NCBI GenBank assembly: GCA_963921795.1
Contig: OY997640.1
Coordinates: 12,147,023 to 12,211,022 of the forward strand
Reading direction: 5' to 3'
DNA from: Nannobrachium achirus
Taxonomy: Eukaryota; Chordata; Actinopteri; Myctophiformes; Myctophidae
DNA: 64,000 nt
Position numbers and translations under genes: made by a program. The notes under the pieces are model-generated. The model saw nothing but the letters and a program-made list of their open reading frames with translations. It made no database searches and was not told the origin of the DNA. Position 1 is the stretch's first letter, and the number at the start of each line of letters is the position of its first letter. Shown here piece after piece: positions 1 to 64,000 of the stretch.

Positions 1-219
1 GATGTCAGTGTGATGTCACTGTGACTCAGTACAGGAAGTGATGTCACGTGACGTGGTACAGAATTACTCATATATTAGTCTCGCGTGGCCAGACTGTTGC
101 CTCCGCGATTTGGTCAAATGCTCCCGGCATACAGTTGGCAAACCGGGGAAGAAACGATGAGTGCGAGATGAAGCGGAAGTGAAGCCCTCTCGTCACTTCC
201 GTTTCAGTCTCACATCTAC

Positions 220-640
220 TCATATATGGGCATAAAAAGGATGTCACATGACATCACTTCCCGTACTGACAGTCAGACAAGCTACAAGATTTCTCAGGGT
301 ATAAAAGTCCATATATGGTCATTCACAGAAAAATAAAAACTTTTATGTCCATACATGGAGATTTCTTATGTCATAAATCCCAGGTCGAAAATGAGAATGT
401 TACCATATTGGTACCATATTATATGGCCCATATATGGAGATCCACAGGCTTAAAACCAAGGCCCTAACTCACCAAGGCCCTGCTTGGCATTACAAATTAA
501 CATACGTTTTATGCCCATATATGGAGATTCCTATATTGTCGATATTAAGGACATTATTAAGGATATTATGTTATCAATATTAAGGACATATATGGGAATG
601 CCCATATTTGGTAATGTCCATATATGGGCATGTTTTGACA
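220..640. promoter_or_regulatory. Cluster of perfect CArG boxes, copy A
   Basis: Four CCATATATGG decamers (about 309, 429, 512 and 619), a perfect match to the SRF consensus CC(A/T)6GG, with TGACATCA-like sites at 246-265. The copy B cluster is at 23,720-24,120. Whether they act is unknown; they are part of a repeat. Confidence 0.5.
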
Positions 641-980
641 TAACATAAGAGAAATGCCCATCTCCATGTATGGGCATAACATTTATTGTATGTATATGGT
701 TACATATTATTAATAATAAAGGATACAATAAAAAGTCCATAATGGTCATTCCCAAAAAAGAAAAAAACCTTTTATGCCCATACATACATTCCTCCCTCTG
801 CGTCATCAGCGCCCACACCCTAGGTGGGGTTGGCGATAGGGCCTGTGTGGAGTTTGCATGTGTCTAGGGTTGATACCCTCACAAAAACATGAACAAACTC
901 TATAAATTTTAACAGATCTTTTCTATGGATATGTTGGAATCACGCAATTGTGTATACCGTACTATTTTCAGACCTTTTAT

Positions 981-1314
981 AGGAGTAGTTCACCCCCAAT
1001 TTTGGGGCCCCCAAAATGACTTTTTTTCCCTATACCGATTACTCACCCCATGGAGACTTGAGTTCAATAATATTTTGTTGTTTTTGTCGCGCATTCCTAA
1101 GTCAAAGATTTGATTATAGTAAATTCACTCCCATTGTTTCCGGATGGAGAACCAAATGCATTTGGGTCTCCATCCGGAATCAATGGGCCAACAAAGAGTC
1201 TCCTCATATAATTGGCTTAGGAATGCGACAAAAAACAAACAATATTATGTTACTCAAGTCTCCATGGGGTGAGTAATCCATAGAAAAAAGTCATAATGGG
1301 GGTGAACTACTCCT
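981..1314. mobile_element. Palindromic MITE (AGGAGTAGTTCACCCC ends), copy A
   Basis: Inverted ends AGGAGTAGTTCACCCCCA; the arms continue through 'gggtctccatccggaa'. A common fish MITE type. Confidence 0.75.
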
Positions 1315-1655
1315 TTAAACCCTCAATATTTAGTCAACTTGTTGACCGACGTTGGCTCTGTACTTGGTCTGCTCTTTTTCCCCTCAAACACCAACTCCCC
1401 CCGAAAATAGCCGATCTACAAGTTCACAATCGTTCCCTATCACACAAATATTTGGAGGACCCCCTGTTGAAGACCCCTGACCTGTACTGTATATATCTGC
1501 TCCTAATGAGCAGATTTTATGGGTGCAGCAGCAGAAACCCTGTAGCTTAGTGGTTTTCAACCCTTTTTATATCGTTGTCGTTGTCGGTTGGAAACCTTGT
1601 ATCTCCGAGACCGTTGATTTTGTATATATCATTTTAAAAATGAACTAAACTAGTG

Positions 1656-1737
1656 AAAATAGCAGATCTACAAGCACACAACGCCTCGCACCGCAAGACG
1701 TTGTGTGCTTGTAGATCGGCTGTTTTCACAACTTTTG
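1656..1737. repeat. AGATCTACAAGC hairpin family (type copy)
   Basis: A 60-90-bp near-palindrome: GTGAAAATAGCAGATCTACA, then CACAACGCCTCG, a loop, and the complement of the whole. Other copies: 3,344-3,401; 4,078-4,140; 5,935-6,012; 6,327-6,400; 13,487-13,557; 15,054-15,128; 28,336-28,400; 31,072-31,145; 36,322-36,392; 39,503-39,590; 40,569-40,628; 40,740-40,806; 58,000-58,075; 58,425-58,490; 59,316-59,418; 61,318-61,390; 63,232-63,304; 63,908-63,967; copies split by inserts at 30,056/30,750 and 41,190/48,003. Several share the following text 'aaagtaacagttttggacat', so part of the family is a longer MITE. Confidence 0.9.
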
Positions 1738-2252
1738 TGCGACAGCCTTGCATGATGAAGCAGGGCTTTACTTGGTGAAAATACGTACAGACTTGAAACT
1801 TGGAGATACGAGGTTTCTGCCAGACAGTGACGGGTCACACAAGGTCCATTATTTATTGGATATTTGAGCCCACAGAGCACCATTTGATGAGATTTAGCCT
1901 CTCAGACCCAACTTAGAATATTTTGTTGTCGTCTGTTAAGATTTTGTCCACAATTCCATGCTGTATTGATGTTGGCATTGTAGATGTTTAAAATGTACCC
2001 GTAAGGGTCCATTTGGTTTTATTTTACACTCGAAAGATCTGTAAGGGTCCATTTGGTTACCAAATCTCCATCAGTTTGCTATGGACCACCTGGAACCTCC
2101 TAAAAGCCTGGTTGAAAACCACTGCTGTAGCTCAAAGTACTGATGATGTGGAAGATGTTAGAGAGAAAAAATTAAAACAAAACATTTTTTGTCATTTGAA
2201 CTTTTATTTCTGTTTGTTTACAAAGCCTAAAAGCCAAACAGAAAATTGTATT

Positions 2253-2263
2253 TTTATTTTATT
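2253..2263 (-). terminator. Polyadenylation signals of lectin-like gene A
   Basis: Two overlapping AATAAA hexamers on the minus strand (2258-2253 and 2263-2258), 77-87 nt past the stop codon. Another lies at 2208-2203. Confidence 0.55.
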
Positions 2264-2339
2264 GTTTTATGTTCAAATGTTTAATGCCAAATCGTTAATC
2301 CCAATTATTTGTGTATATCAATTAATCGTCAGGTTAAAG

Positions 2340-5300
2340 TTACACCATTTCTTGCATGCACGCATCCACGGAACAGACGTATGGCTGCGTCTCCCAACAC
2401 TTCTGGTCGTCCCATTTGCCGTGAACTGGGTAGACAAAAAGATCAAGTTGTGCATTAGAATTCATCATCATCATTTATTTAACTCACGACCATGATCACA
2501 TGGTATGGATCACAGATAATATAAATACAGTATACAATACATAACACAATATAATATTCAAACAGACGTAGCAAAAAGGGGGCATAGCAGACATTATTTG
2601 AACAAGGGTATAACACTCTTTAGGAGAGCACCCAATTTACAAATAACTTTTGGCTTGTCGTTTTGTAGTAATAATGTCAATTTCCACATAGATGGCTGGG
2701 TTATGTGAAACTTTGGCAAGTATTTTTTTTTCTGAAATTCACAATGCTAGAGTTCTTGCACTCAAACAATACATGGAACTCATCCCCAACTCTGTTGTCA
2801 TTACATAAGTTACAAAACCTCCGGCTTCTTTCCAACCCTTTATATCTGCCAGTAACCTTTGGTATTCTTGTGTTATTTAATCTGAAATTACAAATGGCCC
2901 GTCAATAGTTAAGGTTTTCACACAGCAGGTACTTTTCCAGTTTAAACTCTTGTTTAAACTCCACATAAATGTCACATGATGTCATGCTGTTAAGTTCACT
3001 TTTTCACTTTTGCAAAAACTGATCTTTCATCCTTTGCTGATAGATCACATGAAGAGACACACTATGCATTAGAATGTGTTCCTTAAGACCACATTTCTTA
3101 GAGCAGGGGTTCTCAACCTGTGGGTCGGGAGCCCCAGGGGGTTCCCCAAATTATTTTGGGGGGTCCCCAGATGATTAACTTAATGTGCAACATTGTTTCA
3201 CTCAACAGTAAACAAACCAACACAACGTTTAAGTGTATAGAGGGTATCTGCACATTTTTTAAGTGACAACTTAAGAACTTTTTAATACCTCTAAAATGGC
3301 AAATTAAACATTGGCCAAACTGTCAAATAGAGGCTGAAATTGTGAAAATAGCAGATCTACATGCTGTTGTGAGCATGTAGATCTGCTATTTTCACAATAC
3401 AACCGTTATACAAAATGTAATGCCTCAACTCTTAGTGCTCGTCAGGGTGGGGGGGTCCCCAGTTAAATTATTTTGGGGGTCGCTGCCACTGCCTCAGAGG
3501 AGGGTAAAAGGGAATTAGCCCACTCTAGATCATAGTAGCGTATAATGTGTATCATTGATTGATTCCCCTCCTCCCCAAAAACAAACAAACAAAGTGTGTC
3601 CTCTATCAGTTCAATAAGGGTCTTGGGCGGATTCACACTGCAATCCGTTTTATTAGAACTGTTTTTGAAAACGGTTGCTGGTTCACGCTGGCCAGCATTC
3701 ACATTGGCAAAGCTTCTTCCCTCCCTGGAGAACACTAGCACTATACATCCCGATCCATAGGTGGCGGTGTGCACATAGTGCCTCGCTGGTGAATACAGAC
3801 GTCATCAACTATGTGACATTGCTGATTCTGGTCGCCAAGAAATTCAGGCACGAAAGTTGATGTAACATCCAATGCCTCTTCATGTTTCCGACGCGCAACA
3901 GCGCAGTGTGGAACAGTGTTGCAGTGGTCTTGGGTCGCGCGCCCCCGACGACCCAAACCTTTTCTGAGCCGGGGTCTCGCACCCCCCGAAGTTCACACCT
4001 CGACAACTGTTTAACAAAGAAACAAGCCTATTTGCATATCTATAGACCTGTATAGTAGGTGTCGAGCGACGTCCGCTGATCTACAAGCTCACAATGCCTC
4101 GCATCCGCGACGCGTTGTGAGCTTGTAGATCTGCTATTTTCCAGGCGCAGAAACTTGCAGAATGATGAGCGAGTCACTGTGTCAGACGTCCAGCGCAGCG
4201 CAGCGCAGCGCAGCGCAGCGCAGCGCACGTTATTATTATCCGCAGTCGCGGGACACAGAGCAATGAGTCAGTGTCGATCTGACTCGTATCAGAAAAAACG
4301 GATCATAAACAGGGGGAGGCACAGCACGTGGACGAGAGCTAACAGTGTGGACATGTCATGGACACAGGCTGCGAAACACAAACAGCATTTGGATTACAAA
4401 AACACTGGAACAATTCAGAAGCACTTAATTAGAAAATGTAACTAGTAGCTGTGTATGTTAATCTGACTTTAGTAGGCTAGATTGTTTACATCTTGGACTT
4501 GGACATGCGTTTGTGCTGTGGCAGGTTATTTAATATCGGATTTTGACAGCTTGCTTCTCCTCTTAACGGAGCACCGTCCCGGCTCCGAATGTTTTAGCGG
4601 AGCGGCGGTTCTGGCCGTTCCGTCTCACTTTCACCCCTGCACTCAGTGCGCTGGTGCGAGACAATAAATAACTGTTAGCCAATTCACCCTTTGTTAGCCT
4701 TCTGGTTGGTCCCTGACTGACCAACTAGCAGGCTCTATCTGCCTTGTCCCGCCCTGGTTCCACCTTTTTTATGTTGAATTTGCTAAAACATAATTTTTGG
4801 AGAAATAAAAACATTTAAAAACATGCTGAGTCACTATACTGCCACTGAGCAGCTCCATTTCACTGAAACCAAGTTTGAAATGAGAATTGAATACACAGAA
4901 TAACAATACGAAGCAACTGAATTACAATGGTAGTGGATGGAGTGTCCCACCGAATGTCCCACCAAGACACAGCAACCAATGGGTGTGAAGAGGGGCGGGA
5001 CAACGGGCGGGACTTGACAAAGGGTGAATTGCTACTTCTCTCAATTGGAAGTACATGACACCAGTCCAGCGCACCGCAGTAGTAGGCTAACTGGTGATAT
5101 AAAAAAACGTATATTTTCGACTCCTCGACTCAAACAATTGATGTCGATTCCCGGGGCTTAAAACGACGCGTCGATTCGTCTAATTTTAGAAGACAGCCCT
5201 ACAAGCAAGCAATCTCTCTGTTAGACCAAGTCGCTGATCTCATGGTCATGTTGACAACTGTTACCTAGTGTTTATTTGTGGCGACGCCTGACTCGTCGAC

Positions 5301-8300
5301 TTTATATGAGGTCACGTTCAAGACCACTCCCGTTTTTTTGGGGACGGTAGCTTCACACTGCAGTGCACCGTTCTCGAGGACGCACCATGCGTTGATCCGT
5401 TTCTGAGGAAAACCGCAGGCTTCACACTGTCAAAACATCTGCCAAGTAGCCTCGAGAACGTTCCCGAGACCGCAGTGTGGATCCGCCCTTAGTGTCCAAA
5501 TGCAAAGAGATTCTGTATTTCAAGGGACTGTTGGAAACCCTATGTCCTCTTCTTAAAACAGGGGTTTTCAATCAAATTGGGTGACGGGCGTGATGGCAGT
5601 CCAGGGGTGCCGCGAGATAATTTGATAATATTTGGAATTTATTTGGACACTTAAAAATATATTTACTGTCTTGAAACTTGAAGTACAAAGTTATTTTCAT
5701 TCAGTTCTAACCAAAATGGCTATTATCTCAACGCTTCCCTCGCAACATAATCGCTGAAATATGCCATAAATATAAGGTGCTGGGAGTGAAAATTATGAAT
5801 ATAATGCAGGGGTGCCTCAGATGAAAAGAATATTTATAGGGGTGCCCTGAGCCAAAAAGGTTTGGGAACCCCTGTCTTAACCCATTCAGAACGGGTACAC
5901 ATTATTGTGTATTATTATTTTATGCTTTAACTATTGAAAAAATAGCAGATATACAAGCTCGCAGCGCGGCACTCGGTGCCGCGCTGTGAGCTTGTAGATC
6001 TGCTATTTTTCTATAGTTAAAGCATTCAATAATCTCAGGCCTAAATGGGTTTTAAAGAAACGCAAAGAAAAGAACAGTGTTGTTGTTGTGGATGACTTAC
6101 TTAGTGACCAGTTCGTGACCACACAGTCCTGTTGACCAAAACCATCATCAGGCTGTCCCGTAGCCCAGCCTGTGTATTTCATCGGACGTCCATCACTCCA
6201 CAACCATACACGTTCCTGGACCAGAAGAAAAGTAGAATTTAATGCAGGGGTCTTCAACAGGGGATCTTCCCATCCTTTTTATATTAACAACTTGAACCCT
6301 AGTGTCCATATTCTGAGAACTGTAGCCAAAAATAGCAGATCTACTGCAACGCCTCGCAGTGCGAGGCGTTGTGAGCGTGTAGATCGGCTATTTTTGGCAA
6401 AGAGGTTTGATATAGAGGGGGAAAAGAGCAGACTAAGTACAGAGTGAAAGGTCAAGTTTATTAGGTAATGACGGCTCAAGTGGTTAAATATCTGAAAACA
6501 CAAATTGACATGAATCCAAAATACACTGACTGTCAAAAGATGAAACTATATGGAATCTATGAACAGGTTGTGGGGGTCCCTGCTTCATCTCTCAACTAAG
6601 GGGTCCTTGGTCTGAAAACGTTGAAGACCCCTGATTTAATGCATCGATAGAATAGAATAGAATAGAATAGAATAGAATAGAATAGAGCACAGTACAGTAC
6701 AGTAAAGACATTTAGTTTTACTTAAATAAAAGCAATACCACAATATAAAGATTGTTGAAAACTTGTGAAATGGGACATTCTGCACAATAACTTCTGCTTT
6801 TGGAACTTATATTTTAACCTGTTAACAATCCTGTATAATTTGCAAAAAACGCCTATACACAGCGTACCCAAAGTAAATTGATTGTTGTTTTTAAACCATT
6901 TGGAGTAATGCATTGGGCATGGTCTCATTTTGAAGGAAACATTTTGAAGTTTTACCCAGAAATAAATAATCACTCATGTGCAACTGACATTGAGTAATGC
7001 AAGTTTTAACTTACTGGAATAGCAGTTTTTTAATCCTCGCCTAAATATTTTCAGTAAATAGATGCCTACATAACACTGTTATTATCATATAGGAGCTGAA
7101 AAACACAATGTGGCCACATTTTGAAGCCTTACCTAGCCCAATTTCAAAGGACATTATAAAACTACAGAATATGAATATTTTACACATGTTTTACTAAGTG
7201 TATGTTTATGCATTTTCATTTGGAGACATTTGCATATATCATATAAAAAGGTTAAAAAAGGGCTAATAGACTGTTTTATTTTATTTTATTTTTTTAATGT
7301 TATTATTTTAATTTATTTATTATTATTATTATTTAATGTATTTATTTTACTGACAGCCCTAACACTTTGGTCTGACATTCGGCGCCGCTGCTGCGCATTT
7401 ACGCACGTCCAGTAGAGCTGTTACGCAGGGGTTTTTGGGTATTGTAGTTCACTTCAGCCAAAATAAAGTAGACACATTTTGTGGAGAATTTCATTGGCTA
7501 TAAGAAGTGCCAGTCATCAGAACAAACTGCTGCCATTGGCTGAATATATGGGCCAGGAAACGGAGTCATGGACCACCTCTGAGAACATACTATTGGTTGC
7601 TATTGGGGGACTGGGAGACGACTGAGACAGGACTAGAAGCTCCAATTGGGTGAAATGAAGTGTCAAAGTGTCAATCATAGTTTGGGGGCCATTTTGTGAC
7701 CAAACCAAGGGTTATACTGAAAATGTGGACTGGATTTACATGCAAAACACCGCGAAGAATTGTCTGTCGTCGTCATCACGTTTGTATATCTGGCAATGGG
7801 AGAACAGTGATGGCATGAAGGAAAACATGGTTTGGACTATTTTCAATCAATGGCTTGGATTATGTGTACTTTCCACGAAATAAGAACAACATTATTGTGG
7901 AAATAGATCATGTTGGAGGACTAGAAACCAGTTTTGAACGTGAGTAGCAATAACTTTATCAACATTTGTTTGTTTATGTATGTTGGACTTCAACGTTGAT
8001 AGTAGCGCGACCACAGGGTTTGCAGCTCTGTAATCACAAGACTTGTGGCTTTCTATAGGTATGCGACATGCCCGTTTAGGTGAAACACACGCTTGCGTGG
8101 ACGTGAATGTTTGTCAAAGTACGGCCGGCCGGCCCGCCGGCGGGCCGAGAACTGATAAGAGGTTGGTATATTGTGACGCCAATATATTTAATCTTTCACA
8201 GCTACATTCACAACGAGGTCAGCTATTTTCTACACAGAGAGTTAAATACTTTCAACATAAGACAAGTTCAGGAGAGTTTGGACAAGGCAATTCTCTTGAA

Positions 8301-11300
8301 TGCTGCCTTCAGGTATGGCATGGAAAGGGGGGCATTTGCATTTCTTTCACCAGTGTAAAAACGGCATTCATGGTCTGGACAGGGCACATTTTTACAGATG
8401 GATGAAAGGGAAGGGGCTTGATGTCTATGTGTGCACGTGCCTGATGGTGATTAACATACCTTTGAGGCATCAGAGCCTCCAATCCAGGCTGCGACATTCC
8501 ATTTGCTTTTTATCACCCCTTTGACGAATTCGTCCTCCGCTTGGCTGTGTATGGATGCTAGGTTTCCTCCCAACTTCTGGCAGCGCAGCTACAGAAAGAC
8601 AGAAAGCAGGGCTCTTAAAGAGGCGGTGCCATAGTCTTGAGGTTGACAGTACTTCATTAGACCCCCTGGTGTGGTTGTTATGAGCAATTATGTATTCACT
8701 TTGTATTTGGGATTTCTTCCTGGAGGCTGACACCTTGTGGGTCAAAAGTGCCGATCCAAAAACACAGATATAATGACATCATATAATCATCCCCTCCCCT
8801 TTTACCATTCACCCAACACTGTGGGTGTGGCTAACTTCAGCTGGGTCACCACCCACCATGACAGGCAGGCATACTTAATGAACTGGTGGGTGTGGCCACA
8901 TAAAAACCTAATTTTAACTCTTTCTTTCTGTACACTTTTTGGGAAAAAAATGTTCCTCCTAGTATAATCATAATAGCTGATAATCATGTTTTAGAGGGGG
9001 AAATATCATGGCACCCCATCTTTAAAGGTGTTCCAGACCAAGGACTCCCTCAGCCAGTGGTGCTTTGGTGTTTTTCTTTTCAGGGCAGACGAACATGTAT
9101 TGACGTCACCTGCACGCGCACCTTGAGATGTGTGCGTAAACCTACATGTGCGCATGGAGCAAACAGGGGACGTCAATTTGGTATGGCAGGGGTATGCAGC
9201 TGCCATACCCTGGGTCCAGGGGGAAAATAAAAGTTACTTTTACATATAAATCCTCTTTTTCTATCTGTTCTGGTTATTATGTTGTTAAATTATTAAATAA
9301 CTACAAATAATTATATTCTCCACACTTTTATTCTCCCCATCTTGACAAAATGGTATATTCCCAGGTTCCGCAAGTCAGCTGCACAGGTGCAATTCATTAT
9401 TCTTAATTGTGGCACGTTTACTAACATGCCAAGTTTAGCTGCACTTGAACAACCCAGGCTGCCATATCCAGCCCAAGAAACCATAGAAATGTGGGGAAAC
9501 ATAAAATGTACCATGCCTTGTTGCTAAGGTATGGCAACATGACTGGTGTCTTGCACTCGTGTTTTCGCGCGCGTGCAAGACACCAGTCATGTTGCCATAC
9601 CTTAGCCTTTTCTGAACTGACGCCACTGGGAGCATTTAGAAAATACTGCGTGGCAGTAGAAACTAAAAGTTTGCTTAGAACGAATCTCAAACAGTACCCA
9701 CTACAGTCATGGAGCCATGTAGCCTATGAGGACGCACGCACAATGCACATACAGTCACTGCTGTGAATCTATGGGGATGTGTAAACCTGGTAAACGTGTT
9801 ATGCAAATAGCCATTTGATTAGATAGGCCATGGCGCGTTGTCACCCGTATAGCATATAACTCTATGGTTCCTGCATGCACTGTTCCATGCCGTTCCTGCG
9901 CATGCATGTGGGAAATATATCGGCCTGAAGGCGTCCGGTCATGTCCGGGCCTCGAAAGCACTACTGCCCTCAGCTGTTTTAATCTGAAACTGTGTTTCAG
10001 ATTAAACTCTTTCATAGATTTCATAGATAGCTTCATATAGACTTGTTTGACAGCACTGTCATCAGTATTTTCACAACTATAACCACTAAAATCTACTCAA
10101 TACCGCCCCCTCTGGCAGGGTCATGTTTACTTGAACCGCCAATACTTTAGTCCAGGTGTTTCGGGCAGTATTTTGATGGAATCGTGCACTTTATGAAAGA
10201 AGCATGGAATTTGGCACACAGTTAGAACATGCCATTATGGAACATTTTTGGCTATAGGGGCATCGCAGATTTGTCACGGGAAACTTGTGGGAGCCAATCA
10301 AAGTTGGGCTCTCATAGACTTTACTATAGAGTAAAATAATACAAAAAATAAATATGCTTTACAGTAAGTAGCAGGGGCGCAGGAGGCATTTTAAAAGTGA
10401 AGGGGACACATCTGGGAGGTATGTGCGCGCGTGTAGCGCGCGCGAAAAATTTTGGGGTATCCCCCCCACTTTTGGTGATATCCCCCCCACTTTTGCCCCG
10501 AGGAGGGGGGGACATATCCCTGTGTCAAACCAAAGACACATGTCGGCTGCTGTCTTTTTTTTGTTGTTGTTGTTGTTGTCAGAATTCGCCTGGTCATAAA
10601 GTTTCATAAATCATGAAAATTAAATCACTACAATTTGTTCTATGTTCTGTGCATGTTGACAAGTTTCAAACCGAAGACACCACATGCATGTACAGTGTTT
10701 TACTTTAGTAAAATATTCTGTGACCAGTGAGTGACACTGACAGTGATTCTTTCACTCTTTCACTGATTTATTTTCACGTGGGGCCATGAGTGATTGCCTC
10801 ATTGGTGTCCATTTTTGGGTCCGACATGAAAAAGTTGGGAACCACAGTAACAAGAGGAAACGTAAAATGTGTTGACAAACGAAATTGCATTTCCATTATG
10901 CATCTGTTCAAAGGTAGGTCTACTTACATTGTTGCTTGATTTAAAGAACGACGTTATCGTTTTTTGGTTTTTTGACCGTTTCATTTTGACTGAGAATGAT
11001 GTGAGACTAGCCTACACACACCAGCAGCAGGTCCAGCACCTGCAATGACGGTCTCCTCCTGCCACTGCCTGCCTGCTTGTCACTATCGCGTTGCATTAAT
11101 TAAACTCATTCAGAACAGCTGAGCTGAGCTGCCGACTGCACTGCACTGCACTGGTGGGACTGTGCCTCTAGAGGGCAGTAATACGCCTTGAAATGAGAAC
11201 TACTCAGTGTGTACAGTATAATCGATCATATTTGCGGCTTTTTCTTGGACCTGAACACTGGAGGGGATATCCCCCCCACCCAAAAAAAGTGGAGGTGTTA

Positions 11301-12494
11301 ATCCCCCCGTCCCCCCCTACCCCCTGCGCGCATGGTAAGTAGCATGTGAGGGGTGAAACTAGGTGTTTTTTGGGATTCTGAATCCAATGCAAACATTTGT
11401 TTTGCAGGAAAAACAATCCTTGAGCTAAGAACTGACCCCATAAATGCTTGCATTGGATTCAGAATCCCGAAAAACACCTAGTTTGACCTCTCACATGCTG
11501 CTTAAAGCATATTTATTTTTTGTATTATTTCACTCTATAGTAAAGTCTATGAGAGCCCAACTTTGATTGGCTCCCACAAGTTTCCAAAGACAAATCTGCG
11601 ATGCCCCTATAGCCAAAAATGTTCCATATGGCATGTTCTAACTGTGTGCCAAATGTCATGATTCTTTCATAAAGTGCAAAATGTTTGCCTGAAACGCTCT
11701 GACTGCTTAGTAAAATTGACCTTTCAACTCTGTAGGCCTTCTTGGCTTTCTCTACCCTGTAGATCTGTTATTTTTGAAAAGTCGTGCAAATCTTTGAATA
11801 TGTATTTTTAAAGCGAACATTTGTAATTTTTTAGTACATTTTGCTTCTGGGGTCCCTGCCCTGGAACTAAATATTTTGAGATGGGAGTCCGTGGCCAAAT
11901 ACATATCATTTTGGGGGTCCTTGACATAAAAAAAGTTTGAGCACCACTGACATAGAAGCAATCAATTGATTGCGTTTTGGTTTGGATCAATGGAATTGAT
12001 ATATGGGCAGCTTAAGTTCCTATACTGTATGATGAAAACACATTTGTCAAAGTTTTGAAGAAAAAAATACCATGACATTTTAGTTTGACATTATTAGTAG
12101 TAGGCCAAACATTAAAGTTATAATGATATACTCAAATCTCAGTTTGGCAAATATTTGGGGGCCCAATTGCAATATCAGTATATCAATATTTTTATGTTTT
12201 TTTTAATCATAATAAAAAATAATTGCAAATATTATTTGTTAGCAATTGAACTTACATGTTGAACATTTACTTTAGCTGTGTAGGCCTATATCGTCAGCAG
12301 TATTGAATAATCAGTCCATTCTGCATTTCAACGATAATGCTCATTCTAATCACCTCTGCAGTACCCCAGTCCACTTTTTCCTTGAAGAATTGGAAGCAGC
12401 GCTGATCGTGATATGTCCATCCACTTGGACATCTACCGGCTTCTGTTAGAACAACCACAGCACAGAGCAACAGAGCCGCTCTCAGGACCCTCAT
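2340..12494 (-). CDS. C-type lectin-like secreted protein, copy A (4 coding exons, 156 aa)
   Basis: Coding exons, in order of translation, are 12494-12354, 8588-8460, 6215-6101 and 2425-2340 on the minus strand. Each intron has GT and AG borders, phases are 0, 0 and 1, and the sum is 471 nt ending in TAA. Residues 1-20 are a signal peptide (MRVLRAALLLCAVVVL core). One C-type lectin domain follows: C22/C33 hairpin, C50, LASIH 57-61, WIGG 82-85, WLWSDG 94-99, QPD 111-113, C121, WDD 133-135, C138 and YVC 144-146, with an extra C151 in the tail. Known members of this family bind sugars with Ca2+ held near QPD and WND; fish ladderlectins and type II antifreeze proteins share this size and layout. 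Whether this one binds Ca2+, galactose or ice is not shown. The first donor (GTGATT) is weak. AATAAA lies ~80 nt past the stop. The mobile elements all sit in introns. A secreted lectin-like product is well supported; its exact role is not. Confidence 0.88.
3625..5490. mobile_element. Possible composite element with GGGCGGATTCACACTGC ends
   Basis: Left GGGCGGATTCACACTGC and right (complement) AAGGGCGGATCCACACTGC. It encloses the AATT MITE and a CAGCG array (4,191-4,225). Copy B keeps only the right end (about 29,609), so the pairing is uncertain. Confidence 0.4.
4685..5026. mobile_element. 342-bp MITE with AATT target duplication, copy A only
   Basis: Perfect 10-bp inverted ends CACCCTTTGT. 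AATT flanks at 4,681-4,684 and 5,027-5,030. Copy B has the single AATT near 29,101. The superfamily is not clear. Confidence 0.85.
6245..6633. mobile_element. hAT-type MITE (CAGGGGTCTTCAAC family), copy A
   Basis: Inverted ends CAGGGGTCTTCAAC, flanked by ATTTAATG at 6,237-6,244 and 6,634-6,641. It lies 30 bp from the acceptor of the third coding exon of lectin A and holds a hairpin (6,327-6,400). A related truncated copy lies at 13,566-13,800. Confidence 0.88.
9524..9607. repeat. Long hairpin (GGTATGGCAACATGACTGG), copy A
   Basis: A stem of ~33 bp closed by a short G/C-rich loop, in intron 2 of lectin A. The copy B equivalent is 32,885-32,967, where the inner stem pairs better. Confidence 0.85.
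10144..11712. mobile_element. Long-TIR foldback element, copy A (interrupted by hAT)
   Basis: Arms of over 250 bp, e.g. 'gagagcccaactttgattgg' near 11,550 against its complement near 10,300. An inner pair round 'ctaggtgttttttgggattc' meets near 11,430. In intron 2 of lectin A. Confidence 0.75.
10372..11334. mobile_element. hAT-type nonautonomous element, copy A only
   Basis: Ends CAGGGGCGCAGGAGG and (complement) CATGCGCGCAGGGGG. Flanked by GTAAGTAG at 10,364-10,371 and 11,335-11,342. Copy B has the uninterrupted site near 33,738. It sits inside a long-TIR foldback element. Confidence 0.85.
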
Positions 12495-12518
12495 GGTGAT
12501 GGAGATGATGATGATTGC

Positions 12519-12521
12519 CTT

Positions 12522-12568
<47 letters not shown>
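12519..12568 (+). repeat. (GA)n microsatellite forming the exon-2 pyrimidine tract, copy A
   Basis: About 23 GA units. On the gene strand this is a CT run that ends at the AAG acceptor of the exon carrying the lectin start codon. Copy B has about 43 units (35,282-35,371). Confidence 0.85.
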
Positions 12569-12570
<2 letters not shown>

Positions 12571-12624
12571 TTAGTGATATTTCTGAAGAAAAGTAACAGC
12601 AAAGAGACATGGAGTACATTCTCA

Positions 12625-13005
12625 TGGAGAAAGTACTTACATTTTATACTTTAGTAAAAGTATCAATACTGCAATCTAGAAATACTCTGTTACAAGTAAA
12701 AGTCTGTAATTCAACTTGAGTAAAAGTACAAAAGTGTTGGCATCAAAACGTACCTATTGTACCAAAAGTAAAAGTACAAAATGTTTGAAAATAGCCAAGG
12801 TATAGAATAGGGCTAAAGTGCATTAATGTATGTTTTATAATATAATCATTTATATCTGCAAATAATAATAATAAATACAAATAGTTGTAGTGGAGTAATG
12901 AAGTGGAGTAGAAGTAAAAGTACTGAAAACTGGAACAACTCAAGTAAAGTATAAATACCTCAAAACTGTACTTAAGGACAGTACTTAAGTAAACATAGTT
13001 AGTTA
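12625..13005 (-). mobile_element. AAGTAC-rich hAT-like MITE in lectin intron 1, copy A
   Basis: Runs of 'gagtaaaagtacaaaagtgt' and 'acttaagtaaacatagttag'. It resembles the fish repeat starting CAGTGGTGTAAAGTAAC. Its outer end has been replaced by a GGAGA array (13,006-13,063). Confidence 0.6.
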
Positions 13006-13075
13006 CTGAAGGAGAGGAGAGGAGAGGAGAGGAGAGGAGAGGAGAGGAGAGGAGAGGAGAGGAGTTGTCTCAAAC

Positions 13076-13138
13076 CTTCAGCAGAATTCCCTCCCGTGCG
13101 TTGAGGTGCTGAAGAAGAGAAACGGAGGCTCTTATATA
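13076..13138 (-). promoter_or_regulatory. TATA box and 5' UTR exon of lectin-like gene A
   Basis: On the minus strand TATATAAG (13138-13131) stands ~30 bp before a short exon ending at 13076 with the donor GAAG|GTTTGA. The next acceptor, at 12519-12520, leads into the exon with the start codon 24 nt later. The start of transcription is inferred near 13,104. The copy B counterpart is equally well kept. Confidence 0.65.
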
Positions 13139-13273
13139 CAGTGTGTCTCAGCACCTGTGCGTGAGTTCATATTGTAATTGTCCATAGCCTCAAGTATGCA
13201 CATTTGGGTTCAATTGGGTTGGCACAGTACGATCAGCACATTATAATATACATGCACACCTTTATGTACATAC

Positions 13274-13317
13274 CTTGTACCCGGGGCTTTGGTAGTCCAT
13301 CACTCCACAACCATGTA
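13274..13317 (-). pseudogene. Relic of a lectin exon (WLWSDG), copy A
   Basis: Minus-strand reading gives TWLWSDGLPKPRVQ followed by a GT (gtatgt). The first half matches the WLWSDG exon of the gene downstream, and the upstream intron text (ctactttt) also matches, but the acceptor is lost and the QPD part is gone. It lies ~140 bp upstream of the TATA box, so it looks like debris of a third tandem lectin gene. Confidence 0.6.
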
Positions 13318-14356
13318 TACATTTATAAAAGTAGAAATGAATGCAGCAATAATAGACTAGAATAGAGCACAGTACAGCAGAGCAGTGGTTCTCAACCTTT
13401 TCAGGGTGTGACCCCCAAATTAATCATATTTTAACTGGTGACCTAAGAGTTGGGGAATTACATTTAGTATAACATGGTTTTATTGAGAAAATAGCAGATT
13501 ACAAGCTCACAACGAGGCGTTGTGAGTATGTAGATCAGCAATTTTCAAAATTTCTGCCTCTAATGCAGGGGGTCTTCAACGTTTTCAGGCCAAGGACCCC
13601 TTAGTTGAGAGAGAGAGATGAAGCAGGGACCCCCACAACCTGATCATAGATTCCATATAGTTTCATCTTTTGACAGTCAGTGTATTTTGGATTTATGACA
13701 ATTTGTGTTTTCAGATATTTAACCACTTGAGCCATCATTACCTAATAAAGTTGACCTTTCACTTGGTACTTTGTCTGCTCTTTTTCCCCTCTACCGGTAT
13801 AAGTATATTTTGATGCCAATACCTTTGTGCTTTTACTCAACGAAGCGACACATTTGAGCTTGTAGATCGGCTACTTTTGAGTTTAATTCTTTAAAAGTAA
13901 CACATCCGGGGTTTGCGCACCAATATTTTCGGACCTTTCCAAACCTCTGCTCAGTGAAGAAATCTTCGGTTGTCATCTTGGTAGAGACTTTCCTGGACTC
14001 CACCATTCCAGAGGGGCAGATGAGATACAGATTCCAGGCTACTCACTCAGCTGTCGCAGAGGTCGCATATCTGGAGCGACCTGTGGTGGCATAGCAGTCT
14101 ATATGGGTGCTGTGACGCAATAAGTAACGAAATAGGTTACGTTTAAATATGGAGATAAGAGGTTTCTGTTGACAGCAACAATATGCAATGTGCCCACCAT
14201 GGAGTGAGTGTGGAAATATAGTGGCTCTCTCCATCATCAAAGTTGCCCACCCCTGGTCTAGATACCAAACAAGATCATCACCATGATCTTATTTGGTACA
14301 ATGCCCCCACGCAGTCGCTATAGCGCTGTCACCTGACAGCAAGAAGGTCCTGGGTT

Positions 14357-15615
14357 CAGCGACGGCTCCAGAAAATTGTGACTGGGGGGTCTGTGGGGGG
14401 GCTGGCTTTTTTTGAGTGGGGGCTAACCCCCCGGCTCCACCGGGCGCGTCGAGCGACAACGCTCGGAACGCTCCCGTTTTAATTAACGAACGGTGCTCCA
14501 CTGGCGACATTGCGGAACAAACTGTCCATAGACGGGTTTCTGGTCCACGTTACACTGATAAAACTAGATGCGTGCGCAGGGTCCGGTACCAAAATTAGCC
14601 AATGAAACCAGGTTTAACCAGCGCTCCCCAAAACAACAGGTTTGGGGATTGGACGGAATTGATTACATGATACAGTCAGCTGTGCATTTAGTCTCAATGT
14701 TTGTAAACAAGATACCCGTCGTATATGATTTACATAGAAGTCAGTCAGTTGTCTTTCACATATTAATATTAGGGCTTTCAAATTATTACTATTTTTTATC
14801 AGATTAATCACAGCTTAAAAATGAACTAATCATGATTAATCACAAATCAAAATATGTCCAAAATATGCCATTTCTTTCCTTAGCCTATATTGTTGTGGGA
14901 ATTGAAAGATATAGGTGGAATAAGGCATACATTTATCATACAGTATGCATGTATTATTATTATTATTATCATTATTATAATTAGGCTTGATATGCAGGAT
15001 GAAAAATAAAGTTGCCCATTTGAGGACAACAGGAAATTACAAGTCATTTTTGCCGAAAATAGCCGATCTACAAGCTCACAAGGCCTTTCAGCACGAGAAG
15101 TTGTGAGCTTGTAGATCGGCTATTTTTGGCAAGTGGTTAATATAAAAAAGGAGGAAAAAAGGTTTATATCACACAAAGATTTGGAGGACCCCCTGTAGTA
15201 ATTCTGAGGACCCCCTGTTGAAAACCCCTGACCTAGGCTACAGAGAAACCATTCTCAGTTGACACACATGCACAGACAAAATACAAAAAGTTAAAATGTC
15301 TTGCCATAAAAGACAGTGCCTTAGTTGCTCATCTACAGTATGTCAAATAAGGGTCATTCTCAACGAGCCTCGTTAACCCAACACAGCTGAATGGCAATCT
15401 AGTATTGCATTCACCGTGATCACTTCTCCTGATTCTAATCCAAGCAAGTTGGAGAAAAAAATCGTGGATTTTACTTTGAGATGACAACAGCTACAAAGGT
15501 AGAAGTACCTATATTCTGATCTATGATGAATTATTCCAGTGGCACTGTATCCAAGACGTTTTAAAAAAACTTGTTTAAACGTCTTTTGAGATGCCAGCTC
15601 TGTCTCTTCTCCTCG

Positions 15616-15677
<62 letters not shown>

Positions 15678-15997
15678 TGTGTGTAACGGGAGGGGGGAGA
15701 ATTAAGTGGCTGTGTTGCAGACCACGTCTTCTACCGAGATAATGCACTTCTGATCAGTGAACAGGGCTGTTAATAGCAAATAATTATCTTTATAGAAAAT
15801 ACATTTTATTGTATGATTTTACATAGAAGCAAGTCCATTTTCTTTCACATATTTATTATCTTTTATTTATTTATTCTGTAAATATTTTTCATTACAATTG
15901 GGTCTGTGGGGGGGGGGGGGGGGGGGGCTGAGCAGGGGCTAAGCCTCCACCAGAGGGGGCTAGAGCGCCCCCTAGCCCCCCCCTGGCGCCGTCATTG
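14357..15997. mobile_element. hAT-type nonautonomous element, copy A only
   Basis: Ends CAGCGACGGCTCCAG and (complement) CAATGACGGCGCCAG. Flanked by CCTGGGTT at 14,349-14,356 and 15,998-16,005. It interrupts the B-box region of a tRNA-derived SINE that is whole in copy B (38,231 onward). Inside are a hairpin repeat (15,054-15,128), a GT microsatellite (15,622-15,685) and a G run (15,908-15,927). Confidence 0.88.
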
Positions 15998-16149
15998 CCT
16001 GGGTTCGATTCCCGCTGGGGACGCTGTGGGCGTGTTCTCTCCTCCGCGTCATCAGTGCCCATAACCTAGATTTGTTGGCAAAAGGGCCTTTCTGTGTGGA
16101 GTTTGCATGTTCTCCCTGTGTCTCCTACCCTCACAAAAGAAATGCAGTA

Positions 16150-16556
16150 ATCCTGGTCTGATGGAGGGGAATGGAACAGGTTGGAATAACGTGTTCATTC
16201 CACACGCTATGTCCAGCTGGGGAAACTCACCCATGTCAGGTGAAAAGAAGCGGCTTGGACTCCTCGTGCATAGAAGGAAGCATGAGGTCAGTCCGTTGCT
16301 CTCCCCAGGTGCAGCACCCAAGATTACATTAGACAATTGGCACCGGGTGAAAAATGGGATAAAAAAACAAAATATAATTAAAAAAAGAAAGCCTGGGGAT
16401 AAAGCTTGGTTTAACGAACTGTGCAGAATCGCAGCTTTGGAAAAGAGACGGCTCTATCACAAGATGCAGACATCTAACGATCTGGCTGCAATTTGTCTTT
16501 TCTTGAAACAAGAGCAGGGTTCAATCAGTCTGAAAAACGAGCAAAGAGACTTATGA
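16150..16556 (+). mobile_element. LINE-like ORF2 fragment, copy A
   Basis: The frame contains KPGDKAWFNELCR and LEKRRLYHKM, like the linker between endonuclease and reverse transcriptase in several LINEs. It follows a SINE core directly. The match is from memory of the pattern, so the call is tentative. Confidence 0.4.
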
Positions 16557-16559
16557 AAT

Positions 16560-17300
16560 ATTAATGTTAGCCTTTGGTAGAACGTATTATGTACTTATTA
16601 TACTTGTGTTTGGGAGTCTGGCCCACGTTCACAACCTTGTGCTCTGCGGACTGCAATTGGGGGGATTGTAAAAGACAAATGTAATTATTCTGGGGCTAAA
16701 ATACTGTTCTATCTCAGCTGCTTTTGAAAGAGACCAGTGATACGCATCCTTTAAGTTTGTCAGGCCATTCTACATTTTGGTGACAGAGAAGTAGAATGAG
16801 AATCCTCCCATGTAGAGCACATGTAAACCACGGGACCTGAATACACACACCTTGGGGTCCCATGTGTGAGTAAGGAACACTACCCTACCTTGTGAAAACA
16901 ATGTTACACTTGGAAAATGATGAGTTTTCCCTCAGGGACAACATGAATTCAGGATTATCATTAACTGGGGAACATCATAATTAAATTGCTGTAAGAAACT
17001 CAAATATTGGTCTATGAAAATACAATATCACCACATCATCGGTATCATCATTGGTGCAGATATAGTTACAGTTCCACTTTTTTATTGTGGTTGCCAGACA
17101 ACCAGACTACAGTATAGTTCTTTCTTTCTTTTACTGTATAAAGTTTAATTAATTTATTTGTGAATACATTTTCTCCATAGACTAGAATGGGAAATTGCAA
17201 AAGTTAAACTCCCGTCAGGTCAACCACACTTGAAATTTCGCAGAATTGCATCTTTCAAGTGCATCAGTGGTTTTCTTTAACACAGCATTGTTCTGACAAC
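16560..17300. other. No gene seen
   Basis: Right tail of copy A and the start of the spacer. It shows A/T-rich unique-looking sequence and no supported exon. Confidence 0.6.
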
Positions 17301-17309
17301 AGTATGACA

Positions 17310-17716
17310 CCTCTATTTTGATTGTCTTAAGTACCTGTTCTTATGCCTGAACTTGAAGGCCTGTCCATACTGTCTCCGACCACCAAACCTTTCATCGGAA
17401 ATGTCTAGAGTGACCACCTCCAAACAGGCCCAAAGCGGGACAGGGGGGCCCGTTTTGCGGGACATTGAGACGTTTTGCAGGACGCGGGACAGATGGTCCA
17501 ATTTCGGGGTGATCACCCTAGAAATGTCCAGTTGAACTACAAAATGACGGCACTCGCATCTTCTGAAAAAGCATTACCCCGAATTAGAGTTCGGAAAGCT
17601 GCACGTCGGAAAGTCGGAACTCTCAGACGAAAGGTTTGGCGGTCGGAGACAGTGTGGACAGGCCTTTAAGTTAAGGCATAAGAGCTGGTACTTAAGATGA
17701 TCAAAATACAGCCCCT
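17310..17716. mobile_element. Foldback MITE (ATTTTGATTGTCTTA family) with nested hAT MITE
   Basis: Inverted arms of ~70 bp share 'aaggcctgtccatactgtct'. A second member without the nested insert lies at 61,743-62,030. Confidence 0.75.
17406..17520. mobile_element. 115-bp hAT-type MITE nested in foldback MITE
   Basis: Ends TAGAGTGACCACCTC and (complement) TAGGGTGATCACCCC. Flanked by GAAATGTC at 17,398-17,405 and 17,521-17,528. Confidence 0.85.
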
Positions 17717-17719
17717 TTT

Positions 17720-18582
17720 GTTTGTTCCTTTGGACTTGACACAGCTCATATTTTTGTGATATTTGTCTCAGGTGCATGTCTATGCTGTGCCCGGCCTGGG
17801 CAGAGCAAAGTGTGCATGCAAATACAAATAGGCCACAGTATTGTGATGGTCTGTGTGACTTCATTGACAAATGAGGACCAACTACTTTTACCTTTACACC
17901 CAACCAAAGACAGTCATGATGTGATTTTACCTTTACACCCAACCCAAGACAAGGCCAACATCCAGAACCGTCTTAAAAGGTCTATGGTCATGGTCAAAAT
18001 TACATAATCACTATTATCTCTGTAATGGAGAGACCTGAATAATGAATTCATGCTTGAGTGACCCTTTGTTTAATCATGGAAGATGTAATATTAATGGAAG
18101 ATGTTGATTTGATTTCTACTACTAAAAGCCAATCTTGTTGGACCTGCAAGGTACTTGTCAAAAGGCTCACAGGAAAATCACCACTCAAACATCCCCAATC
18201 AACCATGATTGGATGGCAGCTTGTCTGTCTGCAGCAGGAAGTCTATTTAAGCAGTCACTCACAACCACGCCACTCTATCTCTGAACCCAAGCTTGGGAAA
18301 CCTCCGACCACCTAAACCTCCAGAACCATTCATCCTCAACAATCCATCCAAACTGTGTGCGTCTACGATCTAACCACACACCCCAATTGCCTCATTAAAT
18401 ATGCCATTCAAAGGCTGAAAGTAGCTCTCTGTGTCCTGCCTCATTTCTTCATTACCTGGTCAGCCTGACACGTGGCCGTCACCTGCTCACCCCCCTGTCA
18501 GTCACTACACCTGAACTATTAAATAGACATTCTTTCAGTACTAAAGAAGAAGTTACGAAAAACATGCTGACTTCATGACACA

Positions 18583-18629
<47 letters not shown>

Positions 18630-19400
18630 GTTAGTTCACTATGAACAAAGAATGTCTCAGCAAGAAGGGACACCGACGTGTTTTTGGCGTCCATGCGCCA
18701 ATCTCGGTGGCAAAACTAACAGCGGAAGTTCGGTGAATAACATTGGCGTCTATGAGCGCCGACTGGGACAGCTCATGAACAAAAAATAATTCTGAACGAT
18801 TGAGAACTGGATCAACAGGATCAATTTTCAGAAAATCAGAACCCCGAAGGCATTTTCTGAATATTTATTATATACAACTGTTCTATTAAGGGATGCTGAA
18901 TCCAAATTTGCTGTATATAATTCTCAAAAATACAAATCTTAGAAACTTGAACTAAATGTGTTTTTCTAGGTTAGCCTACATGGGGAATTTGAAATTCTAT
19001 CCTGATTTTAGATCAGGCATGAATAATTGGCTTGAAACTCATACATGTATAGCAGAAAAGGTTCTTTATTGATGCATAATTCGTCAAACAGAAACAAAAG
19101 CAGGATGAACCATGGTTTTATTCATCAAAACTATTTTGATTTAGATTTTTCTATCAACAAATCATATATGCAAATTATATATATAGTCCTTAATATTAAA
19201 GTAGGCTACATTCATTTAGCCTATTTGCAGTCATCAATATTTCGAGCAGATGTCATATGTATCTTGCAGCTGCATGCATCCAATTCCACTTTTCCTGAAT
19301 ATAATATAATATAATATAATATAATATAATATAATATAATATAATATAATAGTATTTTACCATCAATAAAAGTAAATGTACATGTGAATACTTCTTACTG
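17720..19400. other. No gene seen
   Basis: Apart from a CT microsatellite and an ATAAT array, nothing is recognised. A TATTTAAG box (~18,242) and ATTAAA (~18,393) spaced as in an LTR were noted but no ends were found. Confidence 0.5.
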
Positions 19401-19419
19401 TAATCCTTACTGTAGCAGC

Positions 19420-20450
19420 TTATTCACAGTCTTCCTCAGTGTTCCGGCAAGTGTTGAGTTTTTTGCAGTTGCATGCTTCCATACATGCCATAGGACTCTT
19501 TCTGGATAGAATAGAAGAGAAGGGGATACAACGTTTATAGCCAGCACAAGTACATCAGGGTAGGGTTCATCAATCTGTCAACACCTAAGAGTCTAGTATG
19601 CAGTCTAGTAGGCTGATATTCTCTCAAATTATCAAATCCCATTAGTACAATCTATTATACATACATACATACCTGCAGCTGCAGCGTTGGCTGAGGCACT
19701 CCTTTGTACACCCACATGAAGTGAACTCCCTGCAGGCTTTGGGCATAGGTGGCAGAGAGAGTAACCGTGGCACTAACTGGCCTTCCTTGATCCTCCATCT
19801 CATTTCCTCCACTGGAGGAAGATCGGGGTGTGGCAGGTGAGCTTGATTCCATATAGCTGCTTGATAGTGTGCACGCATGATATGGAACCTCACAGCATCT
19901 GTGGTTGGTGGCAGAGTCTCTTGGGGACGACCTTTGCAGAATAACTTTACTTGTGCTTTGTTGCATGAATCAACGTCAGGCACACCAACACCATAGATCT
20001 TACAAATCTTTCTGATGATGTCACGATATCTTCTGTGAAAGGGCCCTTCCCAAGGCCAGCAAGATCAGTGTGATGTTGTTCGAACACCTGCCAGGCTGTC
20101 TTCTTTCCGTGGCCGCTGAACTGAGACACACTGTCACATCCAGTAAGGGCATGGAAGGTAAGGAGTGTGTCCAGTTGATCCTCAGACAGTATCCTGTGAA
20201 TGACATGCACTGGGAAAAACTTTGGGTCCTTTGATGTTCCAGCTTTCATGTAGACATAGGTACATCTGATTTTGTCAAAGTGAACAAGCAGTAGTAGAAG
20301 CACGTCTGTGTCACGTGCTGACACGACTACTGTTTCCATCGGTGCATGGATACAGTGAAGGATCAGTCGTGTATCAGCTTCCTTGTGTTGTGGACACTCC
20401 TTGCCTTCCATGCCCTTACTGGATGGTGCCAAATTTGATGTTTGAAACAT
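19420..20450 (-). pseudogene. Partial gene: nuclease-like (PIN/FEN-like?) protein with Cys-rich tail
   Basis: The minus strand reads EADTRLILH, then DTDVLLLLL, FHALTGCDS, LFCKGRP and a tail with CGC, C, RCSC. This order (acidic EADTR / DTDV / GCD, then a Cys-rich end) is that of a family widely repeated in fish and invertebrate genomes and usually left uncharacterised; a PIN/FEN1-like nuclease fold is my inference from the spaced aspartates. The long exon ends at 19,673 with a GT (GTATGT). A last exon, 19501-19420, continues in frame after an AG with more Cys residues and a TAA stop. Near 20.0 kb the reading moves to another frame, so one small indel is likely, and the N-terminal exons are missing. 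It is probably a dead or repeat-borne copy. Confidence 0.55.
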
Positions 20451-20829
20451 CAAATTAAATATGTTCATTTATGTGTCCATTCTGCCCAAAAATTGCCAAC
20501 ACACATGTTTAAAAAAATAAGAGAATATGTCAAACAATGTATTGCTTGCGCAGCCTATGCACAATAGAAATGATGCAATTCCACTTATTTGTATTTATTT
20601 AGTAGGCTATTAGTTGCATTTAGAGCTGAATTATTAAGTCCCTCAGTGTGTTTAAGTGTCAAGGGTTGGAGACTCAGCCAAAGTTTCATGTATGCACCTG
20701 CAGAAGACACACATTCTCCAAACAATATACAGTAGTCTACAACATTATTGCGACCGCAGGTCGCATATACTCTGAAGAACCGTGTCGCTTGAGTGTCCGA
20801 AGCCTCGTGACCGTCCTTCCGAAGCCTCT

Positions 20830-21795
20830 GTGATGTCAGTGTGATGTCAGCGAGTTGTGACATCACTTCCTGTACAGGGCGGCTACACGAAATGTGGATA
20901 ACACTATATATGGAGATAGTCCAGTCCATCATGTCATATGGGACTACCGTCATAGAAAGTAGCCATTGTTAGGCCGGAGTCATTGGCTGTCTAAACATGG
21001 AGATGTGGATAACACTATATATGGAGATAGTCTAGTCCAATATGTCATATGGGACTTCCGTCATAGACAGTAGCCATTGTTAATCCGGAGTCAATGGCTG
21101 ACTGTCTGTACAGGAAGTGATGTCACATGACATACTTTTTATGCCCATATATGAGTCCTAACATGGAGATGTGGATAACACTATATATGGAGATAGTCTA
21201 GTCCAATATGTCATATGGAACTACCGTCATAGACACAGCCATTGACTCCGGCCTAACAATGGCTACTGTCTATGACGGTAGCGAGTTGTGACATCACTTC
21301 CTGTACAGGGCGGCTACACGAAATGTGGATAACACTATATATTGAGATAGTCCAGTCCAATAGAAAGTAGCCATTGTTAGGCCGGAGTCAATGGCTGTCT
21401 GTCTGACTGTCTGTACAGGAAGTGATGTTGATGACATGGAGATGTGGATAACACTATATATGGAGATAGTCTAGTCCAATATGTCATATGGGACTACCGT
21501 CATAGACAGTAGCCATTGTTAATCCGGAGTCAATGGCTGACTGTCTGTACAGGAAGTGATGTCACATGACATACTTTTTATGCCCATATATGAGTCCTAA
21601 CATGGAGATGTGGATAACACTATATATGGAGATAGTCTAGTCCAATATGTCATATGGAACTACCGTCATAGACAGTAGCCATTGTTAGGTCGGAGTCAAT
21701 GGCTGTCTGTCTGTCTGACTGTCTGTACAGGAAGTGACATGACATACTGTACTTTTTATGCCCATATATGAGTCCTTCTGTACCACATCTCCATG
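20830..21795. repeat. ~170-bp tandem and inverted array
   Basis: About five units with 'acactatatatggagatagt', 'tagccattgtta' and GGAAGTGATGTCAC. Some parts are inverted (near 21,240). Copy number cannot be fixed because unit lengths vary. Confidence 0.85.
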
Positions 21796-22174
21796 TTTAG
21801 GCAAACTCCATACAGAAAGGCCCTATCGCCAACCCAACCTAGGGTGTGAGCGATAGGGCCTTTCTGTGTGGAGTTTGCATGTTCTCCCCGTGTCTCCTAG
21901 GGTTGATACCCTCACAAAAACATGAACAAACTCCCCCCAGAATGACAACAACTAGAATCGTCAGAGAAACGCTGTGGTTGGCCAGATGGTCAAGAATTGG
22001 CGCGACCTCGCCCTTTAGGGCGAGGTTGCATGTCACCCTGAGGTCGCATTCCACCCTCAGTTGTCTTACTAGTAAATTAATCGAACACAACACAATGGAG
22101 GGTCTATTCATTTATAATACTGTAGACTGCTGTAGGCTATATTGATCACATGAACTCCACACACAATAGCCTAA

Positions 22175-22225
22175 CCAGTAAGACTCCCTAATCGGGAGAT
22201 AAGCGACCGTTGGTCGCTTATCTCC
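22175..22225. repeat. Inverted motif AGATAAGCGACC/GGTCGCTTATCT
   Basis: Begins CCAGTAAGACTCCCTAATCG and ends in a short hairpin. Recurs inverted at 53,472-53,522, in part at 54,277-54,319 and as a remnant at 62,560. Short GCGACC palindromes also occur at 20,751, 23,389, 23,410, 52,365 and 54,960. Confidence 0.75.
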
Positions 22226-22255
22226 ACAAATATCACAGCCTCCACCTCTCACGTC

Positions 22256-22520
22256 ATACGGGCAGCCATAGTTACACCTGGAATGTTGAATCTCCATATA
22301 TGGAGATAACCTACCCATCACACAAAGTCTGACCTCACCAGCCCATACCTGGGCATGGACGACTTATATCTCCATATACGGAGATGGCCATATATGGAGA
22401 TACGATGACATCACAGAGTCCACAGCTGATGATGTGGCGTGATGTCATACAATACACAAACAAGCCCTATATAAAGGGGCAATTCTCACCAGGGAAGAGA
22501 GCATTCCCCACTAGCTGAGT
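22256..22520 (+). promoter_or_regulatory. Promoter-like repeat: CArG boxes, TGATGTCA sites, TATA
   Basis: CCATATATGG at ~22,293 and ~22,391, TGACATCA and TGATGTCA at ~22,406-22,448, then CTATATAAAGGGGC at ~22,470. No open frame follows. A diverged relative lies at 61,445-61,745. Confidence 0.45.
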
Positions 22521-22639
22521 ATCTTAAGATGGTTGGATGTGATGATAAGCCACAAATAGGCCAAAAGTTTGTTTTACCAATTATCAAGACATACGGGCAG
22601 TTGACAGTTTGCCATTGTTACTCATTGAAGTTGAATCTC

Positions 22640-22945
22640 CATCTGAATCCCTTTTATGCCCATATATGGAGATCCCTGCTCTGAGTATCTGACATCACTA
22701 ATCCCTTTTATGCCCATATATGGAGATCCCTGCTCTGAGTATCTGACATCACTAATCCCTTTTATGCCCATATACAGTATGGAGATCCCTAACAGAATCC
22801 ATTTTATGCCCATATATGGAGATACCTGCTCTGAGTATCTGACATCACTGTGATGTCACCTGTTTATGCCTAAATATGGAGATCCCTGCTCTGAGTATCT
22901 GACATCACTGCGATCTCACCTGTGATGTCACAGTGACACATCACC
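22640..22945 (+). repeat. ~54-bp tandem repeat with CArG boxes
   Basis: Five units of TTTTATGCCCATATATGGAG followed by 'tgctctgagtatctgacatc'. The last units have changed CArG cores. TGTGATGTCAC repeats and a GACG array (23,033-23,077) follow. Confidence 0.88.
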
Positions 22946-24210
22946 TCAGTATCTGTGATGTCACAGTGACACATCACCTCAGTATCAGGCGTTACACGTA
23001 TACATTGAGCAGGGCAAAGGTGTGACGTGTGTGACGGACGGACGGACGGACGGACGGACGGACGGACGGACGGACGGTGGAGGTTTTCATACTAAACTGC
23101 GACCTTACGGTCGCAATAAGTCTTACCGTCTGATGAGGAAACAGTGGATGCAATCTGTTCCGATGCAGGACAGTGATGGGCTATTTATTAATCCAAAAGA
23201 CTATAATCTCCCCTCAGTATAAAGCTCGGGTCCATATCTAGCTCTGGTCCATAGCGTTAACTAACGCTATGGACCAGAGGTAGTCCATATCTATATATTG
23301 GATAGCAGCTATTCACTTCCAGTATGCCTTGGATTCCATGACCTTTTTGCCTCTGTAAACGTGAGCAATGATCAGTATATTCTTGTGACCGAAGGTCGCA
23401 TTATTGTTGCGACCGAAGGTCGCATTATTGCGACCGAAAAACCTTGTCGCTTGAAAAACCTTGTCACTTGTCTGCCTGGCTGTACAGGAAGTGATGTCAG
23501 TGTGATGTCACTGTGACTCAGTACAGGAAGTGATGTCACGTGACGTGGTACAGAATTACTCATATATTAGTCTCGTGTGGCCAGACTGTTGCCTCCGCGA
23601 TTTGGTCAAATGCTCCCGGCATACAGTCTGGCAAACCGGGGAAGAAACAATGAGTGCGAGATGAAGCGGAAGTGAAGCCCTCTCGTCACTTCCGTTTCAG
23701 TCTCACATCTACTCATATATGGGCATAAAAAGGATGTCACATGACATCACTTCCCGTACTGACAGTCAGACAAGCTACAAGATTTCTCAGGGTATAAAAG
23801 TCCATATATGGTCATTCCCAGAAAAAGAAAAACTTTTATGTCCATACATGGAGATTTCTTATGTCATAAATCCCAGGTCGAAAATGAGAATGTTACCATA
23901 TTGGTACCATATTATATGGCCCATATATGGAGATCCACAGGCTTAAAACCAAGGCCCTAACTCACCAAGGCCCTGCTTGGCATTTCAAATTAACATACGT
24001 TTTATGCCCATATATGGAGATTCCTATATTGTCGATATTAAGGACATTATTAAGGATATTATGTTATCAATATTAAGGACATATATGGGAATGCCCATAT
24101 TTGGTAATGTCCATATATGGGCATGTTTTGACATAACATAAGAGAAATGCCCATCTCCATGTATGGGCATAACATTTATTGTATGTATATGGTTACATAT
24201 TATTAATAAT

Positions 24211-25566
24211 AAAGGACTAGAAGTCGGGAACAATGTAAATAGGGAATGAATGCCCAGCCCTTTAATGCAAACCTCATTATACCTGTTGTCATAGGATCCG
24301 TTTTGACCATCTGTTTGCGTGTGTCCATTTATGCCCATATATGGAGATATCTGTCTGTCTGCGTCCATTTTATGTCCATATATGGAGATCTCTGTAGGAC
24401 CCGTATTAACCATCTGTTTGCCTGTGTCCATTTATGCTCATATATGGAGATATCTGTCTGTCTGCATCCATTTTATGCCCATATATGGATATTCTGTATC
24501 TGTTTGTCTGTGTCCCTTTATGCCCATTATGGAGATCTCTGCATCTGTCTGTGCCCCCGAGTGCCGAATTTGAAATAGGGAATGAATGCCCCACCCTTTA
24601 ATGCAAACCCCATTATACCTGTTGTCATAAGACCCGTTTTGACCATCTGTTTACCTTTGTCAATTTATACCCATATATGGAGATCTCTGCAGACAAAGTA
24701 CCGGTTCCGGCCATACCCTTTAATGCAAACCCCATTATACCTGTTGTCACCATCTGTTTGCCTTTGTCCACTTATGCCCATATATGGAGATCTCTGCAGA
24801 CACAGCACCCCTTACTTTACTTACAGAGCGCCCGGGAGTTCCCTAGCCCCTGGGCTCCTTATTCCCCTTTATTATTTAAGTTTAGCGTGAGAGGGAACAG
24901 CCCGGGCTTATCCACATTATTCACCTGGTTCTCTTAAAGGCACAGCCCGCTAATTCCCCTGAACCCAACCGCTCTGAAGAGCACCCTGAACTTTGCTCAC
25001 CTCAAAGTGAGAGGAAGAAAGACTTTAGTTTATGCCACACTCAGAGAGATTTTTTTTGTTGACTCATGTAGCGTACGTGATGTCAGAGCCTTTTATGAAG
25101 TGATGTCACAATGAGTCAGCGCTTGCTCCGGAACAGCCCGATGTCAGTCATCTCCGCATACGGAGATTCCAAACCTTTCGTGCCGGATCCGAAAAACTGT
25201 GTATTGGGTCGGGTCGAGGCCTAGCTAAGAACGTAGGCAAAGGTCTGAGCTATCTGTGTGCGAAATTTGGAGTCTGTAGTACCAACCATGTGCTGTCAGG
25301 GTTCATCCATGCGATTCGGGCCAATTCGGATTCAGCGTCCATTGGCTTCAATTAGTAGTCAGGACTCCGCATATGGAGATTCCGAACCTTTCGCGTTGGT
25401 TCCGGAAAACCGCATATCGGGTCGGGTCGAGGCCTAGCTAAGAACGTAGGCAAAGGTCTGAGCTATCTGCGTGCAAAATTTGGAGTCTGTAGCACCAACC
25501 ATGTGCTGTCAGGGCTCATCCATGCGATTCGGGCCAATTCGGCCTCGGCTTCAATTAGTAGTCACG
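24211..25566 (+). repeat. CArG-box and other tandem repeats, copy B only
   Basis: From 24,240 there are repeated units with CCATATATGGAGAT and 'accatctgtttgcct'. From 25,142 to 25,563 there are two ~220-bp units with 'gaggcctagctaagaacgta'. Copy A joins directly across this block at about 719. Confidence 0.85.
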
Positions 25567-25824
25567 ATACAATAAAAAGTCCATAATGGTCATTCCCAAA
25601 AAAGAAAAAAACCTTTTATGCCCATACATACATTCCTCCCTCTGCGTCATCAGCGCCCACACCCTAGGTGGGGTTGGCGATAGGGCCTGTGTGGAGTTTG
25701 CATGTGTCTAGGGTTGATACCCTCACAAAAACATGAACAAACTCTATAGATTTTAACAGATCTTTTCTATGGATATGTTGGAATCACGCAATTGTATATA
25801 CCGTACTATTTTCAGACCTTTTAT

Positions 25825-26129
25825 AGGAGTAGTTCACCCCCAAAATGACTTTTTTTCCCTATACCGATTACTCACCCCATGGAGACTTGAGTTTTTTTTT
25901 GTCGCGCATTCCTAAGTCAAAGATTTGATTATAGTAAATTCACTCCCATTGTTTCCGGATGGAGAACCAAATGCATTTGGGTCTCCATCCGGAATCAATG
26001 GGCCAACAAAGAGTCTCCTCATATAATTGGCTTAGGAATGCGACAAAAAACAAATAATATTATGTTACTCAAGTCTACATGGGGTGAGTAATCCATAGAA
26101 AAAAGTCATTTTGGGGGTGAACTACTCCT
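25825..26129. mobile_element. Palindromic MITE (AGGAGTAGTTCACCCC ends), copy B
   Basis: Copy B version; shorter near the left end and missing ~15 bp after 'gacttgag'. Confidence 0.75.
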
Positions 26130-26738
26130 TTAAACCCTCAATATTTAGTCAACTTGTTGACCGACGTTGGCTCTGTACTTGGTCTGCTCTTTTTCCCCTC
26201 AAACACCAACTCCCCCCGAAAATAGCCGATCTACAAGTTCACAATCGTTCCCTATCACACAAATATTTGGAGGACCCCCTGTTGAAGACCCCTGACCTGT
26301 ACTGTATATCTGCTCCTAATGAGCAGGTTGTATGGGTGCAGCAGCAGAAACCCTGTAGCTTAGTGGTTTTCAACCCTTTTTCATATCGTCGTTGTCGGGT
26401 GGAAACCTTGTATGTCCAAGACCGTTTTTTTAAAATGAACTAAAGTGATGCTGTATTGATGTTGGCATTGTAGATGTTTAAAATGTACCCGTGAGGGTCC
26501 ATTTGGTTTTATTTTACACTCGAAAGATCTATAAGGGTCCATTTGGTTACCAAATCTCCATCAGTTAGCTATGGACCACCTGGAACCCCCTAAAAGCCTG
26601 GTTGAAAACCACTGCTGTAGCTCAAAGTACTGATGTGGAAGTTGTTAGAGAGAAAAAAAACGAAAACAAAACATTTGTCATTTGAACTTTTATTTCTGTT
26701 TGTTTACAAAGCCTAAAAGCCAAACAGAAAATTGTATT

Positions 26739-26749
26739 TTTATTTTATT
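26739..26749 (-). terminator. Polyadenylation signals of lectin-like gene B
   Basis: Two overlapping AATAAA hexamers on the minus strand, ~90 nt past the copy B stop codon, conserved with copy A. Confidence 0.55.
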
Positions 26750-26834
26750 GTTTTATGTTCAAATGTTCAATGCCAAATCGTTAATCCCAATTATTTGTGT
26801 ATATCAATTAATCGTCAGGTTAAAGTGCCACAAT

Positions 26835-29800
26835 TTATTGCATGCATGCATCCACGGAACAGACGTATGGCTGCGTCCACCAACACTGCTGGTCGTCCCA
26901 TTTGCGGTGGACTGGGTAGACAAAAAGATCAAGTTGTGCATTAGAATTCATCGTCATCATTTATTTAACTCACGACCATGATCACATGGTATGGATCACA
27001 GATTATATAAACACAGTATACAATACATAACACAATATAATATTCAAACAGACGTAGCAAAAAGGGGGCATAGCAAACATTATTTGAACAAGGGTATAAC
27101 ACTCTTTAGGAGAGCACCCAATTTACAAATAACTTTTGGCTTGTCGTTTTGTAGTAATAATGTCAATTTCCACATAGATGGCTGGGTTATGTGAAACTTT
27201 GTCAAGTATTTTTTTTTCTGAAATTCCCAATGCTAGAGTTCTTGCACTCAAACAATACATGGAACTCATCCCCAACTCTGTTGTCATTACATAAATTACA
27301 AAACCTCTGGCTTCTTTCCAACCCTTTATATCTGCCAGTAACCTTTGGTATGCTTGTGTTATTTAATCTGAAATTACAAATGGCCCGTCAATAGTTAAAG
27401 TTATACCATGTAACTTTTTTTATAAAACAAATCTTAAAATTGTCCTAACTGTTAAATCGCTAAAGTTTTAGAACCCCCACTCCGTTAATTTCAGCTTCTA
27501 AAGCCTTCTCTTTATATGTTTTCTATGAGCCGTGAGGGGGGGAGAATTTTGCGGCAAAATGACGTCATCTGCATCATGTGTATACGTTGGCCAATCATAT
27601 CGCCGATCATAAACACATGGTACACTACCGGCCAATCACAGGCGCATCTTGCTGACTTCTCAGGGAGTAGCTTGCCTCAACATAACAACAACATACTCGG
27701 GTGAAGGAGTCCGTTTCTCCGGAATGCCTGAACGCACAGGAACCAGGGACCCCTCTAAAGATAGATCTCGGCGAGCTGCAGGCGGACGCGGTGGCGAGAG
27801 GAACGGTCCGCGGCGAAAAACGGCCGAAAGACGCGGACGCGACCGCGGTTTGCTATACAGCTCTGACCACTAGTTGAGCAACTTACACAGTATAGCTTTA
27901 AGGTTTTCACACATGCAGCAGGTATTTTTCCAGTTTAAACTCTTGTTTAAACTCTTGTTTAAACTCCACATAAATGTCACATGATGTCATACTGTTCCAC
28001 TTTTGCAAAAACTGATCTTTCATCCTTTGCTGATAGATCACATAAAGAGACACACTATGCATTAGAATGTGTTCCTTAAGACCACATTTCTTGGAGCAGG
28101 GGTTCTCAACCTGTGGGTCGGGAGCCCCAGGGGGGTCCCCAAATTATTTTGGGGGGTCCCCAGATGATTAACTTAATGTGCAACATTGTTTCACTCAACA
28201 GTAAACAAACCAACACAACGTTTAAGTGTATAGAGGGTATCTGCACATTTTTAAAGTGACAACTTAAGAACTTTTTAATACCTCTAAAATGGCAAATTAA
28301 ACATTGGCCAAACTGTCAAATAGAGGCTGAAATTGTGAAAATAGCAGATCTACATGATCTGCTATTCTTGAAATTGTGAAAATAGCAGATCTACATGCTC
28401 AGCGCAGCGCACGTTATTATTTTTATTATTTAATAATCAACGTAGCCTACAATTGAAACGCTTTCACAAGCCACAGTGTGGCTTAATATTCACATTAAGG
28501 GTAGGCACAGCAGTGCACACCGATAACACCGTTAAAACAAATAAAACCTCTCCGCTGTTCAACTCTGCCCCGTCGGCAATCAGCGCAGTAGAGATGAGAC
28601 ATTCGCGAACGATTCGGCTCTCTTGAACGGCTCTTTTAAATGAACGATGGGATCCAGTCCGCGGTCGCGGGACACAGAGCAATGAGTCAGTGTCGATCTG
28701 ACTCGTATCAGAAAAAACGGATCATAAACAGGGGGAGGCACAGCTCATGGACGAGAGCTAACAGTGTGGACATGTCATGGACACAGGCTGCGAAACACAA
28801 ACAGCATTTGGATTACAAAAACACTGGAACAATTCAGAAGCACTTAATTAGAAAATGTAACTAGTAGCTGTGTATGTTAATCTGACTTTAGTAGGCTAGA
28901 TTGTTTACATCTTGGACTTGGACATGCGTTTGTGCTGTGGCAGGTTATTTAATATGGGATTTTGACAGCTTGCTTCTCCTCTTAACGGAGCACCGTCCCG
29001 GCTCCGAATGTTTTAACGGAGCGGCGGTTCTGGCCGTTCCGTCTCACTTTCACCCCTGCGCTCAGTGCGCTGGTGCGAGCCAATAAATAACTGTTAGCCA
29101 ATTGCTACTTCTCTCAATTGGAAGTACATGACACCAGTCCAGCGCACCGCAGTATTAGGCTAACTGGTGATATAAAAAAAGTATATTTTCGGCTCCTAGA
29201 CTCAAACAATTGGTGTCGATTCCCGGGGCTTAAAACGACGCGTCGATTCGTCGAATTTTAGAAGACAGCCCTACAAGCAAGCAATCTCTCTGTTAGACCA
29301 AGTCGCTGATCTCATGGCCATGTTGACAACTGTTACCTAGTGTTTATTTGTGGCGACGCCTGACTCGTCGACTTTATATGAGGTCACGTTCAAGACCACT
29401 TCCTTTTTTGTGGACGGTAGCTTCACACTGCAGTGCACCGTTCTCGAGGACGCACCATGCAGCCTCGAGACTACCTCCGGAGGTGGTCTCGACTCTCGAG
29501 GCTGGTTGCGTTGCTCCGTTTCTGAGGAAAACCGCAGGCTTCACACTGTCAAAACATCTGCCAAGTAGCCTCGAGAACGTTCCCGAGACCGCAGTGTGAA
29601 TCCGCCCTTAGTGTCCAAATGCAAGGAGATTCTGTATTTCAAGGGACTGTTGGAAACCCTATGTCCTCTTCTTAAAACAGGGGTTTTCAATCAAATTGGG
29701 TGACGGGCGTGATGGCAGTCCAGGGGTGCCGCGAGATAATTTGATAATATTTGGAATTTATTTGGACACTTAAAAATATATTTACTGTCTTGAAACTTGA

Positions 29801-32800
29801 AGTACAAAGTTATTTTCATTCCGTTCTAACCAAAATGGCTATTATCTCAACGCTTCCCTCGCAACATAATCGCTGAAATATGCCATAAATATAAGGTGCT
29901 GGGAGTGAAAATTATGAATATAATGCAGGGGTGCCTCGGATGAAAAGAATATTTATAGGGGTGCCCTGAGCCAAAAAGGTTTGGGAACCCCTGTCTTAAC
30001 CCATTCAGAACGGGTACACATTATTGTGTATTATTATTTTATGCTTTAACTATTGAAAAATAGCAGATCTACAAGCTCGCAGCACGGCCCAGTAGGGGCG
30101 AGATCATTTAGCGACCTACAACTGGGTTGCAACCTGGTCGGTAGTTTTCACCGACTGGGTTGCTAAATCTACCGACTGGGTCGCTAAATCTACCGACTGG
30201 GTCGCTAAATCTACCGACTGGGTCGCTAAATCTACCAACCGGGCTGCAAAATCACCGACCGGGCCAGGTCAGTGATTTAGCGGCCCGTTCGGTAGATTTA
30301 GCGACCCAGTCGGTGATTTACCGGCCCGGTCGGTATATTTAGCGACCCAGTCGGTAGATTTAGCAACCCAGTTGGTAGATTTAGCGACCCAGTCTGTGAT
30401 TTGCTGACCCAGTCGGTAGATTTAGCGACCCAGTCGGTAGATTTAGCGACCCAGTCTGTAGATTTAGCGATCCAGTCGGTAAATTTTGCGACCCAGTCGG
30501 TAGATTTAGCGACCCTGTCGGTAAATTAAGCGACCCAGTCGGTAGATTTAGCGACCCAGTCGGTAGATTTAGCGACCCAGTCGGTAGATTTAGCGACCCA
30601 GCCGGTAAATTTAGCGACCCAGGCGGTAGATTTAGCAACCCAGTCGGTGAAAACTACAGACCAGGTTGCAACCCAGTTGTAGGTCGCTAAATGATCTCGC
30701 CCCCTCTCGCGCGGCACTTGGTGCCGCGCTGCGAGCTTGTAGATCTGCTATTTTTCTATAGTTAAAGCATTCAATAATCTCAGGCCTAAATGGGTTTTAA
30801 AGAAACGCAAAGAAAAGAACAGTGTTGTTGTTGTGGATGACTTACTAAGTGACCAGTTCATGACCGCACAGTGCTGTACACTAGCAGCATTATCAGGCTG
30901 TCCCGTAGCCCAGCCCGTGTATTTCATCGGACGTCCATCACTCCACAACCATACACGTTCCTGGACCAGAAGAAAAGTAGAATTTAATGCAGGGGTCTTC
31001 AATAGGGGATCTTCCCATCCTTTTTATATTAACAACTTGAACCCTAGTGTCCATATTCTGAGAACTGTAGCCAAAAATAGCAGATCTACTGCAACGCCTC
31101 GCAGTGCGAGTTGTTGTGAGCGTGTAGATTGGCTATTTTTGGCAAAGAGGTTTGATATAGAGGGGGAAAAGAGCAGACTAAGTACAGAGTGAAAGGTCAA
31201 GTTTATTAGGTAATGACGGCTCAAGTGGTTAAATATCTGAAAACACAAATTGACATGAATCCAAAATACACTGACTGTCAAAAGATGAAACTATATGGAA
31301 TCTATGAACAGGTTGTGGGGGTCCCTGCTTCATCTCTCTCTCAACTAAGGGGTCCTTGGTCTGAAAACCTTGAAGACCCCTGATTTAATGCATCGATAGA
31401 ATAGAATAGAATAGAATAGAATAGAATAGAGCACAGTACAGTACAGTAAAGAAATTTAGTTTTACTTAAATAAAAGCAATACCACAATATAAAGATTGTT
31501 GAAAACTTGTGAAATGGGACATTCTGCACAATGACTTCTGCTTTTGGAACTTATATTTTAAGTATATTGTGACGCCAATATATTTAATCTTTCACAGCTA
31601 CATTCACAACGATGTCAGCTATTTTCGATGCTTGATTTCTACACAGAGAGTTAAATACTTTCAACATAAGACAAGTTCAGGAGAGTTTGGACAAGGCAAT
31701 TCTCTTGAATGCTGCCTTCAGGTATGGCATGGAAAGAGGGCATTTGCATTTCTTTCACCATTGTAAAAACGGCATTCATGGTCTGGACAGGGCACATTTT
31801 TACAGATGGATGAAAGGGAAGGGGCTTGATGTCTATGTGTGCACGTGCCTGATGGTGATTAACATACCTTTGATGCATCAGAGCCTCCAATCCAGGCTGC
31901 GACATTCCATTTGCTTTTTATCACCCCTTTGACGAAATCGTCCTCCGCTTGGCTGTGTATGGATGCTAGGTTTCCTCCCAACTTCTGGCAGCGCAGCTAC
32001 AGAAAGACAGAAAGCAGGGCTCTTAAAGAGGCGGTGCCATAGTCTTGAGGTTGACAGTACTTCATTAGACCCCCTGGTGTGGTTGTTATGAGCAATTATG
32101 TATTCACTTTGTATTTGGGATTCCTTCCTGGAGGCTGACACCTTGTGGGTCAAAAGTGCCGATCCAAAAACACAGATATAATGACATCATATAATCATCC
32201 CCTCCCCTTTTACCATTCACCCAACACTGTGGGTGTGGCTAACTTCAGCTGGGTCACCACCCACCATGACAGGCAGGCATACTTAATGAACTGGTGGGTG
32301 TGGCCACATAAAAACCTAATTTTAACTCTTTCTTTCTGTACACTTTTTGGGAAAAAAATGTTCCTGATAATCATGTTTTAGAGGGGGAAATATCATGGCA
32401 CCCCATCTTTAAAGGTGTTCCAGACCAAGGACTCCCTCAGCCAGTGGTGCTTTGGTGTTTTCTTTTCAGGGCAGACGAACATGTATTGACGTCACCTGCA
32501 CGCGCACCTTGAGATCTGTGCGTAAACCTACATGTGCGCATGGAGCAAACAGGGGACGTCAATTTGGTATGGCAGGGGTATGCAGCTGCCATACCCTGGG
32601 TCCAGGGGGAAAATAAAAGTTACTTTTACATATAAATCCTCTTTTTCTATCTGTTCTGGTTATTATGTTGTTAAATTACCGTAAAATAACTACAAATAAT
32701 TATATTCTCCACACTTTTATTCTCCCCATCTTGACAAAATGGTATATTCCCAGGTTCCGCAAGTCAGCTGCACAGGTGCAATTCATTATTCTTAATTGTG

Positions 32801-35257
32801 GCACGTTTACTAACATGCCAAGTTTAGCTGCCCAAGAAACCATAGAAATGTGGGGAAACAAAAAATGTACCATGCCTTGTTGCTAAGGTATGGCAACATG
32901 ACTGGTGTCTTGCACGCGTGTTTTCGCGCGCGTGCAAGACACCAGTCATGTTGCCATACCTTAGCCTTTTCTGAACTGACGCCACTGGGAGCATTTAGAA
33001 AATACTGCGTGGCAGTAGAAACTAAAAGTTTGCTTAGAACGAATCTCAAACAGTACCCACTACAGTCATGGAGCCATGTAGCCTATGCGGACGCATGCAC
33101 AATGCACATACAGTCACTGCTGTGAATCTATGGGGATGTGCAAGCCCACCACTCACTGGTAAACCTGTTAAACGTGTTATGCAAATAGCCATTTGATTAG
33201 ATAGGCCATGGCGCGTTGTCACCCGTATAGCATATAACTCTATGGTTCCTGCATGCACTGTTCCATGGCGTTCCTGCGCGTTCATGTGGAAAATATATCG
33301 GCCTGAAGGCGTCGGGTCACGTCCGGGCCTCGAAAGCACTACTGCCCTCAGCTGTTTTAATCTGAAACTGTGTTTCAGATTAAACTCTTTCATAGTTTTC
33401 ATAGATAGCTTCATATATACTTGTTTGACAGCACTGTCATCAGTATTTTCACACTATAACCACTAAAATCTACTCAATACCGCCCCCTCTGGCAGGGTCA
33501 TGTTTACTTGAACCGTCAATACTTTAGTCCAGGTGTTTCGGGCAGTATTTTGATGGAATCGTGCACTTTATGAAAGAAGCATGGAATTTGGCACACAGTT
33601 AGAACATGCCATATGGAACATTTTTGGCTATAGGGGCATTGCAGATTTGTCATGGGAAACTTGTGGTAGCCAATCAAAGTTGGGCTCTCATAGACTTTAC
33701 TATAGAGTAAAATAATACAAAAAAAATAAATATGCTTTAAGTAGCATGTGAGGGGACAAACTAGGTGTTTTTTGGGATTCTGAATCCAATGCAAACATTT
33801 GTTTTGCAGGAAAAACAATCCTTGAGCTAAGAACTGACCCCATAATTTGGCAATAAAACTATGATTTAGTGATGAGTCATCACTTTTCACAGTTTTGTGG
33901 CGGACGTTTCTTGGAAAGGAATGTTTTTTGTGCAAAACAAATGCTTGCATTGGATTCAGAATCCCGAAAAACACCTAGTTTGACCCCTCACATGCTACTT
34001 AAAGAATATTTATTTTTGGAGCGGTGAAAGCGCTCCCAATAGACAGGTATGTCCGTGGGTATGTCCGTGGGTGGGTGGCTGGGTGGCTGGCTGGCCGTGT
34101 CCGTAGCCTGGCAATACCTTGAGTGGCCACACACAACACACTAGTTAAAGGAGGGGCACTGTTTTGTGCAGGCCAGGCACACTCACCACTCACTCACAGG
34201 CACAGTTTACAGTTTACAGTTTAGGCATTTAGCAACACACACAGGGTATAGCTGCTCAGATTCACCGCTCCACTTCGAACCGAGGTTTGATTTTTGTATT
34301 ATTTCACTCTATAGTAAAGTCTATGAGAGCCCAACTTCGATTGGCTCCCACAAGTTTCCAAAGACAAATCTGCGACGTCCCTATAGCCAAAAATGTTCCA
34401 TATGGCATGTTCTAACTGTGTGCCAAATGTCATGATTCTTTCATAAAGTGCACAATTTTTGCCTGAAACGCTCTGACTACTAGTAAAATTGACCTTTCAC
34501 TCTGTAGGCCTTCTTGGTTTTCTCTACCCTGTAGATCTTCTATTTTTGAAAAGTCGTGCAAATCTTTGAATATTTATTTTTAAAGCGAACATTTGTACTT
34601 TTTTAGTACATTTTGCTTCTGGGGGTCCCTGGAACTAAATATTTTGAGATGGGAGTCCGTGGCCAAATACATATCATTTTGGGGGTCCTTGACATAAACA
34701 GAGTTTGAGCACCACTGACATAGAAGCAATCAATTGATTGCGTTTTGGTTTGGATCAATGGAATTGATATATGGGCAGCTTAAGTTCCTATACTGTATGA
34801 TGAAAACACATTTGTCAAAGTTTTGAAGAAAAAAATACCAAGACATTTTAGTTTGACATTATTAGTAGTAGGCCAAACATTAAAGTTATAATGATATACT
34901 CAAATCTCAGTTTGGCAAATATTTGGGGGCCCAATTGCAATATCAGCTTGAATTTTTATGTTTAAAAAAAAAAAAATCATAATAAAAAATAATTGCAAAT
35001 ATTATTTGTTAGCAATTGAACTACATGTTGAACATTTATTTTAACTGTGTATATAGTCAGCAGTATTGAATAATCAGTCCATTCTGCATTTCAACGATAA
35101 TGCTCATTCTAATCACCTCTGCAGTACCCCAGTCCACTTTTTCCTTGAAGAATTGGAAGCAGCGCTGATCGTGATATGTCCATCCAGTTGGACAGCTACC
35201 GGCTTCTGTTAGAACAACCACAGCACAGAGCAACAGAGCCGCTCTCAGGACCCTCAT
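26835..35257 (-). CDS. C-type lectin-like secreted protein, copy B (4 coding exons, 153 aa)
   Basis: Paralogue of the copy A gene with the same exon plan: 35257-35117, 31996-31868, 30960-30846 and 26911-26835, total 462 nt, phases 0, 0 and 1, all borders GT/AG. It has the same signal peptide, WIGG, WLWSDG, QPD and WDD landmarks. Relative to copy A it differs at residues 21, 24, 67, 114-118, 120, 122, 124, 131, 137 and 140, and it stops three codons earlier, after C151-M-Q. About five silent changes are seen. Intron 3 is ~0.9 kb against ~2.2 kb in A because ~1.35 kb is absent. Both genes are open and spliceable, so both may be expressed. Confidence 0.88.
27399..27897. mobile_element. 499-bp TTAA-flanked MITE, copy B only
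   Basis: Inverted ends AGTTATACCATGTAA and (complement) AGCTATACTGTGTAA, with TTAA at 27,395-27,398 and 27,898-27,901. Copy A has one TTAA near 2,909. It lies in the last intron of lectin B and is of piggyBac or Kolobok type. Confidence 0.82.
30094..30705. mobile_element. Foldback element with ~21-bp minisatellite arms, copy B only
   Basis: Inverted ends GGGGCGAGATCATTTAGCGA continue for over 40 bp. The arms are runs of CGACTGGGTCGCTAAATCTA, in one direction on the left and in the other on the right, turning round near 30,270. It sits within an AGATCTACAAGC hairpin in the third intron of lectin B. Confidence 0.85.
30990..31382. mobile_element. hAT-type MITE (CAGGGGTCTTCAAC family), copy B
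   Basis: Same insertion as 6,245-6,633, so it predates the segmental duplication. Followed by an AATAG array shorter than that in copy A (6,646-6,685). Confidence 0.85.
33517..34483. mobile_element. Long-TIR foldback element, copy B
   Basis: Copy B version without the hAT insert, with ~95 bp more in the loop (33,846-33,940) and with the GAGCGGTG insert in its right arm. Confidence 0.75.
34018..34289. mobile_element. GAGCGGTG-type insert, copy B only
   Basis: Starts GGAGCGGTGAA, and the complement recurs near its end (34,261-34,271). Flanked by ATTTTT at 34,012-34,017 and 34,290-34,295. A relative lies at 59,632-59,770. Class unknown. Confidence 0.65.
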
Positions 35258-35281
35258 GGTGATGGAGATGATGATGATTGC

Positions 35282-35286
35282 CTTCT

Positions 35287-35371
<85 letters not shown>
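35282..35371 (+). repeat. (GA)n microsatellite forming the exon-2 pyrimidine tract, copy B
   Basis: About 43 GA units directly beside the acceptor of exon 2, almost twice the copy A length. Confidence 0.85.
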
Positions 35372-35375
<4 letters not shown>

Positions 35376-35427
35376 TTAGTGATATTTCGGAAGAAAAGTA
35401 ACAGCAAAGAGACATGGAGTACTTTCT

Positions 35428-35833
35428 CATGGAGAAAGTACTTACATTTTATACTTTAGTAAAAGTATCAATACTGCAATCTAGAAATACTTACTTTACA
35501 AGTAAAAGTCTGGAATTCAACTTGAGTAAAAGTACAAAAGTGTTGGCATCAAAACGTACTTATTGTACCAAAAGTAAAAGTACAAAATGTTTGAAAATAG
35601 CCAAGGTATTAGGGCTAAAGTGCATTAATGTATGTTTTATAATATAATCATGTATATCTGCAAATGATAATAATAAATACAAATAATTGTAGTGGAGTAA
35701 AAGTACAATATTTGCCTCTGAGATGAAGTGGAGTAGAAGTAAAAGTACTGAAAACTGGAACAACTCAAGTAAAGTATAAATACCTCAAAACTGTACTTAA
35801 GGACAGTACTTAAGTAAACATAGTTAGTTACTG
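35428..35833 (-). mobile_element. AAGTAC-rich hAT-like MITE in lectin intron 1, copy B
   Basis: Same insertion as 12,625-13,005, with ~20 bp more near 35,705. Confidence 0.6.
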
Positions 35834-35915
35834 GAGGAGAGGAGAGGAGAGGAGAGGAGAGGAGAGGAGAGGAGAGGAGAGGAGAGGAGAGGAGAGGAGA
35901 GGAGTTGTCTCAAAC

Positions 35916-35978
35916 CTTCAGCAGAATTCCCTCCCGTGCGTTGAGGTGCTGAAGAAGAGAAACGGAGGCTCTTATATA
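35916..35978 (-). promoter_or_regulatory. TATA box and 5' UTR exon of lectin-like gene B
   Basis: Same arrangement as in copy A: TATA box at 35978-35971, donor after 35916, inferred transcription start near 35,943. The flanking GGAGA array (about 35,836-35,903) in intron 1 is longer than in A. Confidence 0.65.
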
Positions 35979-36110
35979 CAGTGTGTCTCAGAGTCAACAC
36001 CTGTGCGTGAGTTCATATTGTAATTGTCCATAGCCTCAAGTATGCACATTTGGGGTTGGCACAGTACGATCAGCACATTATAATATACATGCACACCTTT
36101 ATGTACATAC

Positions 36111-36154
36111 CTTGTACCCGGGGCTTTGGTAGTCCATCACTCCACAACCATGTA
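36111..36154 (-). pseudogene. Relic of a lectin exon (WLWSDG), copy B
   Basis: Same relic as in copy A, with the same lost acceptor, so it decayed before the segment was duplicated. Confidence 0.6.
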
Positions 36155-36819
36155 TACATTTATAAAAGTAGAAATGAATGCAGCAATAATAGACTAGAAT
36201 AGAGCACAGTACAGCAGAGCAGTGGTTCTCAACCTTTTCAGGGTGTGACCCCCAAATTAATCATATTTTAACTGGTGACCTAAGAGTTGGGGAATTACAT
36301 TTAGTATAACATGGTTTTATTGAGAAAATAGCAGATTACAAGCTCACAACGAGGCGTTGTGAGTATGTAGATCAGCAATTTTCAAAATTTCTGCCTCTAA
36401 TGCAGGGGGTCTTCAACGTTTTCAGGCCAAGGACCCCTTAGTTGAGAGAGAGAGATGAAGCAGGGACCCCCACAACCTGATCATAGATTCCATATAGTTT
36501 CATCTTTTGACAGTCAGTGTATTTTGGATTTATGACAATTTGTGTTTTCAGATATTTAACCACTTGAGCCGTCATTACCTAATAAAGTTGACCTTTCACT
36601 TGGTACTTTGTCTGCTCTTTTTCCCCTCTACCGGTATAAGTATATTTTGATGCCAATACCTTTGTGCTTTTACTCAACGAAGTGACACATTTGAGCTTGT
36701 AGATCGGCTACTTTTGAGTTTAATTCTTTAAAAGTAACACATCTGGGGTTTGCACACCAATATTGGGGACCTTTCCAAACCTCTGCTCAGTGAAAAAATC
36801 TTCGGTTGTCATCTTGGTA

Positions 36820-37915
36820 GGGGAGAGCGGGGTAAACTGAGACACTTTTTACATTTTCTCCCCTATTGGCAAACTAAAAGATATATCAGTAAAATGTATG
36901 CATTTACCAGTCATTTGGGATGTTTCCTAACAATGGAAGTTATCAGAACATATTCAAGACAAAAGGCAGAGAAAATATGATTGTTTTAAAAAAAAATTGG
37001 GACCGGGGTAAACTGAGACAGACCAGAGAATCAACGGGGTAAAGTGATCCACTCACTTTTTTCACTTTAAAACTACCATTAAAACACAAAAACCCAGTTA
37101 ACGAGGTTAAATATGCACAACACAAAAATGTACATAGCAGAAAGTCTTTTAATAGGGTTTGTCCTGTCATTTCCACCCATTTGTCAAATAATGTGACACA
37201 TGGGCAGAAAGAAAAACTAAAATCCCTATAAAAGTTGATAGAAGTGTTTACCAAACTTTCCTCAGTTGATCCTTATGTAATTTCTCCTGTAGAATGCATT
37301 TCTGCAAAGTATATTGTTGTATTGTGCATAACTAATGAGATAATTAGCAAATGTAGTCCAATATGCTAATTATCTCATTAATTATGCACGACACATACAA
37401 ATATATATCAGAAATGGGTTCTACAGGGAAAATTACATAAGAATCAACTGAGAAAAGTTTGGTACACCCTTTAATCAGGTTTTTACAGCTATCGCCATGT
37501 CTATCATGTTGGGATAATGTGAGATACTGTCTCACTTTACCCCACAGCCACATTTTGGGAAAAGTGATATCTTTTATCAATTCAGGCAGGGTAATCTTCA
37601 TCTAGCATCCATCACATGGATTTATAAGTTGGTAGTTCATCAACATGTAGATATAAAATGTTGTCCCTGCATCAATTTGCTTTGACACAACAGTTGATTA
37701 TGTGACAGCAAGAAAATGTACTTGTACATGCAAAAAACACATTTTTGTGAAAAAAGCATGTTTTCTACAGCACTATCAGGTCTCTCTCTTCATGGCAAGT
37801 GGAAAATTCAGAGGGCTTGAAAATATAATGGTCACATGACCACAAATGTGTTCCATTGCCAAGATAAATGGAGTGTCTCAGTTTACCCGGTGTCTCAGTT
37901 TACCCCGCTCTCCCC
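36820..37915. mobile_element. 1.1-kb TA-flanked MITE, copy B only
   Basis: Inverted ends GGGGAGAGCGGGGTAAACTG (26-bp match) with TA at 36,818-36,819 and 37,916-37,917. The empty site is at about 13,983 in copy A. The GGGGTAAACTGAGACA motif recurs inside (37,013). A second inverted repeat (about 37,225-37,480) is folded into the middle. Confidence 0.85.
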
Positions 37916-38230
37916 TAGAGACTTTCCTGGACTCCACCATTCCAGAGGGGCAGATGAGATACAGATTCCAGGCTACTCACTCAGCTGTCGCAGAGGTCGC
38001 ATATCTGGAGCGACCTGTGGTGGCATAGCAGTCTATGGGTGCTGTGACGCAATAAGTAACACAATAGGTTACGTTTAAATATGGAGATAAGAGGTTTCTG
38101 TTGACAGCAACAATATGCAATGTGCCCACCATGGAGTGAGTGTGGAAATATAGTGGCTCTCTCCATCATCAAAGTTGCCCACCCCTGGTCTAGATACCAA
38201 ACAAGATCATCACCATGATCTTATTTGGTA

Positions 38231-38475
38231 CAGTGGCCCAGCCCCCCACGCAGTCGGTAGCGCTGTCACCTGACAGCTAGAAGGTCCTGGGTTCGATTCC
38301 CGCTGGGGGCGCTGTGGCCGTGTTTTCTCCTCCGCGTCATCAGTGCCCATACCCAAGGTTTGTTGGCAAAAGGGCCTTTCTGTGTGGAGTTTGCCTGTTC
38401 TCCCTGTGTCTCCTAGGGTAGGTACCCTCACAAAAAACATGCAGTAATCCTGGTCTCTATACTGCCTCCTCCTGG
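38231..38475 (+). mobile_element. tRNA-derived SINE (V-SINE-like), copy B
   Basis: An A-box-like stretch (TAGCGCTGTCACC) and a B box (GGTTCGATTCC), then the V-SINE core 'ctgtgtggagtttgcctgtt'. Core-only fragments lie at 800-890, 21,845-21,930 and 25,650-25,745. The copy A version is split by a hAT element: 14,300-14,356 and 15,998-16,160. Confidence 0.7.
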
Positions 38476-38489
38476 GCCCTGACCAGCTG

Positions 38490-38932
38490 AGGCGCCTGAT
38501 GGAGGGGAAAGGAACTGGTTGGAATAACATGTTCCTTCCAAACACTACGTCCAGCTGGGGAAACTCCCCCCTGTCAGGTGAAAAGAAGCCGCTTAAACTC
38601 CTCGTGCATAGAAAGAAGCATGAGGTCAGTCCGTTTCTCTCCCCATGTTGGCAGAGGGAGAATAGCACCCATGATTACATTAGACAATTGGCACTGGGTG
38701 AAAAATGGGTTACAAAATCGTGGGATAAAAAAAACAAAATATAATTAAAAAAAGAAAGCCTGGGGATAAAGCTTGGTTTAACGAAAAGTGCAGAAAAAGC
38801 GACTTGGAAAAGCGACGGCTCTATCACAAGATGCAGACATCTAACGATCTGTCTGCAATTTTTTTTTCTTTCTTGAAACGAGCAGAGTTCAATCAGTCTG
38901 AAAAACTAGCAAAGAAACGTATGAAATATTAA
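38490..38932 (+). mobile_element. LINE-like ORF2 fragment, copy B
   Basis: Copy B version (AWFNEKCR, LEKRRLYHKM), split by small indels. Confidence 0.4.
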
Positions 38933-38993
38933 TGTTAGCCTTTGGTGTATTATGTACTTATTATATGTTCACAACCTTGTGCTCTGCGGACTG

Positions 38994-39074
38994 CAATGGA
39001 CCAATCCCCAATCACATACACACCCATTGTAACAGTTACAATGGGTGTGTATGTGATTGGGGATTGGTCCATTG
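38994..39074. repeat. Perfect 81-bp palindrome, copy B only
   Basis: Forty bases, starting CAATGGACCAATCCCCAATC, pair without mismatch with the next forty across one unpaired A. Copy A (near 16,655) reads straight through without it. Confidence 0.95.
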
Positions 39075-39401
39075 GGGGGATTGCAAAAGACACTTGTAAT
39101 TCTTTTGGGGCTAAAACACATTTTGGTGACAGAGAAGTAGAATGAGAATCATCCCATGTAGAGCACATGTAAACCACGAGACCTGAATACACACACCTTG
39201 GGGTCCCATGTGTGAGTACGCTAAGGAACACTACCTTGTGAAAACAATGTTACACTTGGAAAATGATGAGTTTTCCCTCAGGGACAACTGAATTCAGGAA
39301 TATCATTAACTTGGGAACATCGTAAAAGATTGATGTAAGAAACTCAAATATTGGTCTATGAAAATAGAATATCGCCACATCATCAGTATCATCATTGGTG
39401 C

Positions 39402-39478
39402 GGCTATAGCTGAATGTGTAGAGAGTCTACCTGGGAAGCAAAACTTCCCAGGTTCAAATCCCAGCCCTGGCAAAGCAC
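39402..39478 (+). mobile_element. tRNA-like SINE head
   Basis: A-box-like TAGCTGAATGTGTAGAG and B box GGTTCAAATCC, spaced as in a tRNA, but the acceptor stem does not pair. Starts just past the end of the duplication. Confidence 0.5.
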
Positions 39479-39599
39479 TTATGGCCTATTATTTAATAAG
39501 TAGTGAAAATAGCAAACTTAAAAGCTCGCAACGCGGCACAAAGCGAGTAAGCGACGCATTGTGTGCTTGTAAATCTGTTATTTTCACTTGGGTCCCGGG

Positions 39600-39711
39600 C
39601 AAAATTCTAATCTCTCTTTTGGGTCTCGTCCTGCAAAGCTTGGGAATCACTGAGTAAAATGAGCAATTTCATGTACAGTATGCACAAATATGCTATGATT
39701 AAAAAAAATAA

Positions 39712-39751
<40 letters not shown>

Positions 39752-41060
39752 CGCAATTGAATATTTGAATTTTGAATATTTTTGGAAGAATTTGAGAATT
39801 TTGGAGCATTTTCACCAAAATAGGGACACCAGGTTGAAAGTGGTATAGGTCTATATGTGGATATTATGCATATTGAACCAATACAAAAAGTATCATCAAC
39901 AGCTTTTGACTAAATAATAACTACATTATTGGATCTACCACAGGTTATTTATTTATTTCATTTTCAGCGAAGTAATACTTTCAGACATATGCAGGCTTTC
40001 TAGACTAGCCAGCAGCAGCAGCAGCAACATTACCAGGCTGGTCCCCCCATTAAAATATGTCCTTCCCCGGGGCAATGTTCTGTCACAAAAAAATAAATAA
40101 AATAAGACCTGGTAGGTTAGTAAATAATGTAAGTGACAGGGATGTGGATTATGACATCGGGGTGAGGGTTTGGCTCTTAATCACCCTGGGACTAGTCAGA
40201 GAGGGAATCTAAGAAGAGACTTCCCCCTTCTCATCAGAAGGGCATGGGAAAAATACTCAGTTAGCTACAGGAAACAGCTAACAGGAAAGCACTACTCCTA
40301 CTCTTAGCTCTGGTCCAGAGCGTCAGCTGCACTGGCGCTCTGACAGACCCGTCGCTCAATGACTAGACGGGATTTCTCAGCCCTTACCAGCGCTCAACTT
40401 GAGTCAAAATAAACTAAACTACTTCACTACTCACCAAACGAAAGGTAGTTTTGGGTTGTTGACCTCGAGCCACCCAGCGGCCACCACAGGTTCTCAACCC
40501 CCGAAATTAATCATATTTGAACTATAGGGACTCCCCACCCTGATAAGCACTTGGAATGCACAGATAAATATTGTGAAAATAGCCGTTCTACAAGCTTGTG
40601 AGCTTGTAGAACGACTATTTTCACAATGTGTGCCTCTTTCTTATAGCCTATTATTTGTCAATTTGGCCAATGTTTGGACAGTTTCTATCCACAAGTTTCC
40701 GCGGGAGTTTACTGGAGACTCTCAGGACCAAACTTCCGGGTTTAACAGCAGACATACAAGCTCATGTCGCGTCGCAGATGCAAACCGTTGTGAGCTTGTA
40801 AATCGGCGGCGGAACCTCGGTGCAGACGTTTGCGCAATGCACTATGGGGCGTAGGAAACTCGTGGATAGTATAGCTTGTTGATTAATGTTGATGCGGTAA
40901 TGGTAATTTTTGTTTTCCTCCCTTCTTTTTCATATTAAAAAGGTCTTAAAAGTCCTTAAATTGTCACTTTCACTATATAATTTGGGGAGTGGGGACCCCA
41001 CAAAAAATCATGGGGGGGACCCCTCTAAGGGTCTCGACCCACAGGTTGAGAACCACTGGA
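39600..41060. other. Repeat debris, no gene
   Basis: AT microsatellite, two hairpin copies (40,569 and 40,740), and a hAT-like end GGTTGAGAACCACTG at 41,044-41,058 that abuts the next hAT element. Confidence 0.55.
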
Positions 41061-41223
41061 CTGGAGCAGTGTTTTTCAACCACTGTGCCTGGGGACCTTT
41101 GGTGTGCCCCCGAGAAGGGTCAAGAGTGCCCCTTGAAACTGCTTGAAAGCCAGTGTTGTATTTATCATTTTAAAAATGATTTAAACTAGTGAAAACGTAT
41201 AGGTTCCGAACGGAACCATGTTT

Positions 41224-41425
41224 ATTTAATACCGGAGGACAAGGTCCCCCATTGGGATATCAGCGCCATCTGGCGCTGCAACAGAGTAAAACTCATAAGC
41301 TCCCGTACGAGAAATATCATTTGTCGGTAGGGCTGTCAATCACAAACGAGGGCACCGCCCCCGAGTGTATATAAGCCCTGCGGGCTATCATAACTTCCTC
41401 TAAAGCCGCACCTCTGCGCCCGCAA
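41224..41425. repeat. DIRS inverted terminal repeat, left
   Basis: Inverted match to 47,827-47,998. It includes the text for 'tatataagccctgcgggcta', with few mismatches. Confidence 0.85.
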
Positions 41426-41439
41426 CTAGCGAACCGAGG

Positions 41440-41560
41440 GGCTTTATTCTGGGGGACCTTGTCCTCCGGTATTAAATAAACATGGTTCCGTTCGGAACCT
41501 ATACGTTTATTGTCATACCTCCAGACAAGGTCCCCCATTGGGACTCATATACTCCCCGAG
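41440..41560. repeat. DIRS internal complementary region
   Basis: Contains complements of both outer ends placed side by side (ACCTATAC-GTTT-ATTGTCATACC), the feature DIRS elements are thought to use when forming a circular DNA. Confidence 0.8.
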
Positions 41561-41843
41561 AAGTCATGAACCGACAAGACTGTCGTGCACACCGACCACA
41601 CCCGGAAAGGAGGTCCTGTCAACCGACGTGACCCCTTTCAGGACTGATCCAACCCAGACCCACAGGGCCTGGGCGTGTTCAGACAGAAAAAGACCCTGAC
41701 AGACCGAGGCCTGCCTTATGCACTAAGGGCAGACACAGGTCCACCTTATAAAATTGCAATAATATAAGGGAAAAACTCAGGGTCCCCCCACGTATTCTAG
41801 AGACAGCAACATGCTATCTCAGGAAGGGGAGAGAGCCGCCCCA

Positions 41844-43214
41844 CTACATAGTAGGAAGGGCAGCAGCACCCAGAACCGTATGCGCCATAGCAGAAGGCGC
41901 AACGTCCAGGTGATAGTAGGTCGCAAAGGTGGACGTCGAAGACCAATTCGCCGCTGCACAAATCTCCTCAATGGAGACACCTTTGGACAAAGCCCGAGAG
42001 GTAGACACACCCCTAGTACTGTGGGCCTTAAGTGCTTCCGGCACTTCAGACCCAGACCGGGTGTAAGCCAACCTAATAGCATCCACAAGCCATCTCGACA
42101 GAGTGGGTTTGGACACCGCTTTCCGTTGACGGGCATTCATGACCACGAAAAGCTGAGAAGTAGACCTGCTGTCCACCGTCCTATCACAGTAGGCCTTCAG
42201 GGCCCTAACTGGACAAAGACAATGAAGACGCCTATCCTCCTCTGATGCAAACGGAGGAGGATGGAAAGCCGTCAAAACAACAGGTTCCTTCGGGACCACT
42301 CGGTTCTTAGGAATAAAACTCAAATGAGGTTTAAGAAGAACCTTGGAGTCATTATTGAGAAACCTCATACAATCAGGGCTCACAGAGAGCGCATGAAGGT
42401 CGCTCACACGCTTAGCCGTAGACAAGGCAAGCAAAAGAGCTGTTTTGAAACTTAAATGTTTCAAAGAGGTCCTCCCAATCGGTTCAAAAGGTGCCTTGCA
42501 AAGGCCCTCAAGAACCACTTGTAGATCCCAAACAGGAAACAAGGCTCTGGTCACAGGTCTCAAATGGTCCACACCATGCATGAACTGGACCACCTCAGGG
42601 ATTTTAGAAAGGCCTTTGCCTGCCACCCCCAGGTGGCAGGCATCAATAGCCGCTAAATAACCCCTCAGTGTAGAGAACGCCAGACCAAGGTCCAGGCGGT
42701 CCTGCAGGAAATCTAACACCTTCTGGGCCGAAGCTATATGAGCCACCACAGGTGGCTCCTGTAGCTCACACCAGTCCAAAAAGGCATTCCATCTTCCATC
42801 ATACACAGCCCTAGTAGAGGGGGCTCTAGCACTCTGAATAGTGGCTACAACCATCGGTGAGAAGCCTGCTGCAAGCAGGTTCTCCCTCTCACGGGCCAAA
42901 CCCACAGGTCTAGGCCCCGTGGGTCTGGATGGAAGATCTCGTCCCCTGCCTGGCGCAGCAGATCCCTGAGCAAGGGAAGCCGCCAAGGGGGTTGAGAGAG
43001 CAGTGGGGTGATCAGAGACCTCCACACTCCCCTGGATGGTGTCACCAGAAGAACCTCCTGGTTGGAACATCTGATCCTCTCCAGAGTGGGAAGAATCAGT
43101 TCCAGGGGTGGAAACGCGTAGAGAAGACCTTGTGGCCATTCGTAAGCAAACGCGTCCATCCCCAGAGTGAAAAGTAAAAGTAAAGGGGGCACTTCGCGTT
43201 CTCCTGGGAGGCAA
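41844..43214 (-). CDS. DIRS tyrosine recombinase part
   Basis: Shows the tyrosine recombinase signature: an early Arg in a KRVSDLHAL context, HSTR (HxxR) and a late Tyr in TFATYYHL. In this family it integrates the circular copy without target duplication. It partly overlaps the RT-RNase H part, as is usual. Confidence 0.85.
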   Translation of the reverse strand: MPPRRTRSAPFTFTFHSGDGRVCLRMATRSSLRVSTPGTDSSHSGEDQMFQPGGSSGDTIQGSVEVSDHPTALSTPLAASLAQGSAAPGRGRDLPSRPTGPRPVGLARERENLLAAGFSPMVVATIQSARAPSTRAVYDGRWNAFLDWCELQEPPVVAHIASAQKVLDFLQDRLDLGLAFSTLRGYLAAIDACHLGVAGKGLSKIPEVVQFMHGVDHLRPVTRALFPVWDLQVVLEGLCKAPFEPIGRTSLKHLSFKTALLLALSTAKRVSDLHALSVSPDCMRFLNNDSKVLLKPHLSFIPKNRVVPKEPVVLTAFHPPPFASEEDRRLHCLCPVRALKAYCDRTVDSRSTSQLFVVMNARQRKAVSKPTLSRWLVDAIRLAYTRSGSEVPEALKAHSTRGVSTSRALSKGVSIEEICAAANWSSTSTFATYYHLDVAPSAMAHTVLGAAALPTM

Positions 43215-45666
43215 AGAGATCGACTCGCGGTCGACCGAACCTGGAGAAAATCTGCCTCACCACCGCAGGGTGGAGAGACCAATCCTCGTAACGAGGCTCC
43301 CCCCTGGACAACAGATCGGCGCCGCCGTTCTGAAGGCCCGGGACATGGGAGGCTCTGATGGACCTCAACCGAGGCAAGCACCAGAGGGTCATCTCGCGCG
43401 CCAGCTGATCCAGCGTCCGCGAGGAGAGGCCGCCCTGTTTGTTGAGATAATACAGGGCCGCCGTGTTGTCCGTCCTGACCAGGACATGGCAACCCCGGAG
43501 AAATGGTTCGAAATGCTTGAGCGCCAAGTAGATCGCCATTAATTCCAGATAGTTGATGTGGTACTCCAACATGGCCTGGGTCCAAAGACCCCTGGCTGAG
43601 CGCCCCTCGTGGGTGGCGCCCCACCCCGAGCGGCTGGCGTCTGTGGTGATCACCTTGCGTGACACCACTTCGCCCATGGAGACCCCACTTGTCAACAACG
43701 CCTGGTCCCTCCATGGGACCAGAGCGTCCATGCAGACCTGGCTGACTGACACCTTCCTGTACCCTTGCAGGGAAGGAATCCTGAGCGCCAGTGACCACCG
43801 CTGGAAAGGTCTCATATGAAACCTGCCCAGACGCAGAAGTTGCACTGCTGAAGCCATCAGCCCAGTCAACTTCATGCACTCCTTGTACCTGACCACCTGG
43901 TTCAGTCGGAAGGAGCCCAGACAAGCCAGAAACCTGTCCACCCTCTCCGGGGAGAGGCGAGCGGACATGGTGGCCGAGTCCAGAGATATTCCTATAAAGG
44001 AAATCTGCTGGGAGGGTAACAACATACTTTTGCCAAAGTTGACGTTGAAACCCAAGGCCTTCAGGTGTGACAACACCAGATTGGTATGGCGCGCCGCTTC
44101 TGAGCAGGAGGCGGCGGAAATCATCCAATCGTCTATGTAGTTCGCCAGCCTGACTCCCTGATGCCTCAGTGGAGCAATGGCTGCCTCGGTCACTTTCACG
44201 AAAACCCGAGGGCTCAGAGAAAGACCGAAAGGGAGGACCGTGTACTCGTACAGGCGCCCCTCGAAGGCGAACCGCAGGAACTTCCTGTGTGGGGGATAAA
44301 TGAGGATGTGCTGATAAGCGTCCTTCAGGTCCACTGAACAGTGGAAATCCCCCTGTCTCACTGATTTCATCAGTGACTCTGACGTCAACATCCTGAATTT
44401 GAACTTTTTCAAGTGCTTGTTCAGAGCACGTAAGTCCATAATCGGACGCAGCCCCCCTCCTTTTTTCTGAACCAGAAAATAACGGCTCCAGAAGCCTAAA
44501 CGGCTCTGGTCGCGTGATAACTCCACTATAGCGCCCTTGCGCAATAGTGAGCTTATCTCCTCCCTCAAGGCATCGGCCTTCAAGTCGCGGGCTCGAGTAT
44601 AAATAACCTTGCTGGATAGGGAGGGTTTTTTCGCGAACTGTAGTCTGTAACCCCGCGTCACCGTCCGAAACACCCAGTGATTCGGATTGCAACGTTTCCA
44701 TTGCTCTGCACACTGTGCTAACGTGTTGCTGAGCAACGGAGAAGCCTTGGGGTTGTACCGCCTGAGCGGAACTACTGGGCCGGGAGGGAAAGGTTCCATA
44801 TCCGGGCACGTATCCGTCTCCGCTAGACGCCGAGCCGGAAGGCGCGGAGTCACCGGCGGAAAGAGCGTTTCCGTTTCCGGTACGCTTATTTCCGTATCCG
44901 GTGGGGGACGAACACGTGACCTCCGGGCCGGAAGGCGCGGAGTCACCGGCGGAAAGAGCGTTTCCGTTTCCGGTACGCTTATTTCCGTATCCGGTGGGGG
45001 ACGAACACGTGACCTCCAAGAAGCCTCGCTTGTTAATAATACATGCGACACACAACGTGGAGCCCGGGGGACAGGGTTCATCGCATAAGTAACATAATCC
45101 CCGGCTCGGGGAATTGTATTTACGTTTATAACCTGTGCTAAGGCCTTTATATGCTTCCTTGCGGGAAGACGAGGCCGACCCTGGGTGATATGTGTTGGCT
45201 TCTTCCCTGACGCTAAGACCAAACTCCTGTCCTGAACTAGAGTCGGCATAACAGTGCCGCTCGGTGGAGACAGAGGGGTATTGCACACTAGAGAGACTAT
45301 ACCACTGTGAATAGGAATTAGCTTGTCTGGGAACATTTTGCAAAGAGAAATATTCTGCTTGTAACCTGTCTGCATGACTGGAGGAAGCGATATTATCTGA
45401 GTGGAAAGAAATTCCAGCCTGGACTTCTCTACACTGGTTAAATTCATGCAAAATGGGGTCGTCTGTAGTAAAGCAGGTGGGTTTGAAATAAACAGGCATT
45501 GTTTCATCAACACACTTTTTATTACAGGCACTGGAGGAGAGCACAGAGGAGGAATAAACATTGATTTCTTTGCATAAGAAAAATTGTTCATATTGTCCAA
45601 ACGTCTGCGCTTGCAAGGGGGGGTCCCCTGAATTTTCAGGGGGACCCCGCCAGAGTCCAGTGTCAC
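43096..45666 (-). CDS. DIRS reverse transcriptase-RNase H part
   Basis: The reverse transcriptase is recognised by VDLKDAYQHI, LPFGLSLSP and the YIDD catalytic box. RNase H follows (TTDAS, YLELMAI, RTDNTAALYY). A ~84-bp tandem repeat lies between this and the gag-like part (about 44,860-45,020). Confidence 0.85.
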   Translation of the reverse strand: MTLDSGGVPLKIQGTPPCKRRRLDNMNNFSYAKKSMFIPPLCSPPVPVIKSVLMKQCLFISNPPALLQTTPFCMNLTSVEKSRLEFLSTQIISLPPVMQTGYKQNISLCKMFPDKLIPIHSGIVSLVCNTPLSPPSGTVMPTLVQDRSLVLASGKKPTHITQGRPRLPARKHIKALAQVINVNTIPRAGDYVTYAMNPVPRAPRCVSHVLLTSEASWRSRVRPPPDTEISVPETETLFPPVTPRLPARRSRVRPPPDTEISVPETETLFPPVTPRLPARRLAETDTCPDMEPFPPGPVVPLRRYNPKASPLLSNTLAQCAEQWKRCNPNHWVFRTVTRGYRLQFAKKPSLSSKVIYTRARDLKADALREEISSLLRKGAIVELSRDQSRLGFWSRYFLVQKKGGGLRPIMDLRALNKHLKKFKFRMLTSESLMKSVRQGDFHCSVDLKDAYQHILIYPPHRKFLRFAFEGRLYEYTVLPFGLSLSPRVFVKVTEAAIAPLRHQGVRLANYIDDWMISAASCSEAARHTNLVLSHLKALGFNVNFGKSMLLPSQQISFIGISLDSATMSARLSPERVDRFLACLGSFRLNQVVRYKECMKLTGLMASAVQLLRLGRFHMRPFQRWSLALRIPSLQGYRKVSVSQVCMDALVPWRDQALLTSGVSMGEVVSRKVITTDASRSGWGATHEGRSARGLWTQAMLEYHINYLELMAIYLALKHFEPFLRGCHVLVRTDNTAALYYLNKQGGLSSRTLDQLAREMTLWCLPRLRSIRASHVPGLQNGGADLLSRGEPRYEDWSLHPAVVRQIFSRFGRPRVDLFASQENAKCPLYFYFSLWGWTRLLTNGHKVFSTRFHPWN

Positions 45667-47561
45667 TTTCGCGGCGGCTTCCCACAGGCTTTGTGGGAGC
45701 TGGCCGGTATCCCGTGCCTGGGAGGGTGGCGGGATTGAGAGCGGGCTTGAGCCCCCGCTGCAGTGCGAGGGGGTCCCGCGGAGGAAGAAGAGGGGGTCCT
45801 AGGGGGATTGTTATGTTTCCCCTGCTTGGAGGAAGAGCGCCCCCTGTCAGCCTGACCAGGGGCCTTGCTCCGTCCCTGTCTCTTTTCCTTTCTGGGTACC
45901 TGGGGGTCCGTCGTGGCCCCCAGGAGCTCCAGAGTGATCTTCTTATCCGCCACCTCCTGGCGGAGAAGCTCCAGTCCACCGCCCATGAGGAAGGTAGGGT
46001 GGCCGGGAAGGTCTTGCAGGATCTTCCCGGTCTCCTCTCCAGAACTGCCAGGACACTGTACCTTGTCTAGCCACCTGGCACGTTCCGCCTGGATGCAATA
46101 ATCCATGCCATGTCCAAGCCACTCGATCGCGTGGACATTCAAGTCCATCAGCATGCGCAGCGACTTGTCCATTTCCTCCACCAACACGTCAGGCACCTCC
46201 CGCATCTCGCTGAGGAGGCGCCTGGTGGAGGAAAGCAGCAGCTGGGTGGCGTTCATCGTCCTGGCTGCCAGCGCGGACGATCTGTAAGAGTTCCTCACCC
46301 TTGAAGACTGCTTGTCGTCAAAGGGGATGGCAAACCCAGGAGGCTTCTTACCCACGGCCAGATTGAGGGGAGGCCGGCCTCCAGGACCGGTCCGCTCATG
46401 GTTGGGCTTGATGCTCCCTATCAGGGACTGGGCCATCAGCTTGTCCATGGGAGGGCACAAGGGGATTCCCGCCTTCTCTGAGTCGCGGTAATCGACCAGG
46501 AAGGGGAGCTTGGGGGGGTCCTTGTGTGTAGTCCAGGTTGAATGCAGGGCCTCTGCAAAGCCTGGGACTAGTGGTAGCTTTTCCATCCGACGCGGGGGAG
46601 AGGACTCCAAATCCTGGCCCAGGAGAGGAATCCTAGCCCGTGGTCCGAGTGGCGCATCTCCGAGTGGCAGCTCCAGGCCACAACGGATGGCGGCGCGTTC
46701 CAGCACCGAGAGCTCGTCCATGGGGATGGAGTCTGGGTCTTGCGCCGCTGCCCCTCTCGCCCCAGCCGGCATGGAAGGGGGGAGAGAGGCAGAAGGGGCT
46801 TGGGAGGACGCGGCGGAGATGGAAGCCTCGGCATGAGGAACCACCCTGGCCGCGCCTCCGCCCTGTCCGGAGGGGAAAGAGGACTCGTCCTCCTCCGAGT
46901 ACTCACCCTCCGTGTCCAACTCCTCCATGTCGTAGTCCTCTAGCTCCGGTTCGTCTCCGTCGCTAGCATGCCAGGAGACGGGGCTAGGTGGCCGCATAGC
47001 CCGTAGCTGGGGGACGGAGAAGGAGAGAGGAATGTCCCCGACGACTAGAGGGTGGAATTCCTTGGGGGGGACGATCCACGTTGTAGCTGGCGGAGAAACA
47101 ACGTGGGCGGTCTTGCATGTTCTCTTCTTGGGCACGGCACCAGTCGAGCCCGTCGGAGAAACAGCAGTGGAAACAGGGGCCGCAGACCCGCTAGCAACGG
47201 GGCTACCGAAGCTAGCAGAGGGCGAGGCCGCTGGAGGCCTAACCACGTGGCGAGAAGCAGCGCTGTGGCGTTCAGCGCTGTCCGGCACACGAGGAGAGGT
47301 GTCTGGGAGGGTTCCGGCGGAGACCGTGGTGTGAAGGCCGTAGCCGAGGGCTGGAACATCGTACTGGAGGCATTCAGCACAGTTCACCCCCGTGGCCGGG
47401 GCCGGAGGGGACAGAGAGGCCAAGGCGTGTCCTACCCCCATGCAGACAATGCAGAACGGATGTGTATCTTCATTGGCGATGAGGCCTTTGCAGCTGGGAA
47501 GGCCGCACTTCTTCGGTACCCTAGCTAGCAGGCTGCTAACTGTAGGTCGACGAGCTGCCAT
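45663..47561 (-). CDS. DIRS gag-like part
   Basis: A 632-residue frame that comes first in the element. It is rich in Pro, Ser and Ala, with Cys residues near the N terminus (CGLPSC, FCIVC) and an acidic stretch. Position and composition fit the gag-like protein of fish DIRS elements. Confidence 0.7.
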   Translation of the reverse strand: MAARRPTVSSLLARVPKKCGLPSCKGLIANEDTHPFCIVCMGVGHALASLSPPAPATGVNCAECLQYDVPALGYGLHTTVSAGTLPDTSPRVPDSAERHSAASRHVVRPPAASPSASFGSPVASGSAAPVSTAVSPTGSTGAVPKKRTCKTAHVVSPPATTWIVPPKEFHPLVVGDIPLSFSVPQLRAMRPPSPVSWHASDGDEPELEDYDMEELDTEGEYSEEDESSFPSGQGGGAARVVPHAEASISAASSQAPSASLPPSMPAGARGAAAQDPDSIPMDELSVLERAAIRCGLELPLGDAPLGPRARIPLLGQDLESSPPRRMEKLPLVPGFAEALHSTWTTHKDPPKLPFLVDYRDSEKAGIPLCPPMDKLMAQSLIGSIKPNHERTGPGGRPPLNLAVGKKPPGFAIPFDDKQSSRVRNSYRSSALAARTMNATQLLLSSTRRLLSEMREVPDVLVEEMDKSLRMLMDLNVHAIEWLGHGMDYCIQAERARWLDKVQCPGSSGEETGKILQDLPGHPTFLMGGGLELLRQEVADKKITLELLGATTDPQVPRKEKRQGRSKAPGQADRGRSSSKQGKHNNPPRTPSSSSAGPPRTAAGAQARSQSRHPPRHGIPASSHKACGKPPRK

Positions 47562-47826
47562 CGTGAGCTAACCGAAGCTAAGCGAAGCTAAGCTAAGGCA
47601 GGGAGACACGTGGCAGAACGTACAGAGAAGAAGTAAAGACTCAAAGCGAAAGTGAAGAAAAGAGACCGAACTGTTAAGAAGAATAGAATTAGAACGTACA
47701 GGAGAATAATCTCTAAAGGCCAGTGGCCGACTTTCCTAGTCAACGCTTAGGCTAAACTTTAAAGAAAATTATACTTATATGGCTGAGTTCGCGACACTAG
47801 TTGCAGGTAAGCAGAGGTGCGGAAGA

Positions 47827-47998
47827 GGAAGTTATGATAGCCCGCAGGGCTTATATACACTCGGGGGCGGTGCCCTCGTTTGTGATTGACAGCCCTACCG
47901 ACAAATTATATTTCTCGTACGGGAGCTTATGAGTTTTACTCTGTTGCAGCGCCAGATGGCGCTGATATCCCAATGGGGGACCTTGTCTGGAGGTATGA
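47827..47998. repeat. DIRS inverted terminal repeat, right
   Basis: Inverted partner of 41,224-41,425. On the minus strand it opens the element and holds a TATATAAG box, a likely promoter. Confidence 0.85.
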
Positions 47999-48465
47999 CA
48001 ATAAACAGCCGATGTACAAGCACACAACGCCTCGCGGTGCGAGGCGTTGTGTGCTTGTAGATCTGCTGTTTTCACTACTGCTGTGCGACAGCCTCGTATG
48101 ATGAAGCAGGGCTTTACTTTGCGAAGAAACGTACACATTTGAAATTTTGGTTTCTTCCTGACAGTGACGATATTTACACCCCCGTATTATGTTGGTGTGC
48201 CCATGGATTCTTGGGACAAGAAAAGTGTGCCCATGCAGAAAAAAGGTTGAGAACCACTGGACTAGAGTACTACCACTGGACTTCAGTGTGTCGGCCACCG
48301 CTATAGTGATTGAGAGAGTTCTACTCCCCAGACATTTAGGGGCTTGTTAAATGCAGGAGAGCTGGGGAGTTGCGGTTGGGCTTGTGGCTTTCATTCCCCC
48401 TGGCCATAAGTTACTCTTTAAAGCTGTCTCCCTGCCTTTTCTGTTCCTCTTTCTGACTCACTCAC

Positions 48466-48480
48466 GCACACACACACACA

Positions 48481-48513
<33 letters not shown>

Positions 48514-48562
48514 GCACGCAAGCACGCACGCACGCACGCACACGCGCACATGGGCATGCACG
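48466..48562 (+). repeat. (CA)n/(CACG)n microsatellite
   Basis: Alternating ACAC and GCAC units. Other simple repeats: AATAG 6,646-6,685; GGAGA 13,006-13,063 and 35,836-35,903; CT 18,587-18,625; ATAAT 19,302-19,350; AT 39,714-39,749; CA 50,451-50,534; GT 58,536-58,645; CA 59,766-59,871; GAAT 62,282-62,335. Confidence 0.95.
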
Positions 48563-48721
48563 CACGTATGCGCGCACGCGTTTGTATTTCTATACTTGTG
48601 AGGACTTCAACTTTTTGGATAGAGACGTTATGGACGCTAACACAACTTTTTGCCATCGCAGTGTTATGTGTGAGCTTGTAGATCGGTTATTACAGTTTAC
48701 TTTACAGTTTACAGTTTAGGC

Positions 48722-49150
48722 CAGGGGTCTTCAACGTTTTCAGGCCAGGGACCCCTTAACTGAGAGAGAGATGAATCAGGGACCCCCTCTACATATTGTA
48801 AAAAATGCGTTGTGCAGATTTTCATCGACTTGTTTGACAGTCATCAGTTAATGTTTTTTCAGACATTTAGCCACTTCAATCATCAAATCGTCGATACGTA
48901 GTAAACTTGACCTTTCACTCTGTACTTGGTCTGCTCTTTTTGACCTCTACACCAAACCTCTTTGCTGAACTGCGAGGCGTTGAGAGCTTGTAGATCTGCT
49001 ATTTTCGGCTAAAGTTCTCAGAATAGGGATGCAAGAGTTCAAAGTTTTTAATTGAAAATAATTATCCTATCACAGAAGGATCTTTGTGGCCCCCCTGTAG
49101 TAACTCTGAGGACCCCCTAGGGGTCCCGGACCCCTTGTTGAAGACCCCTG
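48722..49150. mobile_element. hAT-type MITE (CAGGGGTCTTCAAC family)
   Basis: Perfect 8-bp duplication GTTTAGGC at 48,714-48,721 and 49,151-49,158. It split a common fish repeat ending in 'atttagcagatgctctta'. Confidence 0.88.
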
Positions 49151-49976
49151 GTTTAGGCATTTAGCAGATGCTCTTAGTCTTAATCCATGCAGAGTGACTT
49201 ACAATAAGCAGGGTAATACAGTACATGATCAATACAATAAGCAAGGTAATACATCAAGCTTGAGCAGCAACATGCCAATTGTCAACCCCTCAACACTAAG
49301 TTATCACACTGTCCAACTACTGTTAATTATTGTGTCCACCAGACCACTAGTGTACCAAATAAAACACACGAACAATTATGTGTTTTTAGAGCAGTGTCAT
49401 TTTACAAATTGTGTTCATTTAAGTAAAATAGCTACTTTCATTATTGGTAACACAGTTGCAGCTTACAAGAAATGCCAATAAGAATAAACCATTTGATAAT
49501 CTCAGCTATAATTTCTAAATGTTTGATGCAGGACAATAATTATTGTAATTTAATTTATTTTAAGTAATGAACAACAAGGGAATATCAGTGAATAATAACT
49601 TTAATAGATATTTTTAAATTTTAAACCCCTTTTTAATTATTTTTCAAGCCTAATATGTGTAATCTTTGTGTACATTTCGGATATTGCAGGTATGTTCAGG
49701 TATAATCATAGTCTGACAACCCCCATTCTTAGCAATGCTATCTTCAGAGAGAGAGAGAGGCTCTGATCACTTAACATTCCAATCAATCAACTTATTGTCG
49801 CCAGCTGGTCTCTGTGTGATGGGGAGAAACCAGTGACTATTAGTTGGTTAATTCTTTAAAAAAATCACAACTCTTGACAGGAATGGGCTAGAGACTTACT
49901 CTTTTTCCATAAATGCTCAGAAATGCCTGGGGGGTGCAGTGCACCCCCTGCCCCCATAAAGTCTGCCCATGCAATC

Positions 49977-50377
49977 AGTACTCTGTTACAAGTAGAAGTC
50001 CAGAATTAAAAATGTACTTGAGTAAAAGTACAAAAGTGTTGGCATCAAAATGTACTTAAAGTACTAAAAGTAAAAGTACAAAAACAATGTTTGAAAATAG
50101 CAGATCTACAAGCTCACAACGCATAGCCAAGGTATAAAATAGGGCTAAAGTGGTTTATGTATGTTTTAACATAATTATAATTTATATCAGCAAAGTAACT
50201 AGTAACTAAAGTTTTCAAATAAATGTAGTGGAGTAAAAGTAGAATATTTGGATCTGAGATGTAGTGGAGTAGAAGTAAAAGTATTGGAAACTGTAAATAC
50301 TCAAGTAAAGTTCAAATACATCAAAACTGTACTTAAGTACATACTTACGTAAATGTACTTAGTTACTTTACACCACT
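49977..50377 (-). mobile_element. AAGTAC-rich hAT-like MITE
   Basis: Ends at TTACACCACTG (complement CAGTGGTGTAA), the full terminus missing from the intron copies. It contains half of an AGATCTACAAGC hairpin (50,095-50,125). Confidence 0.65.
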
Positions 50378-50463
50378 GGAAAATGTCTATTTCTGAAATT
50401 ATACTATACTTGTGGGAACATTCAGAGAAACTTGCACACTCTCTCTCTCTCTCACACACACGC

Positions 50464-50539
<76 letters not shown>

Positions 50540-51366
50540 ACCTGCTCTACTGCACACAGGTCTTGTTGTGAGTGTCCCAAGGCAGCAGTGTCCCATGCTT
50601 GCGGGCAGATGATAGAAGCAGGAGGAAAAAGAAAATAAATATGTAATAATCCGGTCCTCTGCACGGGGCTCTCGCTGCATGCTTTATTATCCTATCAGAA
50701 GTTGTGCCAGCCGTGCTGCATGCTAAGAAGAACATCCTTCTTTATGTTGACTTTTTTACTTAACTTTCTGAAGGAATATCATATCGCTGCTGTCGGGGCA
50801 TGGGACCTCTTATCTCCATATTTTAACTTTCCTGTTTGTTTTAGTGTTTTTGGTAAATTAACCAGTGTTGTAAAGTAACTGAGGACATTTACTTAAAGGG
50901 GCCCCACCATGAATTTCACATTTTTATTTTTTTTCATGTTTTTTGGTCTTCCCAGTGTCTCTTCCAGCCCCCCCCCCCAAAAAAACACATTCATTAGCTC
51001 TAAGCCTTGCCTTTCAATTCAGTGATTTTCTGAATGGGCGTGTCTGAACGGTACTCTTTTGAAATCGTCCCCATGCTATGTCACAGGGGGCTCATTTCCT
51101 ATTGGGCCCCCTCGAGAAGGAGGCGGTACTTTTTGAGAGGCTATATTCTATTGATACTATATACAGTATATGAGGTGGAACCATGAGGTAAAGTGGTACT
51201 AAAATTGGAATGATACAGAGAAGATTAAGATTGACTCTACATGGTTCTCATCGTGGTTCTCTAATATTCTCTGTATCGTTTACATTTTGCCCAAATACAT
51301 CACCCCGTTGCCAACAAAGGGCATTTTGGTATTGCATCTGAAACGGCTTGGAATTAGAGACAGACA

Positions 51367-52950
51367 GGTCAGGGTACTAAAGTATCGTTAGATTTTCAAT
51401 AGGAATTCAATTTTAAAAAATCATTTTTCTCTCAATTTTCTAATTTTCTAGCTCCCCATAAAATCAAATATTGGTTCATTTTTCCAATTTTCTAGCTTGC
51501 AAAAAAATCAGGAAAATGCTTCAATTTTTTAAATGTGTGATTCATATTTGTCATTATTTGATTTGGAACCGACAAAGGAAAAACATCTTTAAAAAAGGTA
51601 TTTTTCATTTTTTTACCACATTACGAATATCAAAAAATGGACCAATTTTTCAAATTTTCTAGCTTGCAAAAAAATCAGGAAAATGCTTCAATTTTTTAAA
51701 TGTGTGATTCGTCTTTGTCATTATTTGATTTGGAACCGACAAAGGAAAAACATCTTTAAAAAGGTATTTCTTAATTTCTTACCCCATTACAACAATCAAA
51801 AAATGGGCCCATTTTTCCAATTTTCTAGCCCACAAAAAAATCAGGAAAATGCTTAAAATTTGCTCAATTTTTTGAATGTGTGATTCATATTTTGGCATTA
51901 TTTGATTTGGAACCGACAAACAAAAAATAGGCCCATTATTCAATTTTCAAGTCCAGGAAAGAAATCGTCATCATGAATGTCACGTGACCACGTGTCAAGT
52001 CACATGGTACACAACTTCAAAATAAAAGCTGTAGGCTAGTCTAACATCCAAGTAATAGGATCAACATGCAGGCAGGCAGGGGGTCCATGAGGGGTTTACA
52101 AGGGGGTCCATGGCTGGTTCCCAAAGTGTGGTTTGGGGACCCCCAGGGTTTCTATGGCTGGTTCACAACAGCCTGGTACACGTACAGCCATGGCTGGTTC
52201 CCAAAGTGTGGTTCGGGGACCTCTGGAGGTCCATGACGGATTTCCAAGGGGGTCCATGGCTGGTTCTCAAAGTGTGGTTCGGGGACCTCTGGGGGTCCCT
52301 GAGGGGTTTCCAAGGGGGTCCATGGCTGCTTAGCAATAAGTGTGTTTAATTGCGACCGTAGTAGGTCGCAGTTACTTTTACACTCTCTACTATCCAAACC
52401 TCCACCAGCCGTCAGCCTGTCCTTCCCTCCGTCACGTCACTCGTCACACGTCACACTTTCCCCCTACTCATATCTCCGCCACCGTTGCCCCGATCCATGC
52501 CAAAATTTCCATACAAACTCCTTGCCTGCCAAACTACAACCTCGAAGGACCCCCGGAGCTCCAGGGACCCCCAGGTCCCTGGGGGACCCCCAGGTGTAAA
52601 AAATGACCAAATGTGCAAAAAAGACCACCCCAACGGGGCTGCTCACGGGGAATTCCCGGGGACCACCGACTCCTGGTGCTCCAGAACGGATGCAAAAGTG
52701 GTGGCGCCCCCAGTGGAGGACCCCCTCCACTGCAGCTCACATAAAATGCCTTAACTCGGGCTAGGAGCGACCGGGAGAGCCGGGGCCGGTACCTATTCGT
52801 CCGCCTCGGCGGCGCGGAGACCCCACCTCTCATTTCTCATATGGCCCTCTTCTAGCGCCACCATGAGGCCGATTCTGCAAAACACATTTTTGGACACTGC
52901 TCCTAAAATTTTTGCCCTAAAATCACACAAATCGGTACACAGTATGTCTA
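51367..52950 (+). repeat. Left arm of 1.6-kb palindrome
   Basis: Inverted match to 54,372-55,957; about 99% over the first 330 bp by eye. Contains three ~166-bp tandem units (from 51,485) and a GGTCCATGGCTGGTTC minisatellite (52,085-52,330). Confidence 0.9.
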
Positions 52951-53470
52951 CACTCATGTCATCAACTTGGATCTGTCCCATATAGCGCCACCTTCAGGCC
53001 GATTTTTTAAAACACATTTTTGGACACTGCTCCTACAATCTTTGCCCTAAAAACACGCAAATCGCTACACAGTATGTCTACACTCATCTCATCAACATGG
53101 ATCTGTCCCATATAGCGCCACCTTCAGGCCGATTTTTTAAAACACATTTTTGGACACTGCTCCTACAGATTTTGCCCTAAAATCACGCAAATCGCTACAC
53201 AGAGACACTGCTCCTACATATTTTGCCCTAAAATCACGCAAATCGGTACACAGTATGTCTACACTCATCTCATCAACATGGATCTGTCCCATTTAGCGCC
53301 ACCTTCAGGCCGATTTTCTTAAACACATTTTTGGACACTGCTCCTACAGATTTTGCCCTAAAATCACACAAATCGCACAGTATCTCTACAGTCATGTAAT
53401 CAAAACGCATCTGTCCCATCCAGCGCCACCATCAGGACGATTTTGGTAAAACAAACTTTTGGCCTTTTTG
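52850..53470 (+). repeat. ~127-bp tandem repeat in palindrome loop
   Basis: About four to five units marked by CACATTTTTGGACACTGCTC and GCGCCACCTTCAGGCCGATT. More units lie inverted at 53,690-53,990, round a small hairpin near 53,835, and one isolated unit lies at 62,390-62,500. Confidence 0.85.
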
Positions 53471-54371
53471 TGGAGATAAGCGACCAACGGTCGCTTATCT
53501 CCCGATTAGGGAGTCTTACTGGTAGTGTAATAGGTGAAATAGTGTAATAGTGCATTCTTATCAAAACCTCCACCAGCTGTCAGTCTGTCAGTCAGTCTGT
53601 CAGTCAGACTGACTGACAGACTTCTCATAGTGGTTTTGGCTGCCAAACCACTACCCCATTTCTCCCTCTTCTAGCGCCACCATGAGTTCTTGCAAAACAC
53701 ATAATTTTTTGGACACTGCTCCTACAAATTCTGCCCTAAAATCACGTAAAGCGGTACACATTATGTCTACACTCATGTCATCAGCATGGATCTGTCCGAG
53801 ATAGCGCCACCATCAGGGCATCCTAAAATCACGCTTTGCGTGATTTTACGGCAAAATCTGTAAAAGCAGAGTCCAAAAATGTGTTTGAAAAATCGCCCTG
53901 ATGGTGGCGCTATCTTGGACAGTGTAGACATACTGTGTACCGCTTTGCGTGATTTTAGGGCAAAATTTGTAGGAGCAGTGTCCAAAAATGTGTTTTGCAA
54001 GAAGCGGTTGTGGTTTGGCAGGCAAGGAGTATGTGTGCAAAATTTGGCATGGATCTGGGCAACGGTTGCGGAGATATGAGCAGGGCAAAAGTGTGACGTG
54101 TGACAGACAGACAGACAGACAGACTGACTGACGGACGGACGGACGGACGGACGGACGGACGGACGGACTCACAGCTGGTCGAGGTTTTGATAGTAACTGC
54201 GAACGGTCGCAATAACATTTATGCTATTTCAATATTACAAGTAATGCACTATTACACTATTTCACCTATTACACTACCAGTAAGACTCCCTAATCGGGAG
54301 ATAAGCGACCGTAGGTCACATGTATACACAAAGAGGGCTGTAACTGCCATTGGTTCCTAGTTGTGTGGGCA

Positions 54372-55957
54372 ATGTGTAGACATACTGTGTACCGATGTGC
54401 GTGATTTTAGGGCAAAATCTGTAGGAGCAGTGTCCAAAAATGTGTTTTGCAAGAATCGGCCTCATGGTGGCGCTAGAAGAGGGCCATGTGAGAAATGAGG
54501 GGTGGGGTCTCCGCGTTGCCTTGGCGGACGAATAGGTACCGGCCCCGGCTCTCCCGGACGCTCCTAGCCCGAGTTACGGCATTTTATGTGAGCTGCAGTG
54601 GAGGGGGTCCTCCACTGGGGGCGCCACCACTTTGGCATCCGTTCTGGAGCAGCAGGAGTCGGTGGTCCCCGGGAATTCCCCGTGAGCAGCCCCGTTGGGG
54701 TGGTCATTTGGTCATTTTTGCATATTTGGTCATTTTTTACATCTGGGGGTCCCCCAGGGACCTGGGGGTCCCTGGAGGTCCGGGGGTCCTTGGAGGTTGT
54801 AGTTTGGCAGGCAAGGAGCGTGTGTGCAAAATTTGGCATGGATCGGGCCAACGGTTGCGGAGATATGAGCAGGGCAATAGTGTGACGTGTGAGGTGTGAC
54901 AGACAGAGGGACAGACAGACAGACAGACGGACAGTTTGTGCAGGCTGTGATAGTAAGTAGCGACCTACGGTCGCAATTACACTTATTGCTAACCAGCCAT
55001 GGACCCCTTTGGAAACCCCTCAGGGACCCCCAGAGGTCCCCGAACCACATTTATTGCTAACCAGCCATGGACCCCCTTGGAAATCCGTCATGGACCTCAA
55101 GAGGTCCCCGAACCACACTTTGGGAACCAGCCATGGCTGTACGTGTACCAGGCTGTTGTGAACCAGCCATAGAAACCCTGGGGGTCCGCAAACCACACTT
55201 TGGGAACCAGCCATGGACCCCCTTGTAAACCCCTCATGGACCCCCTGCCTGCCTGCATGTTGATCCTATTACTTGGATGTTAGACTAGCCTACAGCTTTT
55301 ATTTTGAAGTTGTGTACCATGTGACTTGACACGTGGTCACGTGACATTCATGATGACGATTTCTTTCCTGGACTTGAAAATTGAATAATGGGCCTATTTT
55401 TTGTTTGTCGGTTCCAAATCAAATAATGCCAAAATATGAATCACACATTCAAAAAATTGAGCAAATTTTAAGCATTTTCCTGATTTTTTTGTGGGCTAGA
55501 AAATTGGAAAAATGGGCCCATTTTTTGATTGTTGTAATGGGGTAAGAAATTAAGAAATACCTTTTTCAAGATGTTTTTCCTTTGTCGGTTCCAAATCAAA
55601 TAATGACAAAGACGAATCACACATTTAAAAAATTGAAGCATTTTCCTGATTTTTTTGCAAGCTAGAAAATTTAAAAAATTGGTCAATTTTTTGATATTCG
55701 TAATGTGGTAAAAAAATGAAAAATACCTTTTTTAAAGATGTTTTTCCTTTGTCGGTTCCAAATCAAATAATGACAAATATGAATCACACATTTAAAAAAT
55801 TGAAGCATTTTCCTGATTTTTTTGCAAGCTAGAAAATTGGAAAAATGAACCAATATTTGATTTTATGGGGAGCTAGAAAATTAGAAAATTGAGAGAAAAA
55901 TGATTTTTTAAAATTGAATTCCTATTGAAAATCTAACGATACTTTAGTACCCTGACC
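54372..55957 (-). repeat. Right arm of 1.6-kb palindrome
   Basis: Complement of the left arm, including its tandem units and the GCGACC palindrome (near 54,960). Confidence 0.9.
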
Positions 55958-56080
55958 CAGACAGAACATGAAATTTCAATATCCGAGTGGTTGTTTAGGC
56001 TAAAACCTGCATAAAACCGTATTATGGACCAATATTTATATAAAATATATATTTTGAATAGCATTGTGGGGCCCCTTTAA

Positions 56081-56737
56081 CTCATACTCTGCGATCCCCG
56101 TCGAAACCGTAGATTTCCCGCTGTACCGCGGTGCCATGCCCGTAGATCCCGGAAGTTTAATTAGCTTTAATCATTATGAAAGGATTAAAAGTATTATCGC
56201 TGATTTTTGCTGATTCTGGCTCTTTAGGCCCGCCCCTTAACTGTATCCTGCCGTATTTCCGTTCTGGACCGGATCTAGCTTTCCGTATCCTGTCTGAGCC
56301 TGGGCCATAGTCCCGCCTCCATTGGTTTACATTGTAACAGAAGAGAAAGCTACTCGGCGATGGAACGCTTGTTTTTCAATCCGATTTTTGCGTTTGGAAA
56401 CTTTGATCCAGTCTCTACACGCCTGGATTATGATCCCCGCACATATCGTGCGTTTTGTGCGTGAACGTGTCCACGTGTTACCATAGCGCACAATTGGCTT
56501 TTTTCAATGTTTTTTCATGTAAACACTGGCTTATAAGCAGGAATACAGCGTGGCAACGGATATGTCTATTTCAATGGGGGGTTTTTTATTCGAAAGCTTG
56601 TCATCGAGTCTACACGTCTACTAGATGAGTCGCGCACAGATTGTGCACGATGCGTGCGCGTGCCCACGTTAAAAGGTAAGGACAATTTGGCAGCTGCTTA
56701 CTACAGCTATGTTTAAAATGGCAGCAAAATTGTTAAG
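56081..56737. other. Unassigned segment right of the TTAA element
   Basis: Unlike its neighbours, with several CpG-rich words. It separates the two halves of an interrupted AAGTAC MITE. No coding sign. Confidence 0.4.
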
Positions 56738-56754
56738 TCTGTACTTAAGTACAA

Positions 56755-56889
56755 TTTGAGGTTCCCAGTTCGATCCCGGCCTCCCCCAGAGTTAAGGTCG
56801 AAGTGTCCTTGAGCAAGACGCTGAACCCCTAATTGCTCCTGATGTGCAGGTTGGTGCTTTGCATGGTTTCCTCTGCCATCTGTGTATGA

Positions 56890-56957
<68 letters not shown>

Positions 56958-56998
56958 CTTGGATTAACATCGCTATATAAATGCACCATTTACCTTAT
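56755..56998 (+). mobile_element. Fish SINE with internal GT microsatellite
   Basis: B box GTTCGATCC, then 'gtgtccttgagcaagacgct' and an end in 'tatataaatgcaccattta', as in common fish SINEs. The GT array (56,890-56,956) has grown in its middle. Confidence 0.65.
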
Positions 56999-56999
56999 T

Positions 57000-57920
57000 A
57001 TTATTATTTTTTTTTGCAGACTGCAAGCTAGGCCGATGTGCTATTTTTACATGAAAAGTAACAGTTTTGGACATATGAGGTTTCCACCTGACAGAGACGA
57101 TATACCTGTAGTGCGTGTGACGTGCGTGTGTGTGTACTATATTGGAGTATTTTCCCTTGTCCTCACTAGAGAAATGGTTGTTTTGATGGTTAACCCTATT
57201 TGTGCCTATCCCGGACAAGTTCGGCTTTTTTCAATCCAATACAATGTTTTTTTTTTGCTATTTTACTTACCCTGAGCTGCTTGTAGAGATGTGGGTGGTC
57301 CTGGCTCGTCCTACGCTTTCCAACGAGTGATTCTAGATGGTCCGACGATTTATTCCATTGAAAATGGTTTAGAATAAAGTTTAGAGCGCCCCCCAAAAAA
57401 ACTCAATATATACTGTCGGCGGCGCGACGTATTCTGGGGTGCCTATCCCGATCTAGTCCGGGATATTTAATAAAATTAATTAATTAATCGGAGGCCTCAA
57501 CGAAGCCCCGGTCTAAATGTCCATCCAAGCCCCGGGCCGCGATTCTGTTTACATCGGCCCGTAATCGGTTAACGCCGCCGCCCGCGCCGCCCGCGCCGCC
57601 CGCGCCGCCCACTCCAATATAAACTCACATCTTTAGAGACCTTTTTCTCTGAACTGTGTTCCCAGTGCAACGACAAAGTTTTTTTGCGGCTAAAATAGCT
57701 TCAGATCGGGCTTCTAAAAAATAAAGAAGCTAATAGCTAACTGTTAGCTAACTTCCTCCGGTCTTCCTTCATAACAGTGAATGCAGTGAAATCCCAAGCC
57801 ACTGCTGCCTGTGTAGACGGAAGTTAGAGCGAAGGTCTCTGCAGAAATGTCTGGCACTCTAGCGGCACCTTGTGGCCCCTGGCATTAAATCAGTTAAGAA
57901 AGAGATTTGGGAGTTAGGCT
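57000..57920. other. No gene seen; GC-rich tract
   Basis: Contains 'gaggtttccacctgacagag' (a repeat tail shared with 63,350), repeated GTGCCTATCCCG words (57,201 and 57,440) and a CCGCGCCGCC array (57,573-57,609). Confidence 0.5.
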
Positions 57921-57926
57921 CAATGG

Positions 57927-58333
57927 CAGGGACGTGCAGAGAATGTTAGAGAGGCAGGGGCTGAAATTTCTAAAGGGGCCTTTTTTTGGAAATATCAAAA
58001 ATAGCAGACCTCCAAGCTCACAACGCGCCACGTTGCGACGCGTTGGAAGCTTGGAAGTTGGCTATTTTCGGTGCCACACTGAACCACACTGAACCAAGCA
58101 TAATCAACAGAGAGGACAATTCTTTCAACATAGATGCTGCATTCAAGTTCAGGAGAGTTTGGACAAGGCGATTCTCTTGAAGGCTGCCTTCAGGTATGGC
58201 CTGGAAAGAGGGCATTTGCATTTCATTCACCATAGTAAAAACTGCATTCATGGTCTGGAGAGGGCACTTTTTACAGACGGATAAAAGGGCAGGGGCTCAA
58301 GCCCCCTTTGATGTCTATGTGTGCACGTGCCTG
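57927..58333 (+). mobile_element. hAT-like MITE (CAGGGACGTGC family)
   Basis: Starts CAGGGACGTGCAGAG and ends GCACGTGCCTG; a hairpin lies at 58,000-58,075. Related pieces are 8,220-8,445, 31,590-31,850 and 63,600 to the window end (inverted). The flanking duplication is poor. Confidence 0.55.
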
Positions 58334-58532
58334 CTTAACAGTTTCAGGTTGGGGCCAAAATTATGCTTGTAGGTTTAGAGTTTAGGATTGCAGTTATGCC
58401 CGATTTTTACTTAGCTGTGCACCCAAAATAGCAGATCTACAAGCTCACAACACCGTGTTGCAATTTAACATGTTGTGAGCTTGTAGATTTTTGGCCTTAT
58501 TGTGTCTGTTAATGTACATGTTACGTACACAA

Positions 58533-58625
<93 letters not shown>

Positions 58626-58904
58626 TGCGTGCGTGTGTGTGTGTGCAAAATAGATAGAAAAGCAATGTAAGAGATAAAATGCAAGTGCATTCTGGGCCAC
58701 CAAATGAGATGTAAAATAATACCCTATGGGGAAACAACAGTTTAGTTCCACTACATTTAGCCCTCGATTGGAATGGACAGAAAAAAAGATGAACTTCAAC
58801 TCCCTCTACTAAAGTGATGCATATAAAATAGCTACAAACTCGGACAAAAAGCCACAAATGATGTTGAAAATTGTCTTATGCTATTGGAATGTTAAGTTAA
58901 ATGT

Positions 58905-59162
58905 GTGTCTTACTCTGTTTGCTTCTTGTCTTCGTTTTCGTTTTTGTCTGGCGATGCTCCAAATGGTGCTGCTGCGACACAAGAATACTGTATTTCAATG
59001 TTAAATGGCCTCAGAGACGACCATTTGAGCTTCATGCAGACATGCAATCAGGAGTTAGCCGAATTGAAGTGCTCTTCAACAGAAGTTCTTGAGGGAACAA
59101 TTTATGAAGCCATGATGTCTGGCTCACCCTATACTCTCATTCTCTCGAGACATAGTCTGTAG
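58905..59162 (+). CDS. Uncertain coding-like stretch before a hAT insertion
   Basis: A pyrimidine-rich stretch with an AG (ACACAAG|AATACTG) precedes a frame rich in Leu and Glu (CNQELAELKCSSTEVLEGTI) that ends in TAG at 59,160. It is not microsatellite-derived and does not match the repeats here. The hAT element starts 46 bp later. I do not recognise the protein; chance is possible. Confidence 0.25.
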   Translation: MSYSVCFLSSFSFLSGDAPNGAAATQEYCISMLNGLRDDHLSFMQTCNQELAELKCSSTEVLEGTIYEAMMSGSPYTLILSRHSL

Positions 59163-59207
59163 CTGGAGCTACTTCTTCAAAGGAAGAGGGACAACCCGAG
59201 TGGGTGT

Positions 59208-61078
<1,871 letters not shown>

Positions 61079-61742
61079 GTGGGCGTTCCCTTTTCTTTGA
61101 CGATGGCTAGCCAGATTGCCCTACTCTAAATGTATGAAATCTCTCTCTCTCTCTTATTTTTTATCATTATATTGTTTTTGCTTTGCTTTTATCACCTAAT
61201 TTAGTCGTTATTCTAATGAATTCCTCCTCACACAAAGACAACGCAGACAAAGTAGACTAGAGCCTCCGTCCTACTCCTCCTGCCCAAAAACACTCCCTGA
61301 TGACACAAAAGTATCAAACGTAGCAGATCCACAAGCTTGAAACAGGGCACAAAGTGACACGTTTTGTGCTTGTCAGTCTGCTACTTTAGCCATTTTTGAA
61401 TTTGAATCCTGAAAAGTAACAGTTTTGGTTATTGAAGGCTCTCATGTCATACGGGCAGTTGACAGGTTGCCATAGTTACTTTGAATGTTGGATCCCCATA
61501 TAGGGAGATACCCGACGCATCTCACTAAGTCTGACCTTACAAGCTCCATATTTGGACCCGGACAATATAGGTATATATCTCCATATATGGAGACAGCTCC
61601 ATATATGGAACCGGCAAAGACATCTCGCTGCTCACATCAGTATGACGAATTCTGATGTCATCAGTACACAGATGAGCACTAGGCGAGTGGCACTACCCAC
61701 CAGGAGTGAGACGCTAGCAGAAGCTCTACTCCGACACAACTC

Positions 61743-62030
61743 CTAGGGCCGTATTTTGATTGTCTTACCAGCACTTATGCCTTAACTTAAAGGCCTGTCC
61801 ATACTGTCTCCGACCATGCACCGAACTTTTAGTCTGAGAGTCTGACTTTCCGACGTGCAGCTTTCCGAACTCTAACTCGGCGTAATGCTTTTCAGATGAT
61901 GCGAGTGGCGTCATTTTGTAGTTGAACCGGACCTTTCAGACGAAACGTTTGGTGGTCGGAGACAGTATGGACAGGCCTTTAAGTTAAGGCATAAGAGCTG
62001 GTACTTAAGACAATCAAAATAGAGCCCTAG
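61743..62030. mobile_element. Foldback MITE (ATTTTGATTGTCTTA family)
   Basis: Inverted arms of ~70 bp; CTAG lies at both outer edges, which may be end or target sequence. Confidence 0.75.
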
Positions 62031-62339
62031 TCTATAATTACATCCGTTAGTCAGCTCTCACGGAGAGATGCCATAGCCTTCCGTACAATATCTGGCCTTA
62101 CAACCCAGATATCTCTGCGTTATACAGGGATCCTCAGATCCATTATCCATAGGCATTAGGGTTGACATCTCGGTTAAGTTCTTACCGGACACCACTGCGG
62201 CGGGTCCTAATCCTGGACAACCATTCCCACTGAGTAGTATTTTATAGTTACAGAACACAATACTGCTGTCATATGCTTTCCATGAATGAATGAATGAATG
62301 AATGAATTAATGAATTAATGAATTAATTAACAAATTAAT

Positions 62340-63230
62340 GCATTCTTGGTCATTGTTTTATAACTTACACTCCATCAGGCCGATTTCTGATTCACATTTT
62401 TGGACACTGCTCTACATACAAATTTTGCCCTAAAATCACGCAAAGCGGTACACAGTATCTCTGAAGTCATGTGATCAACATGGATCTGTCCCATTTCCCA
62501 TATTCCCTCCTGATTCGCTACGATTGCCTTCTAAAGTTTGTGTATGCCTAATCTATTAGGGAGTCTTACTGGTTTTCTAACTGACACACTGCACTGCATT
62601 ACTGGTAAGCAGTAAAGCACAGCTTAATCTGGTCAAAATAGACCTGGAAATGCATCATGCGGGCACAGTTTAACAGCTTAAAAACACTCTCATTTATCTT
62701 TTACCCTCAGTCCGCGCAATTACCCTAAAATGCAAGCATACGACTTTAATCTCAACCAAAGCATTGTTCTCCATCAGCGGCACTAAGCCTTCCTCGCACT
62801 GTTCAGTATAGTACACGGCTATGAATGGTATTTGTTGTTTACACTATGGCTATAGCTAGCAGCATAATCGAGAGTGGTTTATTACCTACAAAGATATGGA
62901 ACTGTGGGGGAAAACATGTTGCACTAAAACCTGTGACCTTTCCGTGCTCTCTTTGATGTGCACATTGACTTTCATTATGCAACGTGACACATGCATGCAC
63001 ACACACGGCACAGCTGCGCGGCCCGGAGCATTCCCTCTTATCCTTAACACCTAACATCTAAATACGATACACAGATCTAGAGAGAGGTGATGGCGGCACA
63101 GCCGGCACACTGTCGCTCGCTGGGAGAAAAAAAATGCCCCGAGGGCAGTAATGCAACCCTCCACACCGCAAAACATTGCAGTCGAGCAGGAAAACTCTTA
63201 TCTGCTAGTGTTTTCTTTTAATGAGCATCA
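62340..63230. other. No gene seen
   Basis: One isolated unit of the palindrome's ~127-bp repeat (62,390-62,500) and a fragment GGGAGTCTTACTGG. The rest is unrecognised. Confidence 0.5.
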
Positions 63231-63599
63231 AAAGAAGCAGATCCATAAGCTCGAAACGTGTCACGAATCGGCTCATTTTGAACTTGCAGATTTGCTACTT
63301 TTGATGCTTTTTTAATTTGAATCCTGACAAGTAACAGTTTAGGACATATGAGGTTTCCACCCGACAGTCTAAATGTTTCTTTGAAAACCACATGCTGCAG
63401 TTCCCTTTGTAGGCACTTCTAAACCGAGACCATTGACATTGTCAGACAGGCTGTTTATTTTATTTTTATTTCCTTTTTTCTTTTGTGCTATATCTACTGC
63501 ATAGTACTGTGTTCTATCTGTCTGCCATTCAATGTTATATGAGATACTTCAATGGATTCCTAAGCTTAGTCTTTTCTAGGATCTCCTTTTAGTTGATCA

Positions 63600-64000
63600 A
63601 AGGCACGTGCACACATAGACATCAACGGGGGCTTGAGCCCCTGCCCTTTCATCCGTCCGTAAAAGAAGTGCCCTCTCCAGACCATGAATGCAGTTTTCAC
63701 TATGGTGAAAGAAATGCAAATGCCCCTCTTTCCATGCCATACCTGAAGGCATGGAAAGCATGCCTTGTCCAAATTTTCCTGAACTTGAATCAAATGCAGC
63801 ATCTTATGTTGTGAAAGAATTGCCCTCTCTGTGTAGAAATCCATGCCGTATATGCCACCTCTCCAGTATTGAATTGAGTATGCTTTGTTTAGTGTGGTAT
63901 CGAGTACCGAAAATAGCTGACCTCCAAGCTCACAACACAGCTTGGAGGTCTGCTATTTTCGATATTTTCATCAAAAGGCCCTTTGAGAATGTTCAGCCCC
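63600..64000 (-). mobile_element. hAT-like MITE (CAGGGACGTGC family), cut by window end
   Basis: Inverted copy of 57,927-58,333. A hairpin lies at 63,908-63,967, and the last ~30 bases match the family's GGGGCTGAA start. Confidence 0.55.

Follow-up and report, generated by a model that had tools for sequence, protein, structure and literature searches.

How do two neighbouring lectin genes, embedded in almost identical DNA, come to differ in most residues of a single short loop? The window, by which we mean the whole stretch of 64,000 nucleotides analysed here, corresponds to C3:12147023-12211022 in a 1.66-Gb assembly of 564 contigs, probably of a fish to judge by the relatives it shows. It carries two lectin genes, A and B, both on the minus strand with an exon-to-exon spacing of 23–25 kb. 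On the comparisons described below, we lean towards an explanation whereby diversifying selection may have shaped the ligand face in a tandem array of QPD C-type lectins comprising A, B and a third copy, C.

Gene structure and the duplicated units

Self-comparison of the window delimited two duplicated units as gapped, mutually aligned blocks, unit A at 1–13984 and unit B at 23493–36820, with an extra 85% block each (16158–16602 and 38496–38965, respectively). Both genes are divided into four coding exons; their frames are open, and GT/AG signals mark all three introns. In copy A, exon 1 (12354–12494, minus strand, as are all exons given here) encodes the signal peptide and N-terminus (MRVLRAALLLCAVVVLTEAGRCPSGW...TAE) and ends at the donor GAG/GTGATT. 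Exon 2 (8460–8588; acceptor TGTAG, donor GTATGT) encodes LRCQKLGGNLASIHSQAEDEF...SDASK, and exon 3 (6101–6215; acceptor GTCCAG, donor A/GTAAGT) contains the QPD motif and the hypervariable loop. The coding part of exon 4 (2340–2425; acceptor CTACCCAG) contains the WDD motif and ends in ...ACMQEMV followed by the stop codon. The corresponding exons of copy B lie at 35117–35257, 31868–31996, 30846–30960 and, for the coding part of exon 4, 26835–26911. Intron 3 of copy B contains, at 30133–30648, a tandem array of 21-base repeats that has an inversion within it; none is listed for copy A.

Gene A encodes a protein of 156 residues and gene B one of 153. Both consist of a signal peptide, recognized by eye, and a single C-type lectin domain, scoring 70.7 bits (A) and 69.1 bits (B) against Pfam Lectin_C (PF00059), for which the curated cut-off is 22.6. 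Copy C, which the sequence-only reading of this locus overlooked, lies outside the window in the same array and has its own copy of the duplicated unit. It carries a third, different loop.

Divergence of exons 3 and 4 between copies A and B

The loop spans codons 114–124, at 6114–6146 in copy A (DGFGQQDCVVT) and 30859–30891 in copy B (NAASVQHCAVM), and 8 of its 11 residues are unlike. The sequence-only reading gave the same count for these codons, but the peptides it printed, QPDDGFGQQDC and QPDNAASVQHC, are displaced by three codons; they represent codons 111–121, where 6 of 11 residues are unlike. Codon comparison of A with B bore out its totals for replaced codons (14) and silent changes (5), the replaced codons past 128 being 129, 131, 137, 140 and 150.

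The surrounding noncoding DNA had been described as ~98% identical; we counted 134 differences in 8,959 aligned bases (1.5%), or 113 in 8,836 once a poly-A tract and the bases at one alignment edge are excluded. Against this background, 12 of 115 bases differ in exon 3 and 10 of 86 in exon 4, while exons 1 and 2 are at the background level (pN 0.014, pS 0.017). Up to 10 differences fall within 33 bases; 5,000 random placements gave a maximum of 8, so that the clustering proposed from the sequence exceeds chance. One noncoding stretch (2959–2998) likewise has 10 differences, beside gaps where an alignment block ends. Once this block edge and the poly-A tract are set aside, the noncoding maximum per 33 bases is 4.

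The changes are closely bounded by the exons. The 22 differences of exons 3 and 4 lie inside 6101–6215 and 2340–2425, and beyond the exons the next differences come 114 and 43 bases away from the two ends of exon 3 and, for exon 4, 58 and 42 bases away. A second cluster, in exon 4, comprises G131R, K137Q and E140W around the W-D-D motif, together with the C-terminal tail. Copies B and C share a stop codon directly after ACMQ; copy A has lost this stop and terminates three codons later. The shift (2340–2351) involves four base changes in 11 bases, three of the four past the stop of B. Neither the exon 4 cluster nor the moved stop had been picked up before.

Exons 3 and 4 together contain 14 replacement base changes (in 11 codons) against 2.3 expected at the noncoding rate (P = 1.5e-7). 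This excess agrees with the earlier suggestion of selection for new ligands, but dN/dS offers no proof of it: in the loop, replacement changes affect 10 of 43 sites and silent changes 1 of 11 (Fisher P = 0.43). Across exons 3 and 4, silent sites are as diverged as replacement sites (pS 0.113, 4/35.5 sites; pN 0.091, 14/153.5 sites) and exceed the noncoding rate (P = 0.002). The A/B replacement rate thus exceeds the noncoding rate, not the silent rate. Selection acting only on residues would not be expected to raise silent sites, so recent selection of that kind can be only part of the explanation.

The calcium site and the wider lectin family

We assigned the calcium site by aligning the proteins by eye to herring type II antifreeze protein (AFP), whose calcium ligands are Gln92, Asp94, Glu99, Asn113 and Asp114 and whose loop residues contact the ligand (PMC1891086). 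The QPD motif occupies codons 111–113 in A and B, and copy C has QPN. The calcium-site positions Q111, P112, D113, Q119, D134 and D135 are identical in A and B, as is C121; their neighbours have changed. Positions between and beside the calcium ligands tune the binding of C-type lectins. A and B would encode small, secreted C-type lectins, placed in the QPD class by their motif. They carry Gln119 and Asp134-Asp135 where galactose-type (QPD) fish lectins need Glu and Asn-Asp. A WDD motif is known in bivalve lectins (PMC12842671).

The acid and amide residues of the second ligand pair are coupled across the family. In 25 rows, consisting of A, B and 23 distinct paralogue rows (L009–L073), Glu occurs with Asn in 11 and Gln with Asp in 7, other residues are found in 7, and Glu with Asp in none. 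The Gln/Asp combination is found only together with QPD. Copy C, missed by the regular expression and so absent from the 25 rows, combines Gln with Asn and breaks the coupling; with C included, the Fisher P value is 1.6e-4.

Type II AFPs (PDB 2afp, 2zib, 2py2 and 6jk4) are the top-scoring single-domain solved relatives of the whole protein, and the QPD calcium loop is common to A, B and the calcium-dependent type II AFPs (PMC1891086, PMC2440524). When the part encoded by exons 3 and 4 is taken alone, sea raven AFP comes last of 32 matches, below mannose receptors and collectins. We rejected a type II antifreeze identity because A and B have neither the extra disulphides nor the glutamate ligand nor the ice-binding threonines. 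The two extra disulphides, Cys69-Cys100 and Cys89-Cys111, are a feature of herring AFP (PMC1891086), and by eye neither A nor B has the cysteines for them. The counterpart of Glu99 is Gln119, and where Thr96 and Thr98 would correspond, codons 114–118 contain no Thr in either copy, also by eye.

The genome yields at least 150 scored matches to the protein, separate exons of one gene among them. We surveyed 435 pairs drawn from 30 loci that included A, B and C, at least one locus (L068) being intronless there. A pair was retained if it had at most 14 differences in the first 63 exon bases and at least 120 aligned flank bases of which fewer than 15% differed; 27 pairs passed. In A/B, 10 of the 51 loop bases differ, compared with 1.8% of the upstream intron, an excess of ~11-fold; equal rates in the loop and nearby introns, which would have spoken against the sequence-only reading, are not what we find. 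The corresponding values are 18/51 against 8.6% for A/C and 16/51 against 10.5% for B/C. The remaining 24 related pairs, whose members overlap so that they are not independent, divide evenly: in 12 the loop differs more than twice as much as the flanking intron, and in 12 it does not. The three youngest pairs, with flanks below 1%, show 0/51 loop differences each. With half of these 24 pairs above twofold and A/B the highest, the loop appears to evolve fast in much of the family, A/B being the extreme.

One pair of loci, L069 on C11 and L070 on the small contig C367, differs at 5 of 800 intron bases. These are possibly two haplotypes, which gives a rough hint of heterozygosity. Elsewhere, lectin matches cluster at C4:11.5-11.7 Mb, C10:9.0-9.7 and 50.97-51.0 Mb, and C2:21.9-22.05 Mb. 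Most matches in these clusters consist of a single open frame covering most of the domain and are probably lectin genes without introns in that part.

Explanations for the loop and comparison with known systems

Selection for new ligands fits the replacement excess around the calcium and sugar site, the sparing of the ligand residues themselves and the fast loop in many related pairs. Exons 3 and 4, several-fold more diverged than most of the unit, encode the long loop and the strand bearing the calcium and sugar site. Selection may have favoured separate ligand specificities of the copies, for example for different microbial or mucus glycans. The loop variants would be mainly new replacements, possibly aided by older exon variants that were retained or imported, and the array would consist of neighbouring lectins with a common scaffold and unlike binding faces.

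A short conversion tract from another paralogue, the other source first proposed for the loop, is unsupported. Neither the A nor the B loop has another occurrence in the 1.66-Gb assembly at up to 3 mismatches in 30, so the donor gene that had been envisaged was not found. Permutation tests for tracts in common with the most similar paralogues, the likeliest donors, were also negative (P = 0.49 and 0.77). A tract nevertheless keeps some probability, because silent sites are raised in exons 3 and 4 and the changes stop at the exon borders. An exon-limited tract taken up by A or B from a paralogue too diverged for its introns to pair would end at exactly these borders, and the four A-specific changes in 11 bases that move the stop codon also favour it; set against the missing donor and the negative tests, import appears distinctly unlikely to us. 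We are just as doubtful of a broader scheme, in which the array would work as exon cassettes, a common scaffold and introns with exons 3 and 4 repeatedly swapped in from a very large reservoir of paralogues to give germline-encoded variable lectins. Alternatively, the copies may be older than they appear, conversion having homogenized the introns and exons 1 and 2 while selection protected old differences in exons 3 and 4. Such a divergence peak under concerted evolution has a precedent in the red/green opsins, which likewise lie ~24 kb apart. We regard an older origin as unlikely, if still to be taken seriously. The comparison of A, B and C, three copies from one genome, revealed no clear patchwork.

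A and B could also be alleles from two haplotypes that the assembly misplaced in tandem, the loop being a polymorphism; they differ by only 1.5%, and the young pair L069/L070 includes a small contig, so haplotype leftovers may exist. Indirect evidence, however, points the other way: copy C occupies that array too and has a unit of the same kind, the noncoding divergence of A and B (1.3–1.5%) is about twice that of L069/L070, and the 21-bp array in intron 3 of B has no listed counterpart in A. So unlike an allelic loop would, moreover, itself require balancing selection, and we consider misplaced alleles very unlikely. Relaxed constraint, under which calcium or sugar binding would be lost and the loop left to drift, would accommodate the Gln at the Glu99 position of A and B and the QPN of copy C. 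Drift should, however, stay at or below the intron rate, which the A/B loop exceeds ~11-fold, and A and B alike have kept their reading frames, cysteines and calcium-site positions, which makes decay hardly credible.

The A/B pattern is of a kind already known, the 'divergence peak' of opsins, congerins and venom genes, and is unusually sharp. As in exon 5 of the red/green opsins and at other divergence peaks (PMC3924837), the genes are in tandem ~24 kb apart, the introns are near-identical and the differences are concentrated in the specificity exon. Unlike in these converted duplicates, ongoing conversion between A and B would be a conjecture. Congerins I and II are duplicated galectins of conger eel skin mucus with a dN/dS of 2.6 and a changed sugar specificity (PMC3269628). 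A and B resemble them as fish lectin duplicates with accelerated replacements, the change of sugar being a congerin feature; they differ in being C-type lectins rather than galectins and in that their replacements exceed the noncoding rate and not the silent rate. The accelerated segment switch in exons of snake venom genes (ASSET; PMC2711939) also changes a short binding-surface segment radically between close paralogues, but A and B are no venom proteins and have retained frame and loop length.

A and B offer a clean natural contrast, two lectins near-identical except for the binding face, which eases tests of how changes beside the calcium site alter sugar choice. They also bear on whether fish lectin arrays diversify through new mutation or through exon exchange, and the locus represents a small part of an extensive set of lectins.

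The remainder of the window holds other elements. Long minus-strand frames at 41844–47567 appear by eye to be reverse-transcriptase-like and tyrosine-recombinase-like, and we take them to resemble a DIRS-type retroelement. Further on lies a large inverted repeat (51367–52953 and 54374–55957), the arms of which are 94.7% identical over ~1.6 kb.
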